From the NCBI RefSeq assembly GCF_018687715.1, contig NC_056766.1:19451001-19515000 (forward strand): a stretch of DNA of 64,000 nt, written 5' to 3'. The position numbers and the translations under genes are program-made. Source of the DNA: Carya illinoinensis. Taxonomy: Eukaryota > Streptophyta > Magnoliopsida > Fagales > Juglandaceae. This document shows, piece by piece, positions 1-64,000 of the stretch (position 1 is its first letter; each line of letters opens with the position of its first letter). The notes under the pieces are model-generated. The model searched no databases. It saw nothing but the letters and a program-made list of their open reading frames with translations, and was not told the origin of the DNA.

Positions 1-70
1 TTCCTTATTTCATTAGACTTCCTCTTGTTGTTCCCATCACTACACACATATATGCACACAAATAGATATG

Positions 71-153
71 CACATATAAATATATATATATATATATATG
101 TATGTATGTGCATACACACATATACATATATATATATATATATACATACATAT
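71..153. repeat. (TA)n/(TG)n microsatellite
   Basis: Alternating AT runs interspersed with TATG and CATACA units. A further (AT)n run occurs near 337-355. Low-complexity sequence with no coding meaning. Confidence 0.9.
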
Positions 154-506
154 ATAGAATAATTTTACATATAATCGTGAAGTGCGTAAACGTTGTGTAA
201 TCGTTTTGAAAAAGAGTGAGATCCATTGTTAAAAAATTAATTTCTTTCATGTTAATCCTATATACATTTATTCACATTTTCCAAATCAATTATGTAATGG
301 TTGTACAATATATGGTTGCAAATATCTTTTTTCATATATATATATATATATATATCCATCACCCTATTAATTCTTGGGATACCGAGCTAGCTAGCTGCAT
401 GCACTCGGAAAGGAAAATATATCCTAAATTTTATTGGGATCACCACAAGTGAAGCCCAGGGTTGAAAATGCATATCTTTTTTAGTGAGGTAGAGCTACGC
501 CGCACA

Positions 507-509
<3 letters not shown>

Positions 510-539
<30 letters not shown>
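510..539. repeat. (CT)n microsatellite
   Basis: About fifteen uninterrupted CT dinucleotides. A second, similar tract lies 190 bases downstream. Confidence 0.95.
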
Positions 540-541
<2 letters not shown>

Positions 542-722
542 CACCTTAGCCACGCCCCACACCACTGTCAACGGTGATGTCTCAGACAACCACTCGTAAG
601 ACTTCGTCTTCTCGTCGCGGTGATGTTCCAGCAACTGCCCCGCTACTACCTTCATCATTGTGATGCACCGCTACTACTCATCCTAGTAGATTCCTCTATC
701 TCAGTCATGCCCTTCTTCCCTT

Positions 723-726
<4 letters not shown>

Positions 727-762
<36 letters not shown>
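727..762. repeat. (CT)n microsatellite
   Basis: About eighteen uninterrupted CT units in a CT-rich context. Confidence 0.95.
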
Positions 763-766
<4 letters not shown>

Positions 767-1082
767 CTTGCATCCTTTGTTCCCTCATTCTAAATATCAT
801 CGCCAACATCCACCGTAAGCTACACCCCAGCTCCCTTTCTATCTCACAATACCCCACATCCATCCCTTGTTTCTCTCTCTTCTTGTGTTTTTCTACTAGC
901 CGTTGTGCCTAGCTCCACGCCTTTTGCCATGGTTCTTACTGCGCTATTCTCCACAACTTTGATTGTCAGCACTATGAAACTCAGCTACATCGCTCAAGCA
1001 TTTGATCCTAGCTATGTCGTGGGCTGCCACTCCAGCAACGTGATTGCCACCCCTCACCCTTTACCCCCTGCTTGACCTCTTT

Positions 1083-1109
1083 CCCCCCCCCCCCCCCCCC
1101 CCCCCCCCC
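1083..1109. repeat. Poly-C tract of 27 bases
   Basis: A single uninterrupted C run. It accounts for the polyproline/polyglycine frames on both strands here. Runs this long are error-prone in sequencing, so the true length is uncertain. Confidence 0.9.
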
Positions 1110-1929
1110 TGTAATCTATCCAACCCTTGCCTAAATCTCCCCTTTAGAGTTAAGAGCCACCATCCACCGACACCCTTCGCCGAGAAATCCCCTCTTTCAC
1201 CCTTTGTTACATTGGATCTGCCACCCTTTAGTCCTCCTAGTCGTAGATTCTCCCTTATTTTCCTCCAGATCAACCCTTGCCACTGTGCGCCGCCACTGTG
1301 CTCCACCTCATCCAGTCTTCACCACATCAATGCACTTAATCATCCAGACATTAGCCCTTTTGTTTTGTAAGTAAAATCCTAGCCTGACCCTTGGAATATT
1401 GACATTGGAAAATTAGTTAATTGTGTTTGTCCTAGTCTAGTTGTGTTGGAATTGTTGGCCGAGGGACGGGTGAAGTGTTGGAAATCGTGTGTAGTTGTGA
1501 TTTGTGAATCTGTGTGTACATTGTTCGGCCATTGATTGTAAATTATTGCGATGTCATCCAGTATCTATTTGCTCACACATCTGCATTAATACTAATTATT
1601 GTTATTTACCTTATTTTATTAACAGTGCTATGATCCATGCCTATGCAGTAATTAATTTATTAATTTGGTGGCCACTTTTTTGTTTTTTTCAATTTTCTTT
1701 TGAAGTTTATAAACTTATAAATTAAGTACCATGAAATTATAGAAATTTGACCTAATCCTTTCCAACTGATCAAGAACTACTTAACTAGCAACTGCAATTG
1801 CACTATATATATGCTATAATGATCAGTTCATGATAAGCAAAATGCATTACAATCAGGGAAGCAGTGTACACCTTTCATCACCATGAATATGCCAAACTTA
1901 CATATCACTGGGCGTCATTTATTTAGATT

Positions 1930-4031
1930 CTATACATGCCCAGTCATCTCAACTGTTGGGTAAGCACCATTGTATTTGTTAGACACCTGAGCAGTAGTAG
2001 CCATGGAGAAATACAAGTAGTAATACACATTGTTAATCATTGTTGCAACCGCAAACAATGCTCCAGCTAAGAAAACACCTTGCCTTAATGTTACACATGA
2101 GATATCTTGAACAGAAATTGTTGACCAATACTTTGTGTGGTAGGCATTTCTGAAAGCACCTGCAATTAGACATGCTTCTGCAACTAGAAAAGTCACCCTG
2201 CAAATGCATACATAAAATGCAATGTTAGAACATCATCTGAAAAGATCTAGGAAGCAGCCCCCATGAGAAAAACTTCAGGTTGAGTTTAGTCCGGCCACGG
2301 AAAATAAATAGCAAGGGATCGAGGGTTGCCGGGACGGTGAACACCCAGTGATAAATCCCTTTCATGGTATATAATGCTTTAAGATTCTCATATCTCATGA
2401 GACACTATGATTTGCACAGGTTGGGTTTCAAGGATTTCAGATTTACCTATTCCAGCAAGAATCAGGCAGAAAAATGTGGCAGCTGAATAGTCCAGAAATA
2501 ACGAAAGTGATCCGTTTTAAATTTGTTCAGATTTGAGCAAAAGAGCAAGTACTCTGAAGGAGATGAACCAGAATTCTTACCATGATGACACTAAATAAAT
2601 CGTAGGCCATGCTCGTTTGCCAAAAGTTCTGGGTAAAGTTCTCGCAAAGCACATGCACCTTGTCACGCTCATTAATAAAGATTGACTAGAAAGAAGGAAC
2701 AAGAAAGCAGCGACTCCATAAAAAGTTGCAACATCTGGGTCGTAAAGACAGTAAGTTGAATCCGTCCGAGGATCTTCTACTACACGGCTCTGTTTTGAAG
2801 AACGAACAAGAATTGCCTCAATATAATATCTTAGGTTTTATTACTCACAAGACTCAATAAATCAGCGCAAGACTCAATAAATCCACTCAATGTGGGATGA
2901 ATTTCTCATGCATTCTAACAAACAAAAAAAGAGCTTTGTCAAACTCTACTCAGCACTAAATACTGCTTCCAGTTGCAAATTAACCAGCTTAAAGGTTTCG
3001 TGATGCTTTACTACCACTTGAAATGTACTTCATGAATGAATCACCAGCGGATGGAAGAAAGGAAATTTATTTGTGTTTAGTACATATAGAACCTAAACAA
3101 AGACAGCTTTAACCTAGAAACTGCAACTAAAGCACTAAGCTCAGAATCACCACTAGAATTAAAAGGTGCACCAGGCTCAGTTCTCTCCTTCTCCCATCTC
3201 TTAACAAACAGACGGAGGGAGAGCCCTTCAAACATAAATCTTAAGAGAATTGGCATATAATCTTTTTTGGAATTCATGTAGGCTAGGCAAATATATGGTG
3301 TCTAAATGTATAATAATTCGACACCCCATTTCGAATTTAAAAATAAAATTTTATGGAATTGTGGCCAACCTTTTCAAGTGAAAATGTTTTACTTTGAGTA
3401 CGTACGTACATGGTTTGTAAAAATAAATACATGATCATCTATATATTTCAATCCTATTAAATGCTTTATTTTTAGTACATAGTTTGTAAAAATAATTAAT
3501 AGATTTTAATTTAAATGGATTGTTGCATAATAAAAATAAATAGATTGTGACCTAAATGTACATGTTAAATTTTCAACAATTTATTTAAGTTATATGAAGA
3601 TGTTATAATTTTGATGGGGCCATTAATTTGTATGTGCTATTCTTTTAGAAGGCCGCAGCGTAACCCATAATTAGAGAATAATCATTCTTTAAGGTTCTAC
3701 TTTTCCCTACAAACAATACAGGAATTCCTAATGAAAATAGACAAAACCCTAGTGCAGATACAGCAAGAATCGAAACCCGAACAAACAGTTTCATGACAAA
3801 AAAACTCTCTCATATTCTAGTAAACTACGAAACCCAATAAACCATTAAAAAGTGGAAGAAAAGAAACTGGAATTAGAGGAAAATTAAAACTAAGATAGAA
3901 CTTTGGATGTGAAAGTAGAAGAAGATGCTTACTGTAAATTTTCGACCCCTAGCAGCAAAGGCGAACCCAAAGGCCAATATGCTTAGAACCACCAACAGAG
4001 TATATACGAGGGGCGAGCCCTTTCCTTCCAT
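1930..4031 (-). CDS. DUF1218 family four-helix membrane protein, 3 exons, 191 aa
   Basis: I assembled this gene from splice signals. Exon 1 is 4031-3933 (33 codons), exon 2 is 2789-2581 and exon 3 is 2197-1930 with a TAG stop. Introns are 1143 and 383 nt with GTAAGC/ACAG and GTAAGA/GCAG borders. Frames join without a stop, giving 191 residues, a normal size for plant DUF1218 proteins. Four hydrophobic segments are visible: residues about 8-27, 54-75, 97-120 and 142-163. Family hallmarks are the DSTYCLYDPDVATFYGVAAF stretch in exon 2, RCMCF, and VAEACLIAG followed by RNAYHTKY in exon 3. The family includes the MWL/DEAL plant membrane proteins, some linked to lignin and leaf-symmetry phenotypes; the biochemical role is unknown. 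The start is the first ATG after a CT-rich leader and gives an N-terminal helix. This is the only intact-looking host gene in the window. Confidence 0.9.
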
Positions 4032-4871
4032 CTATTCTCTGAAGAGAGCGAAAGGAGACAGAGGACGATCTTAGAGAGAGGGAGATACGAAATATAGATT
4101 GTTAGCAAGTCTAAGCGCAGATCATAGGACTGAGAAGTGTGAAAAAGCCGTACGTAAGAGTCGATAAAACTTTACTATAGTTTGTACGCTGAGGAGGGAA
4201 AATCGGAGAGTGCTGTTGAAAAATCAAGCGGAATCCTTATCATGACACTCACGCGCAAGGAAAACTGTTGAGACACTTCTACAAGCCTATATGCATGGGT
4301 AAGTAGGTACGTACGTACCCAAGATGCAGTAACAAATTAAGAACAAAACATGTTCGCTTCAAGGGTTCTCTATCTTTAGAAGCTAAAAACAATAAATGGT
4401 TGGTTTATATGAGGTCCCTGGGCATAATTAGGCATACATGGTTTGCTTTCGGAAACATTCACGGACAGTTTTCTTGATCAATTGTTGAATATCTTTTATA
4501 TCAAACAAGAAAAAAAGAATGTACTTTCAAAAGAACATGACCACGAAAATATAACAATGCTAAACTATTATCATTATTAGATACTTTCAAATCCAAAGAT
4601 CATAGACTGATCTAATTAATTTGACCAATAATTTGTAAACAATCTACGTACAAAGTCGCTAGAATTATACTATTTTTGTCTTGGGGGATGCTACATGTAC
4701 GCATTTTACGTGCTTCTTCTTACGTACTGATGTGGCTTTCAGATGAAAAATATATTAAAAAAAATTCTAGACTATAGACAAATGTCTGGTAAACCTTAAC
4801 ATATTCGAAGCCCCCTACCATCTTTCCAGCACCATAACTCTCCTCTGTTGTCAATCCGGCACCGTTGCCTC
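4032..4871. promoter_or_regulatory. Upstream region of the DUF1218 gene, up to the transposon edge
   Basis: This interval holds the likely 5' leader and promoter of the minus-strand gene. Read on the minus strand, the bases before the ATG are CT-rich (about 4035-4090), as in many plant leaders, and a weak TATA-like CTATAGTA lies near 4172-4180. Positions are guesses without transcript data. Around 4690-4800 a segment resembles a decayed MITE, but I could not define its ends. A CACTA transposon starts immediately beyond. Confidence 0.35.
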
Positions 4872-5345
4872 CACTACAACAAATTTTTGTTTTTGGGACA
4901 AAATGAAAATCATCTCAAAATATGCTTTTTAGGGACGATATTCAAATTTTATTCCAAAAAATTGACGAATGTCGTTATCCATTTGAACGTCAAATTTTCT
5001 GCTTGAACGGAATATATTGGCACAAAAATATGTGTCCCTAATAAAAATTTTGTTCGAACGTGTACGTAACCATTCAATCTTAATTTAATACACTTTGGAA
5101 TGGTTATTTAGAACCGTTAAATGTTAAATTGGCAGGTTAAGTTATCAAATTTAGCAAGAATTTGAGTATTTGTTTAAACAGTGTATTTAGATGTTTGAAC
5201 AGGAAGGAGTTACCGTTTGAATATATAAAGTTAACATTAGGATGACCATTGAATGGTTAGAACGGAAATTCTGTCAGGTTAGATGAATAAATGTTTGATA
5301 GGAGTAGAAAATACATTCGAAGGCTACTACAATATGTTCAAATAG
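4872..5345. repeat. CACTA left terminus and subterminal repeats
   Basis: The terminus is followed by many short, roughly palindromic motifs (TTGAACG, GTTCGAACG, ACCATTCAA, GAACCGTT). The same vocabulary reappears at 50880-51300 and, less densely, at 37830-38460. In CACTA elements such clusters are binding sites needed for transposition; that role is inferred here. Confidence 0.6.
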
Positions 5346-5659
5346 TGGCTGAATTTTTACAAATTTTAATTGCAAAAAGATGCCTTATTAATTAGTTATA
5401 GGTAAATATTTAGTGTATATAATAAATATTGCATTTAAATAATAGAAATACATAAAGGAACTCAATAATGAATTTAGACAATGGAAAGACGATTCATATT
5501 TAAATTAATTATACAAAACACAAGTAGCTAGAGTGTCCATATAGAAAACCAAAAAAATGCAAATAAAATGTACACAAACTACTGGCCCAAATCTCATAGC
5601 ACCGTCTCAACTCCACAAGGGATGTCTCCATATCTGTCAATCGAGATATGATCTTCAAC

Positions 5660-6159
5660 TCAGTCTATACGAGGCTGATCCGGACTTTTGTATGCACTGC
5701 ACCAATCAGCTCTATTGTCTGTGCGTGGATCTCTACATGCACGATATTTGTAATCTCCCTCACGAATAGTAGTGTGTGATGTGCCTTGTGTAGATGCCTC
5801 CCTCAATACGCCATGATTTCTCGGGTGTGCTTCTCCTTGAGTGTCGATCGCCTTTGTTGTGAGTGCATGAATACAAAATCTAGAGTGTCCCATGCTGCGT
5901 GACAAGGTAGAGGACTTGATCGGTCCAATTAGCTTTCGAACATGCTTATATGCATTTGGTTGGACCTAAAAGAAATCGTGTAAGCAAGACACAAAATGGC
6001 AATATATCTATCATAACATAGGTGGCCTCTGATTAAATCCCAGCGAAGATATATTCCGCTAGGTCGATAAGCGACCCATACCATAAACCGTGCCCAATCC
6101 ATGCTAACCTCAGTCTTGTGCAACCGTAGATCAATGTTGTTTGCTATTATTATATTCAT
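5660..6159 (-). pseudogene. 3' half of the opposing-strand ORF of the CACTA element
   Basis: Minus-strand frames here read as a decayed protein. One open stretch ends near 5929 and includes a region like DWARFMVWVAYRPSG, followed downstream by polar low-complexity sequence. The 5' half is at 37120-37669, on the other side of the copia element; the copia target duplication lies exactly at the break. The arrangement recalls the 'putative plant transposon protein' domain family (often listed as Transposase_32), with its late aromatic block followed by a helix-rich segment. The assignment is tentative because both halves have stops and frameshifts. Confidence 0.4.
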
Positions 6160-7423
6160 TGTTGCCCAAATGACTAACATAAGAGGGGGTAAATTAGGTT
6201 GTATTTAAAAATTAATAATTATAAATCAAATACACAATATAAAATATAAACAAAATACGAAACAACAATAGATATAAAGAGTTAAGGTAACAGAGAAGCA
6301 AACTCAGTATGTTAACAAGGTTCGGTCCCACTGTCTACGTCATCACCTCAAGCTACCCCTTGAGGATCTCTAAATTCACTATTTAACCTCCTTCAGGTGG
6401 AGATAGAAACCTATTACACCTTTGAACAACACCGCTATAAAAGATTCGTGTAGAACACCCTCTATACTTGCAATCACCTAACACGTGGTGATTTAACTAT
6501 TCCCTGCGTAGAACACTTTTTACACGCACAAAGGTTATATATACCCTTTTACTGATACAAGAGCTAATAGTGGGTAGGTTATCAGAGAACACTCCTCAAT
6601 GAGTGAAATAAGAACAATACAGTGCAAATTATATCTCTTAAAATGAACAAGGGTTAAGACTCAATGCTTAGAGAAGAGAGAATGAAAGTTTTGAATGAAT
6701 GCTATATGCTCTTGGTGTAATAAATTTGAAACTCTCAAATGATCTATTTATAGGAATATGAGATTTCATATTCAAATTTAAAAAGATTATCATGTTAAAG
6801 ATAACATCATTCACTTTTTCAAAAAATTCAAATAAAAGTTTCTTCTTTTTCATTTGTCAAAAACATCATTTACTTTTCAAAAATTTCAACCCTAATCTTT
6901 TTACTTTTCACATATAACAAAATGAGTACTATTTACTTTTCAAATCTTTCAAACAAAATCATTTACCTTTTGCATAAGTCAAAAAGAGTATCAATTACTT
7001 TTAAAAATATTCAAATAAAGCACATATGAAAAATGACAATCAATCATCTTTAATATTTTCAAAATTCAAACTTTTAATCATGTCATGCACATATGAAAGA
7101 TGACAATCAATCATCTTTCAAATTTTCAGACTTAATTTTTAAAATATTCATGCATATGTAGAAAATATATTTTAATACTTTATAATAAAATATTAATTTT
7201 GAATATTAATCCTAATTTCAAATTTTTAAGAGATGTACAATATTACTCTATGAGTTTTAATGTGAATTTATTCCCTTCTCACTCATGTTTGGTTCCTTGA
7301 TATGCTTGATTCTATTATGTAGACAACTTGAATTTGAGACTCATTTATTCTTTGAATTCGTTTATTATCATCAAAATCCATGTGTAGATATATAATTATA
7401 TGAAACTTGAAACCTTGGATTCA
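6160..7423 (-). repeat. Copia 3' LTR (left), 1264 bp
   Basis: Starts TGTTGC and ends ATTCA on the plus strand, matching the right LTR at both edges. On the minus strand a TATA box (TATAAATA) lies at 6752-6745. This is the only complete LTR copy. About 300 bp containing that TATA box is absent from every right-side copy. Confidence 0.88.
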
Positions 7424-7442
7424 ATAATCTCCACCTTTTTTA
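7424..7442 (-). promoter_or_regulatory. Copia polypurine tract
   Basis: On the minus strand the bases directly before the 3' LTR read AAAAAAGGTGGAGATTAT, the expected plus-strand priming tract. This placement fixes both the LTR edge and the orientation of the element. Confidence 0.75.
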
Positions 7443-8668
7443 TGATGAAAAATAATTCGTAAAACCTGAAGTCTGTATTAATAGTTAAGATCCCTTTAAA
7501 AATGTGCGTTAGTATTTCAAGCATGTAGAACCTGAAACCTGTATTAATACTTAAGCTCCTTCTGAGAATGTACGTTAGTATTTCAAGCAAAACTATAAAT
7601 ATAATTCCAAGCATATCTAACCAGTTTAACAATTCAAATAATGTTAATGTTCTAATATAAAATTTCTCCCCCGTTTGGTATCATTAAAAAGGATCCGCAA
7701 AAAAAAAAAAAAAAATAGACTGAAGAAAAAGCGGAGTGTTAGTAAAAACTGTAGATAGTTGAAAAATTAGAGCCACCCGCAACCCGACAAGTGTTGCAAA
7801 GCCTTAAGGCCTAACTCTATGAATTTAGTGCGACTGGAGATTTAAACAATCGCCTGATGTTAATCCACTGGCTTAGCAAGGAAGCTTTTGACAATATGTG
7901 TCCAACATATCTTGTATTTTTTGACTGAATAAGATTTGAAGAGATGATAGCTTGTCTTGTTCGTTATGCTATCTTTATAAAATCAGTCTTAAATTTCATC
8001 CAATTCGCATCAAATTTTATTCTCATTTCTATAGCTCATCTGCATGCCTTCAATATTCTTGCTTTAAACTTTCAATTCTTTTCTCAATGACTCATTCTTT
8101 TAACATTTCTCTAGATCCATCTATGAGGTATTCTATGCGGCCTCAATCTCATGTCATTTCTGCAGCTGCCATTGATGTCATGTTGCAGCAAGAGAATAAC
8201 AATTTGGCTAATAAGTCAGACTCCAATGCTATCTACGACTTGGTGAGTCTCACGACTTGTTACTCCTTCTCTATAGTTACTTTTTTCCAACGACTACAAG
8301 TCAGAAATTATGAGATTGAAAAGTTTAAAGAACAAATTGTTGTACTTTAGCGAATTGTTCAAGAGTCTCACACAAGAGAATGAATCTTTCGATAGAAGAA
8401 TAAATAGTTCAAATCCCTATTAGATTCTTCATTCCGCTTGTCAACTCCCATGGATTGGGATGACATGATATTGTATGAAAAAAATAAGCGTCTCAAACAT
8501 AAGGCTACGAACCTCAAGTTTATGTAAAAGTATTTATAGAAATTCTCTCTATTTTTATTAACTTTGATCTATCTTTTAAGAAATATTCATAGTATGCATC
8601 ATACATATTTTTCTTTTAATTATGCAAAGTCTATCTTCTGGCAAAATTTTTGTGAAAATATCTGCTAA
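7443..8668. other. Copia 3' non-coding region
   Basis: Lies between the RNase H remnant and the polypurine tract. No convincing gene is seen. One plus-strand frame (7952-8350) is open but unlike any family I recognise and runs against the element's orientation. SIRE-type elements often carry a long 3' spacer or a degenerate env-like ORF here, but I cannot show one. Confidence 0.5.
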
Positions 8669-8851
8669 TTAATCGTGTGTGCTTGTGAACTTTAGTATTA
8701 TATCACCCTTCTGTACATGATTTCGAAGAAAATGATATCTATTTTCAATATACTTAGTTCTAGAATGTTGTATTGGGTTCTTTGAAAGATTTATAGCACT
8801 TATATTATCACATTTGATTAGAATGTGATTATACATGAGTTTAACATATTT

Positions 8852-9520
8852 AAGTTGTTGCTTCATATATTAAAGTCGAGACCATTGTTGGAAATGCATT
8901 AGCAATGCAGAAGTCCTATAAGGAATTAAGAATTAAATCTGTTTCAGTAGTGAGACAGCAGTGTAGATGGGAAGCCCCACAAGCTGGTGTGTTTAAACTC
9001 AATATAGATGGTGCTTTTTCTTCTACGGGTTCATTGGCTGGAATTGGAGCTATTGTCAGGGATTCAAAGGGTGAGGTTATAATGTCTGCTGCAAAGAGAG
9101 AAGTTTCTGTTATGACAGCTGTTGAGGTGGAGGCTCTAGCTATTCTCAGAGGCTTACAGTTCTGCATTCATCTTGGTATTCAAAATCTTGTGATTGAGAG
9201 TGACTCCTTGCTGGTGGTTAACGAGTTCAATAGACAAGGATCTTCACAGGCAACCTTTGGTAATGTGGTTAGCGAAGCTAAGGAGTTGATGACATGCTTT
9301 AGTACCTGTCAGGTTCAACATGTTATTAGAAGCTGCAATTCAGCAGCACATTCACTTGCCAAGTTTGGTTTAAGTGTTCAGAATATTAGTTTATGGTGGG
9401 GAGGTTATCCTGATGTAATTTCTAATATTCTTTGGAGTGATTCAAGTACCTTGTAAGTTTTATTTTATGATAATGAAGTATGTTTTCCTATCAAAAAAAA
9501 AAAAGTTGTTGCTTCATATA
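8852..9520 (+). mobile_element. 5'-truncated L1-type LINE inserted in copia RNase H
   Basis: An 18-bp target duplication (AAGTTGTTGCTTCATATA) flanks the insert at 8852-8869 and 9503-9520. The insert ends in a 12-A tail preceded by TTTCCTATC, a common plant LINE 3' end. Only the last 0.63 kb of the LINE is present, as expected from premature termination of target-primed reverse transcription. Confidence 0.92.
8905..9456 (+). CDS. LINE ORF2 C-terminal RNase H domain (partial)
   Basis: A 183-residue open frame forms the C-terminal RNase H (RVT_3 type) domain of a plant L1-like ORF2. Visible signatures are KLNIDGAFS (first catalytic Asp), GIGAIVRDSKGEV, EVEALAILRGL (Glu), VIESDSLLVV (second Asp) and a terminal HSLAKFGL helix. 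In full LINEs this domain follows endonuclease and reverse transcriptase, which are absent here. The frame is intact, so the insertion is probably fairly recent, but with no promoter and no reverse transcriptase it should be non-functional. The ATG is incidental. Confidence 0.85.
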   Translation: MQKSYKELRIKSVSVVRQQCRWEAPQAGVFKLNIDGAFSSTGSLAGIGAIVRDSKGEVIMSAAKREVSVMTAVEVEALAILRGLQFCIHLGIQNLVIESDSLLVVNEFNRQGSSQATFGNVVSEAKELMTCFSTCQVQHVIRSCNSAAHSLAKFGLSVQNISLWWGGYPDVISNILWSDSSTL

Positions 9521-12310
9521 AAGAATTTGAACATAACAACTACCCACAACAACATATTTTACCTCAGCAATAGATAATGCAAAAGAATTTTACTTTTTAC
9601 TAAACTAGGAAACTAGTGCATGACCTAAGAAATGACATGCTCCACTAGTGTTTTTTCGATCAATTTTACAACCAGTATAATCAGTATCTATGTAGCTGAT
9701 TAGATCGAAAGATGTGTGCTTAGGGCACCATAATCCTAGGTCAATTATACCACTAAGATATTTAAGAATGTGCTTAATTGCAATCAAATGAGATTCCATT
9801 GGAGATGATTAAAAGCATGCACATATGTGCACACTAAACATAATATCTAGTCTACTGGCTGTCAAATATAATAAGTTACCAATCATACCTTGATATACTT
9901 TTGAGTCAACAGGCTTACTGGTTTCATCTTTATCAAGTTTAGTGGATGGGCTTATTGGTATTCCAATTTCCTGAGTACTTTCCATTCCAAACTTTTTGAG
10001 TAATTCCTTAATATATTTTGATTGATTGATTAATGTTTCACTTTTTGCTTGCTTGATTTGCAATTCGAGAAAGAATGTAAGTTCTCCCATCATGCTCATT
10101 TTAAATCTTCCTACATAATTTTAGCAAAAACTTGGCACGTATTTTCATTAATAGCACTAAATATTATATCATCAACATAAATTTGAATTAAAAGAATATC
10201 ATCATTTACGTATTTAATAAAAAGCGTTGTGTCAATTTTTCCTCTTGAAAAACTTTTTTCAATCAAGAAATCAATGAGTCTCTCGTACCAAACTCTAGGA
10301 ACTTGTTTGAGTCTATATAGTGCTTTTGTAAGTTTGAAAACATCATTCAGAGAAATATGATTTTCAAAACCTGGAGGTTGCTCAACATATACCTCTTCAT
10401 TTATAAAACCATTTAAGAAAGAACTTTTAACATCCATTTGAAAAAGTTAAAATCTTTATAACGAGCATATGCAAGTAGCATTCAAATAGTTTCTAATCTT
10501 GCGACTGGTGCATATGTCTCATCATAATCGATTCCTTCTTCTTGATTGAAACATCGGGCTACAAGTTCAGCCTTATTTCTAGTAATGACTCTGGACTCAT
10601 CTTTTTTATTTCTAAAAGTCCATTTTGTTCCAATAATAGTATTATTTTTGGGTCTAAGAACAAGTGTCTAAATATCATTTTTTTTAAATTGATCCAGCTC
10701 GTCTTGCATAGCTAAAATCTAAGATTCATCAAAAAGTGTTTCATCAATATTTTTGGGTTCAATCTGAGATAGAAAAGCAATATGATTGCAAATATTTCTA
10801 AAAGATGACTGAGCACTTACACCTCATGGAGGTTCTCCCAGAATTTATTCCACTGGATGATCTTTCACAAATTTTCACTGTTTGGTTGCATCTTGTGTTC
10901 AATTTTGATTATCTTTCCAAATGTCTTCATGTTGGACTTCTCTATTATGTTCTCTTTGTTGAGATTGAGACTTTTCGTACTATTTATACCTCATGTTTCT
11001 TTATCAACGGATTTCTTAAAGAGTAGAGAATTAGATTTATCAAATACTATATGTATAGATACTTGTACAATCAAAGTCTTTATTGATACTTTATAAACTT
11101 TATTATTAGTAGAATACCCAAGAAAGATATATTTATCAGATTTTGCATCAAACTTGGCTAAATTATCTCTGTCATTCAAAATAAAATATTTACATCCAAA
11201 TACATGAAAGAAACTAATGTTTAGTTTTTTCTCATTCCAAAACTCATATGGGGTTTTATCTAGTTTAGATCTTAGCGTAACCCTATTTATAACATAACAT
11301 GCAGTACTTATTTCTTTGACCCAAAAATAACTAGACAAGTTATTCTCATTGAATATTGTTTTTGCCATTTCTTGAGTAGATCTATTTTTTCTCTTTACTA
11401 CCCCATTTTGTTGAGAAGTTCGAAGAGCAAAGAAATTATACACAAAATCATTTTCATCACAAAAAGTTTCAATATTTTTATTAACAAACTATTTTCCTCT
11501 ATCATTTCGGATATTTGAATTAGTATATCTCTTTTCATTTTGAATTCTTTTGCATAACTTGGTAAAAGTATTATGTGCCTCATCTTTATGAGTAAGAAAT
11601 ATGGCCCAAGTATATATAGAGAAATCATCAACAATAACAAATGTATAATATTTTCCTTCTAAATTTGCAACTCTATTTGATCCAAAAAAATCCATGTGTA
11701 TCAGTTGTGGTGGTCTAATAGTGAAAATATGTTTCTTAGTTTTAAAATAAATTTTTGTTTGTTTACTAAATTAGTATGCATCACAAATTTTGTCTTTATG
11801 AAAATTTGCCTTCAGTAAACCTCTGACAATATCATTTTTTAAAAGTTTAGAAATAAGTTCCATGTTGGCATGACCTAGTCTTCTATGCCATAACCAACTA
11901 GTTTTATTTTGAACTAAAAAACAAATAGCATCTTGTAAGGCAATTTTTTCAAAATCAATTTTATAAATATTGTTGCTTCTAAAAGTAATAAAACAGACAT
12001 TGCAATCATGATCATTCAAAATAATGCACTTATCCATTTTGAAAGTAATTGTAAATCGTTTATCACATAATTGACTTATACTCAAAAGATTATACTTTAG
12101 ACCTTCAACAAGTAGAATATCTTCAATTATGTGAGAAGATTTGTTATCAATTTTATATATTTTCACGATTTTCCCTTTTGAGTTGTCTTCAAATGTCACG
12201 TGTTCTTCTTCTTTAGATCTAAAATCGAAGAACTTAGTCTTATTTCCGGTCATATGTCTTGAACATCTACTATCTAAAAACCATTTGTTTTTGCTTGTGG
12301 ATGACTTCAT

Positions 12311-14010
12311 GCATACCTATAAAAACAATTAAAATGATTTTTCTTGGTACCCAAGTTCTTTAACTCATTTATTTATTATTATTAGAAGAAACAAGATTTT
12401 TAGATACCCATATAACCTTAATAGTCATGGTCTGCTTTCTTTTAATAGGACAAACATGATAATTATGACCATTTCTATTACAAAAATTGCAAATAGCATG
12501 TGGCATATATGAAGATCGAACTTGAGTGATTGTAATAGTATCTTTTTTTTTTTATAAAATTATTTTTTTAAAAAGAATTTTGAATATTGGACTTTGATGT
12601 AGAAAGATTATCAAAGAAGTTTTAATAAGGTTTGTATTTTTATTTTGGCATATATTCCAAGCCTGCATTGTCAAAAACACATATTTGATTACCAAGAAGT
12701 TTTTTAAAATTTCTTTTTCCATTTATAAAGTTTTCAATAATATTTTCTAAATCAGTTTTCTTCTTCTTCAACTCAAGATTTTAATCTTTCAAAATGATAT
12801 TTTCTTTTTTTAAAACATCAATTTCGTTTGTTAAAAAATAATTTTTCTTTTTCAAAGTAGTATAGTTGATACTCAATTTTTCAAGTTTCTCATATATTTC
12901 TTCTAAAATATTTTACAATTTTTCATATGAAAGATCTTCAATATTATCAAGATTTGTTACCTCAAGGTCATTTTTAGCCATAATACAAATATTTGCTTAT
13001 TCTTCATTACTTGCTTCACTATCTGAGCTATTCGAATCATCATCTCATGTAACTTTCATTACTTTCTTGCCCTTGTTTCAATCTTTCTTTAGTAGAGGAC
13101 AATCTAGTTTGATATGTGTAGGCTTATTGCATTTATAACAAATTAAAGTGTCATTTTTACTTGAATCTTTTTTGAAAATTTTTTTGAAGGATTTATTCGG
13201 ATGAGTTTTATTTTTTTTCAAAAACCTCTTAATTCTTCTTGTTATCATCGCAACTTCTTCATCGTTTTCATCATTTTTCTCATTTTCATTACTTTCACTT
13301 TCATGAGAAACAGCTTTAAGTGCTAAGTTCTTCTTTGGTTTTTATTCTTCTTCTCCTCTTTTCAATGTGTACTCATGAGTGATAATTGACTCGATAAGTT
13401 CATTCACTTCGAGCTTCTTGAGATCTCTACCTTCAAGAATCGCTATCACTTTTGATTTCCAGTATTTTGGTAGAGAATTGAGAATTTTTCTTACTATCTC
13501 CATCTTGGAATAAACTTTGCCAAGAGCTGTCAAGCTGTTTATAATGTTATTAAAACTAGTGTACATACTAGAAATAAATTCATCATCATTCATATTAAAC
13601 ATTTCATATTCATGAATAAGAATATAAATTTTTGATTGCTTGACTTGCGAAATTCTTTCATAAGTAACTTCCAAGTTATCCTAAAGTTTCTTTGCCATAG
13701 CTCAAGTCATTATTCTATTAGACTCATTTCCATTGAGAGCATTATAAAATAAATTCATAACAGTTAAATTCAATGTATAAAATCTATCGACTTCATGATC
13801 AAACTCTTCTTCTTCTTTTTTGACCTTTACTCCATCAACCACTTATGTTAGAATATAAGGTCCATTTGTAATGTATTTTCAGATTTCCTAACCTTGAGCC
13901 TGAATGAATATTCCCATTCTAACTTTCCAGAATAGATAATTGTCTCCACAAAAGAGTGGAGGCCAACTGTTAGATTGACCTTCACCAAATGAAGTTGCAA
14001 TGTTAGCCAT
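12311..14010 (-). pseudogene. Copia gag remnant (UBN2 type, CCHC knuckle)
   Basis: The minus-strand ATG at 14010 begins a gag whose first residues are MANIATSFGEGQ. A UBN2-like capsid segment is open at 13674-13342 (VKQSKIYILIHEYEMF, ILNSLPKYWKSKV). A CX2CX4HX4C zinc knuckle, CYKCNKPTHIKLDC, lies near 13138-13097, followed by acidic and asparagine/serine-rich sequence. Several in-frame stops occur between 13900 and 13680, so it is a pseudogene. The first 18 or so codons of this gag are included in every unit of the neighbouring tandem array. Confidence 0.82.
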
Positions 14011-17000
14011 AAGATCTTAACTCAAAAGATAGTTAATCTTATAACAGAACCCATGCTCTGATATCAATTGTTGCACAGATGACTAACACAAGAGGGGATT
14101 GTATTTAAAAATTAAAAATTATAAATCAAATACATAATATAAAATAAAAACAAAATACGAAACAATAATAAATATAAAGAGTTAAGGTAAGAGAGAAGCA
14201 AACTCAGTATGTTAACGAGGTTCAGCCCCAGTACCTATGTCCTGATCTCAAGCTACCCCTTGAGAATTCTGAGGTATAAAGATTGTATACCTCATCTCAA
14301 GTATAAACTTTTCACTTTAAAAAAAAAAATCAAATAAAAGTCTATTCTTTTCAATTTTCAAAGACAACATCATTCACTTTTCAAAAAATTCAAATAAAAT
14401 TTTCTTCTTTTTCATTTATCAAAGACAATATCATTCATTTTTCAAATTTCAAACCTAATATTTTTATTTTTCACATATGATAAAAAGAGTACTATTTACT
14501 TTTCAAAATTTTCAAATAAAATATCTACCTTTTGCATAAGTCAAAAAAAGCATCAATTACTTTTGAAAATATTTGAATGGAGGCCAACTGCTATATTGAC
14601 CTTCACCAAATGAAGCTGCAATGTTAGCCATAAGATCTTAACTCAAAAGATAGTTAATCTTATAACAGAACCCATGCTCTGATACCAATTGTTGCACAGA
14701 TGACTAACACAAGAGGGGGGATGCATTTGATTGTATTTAAAAATTAAAAATTATAAATCAAATACATAATATAAAATATAAACAAAATACGAAACAATAA
14801 TAAATATAAAGGGTTAAGATAAGAGAGAAGCAAACTCAGGATGTTAATGAGGTTCAGCCCCAGTACTTATGTCCTCATCTCAAGCTACCCCTTGAGAATT
14901 CTAAGGTATAAAGATTGTATACCTCATCTCAAGTATAAACTTTTCACTTTTAAAAAAAAAATCAAATAAAAGTCTATTCTTTTTAATTTTCAAAGACAAC
15001 ATCATTCACTTTTCAAAAAATTCAAATAAAATTTTCTTCTTTTTCATTTATCAAAGACAATATCATTCATTTTTCAAATTTCAAACCTAATATTTTTATT
15101 TTTCACATATGATAAAAGGAGTACTATTTACTTTTCAAAATTTTCAAATAAAATATCTACCTTTTACATAAGTCAAAAAAAGCATCAATTATTTTTGAAA
15201 ATATTTGAATAGAGGCCAACTGCTAGATTGACCTTCACCAAATGAAGCTGCAATGTTAGCCATAAGATCTTAACTCAAAAGATAGTTAATCTTATAACAG
15301 AACCCATGCTCTGATACCAATTGTTGCACAGATGACTAACACAAGAGGGGAGATGAATTTGATTGTATTTAAAAATTAAAAATTATAAATAAAATACATA
15401 ATATAAAATAAAAACAAAATACGAAACAATAATAAATATAAAGAGTTAAAGTAAGAGAGAAGCAAACTCATTATGTTAACGAGGTTCAGCCCCAGTACCT
15501 ATGTCCTCATCTCAAGCTACCCCTTGAGAATTCTAAGGTATAAAGATTGTATACCTCATCTCAAGTATAAACTTTTCACTTTTAAAAAAAAAAATCAAAT
15601 AAAAGTCTATTCTTTTCAATTTTCAAAGACAACATCATTCACTTTTCAAAAAATTCAAATAAAATTTTCTTCTTTTTCATTTATCAAAGACAATATCATT
15701 CATTTTCAAATTTCAAACCTAATATTTTTATTTTTCACATATGATAAAAGGAGTACTATTTACTTTTCAAAATTTTCAAATAAAATATCTACCTTTTACA
15801 TAAGTCAAAAAAAGCATCAATTACTTTTGAAAATATTTGAATGGAGGCCAACTGCTAGATTGACCTTCACCAAATGAAGCTGCAATGTTAGCCATAAGAT
15901 CTTAACTCAAAAGATAGTTAATCTTATAACAGAACCCATGCTCTGATACCAATTGTTGCACAGATGACTAACACAAGAGGGGAGATGAATTTTATTGTAT
16001 TTAAAAATTAAAAATTATAAATCAAATACATAATATAAAATAAAAACAAAATACGAAACAATAATAAATATAAAGAGTTAAGGTAAGAGAGAAGCAAATT
16101 CATTATGTTAATGAGGTTCAGCCCCAGTACCTATGTCCTCATCTCAAGCTACCCCTTGAGAATTCTAAGGTATAAAGATTGTATACCTCATCTCAAGTAT
16201 AAACTTTTCACTTTTAAAAAAAAAATCAAATAAAAGTCTATTCTTTTCAATTTTCAAAGACAACATCATTCACTTTTCAAAAAATTCAAATAAAATTTTC
16301 TTCTTTTTCATTTATCAAAGACAATATCATTCATTTTTCAAATTTCAAACCTAATATTTTTATTTTTCACATATGATAAAAGGAGTACTATTTACTTTTC
16401 AAAATTTTCAAATAAAATATCTACCTTTTGCATAAGTCAAAAAAAGCATCAATTACTTTTGAAAATATTTGAATGGAGGCCAACTGCTATATTGACCTTC
16501 ACCAAATGAAGCTGCAATGTTAGCCATAAGATCTTAACTCAAAAGATAGTTAATCTTATAACAGAACCCATGCTCTGATACCAATTGTTGCACATATGAC
16601 TAACACAAGAGGGGGGATGCATTTGATTGTATTTAAAAATTAAAAATTATAAATCAAATACATAATATAAAATATAAACAAAATACGAAACAATAATAAA
16701 TATAAAGGGTTAAGATAAGAGAGAAGCAAACTCAGCATGTTAATGAGGTTCAGCCCCAGTACTTATGTCCTCATCTCAAGCTACCCCTTGAGAATTCTAA
16801 GGTATAAAGATTGTATACCTCATCTCAAGTATAAACTTTTCACTTTTAAAAAAAAAATCAAATAAAAGTCTATTCTTTTGAATTTTCAAAGACAACATCA
16901 TTTACTTTTCAAAAAATTCAAATAAAATTTTCTTCTTTTTCATTTATCAAAGACAATATCATTCATTTTTCAAATTTCAAACCTAATATTTTTATTTTTC

Positions 17001-20000
17001 ACATATGATAAAAGGAGTACTATTTACTTTTCAAAATTTTCAAATAAAATATCTACCTTTTACATAAGTCAAAAAAAGCATCAATTATTTTTGAAAATAT
17101 TTGAATGGAGGCCAACTGCTAGATTGACCTTCACCAAATGAAGCTGCAATGTTAGCCATAAGATCTTAACTCAAAAGATAGTTAATCTTATAACAGAACC
17201 CATGCTCTGATACCAATTGTTGCACAGATGACTAACACAAGAGGGGAGATGAATTTGATTGTATTTAAAAATTAAAAATTATAAATAAAATACATAATAT
17301 AAAATAAAAACAAAATACGAAACAATAATAAATATAAAGAGTTAAAGTAAGAGAGAAGCAAACTCATTATGTTAACGAGGTTCAGCCCCAGTACCTATGT
17401 CCTCATCTCAAGCTACCCCTTGAGAATTCTAAGGTATAAAGATTGTATACCTCATCTCAAGTATAAACTTTTCACTTTTAAAAAAAAAAATCAAATAAAA
17501 GTCTATTCTTTTCAATTTTCAAAGACAACATCATTCACTTTTCAAAAAATTCAAATAAAATTTTCTTCTTTTTCATTTATCAAAGACAATATCATTCATT
17601 TTCAAATTTCAAACCTAATATTTTTATTTTTCACATATGATAAAAGGAGTACTATTTACTTTTCAAAATTTTCAAATAAAATATCTACCTTTTACATAAG
17701 TCAAAAAAAGCATCAATTACTTTTGAAAATATTTGAATGGAGGCCAACTGCTAGATTGACCTTCACCAAATGAAGCTGCAATGTTAGCCATAAGATCTTA
17801 ACTCAAAAGATAGTTAATCTTATAACAGAACCCATGCTCTGATACCAATTGTTGCACAGATGACTAACACAAGAGGGGAGATGAATTTGATTGTATTTAA
17901 AAATTAAAAATTATAAATCAAATACATAATATAAAATAAAAACAAAATACGAAACAATAATAAATATAAAGAGTTAAGGTAAGAGAGAAGCAAACTCATT
18001 ATGTTAACAAGGTTCAGCCCCAGTACCTATGTCCTCATCTCAAGCTACACCTTGAGAATTCTAAGGTATAAAGATTGTATACCTCATCTCAAGTATAAAC
18101 TTTTCACTTTTAAAAAAAAAATCAAATAAAAGTCTATTCTTTTCAATTTTCAAAGACAACATCATTCACTTTTCAAAAAATTCAAATAAAATTTTCTTCT
18201 TTTTCATTTATCAAAGACAATATCATTCATTTTTCAAATTTCAAACCTAATATTTTTATTTTTCACATATGATAAAAGGAGTACTATTTACTTTTCAAAA
18301 TTTTCAAATAAAATATCTACCTTTTGCATAAGTCAAAAAAAGCATCAATTACTTTTGAAAATATTTGAATGGAGGCCAACTGCTATATTGACCTTCACCA
18401 AATGAAGCTGCAATGTTAGCCATAAGATCTTAACTCAAAAGATAGTTAATCTTATAACAGAACCCATGCTCTGATACCAATTGTTGCACAGATGACTAAC
18501 ACAAGAGGGAGGATGAATTTGATTGTATTTAAAAATTAAAAATTATAAATCAAATACATAATATAAAAAATAAACAAAATACGAAACAATAATAAATATA
18601 AAGGGTTAAGGTAAGAGAGAAGCAAACTCAGTATGTTAATGAGGTTCAGCCCCAGTACTTATGTCCTCATCTCAAGCTACCCCTTGAGAATTCTAAGGTA
18701 TAAAGATTGTATACCTCATCTCAAGTATAAACTTTTCACTTTTAAAAAAAAAAATCAAATAAAAGTCTATTCTTTTCAATTTTCAAAGACAACATCATTC
18801 ACTTTTCAAAAAATTCAAATAAAATTTTCTTCTTTTTCATTTATCAAAGACAATATCATTCATTTTCAAATTTCAAACCTAATATTTTTATTTTTCACAT
18901 ATGATAAAAGGAGTAATATTTACTTTTCAAAATTTTCAAATAAAATATCTACCTTTTACATAAGTCAAAAAAAGCATCAATTACTTTTGAAAATATTTGA
19001 ATGGAGGCCAACTGCTAGATTGACCTTCACCAAATGAAGCTGCAATGTTAGCCATAAGATCTTAACTCAAAAGATAGTTAATCTTATAACAGAACCCATG
19101 CTCTGATACCAATTGTTGCACAGATGACTAACACAAGAGGGGAGATGAATTTGATTGTATTTAAAAATTAAAAATTATAAATCAAATACATAATATAAAA
19201 TAAAAACAAAATACGAAACAATAATAAATATAAAGAGTTAAGGTAAGAGAGAAGCAAACTCATTATGTTAACAAGGTTCAGCCCCAGTACCTATGTCCTC
19301 ATCTCAAGCTACACCTTGAGAATTCTAAGGTATAAAGATTGTATACCTCATCTCAAGTATAAACTTTTCACTTTTAAAAAAAAAATCAAATAAAAGTCTA
19401 TTCTTTTCAATTTTCAAAGACAACATCATTCACTTTTCAAAAAATTCAAATAAAATTTTCTTCTTTTTCATTTATCAAAGACAATATCATTCATTTTTCA
19501 AATTTCAAACCTAATATTTTTATTTTTCACATATGATAAAAAGAGTACTATTTACTTTTCAAAATTTTCAAATAAAATATCTACCTTTTGCATAAGTCAA
19601 AAAAAGCATCAATTACTTTTGAAAATATTTGAATGGAGGCCAACTGCTATATTGACCTTCACCAAATGAAGCTGCAATGTTAGCCATAAGATCTTAACTC
19701 AAAAGATAGTTAATCTTATAACAGAACCCATGCTCTGATACCAATTGTTGCACAGATGACTAACACAAGAGGGGGGATGCATTTGATTGTATTTAAAAAT
19801 TAAAAATTATAAATCAAATACATAATATAAAATATAAACAAAATACGAAACAATAATAAATATAAAGGGTTAAGATAAGAGAGAAGCAAACTCAGTATGT
19901 TAATGAGGTTCAGCCCCAGTACTTATGTCCTCATCTCAAGCTACCCCTTGAGAATTCTAAGGTATAAAGATTGTATACCTCATCTCAAGTATAAACTTTT

Positions 20001-23000
20001 CACTTTTAAAAAAAAAATCAAATAAAAGTCTATTCTTTTTAATTTTCAAAGACAACATCATTCACTTTTCAAAAAATTCAAATAAAATTTTCTTCTTTTT
20101 CATTTATCAAAGACAATATCATTCATTTTTCAAATTTCAAACCTAATATTTTTATTTTTCACATATGATAAAAGGAGTACTATTTACTTTTCAAAATTTT
20201 CAAATAAAATATCTACCTTTTACATAAGTCAAAAAAAGCATCAATTATTTTTGAAAATATTTGAATGGAGGCCAACTGCTAGATTGACCTTCACCAAATG
20301 AAGCTGCAATGTTAGCCATAAGATCTTAACTCAAAAGATAGTTAATCTTATAACAGAACCCATGCTCTGATACCAATTGTTGCACAGATGACTAACACAA
20401 GAGGGGAGATGAATTTGATTGTATTTAAAAATTAAAAATTATAAATAAAATACATAATATAGAATAAAAACAAAATACGAAACAATAATAAATATAAAGA
20501 GTTAAAGTAAGAGAGAAGCAAACTCATTATGTTAACGAGGTTCAGCCCCAGTACCTATGTCCTCATCTCAAGCTACCCCTTGAGAATTCTAAGGTATAAA
20601 GATTGTATACCTCATCTCAAGTATAAACTTTTCACTTTTAAAAAAAAAATCAAATAAAAGTCTATTCTTTTGAATTTTCAAAGACAACATCATTTACTTT
20701 TCAAAAAATTCAAATAAAATTTTCTTCTTTTTCATTTATCAAAGACAATATCATTCATTTTTCAAATTTCAAACCTAATATTTTTATTTTTCACATATGA
20801 TAAAAGGAGTACTATTTACTTTTCAAAATTTTCAAATAAAATATCTACCTTTTACATAAGTCAAAAAAAGCATCAATTATTTTTGAAAATATTTGAATGG
20901 AGGCCAACTGCTAGATTGACCTTCACCAAATGAAGCTGCAATGTTAGCCATAAGATCTTAACTCAAAAGATAGTTAATCTTATAACAGAACCCATGCTCT
21001 GATACCAATTGTTGCACAGATGACTAACACAAGAGGGGAGATGAATTTGATTGTATTTAAAAATTAAAAATTATAAATAAAATACATAATATAAAATAAA
21101 AACAAAATACGAAACAATAATAAATATAAAGAGTTAAAGTAAGAGAGAAGCAAACTCATTATGTTAACGAGGTTCAGCCCCAGTACCTATGTCCTCATCT
21201 CAAGCTACCCCTTGAGAATTCTAAGGTATAAAGATTGTATACCTCATCTCAAGTATAAACTTTTCACTTTTAAAAAAAAAAAATCAAATAAAAGTCTATT
21301 CTTTTCAATTTTCAAAGACAACATCATTCACTTTTCAAAAAATTCAAATAAAATTTTCTTCTTTTTCATTTATCAAAGACAATATCATTCATTTTCAAAT
21401 TTCAAACCTAATATTTTTATTTTTCACATATGATAAAAGGAGTACTATTTACTTTTCAAAATTTTCAAATAAAATATCTACCTTTTACATAAGTCAAAAA
21501 AAGCATCAATTACTTTTGAAAATATTTGAATGGAGGCCAACTGCTATATTGACCTTCACCAAATGAAGCTGCAATGTTAGCCATAAGATCTTAACTCAAA
21601 AGATAGTTAATCTTATAACAGAACCCATGCTCTGATACCAATTGTTGCACAGATGACTAACACAAGATGGGAGATGAATTTGATTGTATTTAAAAATTAA
21701 AAATTATAAATCAAATACATAATATAAAATAAAAACAAAATACGAAACAATAATAAATATAAAGAGTTAAGGTAAGAGAGAAGCAAACTCATTATGTTAA
21801 CGAGGTTCAGCCCCAGTACCTATGTCCTCATCTCAAGCTACCCCTTGAGAATTCTAAGGTATAAAGATTGTATACCTCATCTCAAGTATAAACTTTTCAC
21901 TTTTAAAAAAAAAATCAAATAAAAGTCTATTCTTTTCAATTTTCAAAGACAACATCATTCACTTTTCAAAAAATTCAAATAAAATTTTCTTCTTTTTCAT
22001 TTATCAAAGACAATATCATTCATTTTTCAAATTTCAAACCTAATATTTTTATTTTTCACATATGATAAAAGGAGTACTATTTACTTTTCAAAATTTTCAA
22101 ATAAAATATCTACCTTTTGCATAAGTCAAAAAAAGCATCAATTACTTTTGAAAATATTTGAATGGAGGCCAACTGCTATATTGACCTTCACCAAATGAAG
22201 CTGCAATGTTAGCCATAAGATCTTAACTCAAAAGATAGTTAATCTTATAACAGAACCCATGCTCTGATACCAATTGTTGCACAGATGACTAACACAAGAG
22301 GGAGGATGAATTTGATTGTATTTAGAAATTAAAAATTATAAATCAAATACATAATATAAAAAATAAACAAAATACGAAACAATAATAAATATAAAGGGTT
22401 AAGGTAAGAGAGAAGCAAACTCAGTATGTTAATGAGGTTCAGCCCCAGTACTTATGTCCTCATCTCAAGCTACCCCTTGAGAATTCTAAGGTATAAAGAT
22501 TGTATACCTCATCTCAAGTATAAACTTTTCACTTTTAAAAAAAAAATCAAATAAAAGTCTATTCTTTTCAATTTTCAAAGACAACATCATTCACTTTTCA
22601 AAAAATTCAAATAAAATTTTCTTCTTTTTCATTTATCAAAGACAATATCATTCATTTTTCAAATTTCAAACCTAATATTTTTATTTTTCACATATGATAA
22701 AAGGAGTACTATTTACTTTTCAAAATTTTCAAATAAAATATCTACCTTTTGCATAAGTCAAAAAAAGCATCAATTACTTTTGAAAATATTTGAATGGAGG
22801 CCAACTGCTATATTGACCTTCACCAAATGAAGCTGCAATGTTAGCCATAAGATCTTAACTCAAAAGATAGTTAATCTTATAACAGAACCCATGCTCTGAT
22901 ACCAATTGTTGCACAGATGACTAACACAAGAGGGAGGATGAATTTGATTGTATTTAAAAATTAAAAATTATAAATCAAATACATAATATAAAAAATAAAC

Positions 23001-26000
23001 AAAATACGAAACAATAATAAATATAAAGGGTTAAGGTAAGAGAGAAGCAAACTCAGTATGTTAATGAGGTTCAGCCCCAGTACTTATGTCCTCATCTCAA
23101 GCTACCCCTTGAGAATTCTAAGGTATAAAGATTGTATACCTCATCTCAAGTATAAACTTTTCACTTTTAAAAAAAAAATCAAATAAAAAGCTATTCTTTT
23201 TAATTTTCAAAGACAACATCATTCACTTTTCAAAAAATTCAAATAAAATTTTCTTCTTTTTCATTTATCAAAGACAATATCATTCATTTTTCAAATTTCA
23301 AACCTAATATTTTTATTTTTCACATATGATAAAAGGAGTACTATTTACTTTTCAAAATTTTCAAATAAAATATCTACCATTTACATAAGTCAAAAAAAAC
23401 ATCAATTACTTTTGAAAATATTTGAATGGAGGCCAACTGCTATATTGACCTTCACCAAATGAAGCTGCAATGTTAGCCATAAGATCTTAACTCAAAAGAT
23501 AGTTAATCTTATAACAGAACCCATGCTCTGATACCAATTGTTGCACAGATGACTAACACAAGAGGGGAGATGAATTTGATTGTATTTTAAAATTAAAAAT
23601 TATAAATCAAATACATAATATAAAATAAAAACAAAATACGAAACAATAATAAATATAAAGAGTTAAGGTAAGAGAGAAGCAAACTCATTATGTTAACGAG
23701 GTTCAGCCCCAGTACCTATGTCCTCATCTCAAGCTACCCCTTGAGAATTCTAAGGTATAAAGATTGTATACCTCATCTCAAGTATAAACTTTTCACTTTT
23801 AAAAAAAAAAATCAAATAAAAGTCTATTCTTTTCAATTTTCAAAGACAACATCATTCACTTTTCAAAAAATTCAAATAAAATTTTCTTCTTTTTCATTTA
23901 TCAAAGACAATATCATTCATTTTCAAATTTCAAACCTAATATTTTTATTTTTCACATATGATAAAAGGAGTACTATTTACTTTTCAAAATTTTCAAATAA
24001 AATATCTACCATTTACATAAGTCAAAAAAAACATCAATTACTTTTGAAAATATTTGAATGGAGGCCAACTGCTAGATTGACCTTCACCAAATGAAGCTGC
24101 AATGTTAGCCATAAGATCTTAACTCAAAAGATAGTTAATCTTATAACAGAACCCATGCTCTGATACCAATTGTTGCACAGATGACTAACACAAGAGGGGA
24201 GATGAATTTGATTGTATTTTAAAATTAAAAATTATAAATCAAATACATAATATAAAATAAAAACAAAATACGAAACAATAATAAATATAAAGAGTTAAGG
24301 TAAGAGAGAAGCAAACTCATTATGTTAACGAGGTTCAGCCCCAGTACCTATGTCCTCATCTCAAGCTACCCCTTGAGAATTCTAAGGTATAAAGATTGTA
24401 TACCTCATCTCAAGTATAAACTTTTCACTTTTAAAAAAAAAAATCAAATAAAAGTCTATTCTTTTCAATTTTCAAAGACAACATCATTCACTTTTCAAAA
24501 AATTCAAATAAAATTTTCTTCTTTTTCATTTATCAAAGACAATATCATTCATTTTCAAATTTCAAACCTAATATTTTTATTTTTCACATATGATAAAAGG
24601 AGTACTATTTACTTTTCAAAATTTTCAAATAAAATATCTACCTTTTACATAAGTCAAAAAAAGCATCAATTACTTTTGAAAATATTTGAATGGAGGCCAA
24701 CTGCTATATTGACCTTCACCAAATGAAGCTGCAATGTTAGCCATAAGATCTTAACTCAAAAGATAGTTAATCTTATAACAGAACCCATGCTCTGATACCA
24801 ATTGTTGCACAGATGACTAACACAAGATGGGAGATGAATTTGATTGTATTTAAAAATTAAAAATTATAAATCAAATACATAATATAAAATAAAAACAAAA
24901 TACGAAACAATAATAAATATAAAGAGTTAAGGTAAGAGAGAAGCAAACTCATTATGTTAACGAGGTTCAGCCCCAGTACCTATGTCCTCATCTCAAGCTA
25001 CCCCTTGAGAATTCTAAGGTATAAAGATTGTATACCTCATCTCAAGTATAAACTTTTCACTTTTAAAAAAAAAATCAAATAAAAGTCTATTCTTTTCAAT
25101 TTTCAAAGACAACATCATTCACTTTTCAAAAAATTCAAATAAAATTTTCTTCTTTTTCATTTATCAAAGACAATATCATTCATTTTTCAAATTTCAAACC
25201 TAATATTTTTATTTTTCACATATGATAAAAGGAGTACTATTTACTTTTCAAAATTTTCAAATAAAATATCTACCTTTTACATAAGTCAAAAAAAGCATCA
25301 ATTACTTTTGAAAATATTTGAATGGAGGCCAACTGCTAGATTGACCTTCACCAAATGAAGCTGCAATGTTCGTCATAAGATCTTAACTCAAAAGATAGTT
25401 AATCTTATAACAGAACCCATGCTCTGATACCAATTGTTGCACAGATGACTAACACAAGAGGGGAGATGAATTTGATTGTATTTAAAAATTAAAAATTAAA
25501 AATCAAAGACAGAATATAAAATAAAAACAAAATACGAAACAATAATAAATATAAAGAGTTAAGGTAAGAGAGAAGCAAACTCATTATGTTAACGAGGTTC
25601 AGCCCCAGTACCTATGTCCTCATCTCAAGCTACCCCTTGAGAATTCTAAGGTATAAAGATTGTATACCTCATCTCAAGTATAAACTTTTCACTTTTAAAA
25701 AAAAAAATCAAATAAAAGTCGATTCTTTTCAATTTTCAAAGACAACATCATTCACTTTTCAAAAAATTCAAATAAAATTTTCTTCTTTTTCATTTATCAA
25801 AGACAATATCATTCATTTTCAAATTTCAAACCTAATATTTTTATTTTTCACATATGATAAAAGGAGTAATATTTATTTTTCAAAATTTTCAAATAAAATA
25901 TCTACCTTTTACATAAGTCAAAAAAAGCATCAATTACTTTTGAAAATATTTGAATGGAGGCCAACTGCTAGATTGACCTTCACCAAATGAAGCTGCAATG

Positions 26001-26590
26001 TTAGCCATAAGATCTTAACTCAAAAGATAGTTAATCTTATAACAGAACCCATGCTCTGATACCAATTGTTGCACAGATGACTAACACAAGAGGGGGGATG
26101 AATTTGATTGTATTTAAAAATTAAAAATTAAAAATCAAATACATAATATAAAATATAAACAAAATACGAAACAATAATAAATATAAAGGGTTAAGGTAAG
26201 AGAGAAGCAAACTCAGTATGTTAACGAGGTTCAGCCCCAGTACTTATGTCCTCATCTCAAGCTACCCCTTGAGAATTCTAAGGTATAAAGATTGTATACC
26301 TCATCTCAAGTATAAACTTTTCACTTTTAAAAAAAAAATCAAATAAAAGTCTATTCTTTTTAATTTTCAAAGACAATATCATTCACTTTTCAAAAAATTC
26401 AAATAAAATTTTCTTCTTTTTCATTTATCAAAGACAATATCATTCATTTTTCAAATTTCAAACCTAATATTTTTATTTGTCACATATGATAAAAGGAGTA
26501 CTATTTACTTTTCAAAATTTTCAAATAAAATATCTACCTTTTGCATAAGTCAAAAAAAGCATCAATTACTTTTGAAAATATTTGAATGGA
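13949..26590 (-). repeat. 632-bp tandem array of LTR / primer site / gag start
   Basis: Twenty repeat periods follow the original LTR-internal junction. The LTR start (TGTTGCACAG or close variant) occurs at 14069, 14690, 15322, 15954, 16586, 17218, 17850, 18482, 19114, 19746, 20378, 21010, 21643, 22275, 22907, 23539, 24171, 24803, 25435, 26067 and 26699. Spacing is 632 bp except 621 for the first period and 633 for one. Read on the minus strand, each unit holds a truncated LTR, a tRNA-Met primer site, a short leader and about 18 gag codons, then passes directly into the next LTR fragment at TTTGAATGGAGGCC (plus strand). Units differ by few substitutions. The recurrent 134-residue plus-strand open frames are only a by-product of the repeat. 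Confidence 0.97.
14055..14066 (-). promoter_or_regulatory. Copia primer-binding site (original copy)
   Basis: On the minus strand it reads TGATATCAGAGC, two bases inside the LTR edge, complementary to the 3' end of initiator-Met tRNA apart from one base. All later copies in the array carry the canonical TGGTATCAGAGC (for example 14676-14687), so the copy next to gag has mutated. Confidence 0.85.
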
Positions 26591-26698
26591 GGCCAACTGC
26601 TAGATTGACCTTCACCAAATGAAGCTGGAATGTTAGCCATAAGATCTTAACTCAAAAGATAGTTAATCTTATAACAGAACCCATGCTCTAATACCAAT

Positions 26699-27618
26699 TG
26701 TTGCACAGATGACTAACACAAGAGGGGAGATGAATTTGATTGTATTTAAAAATTAAAAATTATAAATCAAATACATAATATAAAATATAAACAAAATACG
26801 AAACATTAATAAATATAAAGCGTTAAGGTAAGAGAGAAGTAAACTCAGTATGTTAACGAGATTCAGCCCCAGTACCTATGTCCTCATCTCAAGCTACCCC
26901 TTGAGAATTCTAAGGTATAAAGATTGTATACCTCATCTCAAGTATAAACTTTTCACTTTTAAAAAAAAAATCAAATAAAAGTCTATTCTTTTCAATTTTC
27001 AAAGACAATATCATTCACTTTTCAAAAATTTCAAATAAAATTTTCTTCTTTTTCATTTATCAAAGACAATATCATTCATTTTTCAAATTTCAAACCCAAT
27101 ATTTTTATTTTTCACATATGATAAAAGGAATACTATTTACTTTTCAAAATATTCAAATAAAATATCTACCTTTTGCATAAGTCAAAAAAAGCATCAATTA
27201 CTTTTGAAAATATTCAAACAAAGTATGCACATGTGGAAGATGATAATGTACATGTGAAAGAAGACAATCAATCATGTCATGTCATGTCATGTACATGTGA
27301 AAGAAGACAATCAATCATTTTTCAAATTTTTAAATTTAATTTTCAAAATATTCATGTACATGTGGAAAATATATTTTAATACTTTATAATAAAATATAAT
27401 TTTGAGTATTAATCCTAATTTCAAATTTTTTAAGAGATGTACAACATTACTCTATGAGTTTTAATGTGAGATTGTTTCATTCTTGCTTATGCTTAGTTCC
27501 TTAATTTGCTTAATTCCATTATGTAAACAACTTGAGTTTGAGACTCATTTATTCTTTGAATTCATTTATTATCATTAAAATCTATGTGTAGATATATAAT
27601 TACATGAAACTTGAAAAT
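26699..27618 (-). repeat. Copia 5' LTR (outermost copy), split by gypsy insertion
   Basis: This is the only right-side copy that runs beyond the array breakpoint to the true LTR edge. It continues past the gypsy element at 37108-37119 and ends TTTAACA before the TTCAT duplication. It totals about 932 bp against 1264 bp for the left LTR, because it lacks the TATA-box segment. It contains a small duplication of GTACATGTGAAAGAAGACAA around 27248-27310. Confidence 0.85.
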
Positions 27619-29789
27619 TGTGACGCCCCCAAAATCCCCACGCCCGAACACGGGGAAGTTGAGACGTCCGGATGGTGACAACCCGGGTCACCATCCCATC
27701 GTCGGGTGCCGAGTGTGTGCAAGGCAACAGATGTGTACAGAGAAACTCGCAGCGGATAAAGAAAGTCATAACTAAGTACCAGAATTTTTCTTAACGTAAA
27801 ACAAGCTGTTTAAAACGTACATAGATAAATATTACAAAACACGACTACAGTTTTAAACAAATATAAAGATAGCATCAGCAACCCGGCGGAGCCGCATCCT
27901 CGGGCTCAGCCTCCTCCTCTTCGTCCTCTAACTCTGCACCAAAAGCTACGGAACCACGAATGGTACCGCAGGTAAGTAAAACCCAAACACTACCAGATAA
28001 AAACACATAAAACTCATACAAGATGCATGAAACATGCCCAATGCACAAAGCCCACAAAAACCCAAGTTTTCCACACACGCCAAAAAAACCCATTTGGCCC
28101 AAAAGCATATCCTTTATGAAAAACACGCCAAAAGTCACATTTGGCCGCCAAAAGTCCATTTGGCCCAATATCTCGCCGGAAGTCCATCCGGCCCAATATC
28201 TCGCCAGAAGTCCATCTGGCCCACGCCAAAAGTCACATTGGCCTCATAAACCATTATCCAATTTTAACCGTATGCACCATGACCTCCCCTAGGGGTCATC
28301 CGCACACCCTGGCTCCAGTGTCACACCGCAGAGTACCACCACGCATGTGACACCTAACAAGCGATGCCCAGTTCCGCGCCCCGCGCGTGCGTAGCCAAGC
28401 ATCCTCTAGCCCTCGCCAGCGAAGGGCCACGGAGTCGGTGAGTAGGGCGATGCCCGGTTCCATGCCCGGCACGTTCGTAGCCAAGCATCCCCTAGTCCCG
28501 CTCCCGTCATCTCTCTCGATAACTCAGGGTACATCACTCAGTTTATTCCGCTCCCGAGTGACCAGAGGAGCTCCACCGAGATAATAACCCATCCCGGCTT
28601 GGGCTCGTGATACACACGCACCCGTAAAACCACTCACGCCAATACACAGACTTTTCACATAAGACCACAAACACACGTGCATGCACCATGAAATGCCATA
28701 TCAATGCATAATAAAATAATCCAACAAACATAAACAATTAAACAGACAACTCCGTCCTCCATCCATCCGACCCCCGAAACTCCTCGGACTCAGTCCGGAA
28801 TCAACAACCAACAACAGTAAAATATATTGAATGAGCGATATATATATTTAAATCTGAAAATAGGGTTTGGAAAATACTTACAGCGCTATACGGCAATTTT
28901 AGAAAACAAGCGGCGTTGCAAGCGGTGGAAAAACAGCAACGTCACAGTGAAAATTCACTGTGGCCGTGGGTCTGAAAAACCCACTTTTGAACGGGGACAA
29001 ACTAGGACACGAGATTGATGGGGGATGGTCAAGGGATGGTTGTGAAGCTAAAGGAAGTGACGGACGGCCGTGGGTGGCGGCGGAATGGCCGGAAATGGCC
29101 GAAAATGGCAAATCGGAAAACAAGCTCGTGGGAGCTGCTCCGGTGGTCGATGGAGGCCGGAAATGGGTGGGTTAGGACGGCAAGGGACCGGTGATGAAGT
29201 GGTGAAGAAATGGTGGCCGGAGGTGGAGCGACGGCGGCGGATCGGAGTGAAATCCGTGCGCCCTTTGGAAGCTTTTTCCGGCCAAATGGCCGGCCGGTTG
29301 GGGGTGGTTTTCGGTGGGGAGGTGCACCGGAGGGAGGGGGAACTTTTGGGACCGGTAGGGGTCCGGTTGGTGGCCAGACGGCGCTGGGCTGGAGGAGAGA
29401 GAGAGACGACACGGGGGAGAGGGAGGAGAGAGAGAGAGAGCACGGGGGGGTTCGGTCGAGCGGGAGAGGAGAGAAAGAAAAGAAAAAAAAAAAGAAAAAA
29501 GAAGGAAAAAGGAAAAGAAGGGAAAAGAAAAAGGAAAAAGAGGAAAAAGGAAAAAGATGTAGGGAAAAGAGGAGGTCCAATCCTCTTTTCGGGAAGCAAA
29601 ACTAACCCGCCAAAAGATTAAAAACCACAAAACAACTAAAGAAAAAAAAAACACAACATCAAATAAACTAAATTAAATTAAAAACCCAATTTTTTTAAAA
29701 CGAAAATAAATTAAAATAAATAGCTAATATATTAATTAAAATAAAAACAAATATTTCAGCGAAAATACACTCAAAAACGGGTCATCACA
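27619..29789 (-). repeat. Gypsy 3' LTR (left)
   Basis: Plus-strand TGTGACGCC to GGGTCATCACA. It contains a GC-rich segment (28960-29450), a purine-rich tract (29400-29570) and a short tandem block near 28110-28245. Open frames of 60-183 codons on both strands inside it are artefacts of base composition; the same frames recur in the other LTR. Confidence 0.95.
28110..28245. repeat. Short tandem block inside the gypsy LTR
   Basis: Three to four diverged copies of a ~30-bp unit around AAGTCCATTTGGCCCAATAT. It is present identically placed in the other LTR at about 35427-35562. It could be an enhancer-like LTR repeat; no function can be shown from sequence. Confidence 0.7.
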
Positions 29790-29802
29790 TCCTCCCCTCC
29801 TT
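29790..29802 (-). promoter_or_regulatory. Gypsy polypurine tract
   Basis: The minus strand reads AAGGAGGGGAGGA directly abutting the 3' LTR, the expected primer for plus-strand synthesis. Confidence 0.85.
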
Positions 29803-29909
29803 AAAAACAATTTCGTCCTCGAAATTGCAAGATCACCACCAACTTAAACCAAGCCACACAAACGTACATAAGCCAACTGTGATACAAAAAAACATGATAC
29901 ATACCTTCT

Positions 29910-32900
29910 TCATTCAAACAAATACGGGTACTGCTCCCTCATGTCCGCTGCTCGCTCCCAAGAGAAGTCTTGAGCTAACGGATCTCCCCAAGCCACTTTA
30001 ACTAAAGGTATCGCCTTGGACCTCAACTGTTGCTCCTTCCAATCCAAAATCTGCGACGGAACAACTTCGTAAGTGAGATCCGGTTGCAACTGAATACCTG
30101 CTGGGTCGATGAAGCGAGGCTCTTGCTGCCCAAAGCTCTTCTTCAGGGATGATACGTGGAAGACATCATGAACATCCCCGAAATAATCCGGCAAAGCAAC
30201 TCTATAGGCAACGGACCCTACTCTCTCCAGAATCTGAAAAGGGCCGACGTACCTCGGATCTAGTTTCCTTTTCTTACCAAAACGCTTAACACCTCTCATG
30301 GGAGAGACTTTAAGATAAACCCAATCACCAACTTCAAATGACAATTCTCTCCTCCTGGTATCAGCGTAGCTTTTCTGGCGACTCTGAGCTGCCGCCATTT
30401 TATCTCTAATGATCCGGACTTGGCTTTGCATTTCCTGAATTATTTCGGGTCCAATTACCCTACTCTCCCCAACTTCATCCCAACACAAGGGCGACCTACA
30501 CTTTCTCCCATAAAGAGCTTCATAGGGAGCCATCTGAATGGTCACATGGTAGCTGTTATTGTAGGCAAACTCAATGAGCGGCAAGTGATTTTCCCAACTT
30601 CCTTGGAATTCCAGGACACATGCTCGCAGCATGTCTTCCAGAGTCTGAATGGTGCGTTCTGACTGGCCGTCTGTCTGCGGGTGATAAGCAGTGCTGAACT
30701 TCAACTTAGTACCCAAAGCTGCCTGTAAACTCTTCCAGAACTGCGATGTGAACCTCGGGTCTCGATCCGACACTATAGTCTTTGGTATGCCATGTAGCCG
30801 CACTATCTCCTTGACATACAAACGGGTCAACTTACCCAAAGAGTCGGTGTTGTTAACAGGCAGAAAATGAGCACTCTTCGTTAACCGGTCCACGATCACC
30901 CAAACAGAGTTCTTCCCACTAGGCGTTCTCGGCAAACCCACTACGAAGTCCATCGTGATGTCATCCCACTTCCACTCAGGTATAGGGAGGGGTTGGAGCA
31001 TGCCTGCAGGTCTCTGATGCTCAGCCTTTACCTGACGACACGTGTGGCATTTCTCCACATATAAGGCAACGTCCTTCTTCATTCCATCCCACCAGTAATT
31101 TTTCTTCAAATCACGATACATCTTTGTACTGCCGGGATGAACTGAATACGGGGCCGCATGAGCTTCCGCCATGATTCGTTCTTTGAAATCTGAGTCCTTC
31201 GGGACCACTCTGCGATCTCGGAACCGAAGTACCCCATCACTATCCATGCTATAATGCAACGACCCTCGAGATTTTCGGACTCTTTTCCTGATGTTCAGCA
31301 GCTTCTGATCCTTTCTTTGGAGAGCTTTCAATTCTTCAAAATCTATTACCCGAATGTCCAGAACTGAAGACAAAATCTCTACTTGCTGCGAACTCTCTAT
31401 AAGGAGCCTTCTCATCCCATAAAGTAACGAATCCATTTCTGACGGTTTGGCTTCATCCTCCAAATGAGACTTCCGGCTCAAAGCATCAGCCACTATATTA
31501 GCCTTCCCCGGGTGGTACTTGATCTCACACTGATAGTCACTGATTAGCTCTAGCCAACGCCTCTGCCTCATATTCAAATTTTTCTGGGAAAACAAATGCT
31601 TCAAGCTCTTATGATCAGTAAATACCTCACAAGCTTCCCCATACAAGAAATGCCGCCAGATCTTGAGTGCAAAAACAATCGCAGCCAACTCTAGATCATG
31701 CGTCGGATAATTCTTCTCATGGTCCTTAAGCTGACGAGATGCATAGGCTACAACCCGTCCTTCCTGCATAAGGACACAACCCAAACCGAACTTAGACGCA
31801 TCACTGAAGACTACAAACGGCTTATGCGGTTCTGGGAGTGCTAACACTGGTGCCGTCGTCAACCTGTTCTTCAATTCCTGGAAGCTTCTCTCACATTTCT
31901 CTGACCAAACAAATTCTGTATTCTTCCGAGTCAAAGCTGTGAGAGGTCCGGATAAGCGAGCAAAACCCTCTACAAACCTTCGGTAGTAACCGGCGAGCCC
32001 CAAGAAACTCCTGATCTCGCGTACTGTAGTTGGGCGTGGCCATGACAAAATGGCTTCTACCTTACTAGGATCAACTGCCACTCCACCCTGGGAAATTACA
32101 TGCCCAAGAAATTTAACTTCTTCCAACCAGAACTCACACTTGCTGAGCTTGGCGTACAACTGGTGCTCTCTCAATTTCTCAAGTACCAAACTAGGATGAT
32201 ACACATGCTCTTCAACATCTCGGGAATAAATCAGTATATCATCGATAAATACTACCACAAAGGAATCCAGGTAAGGTTGAAACACCCTATTCATCAAATC
32301 CATGAACGCTGCAGGGGCATTAGCTAACCCAAACGGCATCACCTTAAATTCATAATGCCCATACCTCGACCTGAAAGCAGTTTTAGGCACATCCTGGTCT
32401 CTGATTCTCAGCTGGTAGTATCCCGACCTCAGATCAATCTTAGAGAACACGGCTGCTCCTTGAAGTTGGTCAAATAAATCATCTATCCGCGGGAGAGGAT
32501 ATTTATTTTTGATGGTCACCTTGTTCAACTCCCGATAGTCAATGCACATACGAAGGGTTCCATCTTTCTTCTTAACAAATAAAACTGGTGCACCCCACGG
32601 CGACGTACTAGGCTGAATAAATCTCTTCTCTACCAGTTCTTGCAACTGAGTCTTCAACTCTTTCAATTCAGCCGGTGCCATGCGATAAGGAGCTTTATGC
32701 ACAGGAGCCGCTCCAGGTTCCAAATCTATGACAAACTCCATCTCTCGAACAGGGGGTAGTCCGGGCAAGTCATCCACAAACACATCGGGGAACTCTTCCA
32801 CAACTGGAATGTCTGCCAAGGACTTCTTCTCAGACGGCGTGGACACCATCTGAACCAAGAATGCATCCGCTCCCCATGCAATCTCTCTTCTTGCCTGTAT

Positions 32901-33292
32901 CGCCGATATAATCATCGGCTTTTCTTTTAATCTACTCCCCGCGAATTCCAGACAATCACCATCCGGAAGCTGAAAGCTAATTGTCCGACTTCTGCAATTA
33001 ATAGTCGCAGAATATCGGTATAGCCAATCCATCCCGAGGATGATATCAAAACCCAACAGCTTGAATACCACCAGATCAGCATCCAAAAACCTTCCCTCAA
33101 AATTTAACGGGCATCCCAAAGCAACCTTGGAACACCACACCATCTCGCCATCGGGTAGCGCCACTACCATAGCCTTCGGCAACGGTTCCGTGACCAAGTT
33201 ACACACCCGAGCAAACGTGGAAGACACAAACGATCGTGAAGCACCGGAATCAAACAAAGTACAAGCATAAAACTCATACAAACGGACTCTTC
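29910..33292 (-). CDS. Gypsy pol: protease, RT, RNase H, integrase, chromodomain
   Basis: An uninterrupted frame (1152 codons counted from an ATG at 33368 that lies inside the candidate intron). Using that numbering: protease DSGAS at 40-44; reverse transcriptase about 205-420 with catalytic FIDD at 374-377; RNase H with first Asp at 523; integrase zinc finger H737, H744, C774, C777; integrase core D807, D868, E904; GPY/F module VGPF at 1041-1044; chromodomain-like tail about 1100-1146 ending [12 protein letters not shown]. All catalytic residues I can check are present. There is no natural start codon at the exon-like boundary: pol is probably made as a Gag-Pol fusion after removal of the 100-nt segment between the two frames. 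Products would act in retrotransposon particles, with the chromodomain guiding integration (known for the family). Confidence 0.95.
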
Positions 33293-33392
33293 CTGAACCA
33301 AACACACAACCCATGAAATCCAAAAAAAAAACAACGAAGAAACCAAATGCACCAAAAATTAAATCCAACTTAAAAATTAAATTAATCCATAC
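33293..33392 (-). other. Candidate 100-nt intron between gag and pol
   Basis: The minus strand has ACAG|GTATGG at the 5' border and a T-rich stretch ending TTTGGTTCAG|GAAG at the 3' border. The segment is markedly more T-rich than the flanking coding sequence and contains stops, including the gag stop 8 bases after the GT. Excision joins gag in frame to the protease without a stop, and the joined residues fit the usual protease leader. Unspliced RNA would yield Gag alone. Alternatives are frameshifting or internal initiation at the ATG 33368. The sequence alone does not prove splicing. Confidence 0.65.
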
Positions 33393-34656
33393 CTGTGATT
33401 ACTCCAGCATCATGGGTCGCTGGTGCCTCATCGTCCACCTCTCCGGGCGTGACAGCATAAACCCGGGCTTGCACTGCTTGTCTCGGGTTGGTTCTTCCAC
33501 CGTGTCTACCTCCACGGCTTCCTTGAGCTCTAACGGGGCAATCCCGAGCAATATGCCCCACTTGGCCGCACCGATAACACTGGGGTCCGCTACTCGTCCG
33601 ACACTCGCCCTCATGAGCTCTATTACAAACTCCACAAACAGGCATACGTCCTCCCATGCGAACACTGGAGGATGCTTGAGATCGGGTTCCAGTCCGCTGA
33701 ACAAACTTCTGAGGCGAACCCGAGCTGCTTCCTTCACCAGAAAAACTCCGCCTCTTTTGCCCTGGAGGGGAGCCCATACACAGATTATTTTCCCGCTCTA
33801 CAAGGGTGGCCACATCCACTACCTCCTGAAAAGTGGATATCCGAAGGCTGACCACCATACGGCGTATATCAGGGCGTAGCCCTTCCTGAAAACGATCTGC
33901 TCGCATCTCCTCAGTGGCGACAAGATGAGGAGCAAACCGCTCAAGTTCTATGAACCTCCGGGCGTATTGTTCCACTGTTGCGCCCCCTTGGACCAGATTG
34001 GAGAACTCTCTTGCCTTTTGCTTCCTTACCGATGCGGGAAAGAAGCGGTCATTGAACTCTTTCTTGAAACGCTGCCAGGTCACCGCAGCGAAAGATCCCA
34101 ATTCAGATTCCAACAGCACCCTCTTGGTATCCCACCAATCAGAAGCAGTGCCCTGCAAGAGGTAGCTGGCGTAAAGTACTTGTTGTGCCTCAGTGCACCC
34201 GCACACCTCAAAGGTCTTCTCCAGATCTTTGATCCATTTTCCAGCCTGAACTGGATCCTCATTTCTCGCGAAGTGTGGAGTCCGATGTGCTAGGAAGCGC
34301 TTATAGGTGCATCCGGCCTGCACCATGCTGCTGGACCCTCCTGGATACATCCAAGGTCCTCCCTGATATGGCCAAGGACCTCCTGGTTGTGGCCAATACC
34401 CTCCTTGTTGCGGACAAGGTTCTCCTGACGGAGGATAAGGTCCTCCTGATGGTGGACAAGGCCCTCCTGATGGTGGCCAAGGACCCCCTTGTGGTGGCCA
34501 AGGTCCTTGTGGTGGCCAAGGCCCTGCCTGTTGGGACCTCGCACTCTGTTGCATAAACTCCGTCATCTGCCGAATTGCTTCGGCTATGGAGTCATCTCTG
34601 GAGGTATTTTCTTGCGGTTCCTGAGTATTTTTCCTTGGTCTCCCTGGTCTCCCCAT
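33382..34656 (-). CDS. Gypsy gag, 424 aa, capsid plus CCHC zinc knuckle
   Basis: This complete frame starts at the first ATG downstream of the primer site and begins MGRPGRPRK. Residues about 40-110 are a proline/glycine/glutamine-rich array of PWPP-QGG-like units. A retrotransposon gag capsid domain follows (about 140-260; [29 protein letters not shown]). A CX2CX4HX4C knuckle, [14 protein letters not shown], sits at about 360-373, and the tail is arginine/glycine-rich. The protein would package element RNA in cytoplasmic particles (known for the family). It ends in a stop that lies inside the candidate gag-pol intron. Confidence 0.95.
34305..34550 (-). repeat. Minisatellite coding the Pro/Gly-rich gag repeats
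   Basis: About a dozen imperfect copies of an ~18-bp unit (GGTGGCCAAGG-like on the plus strand) encode the PWPP/GGP motif array in Gag. The repeat keeps the frame open on several frames, so overlapping frames here are shadows. Confidence 0.8.
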
Positions 34657-34921
34657 ATTCCCGTCACAACACTACTCTTGACCCTCCTTTAAGAAAACAA
34701 ATAAAACCATCATAAAATCAACAAAAACAAAAACAGCACAACACAGCAAGAAACAAAAGAAACCAGCATGCCAAAACATAACTAAATAAATAAAAACAAA
34801 CAAACAAGCTCACACAAATAAAACAAATAAGATAACTATACTTAACATAATTTTCAAAACACAACTTTAAAAACATTCTGGTACTACCTACGGGACATGT
34901 GGTTTTACCCAGAGCCAAACC

Positions 34922-34933
34922 GCTCTGATACCA
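34922..34933 (-). promoter_or_regulatory. Gypsy primer-binding site
   Basis: The minus strand reads TGGTATCAGAGC two bases inside the 5' LTR, a perfect initiator-Met tRNA primer site. Confidence 0.93.
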
Positions 34934-34935
34934 CC

Positions 34936-37102
34936 TGTGACGCCCCCAAAATCCCCACGCCCGAACACGGGGAAGTTGAGACGTCCGGATGGTGACAACC
35001 CGGGTCACCATCCCATCGTCGGGTGCCGAGTGTGTGCAAGGCAACAGATGTGTACAGAGAAACTCGCAGCGGATAAAGAAAGTCATAACTAAGTACCAGA
35101 ATTTTTCTTAACGTAAAACAAGCTGTTTAAAACGTACATAGATAAATATTACAAAACACGACTACAGTTTTAAACAAATATAAAGATAGCATCAGCAACC
35201 CGGCGGAGCCGCATCCTCGGGCTCAGCCTCCTCCTCTTCGTCCTCTAACTCTGCACCAAAAGCTACGGAACCACGAATGGTACCGCAGGTAAGTAAAACC
35301 CAAACACTACCAGATAAAAACACATAAAACTCATACAAGATGCATGAAACATGCCCAATGCACAAAGCCCACAAAAACCCAAGTTTTCCACACACGCCAA
35401 AAAAACCCATTTGGCCCAAAAGCATATCCTTTATGAAAAACACGCTAAAAGTCACATTTGGCCGCCAAAAGTCCATTTGGCCCAATATCTCGCCGGAAGT
35501 CCATCCGGCCCAATATCTCGCCAGAAGTCCATCTGGCCCACGCCAAAAGTCACATTGGCCTCATAAACCATTATCCAATTTTAACCGTATGCACCATGAC
35601 CTCCCCTAGGGGTCATCCGCACACCCTGGCTCCAGTGTCACACCGCAGAGTACCACCACGCATGTGACACCTAACAAGCGATGCCCAGTTCCGCGCCCCG
35701 CGCGTGCGTAGCCAAGCATCCTCTAGCCCTCGCCAGCGAAGGGCCACGGAGTCGGTGAGTAGGGTGATGCCCGGTTCCATGCCCGGCACGTTCGTAGCCA
35801 AGCATCCCCTAGTCCCGCTCCCGTCATCTCTCTCGATAACTCAGGGTACATCACTCAGTTTATTCCGCTCCCGAGTGACCAGAGGAGCTCCACCGAGATA
35901 ATAACCCATCCCGACTTGGGCTCGTGATACACACGCACCCGTAAAACCACTCACGCCAATACACAGACTTTTCACATAAGACCACAAACACACGTGCATG
36001 CACCATGAAATGCCATATCAATGCATAATAAAATAATCCAACAAACATAAACAATTAAACAGACAACTCCGTCCTCCATCCATCCGACCCCCGAAACTCC
36101 TCGGACTCAGTCCGGAATCAACAACCAACAACAGTAAAATATATTGAATGAGCGATATATATATTTAAATCTGAAAATAGGGTTTGGAAAATACTTACAG
36201 CGCTATACGGCAATTTTAGAAAACAAGCGGCGTTGCAAGCGGCGGAAAAACAGCAACGTCACAGTGAAAATTCACTGTGGCCGTGGGTCTGAAAAACCCA
36301 CTTTTGAACGGGGACAAACTAGGACACGAGATTGATGGGGGATGGTCAAGGGATGGTTGTGAAGCTAAAGGAAGTGACGGACGGCCGTGGGTGGCGGCGG
36401 AATGGCCGGAAATGGCCGAAAATGGCAAATCGGAAAACAAGCTCGTGGGAGCTGCTCCGGTGGTCGATGGAGGCCGGAAATGGGTGGGTTAGGACGGCAA
36501 GGGACCGGTGATGAAGTGGTGAAGAAATGGTGGCCGGAGGTGGAGCGACGGCGGCGGATCGGAGTGAAATCCGTGCGCCCTTTGGAAGCTTTTTCCGGCC
36601 AAATGGCCGGCCGGTTGGGGGTGGTTTTCGGTGGGGAGGTGCACCGGAGGGAGGGGGAACTTTTGGGACCGGTGGGGGTCCGGTTGGTGGCCGGACGGCG
36701 CTGGGCTGGAGGAGAGAGAGAGACGACGCGGGGGAGAGGGAGGAGAGAGAGAGAGCACAGGGGGGTTCGGTCGAGCGGGAGAGGAGAGAAAGAAAAGAAA
36801 AAAAAAAGAAAAAAGAAGGAAAAAGGAAAAGAAGGGAAAAGAAAAAGGAAAAAGAGGAAAAAGGAAAAAGATGTAGGGAAAAGAGGAGGTCCAATCCTCT
36901 TTTCGGGAAGCAAAACTAACCCGCCAAAAGATTAAAAACCACAAAACAACTAAAGAAAAAAAAACACAACATCAAATAAACTAAATTAAATTAAAAACCC
37001 AATTTTTTTAAAACGCAAATAAATTAAAATAAATAGCTAATATATTAATTAAAATAAAAACAAATATTTCAGCGAAAATACACTCAAAAACGGGTCATCA
37101 CA
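34936..37102 (-). repeat. Gypsy 5' LTR (right)
   Basis: Nearly identical to the left LTR. By eye I find about nine substitutions plus a few length changes in AG and A runs over 2.17 kb. This supports a recent insertion. Confidence 0.95.
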
Positions 37103-37119
37103 AAAATTTAGGTTTAACA

Positions 37120-37669
37120 TTCATGATCCTGGAAAAATTGGATAAGTGCCACTATTTGATGCTCTTGGTCCCATTATTGAGAGGAGCATCTGGACCCACA
37201 ACCAACTGACAAACCGATCAAGGAAGCCATCAAACTCATCTACTACATCAATATCCTTGTCCTCAGTAGTTTCCCCATCACTTGAACTCTCTAGGCACCA
37301 CACTCAGATATTCAGTGTGCAGTCGAGGGATATGAAGAAAATTGACGACTGCATCCATTGAGAATCTAACTGATACACCCTGAACAAAGAAGGTGTATGC
37401 GTCATCATCCTAGCTAGCACCATCAAGTTCTCTATAGAACTCAGATACAATCACAACATGGGCAATGATCATATCCTTCATTTCGTCCTTCTGGTTGATG
37501 ATTAGTGTCTAACCACAGTCGAGAAAGACAGATGCCAAATAATGACCCTTCCATAGAAGATCCTTAAAATCCTCGATCTTCACTTGATACTCCAACAAAA
37601 TAGTCCTCTCTCAGACTTTTTTGCTGCGGGGTTGACCTGACTTGTCCCGCTTCCTTCCCCGAGAAGCCA
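37120..37669 (-). pseudogene. 5' half of the opposing-strand ORF of the CACTA element
   Basis: The minus-strand ATG at 37669 begins MASRGRKRDKSGQ. The reading then passes through several stops but keeps recognisable stretches such as VKIEDFKDLLWKGHYLASVF, VIVSEFYREL and FVQGVSVRFSMDAVVNFL. The layout (EFY block, then a V.G..V.F...A...FL block) resembles the N-terminal half of the 'putative plant transposon protein' domain. The remaining half is at 5660-6159, beyond the copia insertion. It points away from the TNP2 gene, with motif-rich DNA (37830-38460) in between that could have held a bidirectional promoter. Decayed; assignment tentative. Confidence 0.42.
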
Positions 37670-39299
37670 TTGTAATGGCATTGAAATTTAAAAAATAAAA
37701 TTAAGAAGAACGATTATAAAATATAATAAATGAAACTTAGATTAAATAATTATATCTGACTAAAACACTATATATTACATTATCTAGTTTCCTTTAAAGT
37801 ACAAATTAAAATATGTTGCGTACTGTTTGAATGTGTCATTACATGTTCAAACGAGTATTGCTATTCATTCTAAGTTATAATTTACCATTCGAATGGTATA
37901 CACATTTTGAATGGTAAAGTAAACAGATTGAATGCTTTCATTTACATATGTTCGAAAGGGTTCAAGGAGGTTTGAACGGTAACTAGGTCTAGCTCTGCAA
38001 TGACTACTTAAAACAAAAGGAATCGGTTGATTGATTTCTTTTTTCCAAAAATAACAATAATACAAGGCCAGGATAAGCATAGAGGCATCTTGACCTTGTT
38101 TTTCCATCCACCTACGATGGCCAAACGGTGTTTTGAAAAAAAATTCAAAACCAATTTTCAACCCTATATATACTGAAATACTAGCTTATTTACATGTAAA
38201 ACAACATCAAATCGAAGACAATATGACATACCTTTTGAGGGTTTGAGATTGGTGGTTGAAGATGTTGTTGATAGTGACATGTGGTAACTCTCTTGTTGGA
38301 TGTGACAGAGAGGAAATTGGAAACGTTCAAAACAGCGCTAGGTCTAACCCCTGTAACCTGTTCTAACCCTTGATAGCGTAGGAACTTGTATTTGTATGTC
38401 TAAATGTCTTCTAAAAATAATTTACCCATTCGAACATACACTTATCACATTCAAGCGGGCCAAAAACATTTAATTAGTTGTTCGTATATATTATATAAAT
38501 TTACTATATATAAACTTATAGTAGTATATAGTAGTTATAATATATAGTATATGTTATATATGCTATAGTATTTACAAACTATATAGTAGTTATACTAGAC
38601 TAATAACATAATTATAGACTTGTATATACTATAATATATAGTAGTTATACTATATAGTATTAAGTTAATTAATTACTAATAATATATACTTTAAAAAAAT
38701 GATGCAAGATTTAAGGAATTCAAATACATATTGATTTTAAAATATAATACACAAATATTTATATTTGTTGTTTGATATATTCTCGTGGCTTGTATTGTTA
38801 TTGTATATTTTTATCGTGTCTTGTATGTTGTGTGTAAATAAATGATAGACCTGTTCAAGAGTTATCAATACATGTCGGTTGATTGATAACTCTTGAATTG
38901 TCCAAAGTTGATAGTTTGGGATTGTAAGATCATTATTGCAAACTTATCTATTATATTTGTTTCCACCCAAAATTATAATTTTGGTAGATTCATCATGTGT
39001 TGTTCTCTGGATATGCAGTTGAGGTGATGGTGTATCGACGTATTACTATCGATGCACTTGACGAAACGAACATGTTTGCAGAACTATGGGAAGATGCTAT
39101 CGAAATTTCATTGGATGTGATAGATAATATTTGGTAGGTGAGCAACAATGAGCTTATAATCTGAATGAGATAGGATCAACTACCCAGTGAAGTGAAGTAG
39201 AACACATTGTTTGGTTTGAATATGGTTGCTTGTTGATGGTTTCGCCATTGTTTGTAATAGAGATTTAGTATTGGATAAAAGTTAGATGCGAGTGAGTGA
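37670..39299. other. Interval between the two divergent CACTA genes
   Basis: No coding region is supported. Bases 37830-38460 carry the same TTCGAA/TTTGAACGG motif vocabulary as the element ends. Bases 38480-38690 are an AT-rich patch with repeated TATAGTAGTTATA motifs that can fold back. The first TNP2 exon may begin around 39000-39300, but I cannot place its start. Confidence 0.5.
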
Positions 39300-41340
39300 T
39301 CAATTGGGTAAGGATTACAACATACATGTTGAAGGTGTGAAGAGATTATTGGAGTTTCCACGCAGTACTATAGTTCATATTGATAGATGAATTAGATGCC
39401 CATATAAAAAAGGCAAGAATTTGCGTTCTCATAAGATGGATTTGGTGGGTGAGCATCTCTTTGTCAATGGTATTGACCAGGTTTATACAGATTGGGTCTT
39501 ACACGGAGAACCATATCCAACAATCAAGCCTCTGCCTGATAAAACAGAAGACATCGATGAAAATGAACAAACAAAGAATGGTGGTAATGATTACAACGAG
39601 TATATGGAGCAAATGTTTGGTGACATTGGAGCAAGTATGTTTAAGGATAAAAGTGTTGCAAACACATCAACTACAAATGACGTGTGTCATAACATGTTCA
39701 AACACCTGTGGAAGGATTCACAGCATGAGTTATATCCAAGATGCAGAAGACATAGTAACCTGTCTTTTATAGTGAGATTACTTCACATAAAGTCCATGTG
39801 TAGATTATCTGTTAAGGCGGTTGATATGTTACTCAAACTATTTAAAGAAGCACTTCCTTAAGATAATGTTTTGCCTCAAAACTTCTATGAGCCTAAGCAA
39901 TTCAAGCGAGGCCTAGGGTTTGACTATAATATAATACATGCATGCAAGAATGATTCTTTCCTATTCTTGTGAGAGAATGAACATTTGAACAATTGTCACA
40001 TGTGCCATGAATCAAGATACACATTAGAGAAGTAGAATATGCCACAAAAGGTGGTACATCATTTGTAAATGTTGGAGTGATAAGGTGAAAATGGCATGTT
40101 TGACATGTAACAAACACACAAAATCTTAGTGGCTTACGTGTGGGAGTAAACTATGTTTTATGGGTCATCGTTGATATTTACCTATTGACCATAGATGACA
40201 TAAAAACTCTAGAATGTTTGATGAAATTGTTAAATGGGAGCACCCTGCGCCATATATGTCTAGGCAAAATGTACTTGCATAATTGATGCATTTCACTAGT
40301 AATGAATTTAGTAAAAAACAACAGAAGTGAAAGCAAATTGAGAATGAATTGAATTGGACAAAGAAGAGCAGATTATTTCAACTCCTGTACTGGTTGAAGT
40401 TAAAATTACGACATATTCTCAATGTTATGCATATTGAAAAAAATATATGCGAGTCCGTGTTGGGAACATTGGTGTCAATTGATGGCAAAAGATAAGGATA
40501 CATTAAACTCATTGAAGGATCTGAAATAGTTGAGAATCAGACAAGAAATGCACTTGCAACAAAATGGCTCATCTATCTACATGCTAATTGGTTGGTATAT
40601 ACTATCAAGGAACAAAAAGGTTAGCTTTTGTAAGTGGACATTAAAAATTAAATTCCTAGGCAGGTATGCCTAAAATCTAACAAACTGTATGCAAATAAAT
40701 GATTGGAAAATTACTAGATTAAAAAAAAGCATGATTGTCGTGTATTTTTACAACATATCTTGCCAGTTAGTATCTGTGAATACTTGACGAGAGATTTACA
40801 CCTGACTTTGACTGAGTTAGGTGCATTTTTCTAATATTTATATGCTACAATGTTAAATGTAAAAGCCTCGAAATGTATGGAAGAGGAAATTTCTATAATA
40901 TTGTGTAAGCTAGAGAGTACTTACCTGTCATCGTTCTTCAATGTTATGGTTTACTTGGCCATTCATTTGCCACGTGAGGCTCAACTTGCAAGTCCAGTCC
41001 AATATAGATGGATGTATCCTATTGAAAGATTCATTGGAAAGTTACAATGCATAGTAAGTAACAAGGCTAGGCCAGAAGAGTTAATTGCAAAAGCATATAT
41101 TGATGATAAGTATCATATACTTTGTTCAAAGTACTTCCATGGAGTTGACATGAGCTTTGATCAGCTAGAAAGAAACTTCGATGCCAACCCAACAAGACAA
41201 AAAAAATGTTATTTCTATGTTTTCCCAACATGTACGTCCACTTAGTGCAAAACATGATTATGATTTGTCTGGAAAAGAGTTTGAAAAAGCTTAGTAATAC
41301 GTGCTAAACAATTGTCCTGAGATAGAGAAATACTTGAAGT
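39300..41340 (+). pseudogene. CACTA TNP2 transposase, N-terminal to DUF4218 region
   Basis: In order: a transposase-associated domain (LEFPRSTIV, then HKMDLVGEHLFVNG, YTDWVLHGEP); the tnp2 core, heavily stopped, with GLGFDYNIIHAC and CHMCHESRYT at 39900-40030; then DUF4218 at 40850-41240, where LPREAQLASPVQYRWMYP and ERFIGKLQ are nearly canonical. The sequence continues with a PLSAKHDYDLSG block and, near 41720-41780, the QNSGV motif that precedes DUF4216. A hAT element interrupts it right after QNSGV, and DUF4216 resumes at 48633. Numerous stops and frameshifts make it inactive. In active elements this protein cuts the CACTA ends. Confidence 0.88.
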
Positions 41341-41792
41341 AAGTTGCCCTTACTTAGTAATTGATATTGGAATCTCTTTAAAAATCTAAGCGAGTTATAA
41401 ATTATTTACTATATTTCTATTTCAGTGATTTTATTAACTTTTTCAAAGAATAAGGAACAATTGATATAGACGAGAAATATGAATGAAAGATCCCTAAATG
41501 GTCTGAATAGCATGTAATGACTTATATTAAACATTTTTTTAGTTAACTTTTTTATCTAGTGATTGTTTAGTTATATATACAGTTATGCTCTTTTCAATAT
41601 TTAGGTTGTACAAATGCATAGTAGAAATCCTAATGATGTCTCAGGCGAACTGTATGCATTGGTGTGTGGTCCATCAAGACGCACAATTCAATATTCTGCA
41701 TGTATTTCTTAGAGAATTATGTATCATACAATGGATCGAGAGTGTTATAGAAAAATTCAAAATAGTGGTGTTCTAGTGAAGGAAGTCATGAG

Positions 41793-41960
41793 TAGGGGTG
41801 TGCATCCGGACCGGATTTTTTTTCGGTCCGGTCCCAGATCCGGGTGAATCCGGGCGGTTTTTCGCCCGGATTACACCTGGGCGATTTTATAAAATCCGGA
41901 TCCGGTTATGGATCCGGTTTTATAATCCAGTAATCCGTAACCGGATTTATAACCCGCTTG
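41793..41960. repeat. hAT left terminus with CCGGAT-rich subterminal repeats
   Basis: Inverted repeat followed by alternating GGTCCGG, ATCCGG, CCGGTT and TAACCGG motifs over about 160 bp, likely transposase-binding sites by analogy with Ac. Confidence 0.85.
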
Positions 41961-42744
41961 GTTTTATTACTTTGCAGAAAATGACACCGTTTCACGCTTT
42001 GATTTCCTTTCCCCTCAACTTTATCGAACATTCGAACCGAAGCAAAACTCTCACTTCAGACTTCAGTCTTCTCTCAACCCTAGCCGTGCCGTCTCACAAC
42101 CCTAGCCGTGTCGTCTCTCATCCTTGCCGTCTCTCAACTCTCTCGAAGCCACAGTATGTTAATCTCTCTCTCTCTGTTTCTCTGTCGGTTTGGTTAGATT
42201 TTTTCTTTTCTGGGTTTGTATTAGATTTTTTTCTCGGTTTGGTTGGATTTCCGTTTTCATGCTTTTGGTTTCTCTGTCTCTGCCTCTCTCTTGGTTTAGT
42301 TAGATTTTTTTTCTGGGTTTTTGTTTGACTTTCGCATCTATTTGGGTTTGTATTTGATTTGTTTTGGCAAAGCTCTCTATCTCTGCCTCTCTCTCGGTTT
42401 AGTTAGATTTTTTTGCTGGAACTGACATTGAATTCTTTATTTATTTTTTCTGTTTTTGCTTGATTGTCATTTGGGTTTGGTGGTAATGATTAATAATTAA
42501 TATTTCTGGATAGGAAGTGTAAAACATGATTATGGTCACCTATAGTTTGACATAAGCAATCTAAACAGGCATCGGCATTTTGAACTATCACACAAATGTG
42601 TTGAACGAGACTCTAGGTCTCGACCAATGGCATCATCAACATCAATGGAGTAAATGTGGCGAACGGGTCTCTAGATCATCATAAATAAGATAAGAGTTCT
42701 CCTAGATTACAATGATTCAGACCAGTTTCCTTTTTGTTTTTCGA
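41961..42744. other. hAT 5' region, non-coding
   Basis: CT-rich leader-like sequence (42080-42320) with repeats of CCCTAGCCGTG and GGTTTAGTTAGATTTTTT. No gene supported. Confidence 0.5.
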
Positions 42745-43372
42745 GAAAAAAAAAAAACAAGGTCAAACTTCATTACTCAAGCAACCAGCTAACAATGAAT
42801 CATTAAGACAACATACTTAATACAATCGGGTATAAATTCAAGATCATAAAAATCTTCAACACAAGTAAGGGCATCCTTGGCTAGCAAATAAGCAGCCATA
42901 TTAGCATCCCATCTTGTGTGTTCAATGCGCCAATCATGAAAAGAAACCAAAACAAGTTTTGCATCCTCCAGAATTAGACCACCTTGGCTCTAGTCTTTAG
43001 CTGAGTTCTGTATTTTGAGAACCACTTGCAACGAGTACCCCTCAAGAACTAAGTCTGTGATTCCAGCTTCCTTGCAGAACAGAATAGCCACCATCATAAA
43101 ATAGGCCTCAGCTGTAGGGGGCGAAATTCTGAGCATTCTTTTGGCCCCAACTATCCCAAAAACCATGCCATGGCAGTCTCTTATTATTGCTCCAATGCCA
43201 ATCTTTCCCAATGGGACATTTAAGGCTGCATCCCATTTCTGGAGGTTTCCTTAATTTCTACACCAGTTCAGGACCTAGAACAGCAGAAGGAACAACAACC
43301 TGGATCTTGGCAAAATTAAAAAACCTCATATCATCTTTCGCCTTATGGATGATAGAATTTTTGGGTGTCTAA
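42745..43372 (-). pseudogene. LINE 3' fragment with RNase H domain inside the hAT
   Basis: The minus strand encodes a decayed plant-LINE RNase H. An open stretch at 43211-42990 includes IGAIIRDCHGMVFG and LVLEGYSLQVV; beyond a stop the frame resumes with HTRWDANMAAYLLAKDAL, the conserved terminal helix. The minus-strand 3' end near 42745 is T/A-rich (a run of 12 A on the plus strand at 42748-42759). I could not define a target duplication. It is distinct from, and more diverged than, the LINE in the copia element. Confidence 0.72.
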
Positions 43373-44663
43373 ATTATTGGCCATGCACGAACTCATTCGT
43401 CTGGTCCATATAAGTCTTGCAATCAAGTATTGTTTAAGTTCACTATATGTATGTTTTTGTAGTCTTCATGTGAATTAGTCAACTCTATCACGATTCAATG
43501 AATTGGGGTTAATTAAGTCATGGATTAGATCTATATGTACATGTTCATGTATCGATATGTATTAAGTCTCACGTTGATTGTCCATAATTAGGTAGAATTG
43601 AGCTATATAAATAATTATGTGCAGTTGCTGTCCTCACTTATGTGTGTTTGGTACATGTTCGTAGAAAATTTTGACTGGCTATATTTCTGCTTTTCGGTTA
43701 CTATCAATTGTGTTTGTAGAAAATTTTGACTGGCTATTCTGGCTAAAACTCCCTGTTCACTAAAAGGTGACTACATTTGAACTTAGCATGCTCCATCATG
43801 CCTGAATCCATATTCCTTATGTGCAAATGCTTGACACATACATACATTTTATCTATGGGTTTTGATTTAATGAAAGAAAAATCAACACTAGTACTTTACA
43901 AAATTTATAAGCTACCTAATCAACACTAGCTGCCTACCATGTTTGCTTGTAATTATTTCCATACATGCATGCCCTTTACTACTGACTTCCAACTTTTACT
44001 TATAATTATTTCTATTTCAGATGATGAATTTGTGCCTACAATGGTACTTTACAACTTTTTCGTGGATTACACCAAACCTATACCTTTAAGCACATGATGA
44101 GCTACATCTCAATGTTCACTCTCTTAATTATTGATCATGATTATTTTAAGTAGTGTCAAAATTAGATTCTTATATCTGTCTTGTCAAAATACCACTTTCA
44201 GAACAGAGCCTATAGTTTTTCTTCCATCTGGTGTCTTTTATATCCATTAATAAGATTCTTTCTCATCCTCATCTTGTAAGTTTTAACTACTACTTCCTCA
44301 AAAGAGCCTATGAGGGCAAGCTTGGTGTCTCTATCTAAATTTATATTACTAGCTCAGGACATTTTCCTTGTGCATGCAGTAGTGCCTGCCTCTATCTAAA
44401 TATATATTACTACTTCTGCCTAAAGTTTCTAATGAGAATAAAACAACCTGCACATTTTCTTGGTTAAGAGACATACATACACGTTGTTGCACTAACCCAT
44501 TGATCTTCAAACCAATTGGTTGAAGAAGGATATTAGTATTATTTGGTTTGATTTAGAATTCAATGAGGATATCTTTGTTTGTGTTTATTTGGATATATAT
44601 ATTTGTATTGTTGCTGATTTGATTTTTATTATATTTCTTTTTCTTTTCTTATGCTTAAAACAG
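43373..44663. other. hAT interval upstream of the transposase
   Basis: No coding region supported. It includes a ~55-bp local duplication (GTAGAAAATTTTGACTGGCT at 43661 and 43716) and a second small one (TCTATCTAAAT at about 44331 and 44391). The CAG before the transposase ATG at 44664 could be a splice acceptor of a leader intron. Confidence 0.45.
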
Positions 44664-46851
44664 ATGGAAGGTAGTTTTAGTGATAGTGTTGGTGGTTCTA
44701 GTTCAGCTCATATTTCATTAGACATGGAGGAAGACACTAGTCCTTTAGTGCCTTCCTCCATAAATACCCCAAACCCCTGGCCCGCCCTATCTCCCCCCCC
44801 CCAAAGCCAAAAAGAGCCAAGAAGGCTACCAACCAATCTCATGTATGGGATCATTTTACAAAGATTGAACCTGTTGATCCCATTGCACCGAAAGCTCAAT
44901 GCAATTATTGTTTCAAGATTTATGGATGCCATTATAAAAATGGTACTTCATCAATGTCGCACCACCTAGGATATTCTTGTCCAGAGTCTCCCATTAGACA
45001 AGATAAAAATCTTGAGAAGGATAAATCACCATCACACACTGGAGTTAGAATGGATGGGAGAGGATCTAGTCATCAAATGTTAGGACAATATGATCGTGAA
45101 AAATTAAAGGGGATGATTTCTAATTTGTTTATCCAGTGTGAATTGCCATTCAAGGTTATAGAGCATCCGACATTTATTAAACTGTTGGGTTATTTAGAGC
45201 CTAGACACAACTTGCCATCCCAAACCACCTTCCAAAAAGAGTGTATTGGTTTATATAAGGAGGAGAAGCAAAAGTTGAAAGTTTTGTTGAGCAATCAAAG
45301 AGTTTGTTTGACCACCGATATATGGACATCGATGCAAAACAAGAATTATATTTGTGTCACGTGTCATTATGTTGATCAAAATTGGGTACTACACAAGAAA
45401 ATCATAATGTTTTTCAAGATTCCTAATCATAGAGGTGAAACCATTGCTTGGATGTTAGAGTCTTGCTTGATGGATTTGGAGATTAACCGCCTTTGTACGA
45501 TCACTGTAGATAATGCCACCTCTAATGATGTCGCTATTGATCATGTGAGGAGGAGCATAAGAAATAAGGAGTTTACAATTTTGGAAGGCGAGTTTATACA
45601 TGTGCGATGTGCTGCACATATTTTAAACCTCATTGTATGTGATGGTTTAAAAATTATATATGATGCTATAAATAAGATTAGAGAAGCAGTAAGATTTGTG
45701 AGGTCCTCACTGGCAAGGCTTGATATGTTTAAAACATGTGCGAAGGAGCTGAATATTGTATGTGGAAAAATGGTGTGTCTAGATGTTCCCACTAGATGGA
45801 ACTCTACATACCTAATGCTTAGTATTGCTGAAAAATATGAAAAAGCTTTTGTGCTAATGGGAGTGAGAGAGTCACAGCTTGCAGCGCCTCCATTTGAAGA
45901 TTGGCAAAGGGCTCGTATTTTTATTAAGTTTCTTAAAGTTTTTTATGATGCCGCTTTGAAAATATCCGGCTCATCTTATGTGACATCCAATTTGTTATTT
46001 CAACAAATTTCTACAATTGAGCACAATTTGAACAAAATGGGTCAGAGTGGGGATGATATGTTGAGGAGGATGGCATCTAATATGAAACTTAAGTTTGATA
46101 AATATTGGAGGGGCACGAATAAGATGAACTTGATTGTTTATGTAGCTTTTGTCCTTGACCCTCGATATAAGATCACAGTCTTGTCATATTGGTTAAAAAA
46201 GTGCAAAGGGGATGAATGCGGAGATAGAATTGAGGCCAATGTAAGATTGCTCATGAATCGCTTGATTGAGCAATACCACAAGTTTTATGGGCTAGATAGT
46301 GGAAGATCAAATATGGCAGAAGTTTCAAGTTCCTCAAGTATTATTGGTGACGACTTGGAATATGAAGATTTTGATACATCTCTAGATCAATATCTTGAGG
46401 GGCAAAACAGTTCGGTATTTAGCTCAGACTTAGAGAGGTATTTGTCGGATGTGATTGAACCAAAAGTACTTGAGTTTGATATTTTGGATTGGTGGAAGAG
46501 AAACTCATTTAGATATCCCATCCTTGCGGAGATTGCACGTGATATATTGGTCATCCCTATTTCGACCGTCGCATCTGAGTCCGCATTTAGCACCTGTGGA
46601 CGTGTAATAGACCCATACCGAAGCTCATTAGCACCAGAAACTGTCCAAGCACTAATTTGCACACAAAATTGGTTGAGTTGTGAACCACTTAGTTCTTGGG
46701 AGGTGGAGGAACATGTAGAAGACGTTGCCATCGAAGGTAAATGCTTTTATTTGTTAATTTTGATTTTTTATTGCTAGTTTATCCATTTAACTTAACCTCT
46801 AAATTTTTTTCTTCTTAAGGTAACCCTCTTCCTTCAACTTCAGCAACTTAA
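44664..46851 (+). pseudogene. hAT transposase (BED finger, RNase H-like, hAT dimerisation), one frameshift
   Basis: The ATG at 44664 opens an acidic N-terminus. After a run of ten C (44793-44802) the frame must shift by one base to continue as PKPKRAKKA, a BED zinc finger (SHVWDHFTKI, CNYCFKIY, GTSSMSHHL), and then a 594-codon stretch to 46736. Conserved pieces include CLTTDIWTS and TVDNATSND (catalytic-region Asp residues), VPTRWNSTYLML, the plant hAT-like VLDPRYK block and the C-terminal dimerisation domain with WWKRNSFRYPILAEIARDIL and STVASESAFSTCGR. A GT-AG intron (46737-46819) appears to remove a read-through tail and leads to a stop at 46849-46851. It resembles plant RICESLEEPER-like transposases. 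The frameshift may be a real mutation or a homopolymer sequencing error; otherwise it looks complete. Confidence 0.88.
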
Positions 46852-47189
46852 TTTTTTGTTATTGATGGTGTGAACTTTGGAGCTTCTTTGCATACACTGC
46901 ATATTTAATCATGGTATGAGACTTTACTTTGTATACTTTTTTTTCTTGCGGGATTTTAATTTATATAAGTTGACTGATCATGTACACTGCATTTTCCTAC
47001 ATATGCAGTGTTTATTGTGCTTCCACTTAGAAAATAAAGAAACAACGAGAGGGCATTGTTAATTTGGGTGAAAGTAAGGTTTCTTTTAGAATTCATTAAT
47101 TTGGATACTACTGTTAGACTCATAGCAGTCCAATAAGAGAAAAAGTAAATAGAAGGCATTTCAGTAACTTCTTCTTGTTTCTAGAGCAG
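46852..47189. other. hAT interval between transposase and captured fragment
   Basis: No coding region supported. It probably contains the transposase 3' UTR. The last bases before 47190 form a T-rich splice-acceptor-like sequence (TTTCTAGAGCAG). Confidence 0.5.
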
Positions 47190-47961
47190 GCATCATTTGG
47201 TTACACGAGGAAGGATGTTTTACTAATTGGACTTGGAGTTATTGTCCTAGGCATTGGCTTGAAAACTGGATTGGAGGTATTAGCCTCTCTTATGTAATCA
47301 TTTAAACTTTTTGGTACACTTGATATGCCTATTTCTTTTTGTTTTACACTTTCTGATGGAGGGATTCGACCTCTTTTCTGTTTTTAATTTGCCTTTTTTC
47401 CACTTACAAATGTTTGCTGGAAATAGAGACTTCAAACTTGCCAATACTTCATTGATTGTGCGGGTCTTTTTCAACAATCATTGGTAGTACATTATTCCAG
47501 GAAAATACGTTCTTCTCTGCTATTTAATTCTGCCTTAATTTACAACCCTTTGAAGCTTGTAGGCCTTAAGAACTTCATTACCCATTTGGAAAAGTTACGT
47601 GGTCACCCATTTTTTGTTATGTTCAGCTAGGACGACCATGGATGCTGTTGGCCAGTCTCAACCAAAATATTACAATGCTAAAGAAGACTTATGTCAGTTC
47701 AAAGGTGGTACTATTTCATCTACCTTGTTGCTTCATCTAGTGTTTAAGAAGCATGCCACATCCTTGCATTTGAAGCTTAGTTGGAATTTTTAGTAGTAGA
47801 ATTAATACTGCCCATCACAAAAGTCATGATTTCATGTGCAGTTTATAGGAGTTGATCCTCTGCAAGCGGGGAATGTAGTTCAGCTGGTACTGGTTTTGGG
47901 CCTAACAGTTGGTTGGATTTCAACATATATATTTAGAGTTTCAAACAAAGAAATGACATAT
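47190..47961 (+). pseudogene. Captured host-gene fragment: two exons like a plastid DUF3007 protein
   Basis: Exon-like blocks at 47190-47276 (29 codons) and 47842-47961 (40 codons) are separated by a GT-AG intron in phase 0. They read ASFGYTRKDVLLIGLGV... to ...LKTGLE, then FIGVDPLQAGNVVQLVLVLG and WISTYIFRVSNKEMTY. This matches my memory of the conserved two-helix core of the DUF3007 family, nuclear-encoded chloroplast membrane proteins shared with cyanobacteria. After MTY the match stops abruptly and unrelated sequence follows to a stop at 48058-48060. The N-terminal transit-peptide region and C-terminal part are missing. It lies between the transposase and the right terminus, inside the target duplication, so it was carried in by the hAT. 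The family name is from memory and needs a search. Confidence 0.7.
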
Positions 47962-48415
47962 AATTCTGTGCTTAAGCCCTTGACAAAGTCATGTATCGCA
48001 GCAATTGATGGAGCTTTTCTGAGAAGGCTAGCTGAATGCTCAGTTCCCATTGTATTATGATATTGTGAAGATTTTAATTAGCTGAATGCTCAGTAGGGAC
48101 ATTGATGGAGCTTTTCCCCCAAATTCAAGATTCAAGATTCAATATTTGGAGTTTTTATGTATTATTATTTATTTTATTCTTTGTAAATTTATGTTTTGCA
48201 TTGTGATGTAATAATAATATTATCTAGTTTGTATTTTTATTTATTTTTTTGTTCGATTAATTTTTTTAGAAAATTCTTTTAAAGTGGTTTGATTATTTTT
48301 TTAAAAAAATCTGGGCAATTTAGATATGAGATCATATTTTTTTTTTTAAAAAAAAAAGTGTTATAATTCTTTTTAAAGTTATAAAGATTTTTATAGAATT
48401 TTTTTTTTTTCAAAA
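47962..48415. other. hAT AT-rich interval
   Basis: A partial local duplication (TTGATGGAGCTTTTC and GCTGAATGCTCAGT recur at about 48006-48045 and 48082-48115) is followed by AT-rich sequence with homopolymer runs. No gene supported. Confidence 0.5.
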
Positions 48416-48624
48416 CCCGGGTATAACCCGGATAGAACCCCCGGGTATAACCCGGATGTCTGGGATCAAAGCCAAAAAAAAAAAGATTCCGGATATCCGG
48501 ATTGAATCCGGTTATCCGCCCGGATTGAGTCTGGGTTCAATCCGGGTGGATAACCGCCCGGATTTTGAAACCCGGATCCGGTTATGGCCGGATACCTGGA
48601 TCCGGATCCGGATGCACACTCCTA
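48416..48624. repeat. hAT right terminus with CCGGAT/ACCCGG repeats
   Basis: Dense direct and inverted motifs (GGGTATAACCCGGAT twice, then multiple ATCCGG, GGTTATCC, CCGCCCGGAT) run up to the terminal CCGGATGCACACTCCTA. They mirror the left end. Confidence 0.88.
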
Positions 48625-48632
48625 GTCATGAG

Positions 48633-48893
48633 GGAGAGAATATTGATTTTTATGGGGTTATTATTAATATAATTGGCTTGAAATATTTGGAGGAGCTTGT
48701 AAAATATCTGTTTAAGTGTGATTGGTGGGATTTAAGCAATCCTCATTATAGAGTATGTGATGATGAATATTTCTTAAGTTTTGATACATCGAAAAAATGG
48801 TATGATGATGATCCTTTTATTTTGGCTTCTCAAGTATCTCAAGTGTTGTACTTAGATGATCTTGGGTTAGGAAATAAATGGTGAGTTGTAAAA
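48633..48893 (+). pseudogene. CACTA TNP2 DUF4216 domain, continuing after the hAT
   Basis: The plus-strand frame reads NIDFYGVIINIIGLKY, FKCDWWDLSNPHYRVC and KKWYDDDPFILASQVSQVLYL, the typical DUF4216 pattern (YYG...I..L.Y, FKCdWfD, PFilAsQa.QVfYv). It sits directly beyond the hAT duplication, and its upstream partner ends at 41784. A small frameshift relative to the QNSGV block exists at the junction, so the gene was already decaying or the frame lost bases. Confidence 0.85.
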
Positions 48894-50780
48894 GGTTTTC
48901 TCTAAAAAATATATATGATGTTATCTCCAATGCAGAGGGACAAAATGAATAGGAAGATGATTAATCTACTCAAGGAGCATACCAAAAGAGCCAGTCTGTC
49001 TCCAAATTGTTCGTTGAACCAGTATGAGATGATTCCTTTGCCAATGGGAGATATTAAGGCTGAAATTGTTGATATGACAGTTAAAAAAAAGGTGAATTCA
49101 TTTGAAGTATCTATAGATGAGGAGGGCGAATGGGCTATAGAAACTAATAAAGATGATTGATGTGTATTGTGTTCACATGACACTTTTATGAACAATATTT
49201 TATATAATGCATGTATCAATATTTTGAAATCATGCCACTAAGAGGACAGAGACTTCCATCCCATCTCCACCCATGCCTGGCTCTCCGACTAACTTACCAC
49301 TGGAGATTAACTCTCCAGACCAAGGTAAAAAGTTAATATAATATTTTTTTTTCAATTAAGATAAATCACACCTAAGTATACTAAATTCTAACTATCATTT
49401 ATTTCATGTGTATTCTAAATATGCTTTTTTTTAGAGCTAAATGTACAAGCTCATCAAGGCCAAGGCACTAATAGATGCGTGACATTAGAAAAATATCATA
49501 AAGTTGGCAAGATTAAAGTTAACATTCCTGACAATCAAACCGGATGTGAAGGAGAACCAACAGCCTGGCTTGCTTCTCATTTAAGTGCTCGTATATAGAC
49601 TTATGCACCTTTGGCTACGAATTCATAGCATAAAGTTTCCCAAGATGTCCAATAACTTATTAAGAAACGTTGTTTGGTAATTATTTAATTCATTTTTCAA
49701 ATTATTTAAGGTCTATGCAAAATATAGAATATACAATTAATTTGTTCATGAGTCTTACTTTTTTAGTGATAACTTCAAACTAAATTTTGGTCTGAGGGAG
49801 AAATGCAAGACTATTGATGAGCTTATGTATAATGCATTCTAAAAATATAAGGTTAGATGTCATGACCATTTCAATAAGTTCGAGAACAAGGAGGACACAT
49901 ACCAAAATCCTTTTCAAGATGTCCAACCTTCAAATTTAGAGAAACTTTATGATATGTTTGAAGATCCTGCATTTAAGGTAAATAAATAACTTTTTTTACA
50001 TGTCATGATTTATAATTTCTCTTGTTAACATTTATAACTTCTATGCAAGAGCGAAGTTCTATAAACAAAATAAATAGATCGGAATTGAAGATTCATTATT
50101 ATGCAGGCTCAAGATCTTTCCATCACCTCTCTAAGAAGTTGGTAAGTTTATTTATCACTCAATTTTATTTTCTATTGTATTCTAATGACTTTATATCTAT
50201 AAAATATTTGTCATGCAACAAGACTCAGATAGCAATTACGTTCTGACAAAATTATATACTACATCACATACTAATCTTAATAGAGAGTAGACTTATTTAG
50301 TTTAAACAATTATATGCTACATCACATACTAATTTTAATAAAGAGTGGACTTATTTAGTCTAATTAAACTTATTTATATATTTGTGAAAATATCAATTAT
50401 TTCTCTTATGTGTAAGAGAAAATAGTTACCCTACGTATTGAATCTATAACTGACCAAACTTTCACAATTGATGTAAAAAATTTTACGAAGGTTCTAGGTC
50501 CACATTTAGGCTATTTGAGGGGTTTGAGTCATTGTATCAAGCCTTCTAGCTCGTCCACATCGTCCAGAAATGCTAACACTTCTAGAGCATTAAAGGAACT
50601 CAGGTTAGAGATTGAGGAATTGAAGACAAACTAGCATAAGTTAGTGGCCCAATGAGTTGGCTTAGAGATGCGAATGAAACAATAATAAGAGCAACAAGTG
50701 GAGTTCAAGAGAGAAATACAACTCCAAGCATATGCTTAGGCAACAATTCAGGCCTCAAAGCAACTAATTTAATTTTTAGA
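48894..50780 (+). pseudogene. CACTA C-terminal/second ORF remnants (En/Spm-Ptta type)
   Basis: Exon-like pieces are separated by AT-rich introns: 48915-49160 (acidic, ends EWAIETNKDD); 49436-49680 (GKIKVNIPDN, GEPTAWLASHL); 49770-49980 (FGLREKCKTIDELM, YKVRCHDHF); 50045-50140 (NRSELKIHYYAGSRSFHHL); and 50420-50760 with a GPHLGYLRG-like block and coiled-coil-like sequence. The NRSELK..H..GSRSF motif is typical of the plant transposase family Ptta/En/Spm. In active elements this product binds the subterminal repeats. Multiple stops make it a pseudogene. Confidence 0.7.
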
Positions 50781-51483
50781 TCAAATTTTCAACTATCGGC
50801 TTTTCTATTATAAAAACTACTATCTTATTTAGTTGGTTTGCATTTATGAGACTACTTTTATGTATGCTAAATATGTACTAATATATTTTAACTATTTGAA
50901 TGCAAAAAAATCTTTCGAACAGTTAATAAGCGCTAACCATTCGAAAGGTGTAATGATGACATCCAAAGGTAATGTGTAAACTACATTCATACAACCATCA
51001 GGCAAACCGAATATTACATAACCGTTCAAATAATACACTAAACGTTTCAACAAATTTGAATAGTAAAATGTTCGAACGTCGAAATTGAAGTTTGAACTAT
51101 CAAGTACATACATTCAAATGTTAATATCTTTACTTCGAACATTCAATTGTATACGTTCGAACAATATATAACATTTTAACTTAAATTGTGACATTTGAAT
51201 GTAATGTCGTTCAAATTAAAGTTATTAATTCGAATGAATTATCTAACCCGTTCAAACTTCTTAATCTTTTGAACGTTTAAATTTGACCAGTCGACCGACT
51301 TCATGGGACGAAATAAAATTGTCCCAAAAAATATTCCATTCAAACACTATCGAACAGTTTTTTCCAATTTTGTTCCAAAAAACCTTCCAAAATAGTGATA
51401 TTGGGATAAACTTGCTACACTCTTTTTTCCTCCCAAAAACTACTTTGGGACAAAACAATATCTTTTTGGGATGAAAATTTTCA
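50781..51483. repeat. CACTA right subterminal region
   Basis: Motifs such as ACGTTCGAAC, CATTCAAATG and TTGGGACAAAA recur in both orientations. Bases 51430-51483 match the inner left terminus inverted. The terminal ~30 bases expected to end TTGTAGTG are not found. Confidence 0.6.
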
Positions 51484-52219
51484 TATAAACAAGACCATTA
51501 AAACTTCGTAATGAAGGATATAAGAAAATAAAAAAAGAAACAACTCTGCTTTCGAATGAACAATAACCTTATGGTCTTGAATAGAATAAAACAATTCAAA
51601 ATCTTCCAATTAATAAAAAAAAAAAACAAACAAACAACTTTAACATGAAATGAGAAACCCACTTGGCATAAATACTAATTAGTTGTGAGGAAAGCAAAAC
51701 ACCCAAATGGAAAATAAGGGAGCAAAAATATTATAACTTCCTTTCACACTCTATTAAGAGCCTAGATGTAGAAGGTCAAGTTTTCAGTAGCATTAGTGAA
51801 AATGGAAAATTGGATTGCAATTAGTAGTAGTGAAAATGGGTTGCATGAGAAAAATGAGGCCCTTCGTCGATCTCCATAGAAAATAGAGGATCATCAAGCA
51901 AGTTCAAGTGGCAGAGATATTGACAGTCTTGTGACTTATTCTTGAGTAGAGTTCAAGGGATAATTTCTTTGAACCCATTAGTCATACTTTTAAAAACATA
52001 TCATTTTCTAAAATATTGGGTCAAATTGAGAGGGTTGAGCCAAAACTTTCAAGAAAAGGCTAGCCCAAAGATAGCATAAGAAACCTATCCATATGTGGCC
52101 CAATCATTTGATTGCATGACTTGCATCTTCTTCTTCTCCTTCAACCAAAACAACACAAGCTCTCATAACCTTTCTCATACAATCGTGGTATACCCCTATG
52201 CCTCAACATTGTAAGGTAG
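51484..52219. other. Unassigned AT-rich sequence
   Basis: I see no gene or element boundary. It separates the CACTA remnant from the second gypsy element. Confidence 0.6.
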
Positions 52220-52576
52220 TGTAATGAGCTGAAGCAAATAGGAGAAGAAGTAAAGTATAGTGCTGATGGGGGATCGAAGTAAAAGAATAAGAGAAGAGAT
52301 GCATAGGTGAAAGAAGGGTAGCTGAGAGGTAAGGGCAAAATTACTATTTTACCCTTTAATTGTAACGAGATTAACAGTAGTCTGGAAAGAATATAAAAGA
52401 GACTTGATTGTAAGATTTTTCCATTGAAGAAAATACACAATTCTTGATTGGAGGTGTTGAATCCTCGAAAATTAGATTCTTTCTTTGTTTTCTTTCTTAA
52501 TTCGTTCATCTTGCTTTCATTCTTTTGTTACAACTTTGCTAGAAATGCTTCTATAATATTGAATGGGTTTATAACA
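52220..52576 (+). repeat. 5' LTR of degenerate chromovirus
   Basis: Aligns over its full length with 58438-58793, with many substitutions. It includes the conserved run TTAATTGTAA.GAGATTAAC and an AAGAATATAAA box that may be the TATA signal. Confidence 0.88.
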
Positions 52577-52659
52577 AAGTAGTTCTTTCTTTGGGAAAAT
52601 GGTAGAAAGCACGAGGTACAAAGATTTAGAGAAAATGGTTCTTGGTCTTACAACAAGAA

Positions 52660-53490
52660 AAAAAGGTAGAAAATTATCAAGGTGAACTAGATGAATTAAA
52701 TTCGAAGATGGATCTTTTGTTAGAGGCAATGAGTTGAGGTGGAATGGGATCTCGAAATGGCCATGTTCAAGGTCAGGATGTACACAGAAATTTTTGGGTT
52801 GATGAGAGTTATGCAATTTAGATCCATTAAGTTAGATTTTCCTATACTTGATGGGAAAAATCCTACTAGATGGATTTATAAAGCATCCCACTACTTTGCT
52901 TTGAATCCCATGCCGAATGGGTAGAAGATTTTAATGTGTTCTTGTTATATGGAGGGAAGTGCTTTAGTTTGGTTCCAAGATGCAGAAGAAATACGAATTT
53001 TCCATTCTTAGGAGGTTTTTGTTGAAGCCCTCCAAGTGAGATTCAGGAATTCATCTTATGATGATCCGATGGAAGCAATAACCAGGCTGAGACAAACCAC
53101 AACAATGGCTGCATATAAGACTCAATTTGAGGTATTTTCAAACATATTGAACAAGATAAGTTGCTTTCTTAGTGGTCTCAATGATGAAACTTGATTGCTT
53201 GTTAGGATGCTTCACCCTAACAACTTGAACTTGGCCTTTGGATAAATGGGTTACCAGGTTCCATATGTCCCTTTACCCTTAGGAGGGAATACTTCATCCA
53301 GCACTATCAACATAAAAGAAGTGGCCACTGGTTATACAGGTAACAATTTCAAAAATTCCCTTCCCATTCAAAAGATTAGTCCTATTCATGAAATGAAGAA
53401 GATGAGAGAAAAAAGTTTATGTTATTTCTATGATGAGAAAGGAATCCTAGCCATTATTGTAAAAAAGCTAGGATCTTTGTGATGTAAGGA
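52660..53490 (+). pseudogene. Chromovirus gag remnant
   Basis: Pieces read KLDFPILDGKNPTRWIYKASHYF and then a capsid-like continuation to about 53250. A degraded zinc-knuckle region near 53410-53470 (LCYFYDEKG...) has lost most cysteines. Several stops (for example at 52922 and 53241) break it. Confidence 0.7.
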
Positions 53491-53849
53491 ATGGAGTTGT
53501 TTTCTGGAAGTGAATATGAGGACAGTTGGAGTTTGGAATAGATGGAAGGGACTATGAATTGCAATAATGAATATGAAATTCTAGAGATTTCACTGTATGC
53601 AATTGATGGTCCTTTGAGATGAGAACTATGAGAATGAGTGGGTAAGCACATGGTTGTTTAATGGTGATTCTAGTGAATATAGGAAGTCTTCATAACTTCA
53701 TGGATCCCATGGTGGCTAGGTGGACAGGGTTTCAAATATGTAGGAGAGCAAATAGAAGTGAAGGTTTGCTAATGGAGAGAAAATGAGAAGTGAGGGAATG
53801 GCTAAAAAGGTGAGTCTTAGGGTGCAAAGGAATTAGTTTATTACTAATT

Positions 53850-56800
53850 TTTTCTTGTTACCTTTTGGAGGTTGTGATGTGGTTTTAGGAATGTAGTGGC
53901 TGAGGACTTTAGGGCCAGTTCTATGGGATTTCAATCTTCTAACCATATCATTTAAGAATGATAAGCAATATATTGTTTTGAAGGGATTAAATCCAAGCCA
54001 TTTAGAATTGGTGCAAGATATAGAAATTTGTGAACTCCCAACTGTGGAGAGAAAGGGAATGTTTCTGCAGATCATACAACAAGAACTAGAGAAAGTGATG
54101 GAAAAATTGATATAGTCTTAGAGGTATTGGCAGAGCCAAAGTAGTTACCACCAAGGAGAAATAAGGCCCCCAGATTAATCTAAAAGAAGGGACAAAATCC
54201 ATATATGTAAGGCCTTACAAAGATCCCTTCTATAAAAAATCTAAAATTGAAAAAATTGTTAAGGAGTTGTCAGAGGCTGGGGTGATTAGAAGCAGCCAAT
54301 CTACTTTCTCATCTCTCAATTTGCTTGTGAGAAAAGATTATGATAGTTGGAAAATGCACATTGATTATAGAGCTTTAAACCCAGAGACCGTCAAAGATAA
54401 GCTTTCAAAGATAAGTTAGTCAAAGATTAACTTTTAAATGACTTTTTTAGTGCTACAATTTTTTCTAGGCTGGATTTGAGATCCGGTTACCACTGGACCA
54501 AGGTAAGGGAGGAAAACATTCTAAAAATAACTTTTAGAACTCATCAAGGCCAGTATGAGTTCTTAGTTATGCCTTTTGACTAAACTAATGCTCCTGCTAC
54601 TTTCCAAGCACTTATGAGTGAGGTGTTTTAGCCTTTTTTACGAAAATTTATCATTGTGTTTTTTGATGACATATTAATCTACAGCAAGTCAAAGGAGGAG
54701 CCCTCACAACATCTCTCTATGGTGTTGGATACCTTAGCTAAACATGCATTGTTTGCTAAGAGGAGTATTTGGTTGTGAAGAGATTGAATACTTAGGACAT
54801 TTAGTGTCTGCCAAAGGAGTAAGTGCATATCCTTCAAAGATCAAATTGTTAAGTGGCTATTACCTCAGTCTATTAAATCCTTAAAAGGATTACTCAGGTT
54901 GACTGGATACTCTAGAAAGTTCATTAAGATTGATGGATTGATTGTTGAACCTTTGACTACTTTGTTGAGAAAGGATGCATTCAATTGGAGTATGGAGGCA
55001 TCTAAGGCCTTTGAAGCATTGAAGAAAGCAATGATCAACCCTCCAATCTTAGCTTTGCTTGACTTTAGCAAACCATTTATAATTGAGTGTGATACTTCTA
55101 GTGTAGGGATTGGGATAGTGTTGATGCAAGGTGGTAGACCTCTAGCTTATTTGAGTCAGGCTTTAAGAGGGAAAGCTTTGGATTTATCTACTTCTAAAAA
55201 AAGAGTTGCTAGCTCTGGGGTGTGCTATAAAAATTAGAGAACATACTTGTTGGGAAGAAATTTTTTCTATCAAGACAAATCAACAAAGTTTGGATAGTTA
55301 GAAGTAAGATAAGATTTAAAATTCTCATTTCATCTCATCTCATCATTACAAATTTTTCAAATTTTCACACAAAATATAATAAACAATTCAAGTTTTTCAA
55401 ATATTAAATCAACATTTTCAAATCCCAAAACAATAATAATGTTAAAAAATAATATTTTATTCAACTTTCAACTTTCATCTCAAATTAAAAATTCTCATCT
55501 CAACATCCAAACCTAAATTCCTATTGAAACAAAAGATTAGGACACCCTCACAACAGAAATTGATCAGTAAGTTGCTTGGTTATGACTTTACAATTGAATA
55601 CAAGAAAGGGACAAATAATGTGGCTACAAATACACTCACCATACAGAATGAGGTAGTTCAAGAGACCCCTACTTTATCCGCTATTATAGTGTTGGTCCCA
55701 ATCTGGTTTTAGCAGTTCAAATTCTTATTTGCAAGATGAAATAGTTGCTGGTCCTTGTAAGAGATTTCCACATGGGTTGACTATAGATAAAGGATATGAT
55801 ATTAAGAATGGTTTGTTGTTTAAGAAAGTTTATGCCTAGACTTTCTCCTCTTAAACAACAAGTCCCGCAGTTTATCCACAATAGTGCATTTGGGGGACAT
55901 TCAAGTTACCAAAAGTCACTATATCATGCTAAAGTAGATTTTTATTGGTCTAGGTTGAAGAAGGGAATTAAAGAATGCATCAAGCACTATCTAGTTTGTC
56001 AGCCATATAAGACTGAGAATTTGCGACCAGCAAGAAACTCCAACCTTTGCCAGTACCTACTAAGTCATGGACTGATATATCCATGGACTTTATTGAGGCC
56101 TTACCTAATTCACAAGGGTACTCAAATATTTTTATAATGGTAGGTCGGTTTACCAAGTCTTCACATTTCCTACTACTCTCCCACCACTGCAGTAATTGTA
56201 GCTAAACTATTCATCTAAGTCTTCAAGTTGCATGGAATGCTAGCCACAATTGTTAAAGACTATGTTATCTTCATCAATTCATTTTGGAAGGAATTGTTCA
56301 ATTTATATGACACATAATTGACTTTTAACTCAGTTTACCATCCCCAATTTGATGGCCAAATTGAAGTTATCATAAGTACTTGCAATAGTATTTAAGGTGC
56401 TTTGTTAGTCAAAGGGCAAAAGAATAGGTGAAGTGGTTACCTTGGGCTAAGTGGTGGTATAGCAGTAGTTATCATTTCTCAACCAAGTTAACACCATTTG
56501 AAGCCTTATATGGGGAGTCTCCTCCTACACTACTTCAGTATGTGACTAGTATAACTCAAAATGCAGAGGTAGATTATCAATTAAGATCTCGAGAAGAGAT
56601 TTTTTCTTTGTTAAAAAAATAATAAAAAAATAAAAAACTTTTTAGCAGCTTAGGTGGTTATGAAGAATCAATATGAAAAGCACCATACTCCAAGGAAATT
56701 TGAATTGGGAAACATGGTTTATTTGAGGTTATAGAAGTACAGGCAGCACAATGTAGCTCAGCATATGAATTACAAATTGGCACCAAATTTTTTGGCCCAT

Positions 56801-56920
56801 TCGAAGTATTACAACGCATTGGCAAGCTTGCATACATGTTAGAGTTACCCTCCATTGCAACTATTCATCCAGTGCTCTATGTTTCAACCTTGAAGAAACA
56901 TATGGGAACATCAGCAATGG
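53850..56920 (+). pseudogene. Chromovirus pol remnant (protease to integrase)
   Basis: Protease tail near 53860-53960 (GGCDVVLGM, WLRTLGPVLWDF). Reverse transcriptase at about 54200-54760, including VIRSSQSTFSSLNLLVRK, the WKMHIDYRALN block and the catalytic FFDDILIYSK near 54657. RNase H at 54899-55240 (FIIECDTSSVGIGIVLMQGG), then interrupted by a MITE and resumed at 55515 with SKLLGYDFTIEYKKGTNNVA. Integrase zinc-finger region at 55860-56010 (GGHSSYQKSLYHAKVDFYW, CIKHYLVCQPYK) and a core near 56060-56600 (ATIVKDYV, FDGQIEV, TPFEALYGESPPT). Frameshifts and stops throughout. Confidence 0.85.
55288..55512. mobile_element. MITE of about 225 bp in the RNase H
   Basis: Imperfect terminal inverted repeats: GTTTGGATAGTTAGAAGTAA on the left, and GTTTGGATGTTGAGATGAGA reading inward from the right. 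The interior is AT-rich and non-coding. The RNase H reading (QQ-S on the left, LLKQKI on the right) resumes across it. The TIR type (GTTTGGATRGT, ATGAGATGAGA) resembles a MITE I believe is abundant in Fagales genomes. The exact target duplication is unclear. Confidence 0.78.
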
Positions 56921-56927
56921 TGATGAG

Positions 56928-58209
56928 TGTATGAAAGTGCACTCTAAATACCTCATTATTGGACTAAAATGCTAAAATATAAATACAAATCATAGTAATT
57001 AATGTGTATTCTTGAATTAAGTTTCTATTTACTTTGAAATACTCTTAAGCAGATTTTTATATTTAATTCTATAGTCTATAAAAGAGCAAGTCAAAGCCTA
57101 ATCCAATTTAAATGAGGACTTTCATGGGATTTGAGAGCAATTTGAATTAAGAAAGAAAATCACAAAAGGAAATTGTTAGAAGTTTAAGTCTAAAATTCGC
57201 TAGCAGATAGTCTGGACATACTTTAATATTTTGATAGTGACTTTCTACTCACATATCAGGTTGATGCTAGTCTTAATGTGTTGGAATGCTATCTTAAAGG
57301 GTTACAAATTTATGTCCAACAAGGATTTCTAAATTCGGACTCCTTAAGAGTGTACAGGGCTTCTAATTTAAGTCCTAAAAGTTAGGTGATATTTTAGATG
57401 GGGGAATTAGGAAAATATTAGGGTTTCTTTTCTATCTTATATAACCATAGCATTGGCACGAAATTGGGGGAGGAGAGGTACAAGAGGCAGATCTGAAGAG
57501 AAAATCATTTTATTTTTGTACTTTTTGAGTTCTCCCATGTAGAGCTAACCTTGGGTAAAGCCTATGACAAAAATTGATTGGTGAAAATACTTTGACTTAA
57601 TTTCAATTCATAGATTAAATTTTATTATTTAAGATTCTAGGATTCAATTCTCTATTTGGTTTGGATATTATAAGTTTGAGACCATTATATTAAATCTTGC
57701 TATGGTTTAATTTGGTTGAGCTATAGAATTATGAATATATAATTGTGACTCAAACATGTTTTTCATGCCTTTGATGTGATCTTCTGTTGTACTATTGTTT
57801 GTGAACATAGGGTCGTCTTTAGATCTGATATTTCTTTTTATATATGAAAACTCTGATTTGTTAAAAGAGAATAGATTGTAGAATTAAATTTGAGAAAATA
57901 TATACATATAATGTCATATCTTTCGATTAGGAATTTGGTGCTATAATTCTTCATTGTGTATATAGTTTGGATTGAAAAGGTCAGAGTATCAGATCCGATT
58001 GATAGAAGTTCGAAACTTTACTTGTCTTTTTATCCGTGCCCTAATCTCATTTTAATTATGTGTTTTAGGTAAAATTTTCAGATTCTTATCATATTATCAT
58101 TTAATATTTTCCTTTAAACTTGCATCTTGTAGTACTCTTTTTTCCGACTCCCTATGGATCAACACCCTAAACTATACTATAACACCGCATAATAGTTTAG
58201 GCGTAATCA
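56928..58209 (+). mobile_element. Probable solo LTR inserted before the chromodomain
   Basis: About 1.28 kb interrupts the pol tail. It begins TGTATGAAAG and ends GGCGTAATCA. The last 80 bases (GACTCCCTATGGATCAACACC..., AGTTTAGGCGTAATCA) resemble the 3' LTR edge of Tat/Athila-type gypsy elements, and TATATAACC near 57440 could be its TATA box. A near-duplication GAGTG/AAGTG lies at 56925-56929 and 58209-58213. It has no internal genes. Identification as a solo LTR is inference. Confidence 0.55.
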
Positions 58210-58213
58210 AGTG

Positions 58214-58437
58214 GTTTCACCCTTATTGCCCCTACTGGACTCATATGGAGCATTTAGAACTGATTCAGAGGCCATCTTATAGCGTCATATGGATGCTATT
58301 GACAAGAAGCCTTTGATTGAACTCCTTGTGAAGTGGAAAGGTACTCTTGAAGAAGATTCATCATGGGTTCCTATAGATGAATTGAAGACTCATTATCTCG
58401 ACCTCGTGGGCAAAAGGTCTTTTGATGGGGAAGGGGT
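58214..58437 (+). pseudogene. Chromodomain tail of the degenerate chromovirus
   Basis: The plus strand reads KPLIELLVKWKGTLEEDSSW and VPIDELKTHYLDL, a canonical chromodomain pattern (LVKWKG, then a D/E-rich turn with W). It follows a hinge region at 58220-58290 and lies just before the polypurine tract and right LTR. It shows that the element is a chromovirus. Confidence 0.85.
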
Positions 58438-58793
58438 TGTGATGAGCTGAAGAAAATAAGAGAAGTAAAGTGCAGTACTGGTGGGCGATTGAGCTAAGGG
58501 AATAAGAGGCGAAGCATAAATGGAAGGGGCAGCTGAGAGGCATATGGTCACGTAAAGGGCAGAATTACTATTTTACTCTTTAATTGTAAAGAGATTAACG
58601 ATAGTCTGGGAAGAATATAAACAGAGACTTGATTGTAACATTTTTCCGTTGAAGAAAATACATGATTCTTGCTTGGAGTTGCTGATTCCTTGAAAGTCAG
58701 GTTCTTTCTCTCTTTTTTTCTTAACTCGACCACCTTGCTCTCATTCTTTTGTTACAACTTCACTAGAAATACTTCTATATTGAGTTCATAACA
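58438..58793 (+). repeat. 3' LTR of degenerate chromovirus
   Basis: Partner of 52220-52576. It is preceded by GGGGAAGGGGT and ends TTCATAACA. Confidence 0.88.
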
Positions 58794-59682
58794 GACGCGA
58801 TTTTGATTTCAGACCAGCACCTATTCACAGATCATTGGCATCAACTCTTTTTTTTTTTTTTTTCTTTTTGAAGAAAAAACTATTTGGGCGGCGATTTGGT
58901 GATTATGCCGCCCCTCCTAAACCCTGCCTATGGCCATGGCATTTGGCTTGATTTGAAGAGAAAGTATCATCAAGCGGCAACCTCACGGCTGTCTGGCTGC
59001 CCCCACAGTTTTGTAGAACCGAAGATTTCATTTCTAAAATTGGGAGCAATCTGAAAGCCAAACCCATTTGGGGCTTATAGTTATATGAGAAAACCAATGT
59101 ATCTTGTACGGTGAAACCTTTTCCTACAAGAACCAGAACAAGAGGTTTGAACCCCACTAAACCCAAGTCATTTCAGAGCAAGCCGTACACTTACAAGTGA
59201 TCCCCTAAAGATATTTAGGGCCCAAAACCACGAGAAGATCACTACGAGCAGGCCATTATGATCAATCAAGTACCAAGAGAAAAATCTCCTTAAGGCCAGC
59301 CTGATCAGAAGCCTACTTTAGCTCAATCTAGAAAAGCCCCCGATGAAAGATGGGCAACATCTTCCTGAGCTAACATAGTCAAGAAACCCAACAAACGAGA
59401 CATATGTACACATGTCCCACTCCCCACCGTGGTGATGCAATTCCCAAAGCTCCATTTAAGAAACTAAGCTTCAGTTTGCTCTCGAAGCCTTAAGATCTTT
59501 CTGAAGTAAAGCTTCAGTTTGCCATGCCTAACAGCTGAAAAGTAACTGTAAAAATAAATAAATAAATAAATAAAAACTAAAGAGACAGAAACTTTAAAAA
59601 ATAATTAGAAAAGAATAGCAGATCAACAAAAAGATAATTGTGCAAATTAAAAGAAGAGATTAATTTACAATTGAAGGTGTAA

Positions 59683-59738
<56 letters not shown>

Positions 59739-61582
59739 CTGTAAAATTTTTAATATAAAAGAAATAAAAAATTATTCAAAATTTTTATGTATGCAACATT
59801 CACAATATTAATATAAATGTTTTTTTTTTTTTATGAAATTTTTTCATTGCAAAGGTTATTTTCCATGTAAAAGACTTGTGATGAAAATGCATGTTTTTTA
59901 TTTTCTTATGAGAGTAATATTTATAACATTTATTGTTATAGTGATTTTGTTTTTTAATTGCTTCAAATTCTTAATTTCATTTTGACCATTTCTTTTCATG
60001 TGTGCCTTCGCTTTCTACTCCCATAAATTCGGGCAATAACTCAGCGCAATCACATACACAAGAAAAGTCATGACAATTGTAAATCCTACGTGTATCAAGA
60101 TCTGGTAAAGTTTCGAAATGTTAGCATGATTAATGTATAGATTTCAGCATTGTAATCTTTGTGTTTAATGTAATTAATGATTGTACAGTTTACTTTATAT
60201 AATGCAAGATCACACACTGTGTTATGTGTGGGGAAATGAAATCCTTTCCATCTTTAATTAAATTGAATGAGGGCCAATGCAATGTTTTTTAATTTCAATA
60301 TTCAATGTTTGAACTCTTAGAGAAATTAAACACTTAGTTATAATTATGAAATTTTGGTGAATAAGGATTAATGTTTATTCAGATGTTAATTATAAAATTA
60401 AGCCCACTTTATATGTCTATATCTCTCTAACTTAAGCCTTTGTTTTTTACTCAATTGTTTCGATAGAAAAGTTAATTTAAGTTTATACCGACTTGGAAAT
60501 AATAAGCATAGGTATATCATGTATTATGTAATTTCTATGCTTCAATGTACGTATTTCTTACTTGGTGCTGCAACATACATTAAGTTTCGGTATTTTTTTT
60601 TTTTTATTAATTTGTAGCTCTATGTCTTTTACAATTCCAACAAAACTTGTTCAAGAACTCATAAATTAAATCAATTGGGCTAGCATGGGGATATAATTGG
60701 AATATATTATCCAATGAGTTAATTAATTTATTTGGTATGACAATGAATTACATAGAACATATTTTTAAACACACAACATTGATCCTGGCACAGGACAACC
60801 TTAGTGGGGCCGGGAATGGATCCTTCTCCCCCTTCCGGATTTCTGTATTTTTTTTAAGCATTAACAATAATGAATTACATAGGACCTATTTTTAAATTCT
60901 CCAATTATCAAGATATTTTGTATCCTTCTATTTTTTTTCCTTCATTTTACATTGCCATGACTACTTCCCATAACTGCATTAAGCTAGAAGTACCACTCAA
61001 GTCTTTTTTTTTTTGTTCTTTTTTTTCTTTTTTTGTAAAGTCCTTACAAGAAGTTGTAACATTGTAAGCTCTAGAATTTCATTGTTCATTCTTGTTTTAA
61101 GCATTAAAGCTTTCTAGGAAATTAAATTATTTGCATACATGTTGATTTAGAGATGATAATTGAGAAGGAAAAACAATGTAACAATGTATGTCTCCGGTCA
61201 AAATAGTCCCTTGTGGAAATGGCACACAACTTCATTAAATGTTCATTAAATATGGAGCTTTGTATGTCTCGACAATGATTTTTAAATTTAGGATCTGTTG
61301 TAGCATGTGACTTTTGATGGAAGATGTTGATGAGAAATGGAGTTGATGGATTCAGGTGGAGCATTTTTTTAGTGTTTTTATATGCTATTTTATATAGATA
61401 GATATTGCATAATGTTAAAACTATATATCGTACTATGTTTTGGAGTTAGATAAGCATGGGCTTGCGTTATTAGGTTTGGAATTTTAAAAGAATACCAAAT
61501 TTCAGGAAGAAAAGTATAAATCGATATGGTTTTGAATGATCTTTACTTAACATGTGCTTAAGTTTCGTAAATGTGTACTTCT
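58794..61582. other. Unassigned intergenic sequence
   Basis: No gene supported. A T-run (58850-58863) could be the A-tail of a minus-strand retroinsertion, but I find no duplication. Around 59465-59520, AAGCTTCAGTTTGC is repeated twice. An 87-codon minus frame (59166-58903) is not recognisable. From 59740 to 61580 the sequence is AT-rich with homopolymer runs. Confidence 0.55.
59689..59734. repeat. (GA)n microsatellite
   Basis: About 22 uninterrupted GA units. Confidence 0.95.
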
Positions 61583-62199
61583 TGTGATGTCCCAGATTCT
61601 ACTTGGAATTGGACAGACATCTAAAGCGTCGAGACATACAATACAAGGTTATCTGCCCCCGTTCACAATATATAAGATGCAATGTTCTTAACATGTATTT
61701 AGCATTATACAATATTCCGAATGGATATATATATATATATTTTTTGCAATACTATATACCAAACTTATAATATCTTAAATAATTAAAGTATAATATATGC
61801 ATACTTAACAAAATACACATCCAGGATTACAGTACGGGTCTCAAAAGACTGTAATCTCAAAATATTAGAGATCAGACTCCATATTTACATTACCAAAATA
61901 CACTATTGGGCTAGTTCGTCGAGTAACTCGCGTAACTCGACTAATGATACTAGAATATTGTCTAAAAACCTAACTATGGAGGCTATAAGCTCTGAATCAC
62001 ATTTGCGGCATCTAGTCAACCTCTTTCAGTTCTTCAGTGTCTGCTCCCTACTCTGGTTCTGACACATTGCCTGTCATTCAGGGAGAATGGTAGTTGGGAC
62101 TACCACGGTGAGATTTGATTACAAATCTCAGCAAATTAACAGGAACTCTCATACAGGTTAAAGATGCATGCATGATACTAAAAGAAGGAATGCACAATC

Positions 62200-63250
62200 A
62201 AGTCAAAAGTAAGCATAACATAGCTTGACATAGCATGGCATGAAATAATAAGCATAACGTGACTTGACATAACATGGCATGAGCTGACATAACTTGAACT
62301 GAAACTGAAACTTAGCTTGACGTGACGTGAACTTGAATTATAACATGGATGTGAGCTTGAAGCTTGATATGAATATAAACTTGAACATAACGTAATGTGA
62401 AACATGACTTGAACTTAGAATCTTATTCAATAGACTTAATTAATGAAGTAACGACATGGGTGCTAAACGGGTCCCCTTGAGCCATGTGTCCTTATCGATT
62501 ATTGCATCACAATACAGGTATCTATACCAACTGTGAGTGCGTTAATACGTACTCCACAGTTGTTGTGGCCTCACGTATTCTATGTATCATAATTGTTGTG
62601 TCTCACGTAGAGTATGCTCAACAGTTGTTGTGGTCTCAGGAATTGTTTATGTCACAATTGTTGCAGACACACGTAAAATAAAATATTACTCCATCGGCAT
62701 TAGTGCTTGGAGCACTCCGGTGACCAGGTAGTTAGGCCCCCTTCACAACCTGTTGACTGTACTTCGTTAATCGATAGAATTTTACACCTATTTAGATACT
62801 CTAGTGTGAACAAAGGAATTTCACTACGATATTGTATCATCCTAGCACTTAGGGTCGTGATTGACATGAATAACTTACCATGACTATTATCGAGATACAC
62901 AAACTGTATTTGAGATAGGAATTGAGATGAATACGAAAGGATAAAAATCCTAACATGACATGAACGTAAGACAACAGACATGACGTATTTTGAGACATTA
63001 ACTTAATAGACAACATTTCATAACATGACATACATGTAACAGACAATATTTCAGAACATGGCATAACATATAACAAAAAAGATTTAATAACATGTAATAA
63101 TGAATATTACGTGACATGACATACACGGAATAGATGGCATACATAACGTGACATACTTGCAATAGATAATTCGTGTAACAGAATATATTGTATAACATAT
63201 AAGTATTTTATGATAGAATAATTCATGTAACAAATAAATATGCGATGACA
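62200..63250. repeat. Degenerate TAACATGACAT-type repeats
   Basis: Dozens of variants of ACATGACAT / CATAACATG recur with irregular spacing, densest at 62210-62410 and 62950-63260. The minus-strand frames rich in SCHVM residues are translations of this repeat. Confidence 0.7.
62545..62675. repeat. Four-copy ~35-bp repeat with ACAGTTGTTGTGG core
   Basis: Cores at about 62556 (ACAGTTGTTGTGG), 62589 (ATAATTGTTGTGT), 62621 (ACAGTTGTTGTGG) and 62652 (ACAATTGTTGCAG), each followed by CTCACGTA or a variant. It lies inside the LTR-like sequence. Confidence 0.75.
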
Positions 63251-64000
63251 TGGCATATATAACAACATACGAATATAAACTATAGTTCCATTACCCATTA
63301 CACATACACAGTAAATTGATAGTAAGTTAAAAGTTAACTTACCTTGATTTCTACGACAATAAAGCACGAAATACGATAAATTGTAAGAGAGTATTCTAGA
63401 AGTTAGAAATTTAATTACTAGCAATTAGAAATGTGTAAAAGAGACAACTTAAAGTAAAATTATTATTTTATCCTCTACCTGTGAGAAAATGACTATTTTA
63501 CCTACAACTTAAGGATTTTACATCCTAACTCATAAAATTACCAAACTTTACATGTAAATTTTGTCCTAAACTCTAATATCAACTCCAAAAAATTTAAAAT
63601 AATTCACAACTATGAAAAACTCTATATGGCCGAAATATCCATAGTTCATTTCTTTTGATTTTTGTTGCAATTTTTTCAAACTTCAAAACTCATAATTAAA
63701 CCAAAATTTTGAAACAATGATCTTCATATCCTAAGTTTAAAACCATACTTAAAACATCCGTTAAGAAAAAGCTAATCATCAACAATAAATTTTTTGTAAA
63801 AAGACCAAACCTTTTTAACAAATAACAAACATTTGAATCACAAGTTTTGACCCTAAATCAAAACATCTCCAATAATTCTAAAAAATCGAATCTTACTTCT
63901 AACATATTCATGACATCATCTTAAAATCAACCACTCTTTAAATCATCAAACAGAAGTCACTAAAAATCACAAAATAACACTTGGAGTTTTTGGTTTTACA

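Follow-up and report, generated by a model that had tools for sequence, protein, structure and literature searches.

A 13.3-kb tandem array of LTR, primer-site and gag-start sequence inside a Copia retrotransposon of Carya illinoinensis

The closest described systems are CRM1TR and CRM4TR of maize (Sharma, Wolfgruber and Presting 2013, PMC3648361), which come from centromeric Gypsy elements and for which the parts of that article used here propose a founding deletion; 187 full-length CRM1TR monomers were taken from two loci. Each monomer combines part of an LTR with the adjoining downstream sequence, hundreds of base pairs on each side of the LTR-UTR junction. The monomers have recombined by conversion, dating used inserted retrotransposons, and those of CRM1TR have no TATA box. 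Three other systems are described in the portions of the literature consulted. In Cassandra TRIM arrays (PMC7215508), at least 12 LTRs are repeated in tandem with the internal domain as spacer; there is no gag/pol, and the LTRs carry 5S sequences. Ogre-derived satellites of Lathyrus (Vondrak et al., PMC7004042) are arrays inside LTR retrotransposons, in the 3' UTR downstream of gag-pol of genome-dispersed Gypsy elements, and have lengthened at some loci. Sobo of wild potato (described in PMC3648361, listed in PMC9659126) is a satellite resembling retrotransposon LTRs, with a 4.7-kb monomer over ~360 kb.

In the 64,000-nucleotide stretch of C. illinoinensis contig NC_056766.1 analyzed here (the window), 21 tandem units of 632 bp are joined by 20 junctions and occupy 13.3 kb (13957-27214), near 19.47 Mb of the 47.1-Mb contig. 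Like the maize monomers as described in PMC3648361, the units span the 3' end of an LTR and the leader with one recurrent breakpoint, lack a TATA box, have recombined, and can be dated against an inserted retrotransposon. Unlike them, they belong to a Copia element (Copia-type RVT_2 and Retrotran_gag_2) rather than a centromeric Gypsy (CRM) element, run 18 codons into gag, number 21 at one locus, and still have the parent interior and 3' LTR in place. Cassandra, in the parts of PMC7215508 used, shares the tandem LTR and internal sequence, but here the unit holds a partial LTR (516 bp) plus the gag start, within a parent that does have gag/pol. The likeness to the Ogre-derived repeats (PMC7004042, as consulted) is the location inside an LTR retrotransposon, but this array lies at the Copia 5' end, between gag and the 5' LTR, with its junction at one locus. 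Sobo shares the resemblance to LTRs, but not the unit size. Arrays of this kind have been described before, in maize; the present one is unusual mainly for the parent element that survives around it. A search of titles and abstract openings, with most subscription journals outside its scope, returned no report of an LTR-PBS-gag array within a Copia element; as far as that search shows, the LTR/leader type of tandem repeat is extended from Gypsy to Copia. For CRM1TR/CRM4TR, monomers had to serve as the basis for inferring the founding step. Here the parent remains with its two LTRs, both edges of the array, and a later insertion, which makes the sequence of events legible and allows a simple deletion within one element to be discarded as the founding step at this locus. 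The features are as follows, in window coordinates.

6155..6159, no strand: target-site duplication left of the Copia element, sequence TTCAT
6160..7426, minus strand: Copia 3' LTR, full length, 1267 bp
7427..13956, minus strand: Copia interior, disrupted by numerous stops and frame breaks (Pfam matches of pieces)
13957..27214, minus strand: array of 21 units joined by 20 junctions
13957..14577, minus strand: left edge unit U0, 621 bp, running into native gag
14008..14010, minus strand: native gag start codon, ATG
14572..14585, plus strand: first LTR/gag junction, followed by 19 further ones at ~632-bp steps
26581..26594: last LTR/gag junction
26587..27214, minus strand: right edge unit U20, running into the native 5' LTR
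26699..27618, minus strand: Copia 5' LTR, main part
27619..37102, minus strand: Gypsy element within the Copia 5' LTR, with duplication AAAAT at 27614-27618 and 37103-37107
37108..37119, minus strand: Copia 5' LTR, outermost 12 bp
37120..37124, no strand: target-site duplication TTCAT, right of the Copia element

Each unit comprises the 5' end of gag (18 codons up to the breakpoint), the leader, a tRNA-Met primer-binding site (PBS), and the 3' part of the Copia LTR. Spacing is 632 bp in 18 of the 20 intervals; one is 633 bp, and one is 621 bp because the leftmost copy has lost 11 bp. At a shift of 632, positions 13001-28000 matched themselves at 0.816; the other 59 shifts in the range 600-659 gave 0.28-0.40, and chance periodicity is thereby excluded. 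An earlier reading of the sequence alone had reported this period within one copia element, and the observation is confirmed, with 21 LTR-PBS-gag-start copies. That reading counted 21 junctions, which is the number of units, the LTR/gag junctions being 20; the array ends at 27214 rather than 26700. The breakpoint, reported as identical throughout, is so in 19 junctions that match TTTGAATGGAGGCC exactly, and the remaining one, TTTGAATAGAGGCC at 15204, has a single change. The canonical PBS that had been read in every unit, TGGTATCAGAGC, is exact in 19 of the 21, with one change in each edge unit. The gag start codon with its roughly 18 codons was read correctly: the ATG is retained in all 21 units, 20 by string match and U18 added from the alignment, where two changes at unit columns 49 and 51 adjoin an intact ATG (columns 52-54).

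The parent is one Copia insertion at 6160-37119 on the minus strand, as the matching TTCAT on both flanks shows. It has the two LTRs, 5-bp target duplication, PBS, and Copia-type pol of a Copia LTR retrotransposon, and its interior gives Pfam matches to Retrotran_gag_2, Pol_BBD, gag_pre-integrs, SH3_retrovirus, and RVT_2. The 3' LTR has a TATA box, TATAAATAG (minus strand), within 6744-6754; the 5' LTR is in total 335 bp shorter and lacks the TATA segment. The element is old and broken, with an LTR-LTR K of 0.14-0.16, whereas the LTRs of the Gypsy element are 99.6% identical (K 0.0042). The minus-strand orientation and the 5' LTR split by the Gypsy correct the earlier description of the element.

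By comparison of LTR sequences, the units are of the 5' LTR type. U5 matches the native 5' LTR/leader stretch at 97.1% identity but the element's own 3' LTR at 86.6-87.6%, and identity of U0 to U19 with U20, which lies at the native 5' LTR, is 96.0-97.3%. A tree built from 212 bp of LTR sequence sets all 21 units apart from the element's 3' LTR and from the LTRs of 33 relatives, on a branch of 0.072 with support of 100; a variant on 220 bp, which includes 8 bp past the LTR that are nonhomologous in the own 3' LTR, gave a stem of 0.068 with the same support. In both trees, relative L026 was excluded by name and L039 took its place. This grouping indicates that the present units coalesced after insertion.

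The units also exchanged sequence extensively. All 21 differ from one another, and the interior ones differ by 1.64% on average, yet adjacent units are no more similar than in random order (P = 0.44). All four gametes occur in 99 of 351 site pairs when the 21 units are compared and in 104 of 325 when the comparison is confined to the 19 interior units, requiring at least 7 exchanges; these counts treat single-unit gaps as no state, and with gaps as a state they become 152 of 351 and 9 exchanges. Private variants concentrate at the edges, with 6 in U0 (which also has a mutated PBS at 14055-14066 and the 11-bp deletion) and 13 in U20 (PBS likewise mutated; three of the 13 at breakpoint columns), whereas the 19 interior units have 18 between them; the rule is not clean, however, since interior unit U18 also has 6. 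Repeated blocks of several units are not longer than under shuffled unit order (P = 0.195). Higher-order repeats were considered and rejected: units at offsets of 5 and 6 are slightly more alike, but P = 0.32 over offsets 1-9.

The sequence-only reading had proposed a satellite caught at birth. The divergence, the missing likeness of neighbors, and the recombination show instead that the array has a history, apparently a longer one than that of the Gypsy insertion. Because homogenization resets unit ages, divergence between units may underestimate the age of the founding event, and conversion may later have spread the 335-bp loss that is now shared. The word satellite suits the tandem monomers homogenized by concerted evolution, as the interior divergence, edge-rich private changes, and four-gamete pairs show, but is a generous label for 13.3 kb at one locus, satellites in the strict sense being abundant long arrays usually at several loci.

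Taken together, we think it probable that the array was born in place by tandem duplication after insertion, and that unequal exchange or conversion then enlarged it and mixed its units. After the single Copia insertion, the 5' LTR lost ~335 bp including the TATA box, as comparison with the relatives shows. A 632-bp stretch, from inside the 5' LTR through the primer site to gag codon 18, would then have been duplicated head to tail, probably by an end-joining type of event with little breakpoint homology: at the junction, four bases (TGAA) separate LTR-matching from gag-matching sequence, and no long shared run was found between the two native breakpoint sites in the compared sequences. The resulting ~630-bp direct repeat would have grown to 21 copies, and unequal crossing-over, gene conversion, or both, between sister or homologous chromatids, would have mixed them, as the mosaic units and diverged edges suggest. 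Judging from the divergence values, insertion of the Gypsy into the outer part of the 5' LTR would have followed. That the parent is retained speaks against an origin by deletion inside a single element. The idea first proposed, of a single founding junction that was then amplified within one Copia element, is supported by the near-uniform junctions and their confinement to this array.

That confinement was established by a pattern search of the 674-Mb, 17-contig assembly, a check the earlier reading had suggested: at up to 3 mismatches in 30, the junction occurs at 20 places, all in the array. The 14-mer junction at 8 further places was rejected as marking other homes, none having a blastn match to the unit. 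In a search with the unit for a close array elsewhere, all matches listed (39 scored of 3,944 candidates) had at most 91% identity; as the window's own array is absent from that nonexhaustive listing, the pattern search is the stronger negative.

Tandem elements could instead have come first, by unequal exchange between LTRs (LTR-interior-LTR-interior-LTR), with a deletion fusing the first gag start to the middle LTR and the LTR-gag~LTR dimer expanding. Both intermediates have counterparts in the same Copia family, namely, a chain of whole elements at C1 15280420-15313130, in which neighbors have LTRs in common (unit 7842 bp, 99.92-99.99% identical), and a 1.7-kb LTR-PBS-gag~LTR dimer on C9 near 36347 kb, and the scheme resembles the model put forward for CRM1TR/CRM4TR in the consulted parts of PMC3648361. 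However, it requires more events than direct duplication, a self-search of the window shows no second Copia interior, and the LTR part of the units is of the 5' LTR type, although a recombinant middle LTR could also yield that; we regard it as unlikely. Inflation of a shorter array during assembly seems very improbable: the copy number derives from one assembly, but all units are distinct, substitutions common to several units form mosaic patterns, and the window contains no N. Rolling-circle copying of an excised unit circle with reinsertion of the concatemer, named as one possible route for CRM repeats in the consulted text of PMC3648361, could supply many equal units at once. Both edges are, however, in register with native gag and the native 5' LTR, and the units are mosaic with differing private changes, which leaves it scarcely credible. 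Least credible is an array made by template jumps during reverse transcription and delivered with the insertion: the unit does span the PBS, where strand transfer of LTR retrotransposons occurs, but units about equally distant from both LTRs are then predicted, which U5 (97.1% against 86.6-87.6%) already contradicts unless the array was wholly renewed after insertion, and the junction is found at no other place in the assembly.

The array reveals no new function. The units lack the LTR segment bearing the TATA box, which is present in most relatives examined, so a promoter role and unit-driven transcription are unlikely. A coding role was considered and rejected: in 19 of the 20 junction-bearing units, U18 not among them, 24 residues are read to a stop. 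Judged from its sequence, the array is most likely a noncoding tandem repeat, able to expand and contract, with neither its own promoter nor a gene function.

The leader sequence of the family occurs at 1,520 places in the assembly, 760 per strand (100 of the 1,520 listed), and further short-period arrays of the family may exist there. It is conceivable, though we hold it doubtful, that tandem duplication recurs at the LTR-PBS-gag-start region in this family, as exemplified by the 632-bp array (C15), the C9 dimer, and the C1 chain, and that the locus records how a retrotransposon gave rise to a tandem repeat through direct duplication, independent of centromeric elements. If that were so, the parent, both edges, and a later insertion of that transition would be preserved at one locus. 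The C1 chain resembles the Cassandra arrays, as described in the parts of PMC7215508 used here, in that LTRs alternate with interiors in both.

The 632-bp unit is present 21 times on the plus strand at 13957-27214, with a spacing of exactly 632 bp in 18 of the 20 intervals and of 621 and 633 bp in one each. Self-match over 13001-28000 was 0.816 at a shift of 632 versus 0.28 to 0.40 at 59 other shifts tested. Read on the minus strand, each unit consists of the 3' 516 bp of the LTR, the primer-binding site (PBS), the leader, ATG plus 18 gag codons, and four bases leading into the next LTR piece. Nineteen of the 21 copies keep the PBS TGGTATCAGAGC unaltered; in the other two, the edge copies that run into the genuine gag and the genuine 5' LTR, it carries one change each. 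The array, described here from one assembly, is as the sequence-only reading had it except for its right end, and its 21 units are linked by 20 junctions, 19 of them identical and one with a single change. Since an imperfect repeat of about 61 bp lies inside the LTR part (2 to 3.3 copies at 26964-27163 and in most units), the unit is also internally repetitive.

The array lies within a minus-strand Copia element, itself interrupted by a Gypsy element:

6155-6159 and 37120-37124: TTCAT flanking the Copia element
6160-7426, minus strand: Copia 3' LTR, 1267 bp
26699-27618 and 37108-37119, minus strand: Copia 5' LTR, 932 bp, split by the Gypsy element
27619-37102: Gypsy element inside the Copia 5' LTR, with AAAAT on both sides

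TTCAT on both sides of the Copia element and AAAAT on both sides of the Gypsy element indicate that the Copia element inserted once and later received the Gypsy element. The Copia interior is disrupted by many stops; four of the five pieces scanned match Copia-type families, and piece 8672-8869 gave no family match. Within the Gypsy gag frame, a 21-bp tandem repeat (34369-34534, 8 copies) codes for a Pro/Gly/Trp-rich stretch.

For unit U5, identity is 97.1% with the native 5' LTR-leader stretch and 86.6 to 87.6% with the element's own 3' LTR. Had the array come in with the element, its units would stand at roughly the same distance from both LTRs; the present ones were therefore formed or renewed once the element was in place. 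A 55-sequence tree over 212 bp of LTR covered the 21 units, the own 3' LTR, and 33 relatives' LTR copies; in it, the units separate from all other sequences on a branch of 0.072 with a support of 100. Mean K was 0.148 between the units and the own 3' LTR, 0.137 between the units and relatives, and 0.129 between the own 3' LTR and relatives. The slightly shorter distance of the units to relatives would be expected if active copies evolve more slowly than a dead one. Between the two Copia LTRs, K is 0.160 (212 sites) and 0.163 (610 sites) in two alignable blocks, the second giving 0.160 inside the unit (210 sites) and 0.142 outside it (379 sites). The Gypsy LTRs differ by K of 0.0042 (2167 sites), and the mean difference among interior units is 1.64%. 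With equal rates, the order would be Copia insertion, unit coalescence, and Gypsy insertion.

A search of the 674-Mb assembly for breakpoint arrays, a check proposed in the sequence-only reading, used a junction pattern of 30 bases and allowed up to 3 mismatches. It gave 20 places, all within this array; the reversed pattern gave 0 places. Eight further exact 14-mer junction places elsewhere in the assembly were unrelated to the unit. The Copia family is large, with the leader at 1520 places in the assembly, 100 of which were listed. Judged from the junction searches, the array is of single origin, without spread. The leader 35-mer occurs at exactly 760 places per strand, an equality that may be due to chance.

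At the junction breakpoint, LTR-side matching extends to 27214 and gag-side matching starts at 13957; the TGAA between them fully matches neither site, a pattern suggestive of end joining rather than homologous exchange. The origin proposed by its authors for CRM1TR and CRM4TR is a deletion fusing the UTR to a downstream LTR, in one element or between nested ones (PMC3648361). Such a deletion within a single element is excluded here because the last unit runs on into gag and the 3' LTR is still present. Another possible founding route is a chain of elements that then underwent deletion, because the same Copia family forms chains. On contig C1 (15280420-15313130, loci L055-L058), five LTRs and four interiors of this family stand head to tail, with a unit of exactly 7842 bp and successive units 99.92 to 99.99% identical, which points either to unequal exchange between LTRs in the very recent past or to an effect of assembly. 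Contig C9 (L039:3715-7086) carries an LTR-PBS-gag~LTR dimer with a 1.7-kb repeat, its copies 95.4% identical; about 20 bp of filler at the 5' end of one LTR resembles a primer site in opposite orientation. The simplest founding event would be a direct 632-bp duplication.

Among all 21 units, 99 of 351 pairs from 27 informative columns show four gametes, giving a minimum of 7 exchanges; with only the 19 interior units, the count is 104 of 325 pairs and again 7 exchanges. The two edge units have 6 and 13 private variants (3 of the 13 at the breakpoint), and the 19 interior units have 18 together, 6 of them in U18. This is the expected trace of unequal exchange or conversion, because the edges participate less. 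Neighboring units were no more similar than under random order (P = 0.44). Repeated multi-unit blocks did not exceed the lengths expected under shuffled order (P = 0.195), and a repeat period above the unit level had no support (P = 0.32), so crossing-over and conversion are not separable by these two tests.

The own 3' LTR has a TATA box within 6744-6754, and its 11-mer was not found in 13957-27618. We compared 30 related loci (L009-L038) from 39 scored family places. Two LTR blocks that stand about 40 to 80 bp apart in the unit are separated by 417 to 429 bp in 26 of them; the gap is 241 bp in one, two yielded no second block, and L026 was unmeasurable owing to an interfering second LTR. In 25 of the 30, the TATA 11-mer is located some 700 bp away from where the unit match begins. 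As most of these loci carry the longer LTR form, the short form is a loss common to all 21 units. This loss argues against a transcript of its own from each unit, while read-through from outside would be possible. For maize CRM1TR, which has no TATA box, a single EST and no full-length cDNA are reported, whereas CRM4TR is represented by one EST and by three full-length cDNAs (PMC3648361).

CRM1TR and CRM4TR (PMC3648361) are the same kind of repeat but derive from Gypsy elements, whereas the array here derives from Copia. Reviews list LTR and gag among the known satellite sources (PMC9659126, PMC12628747), one of them also naming UTRs (PMC9659126), and the Ogre (PMC7004042) and Cassandra (PMC7215508) arrays differ in layout from this one. 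The kind of repeat is thus already known; what is unusual here is the very complete record of the parent element.

Elsewhere in the window, 44741-46777 holds a 678-codon open frame with hAT transposase domains (zf-BED, RNase-H-like, and dimerization), and at the left end an exon-like frame (1930-2232) matches DUF1218, placing a plant gene near the Copia element.
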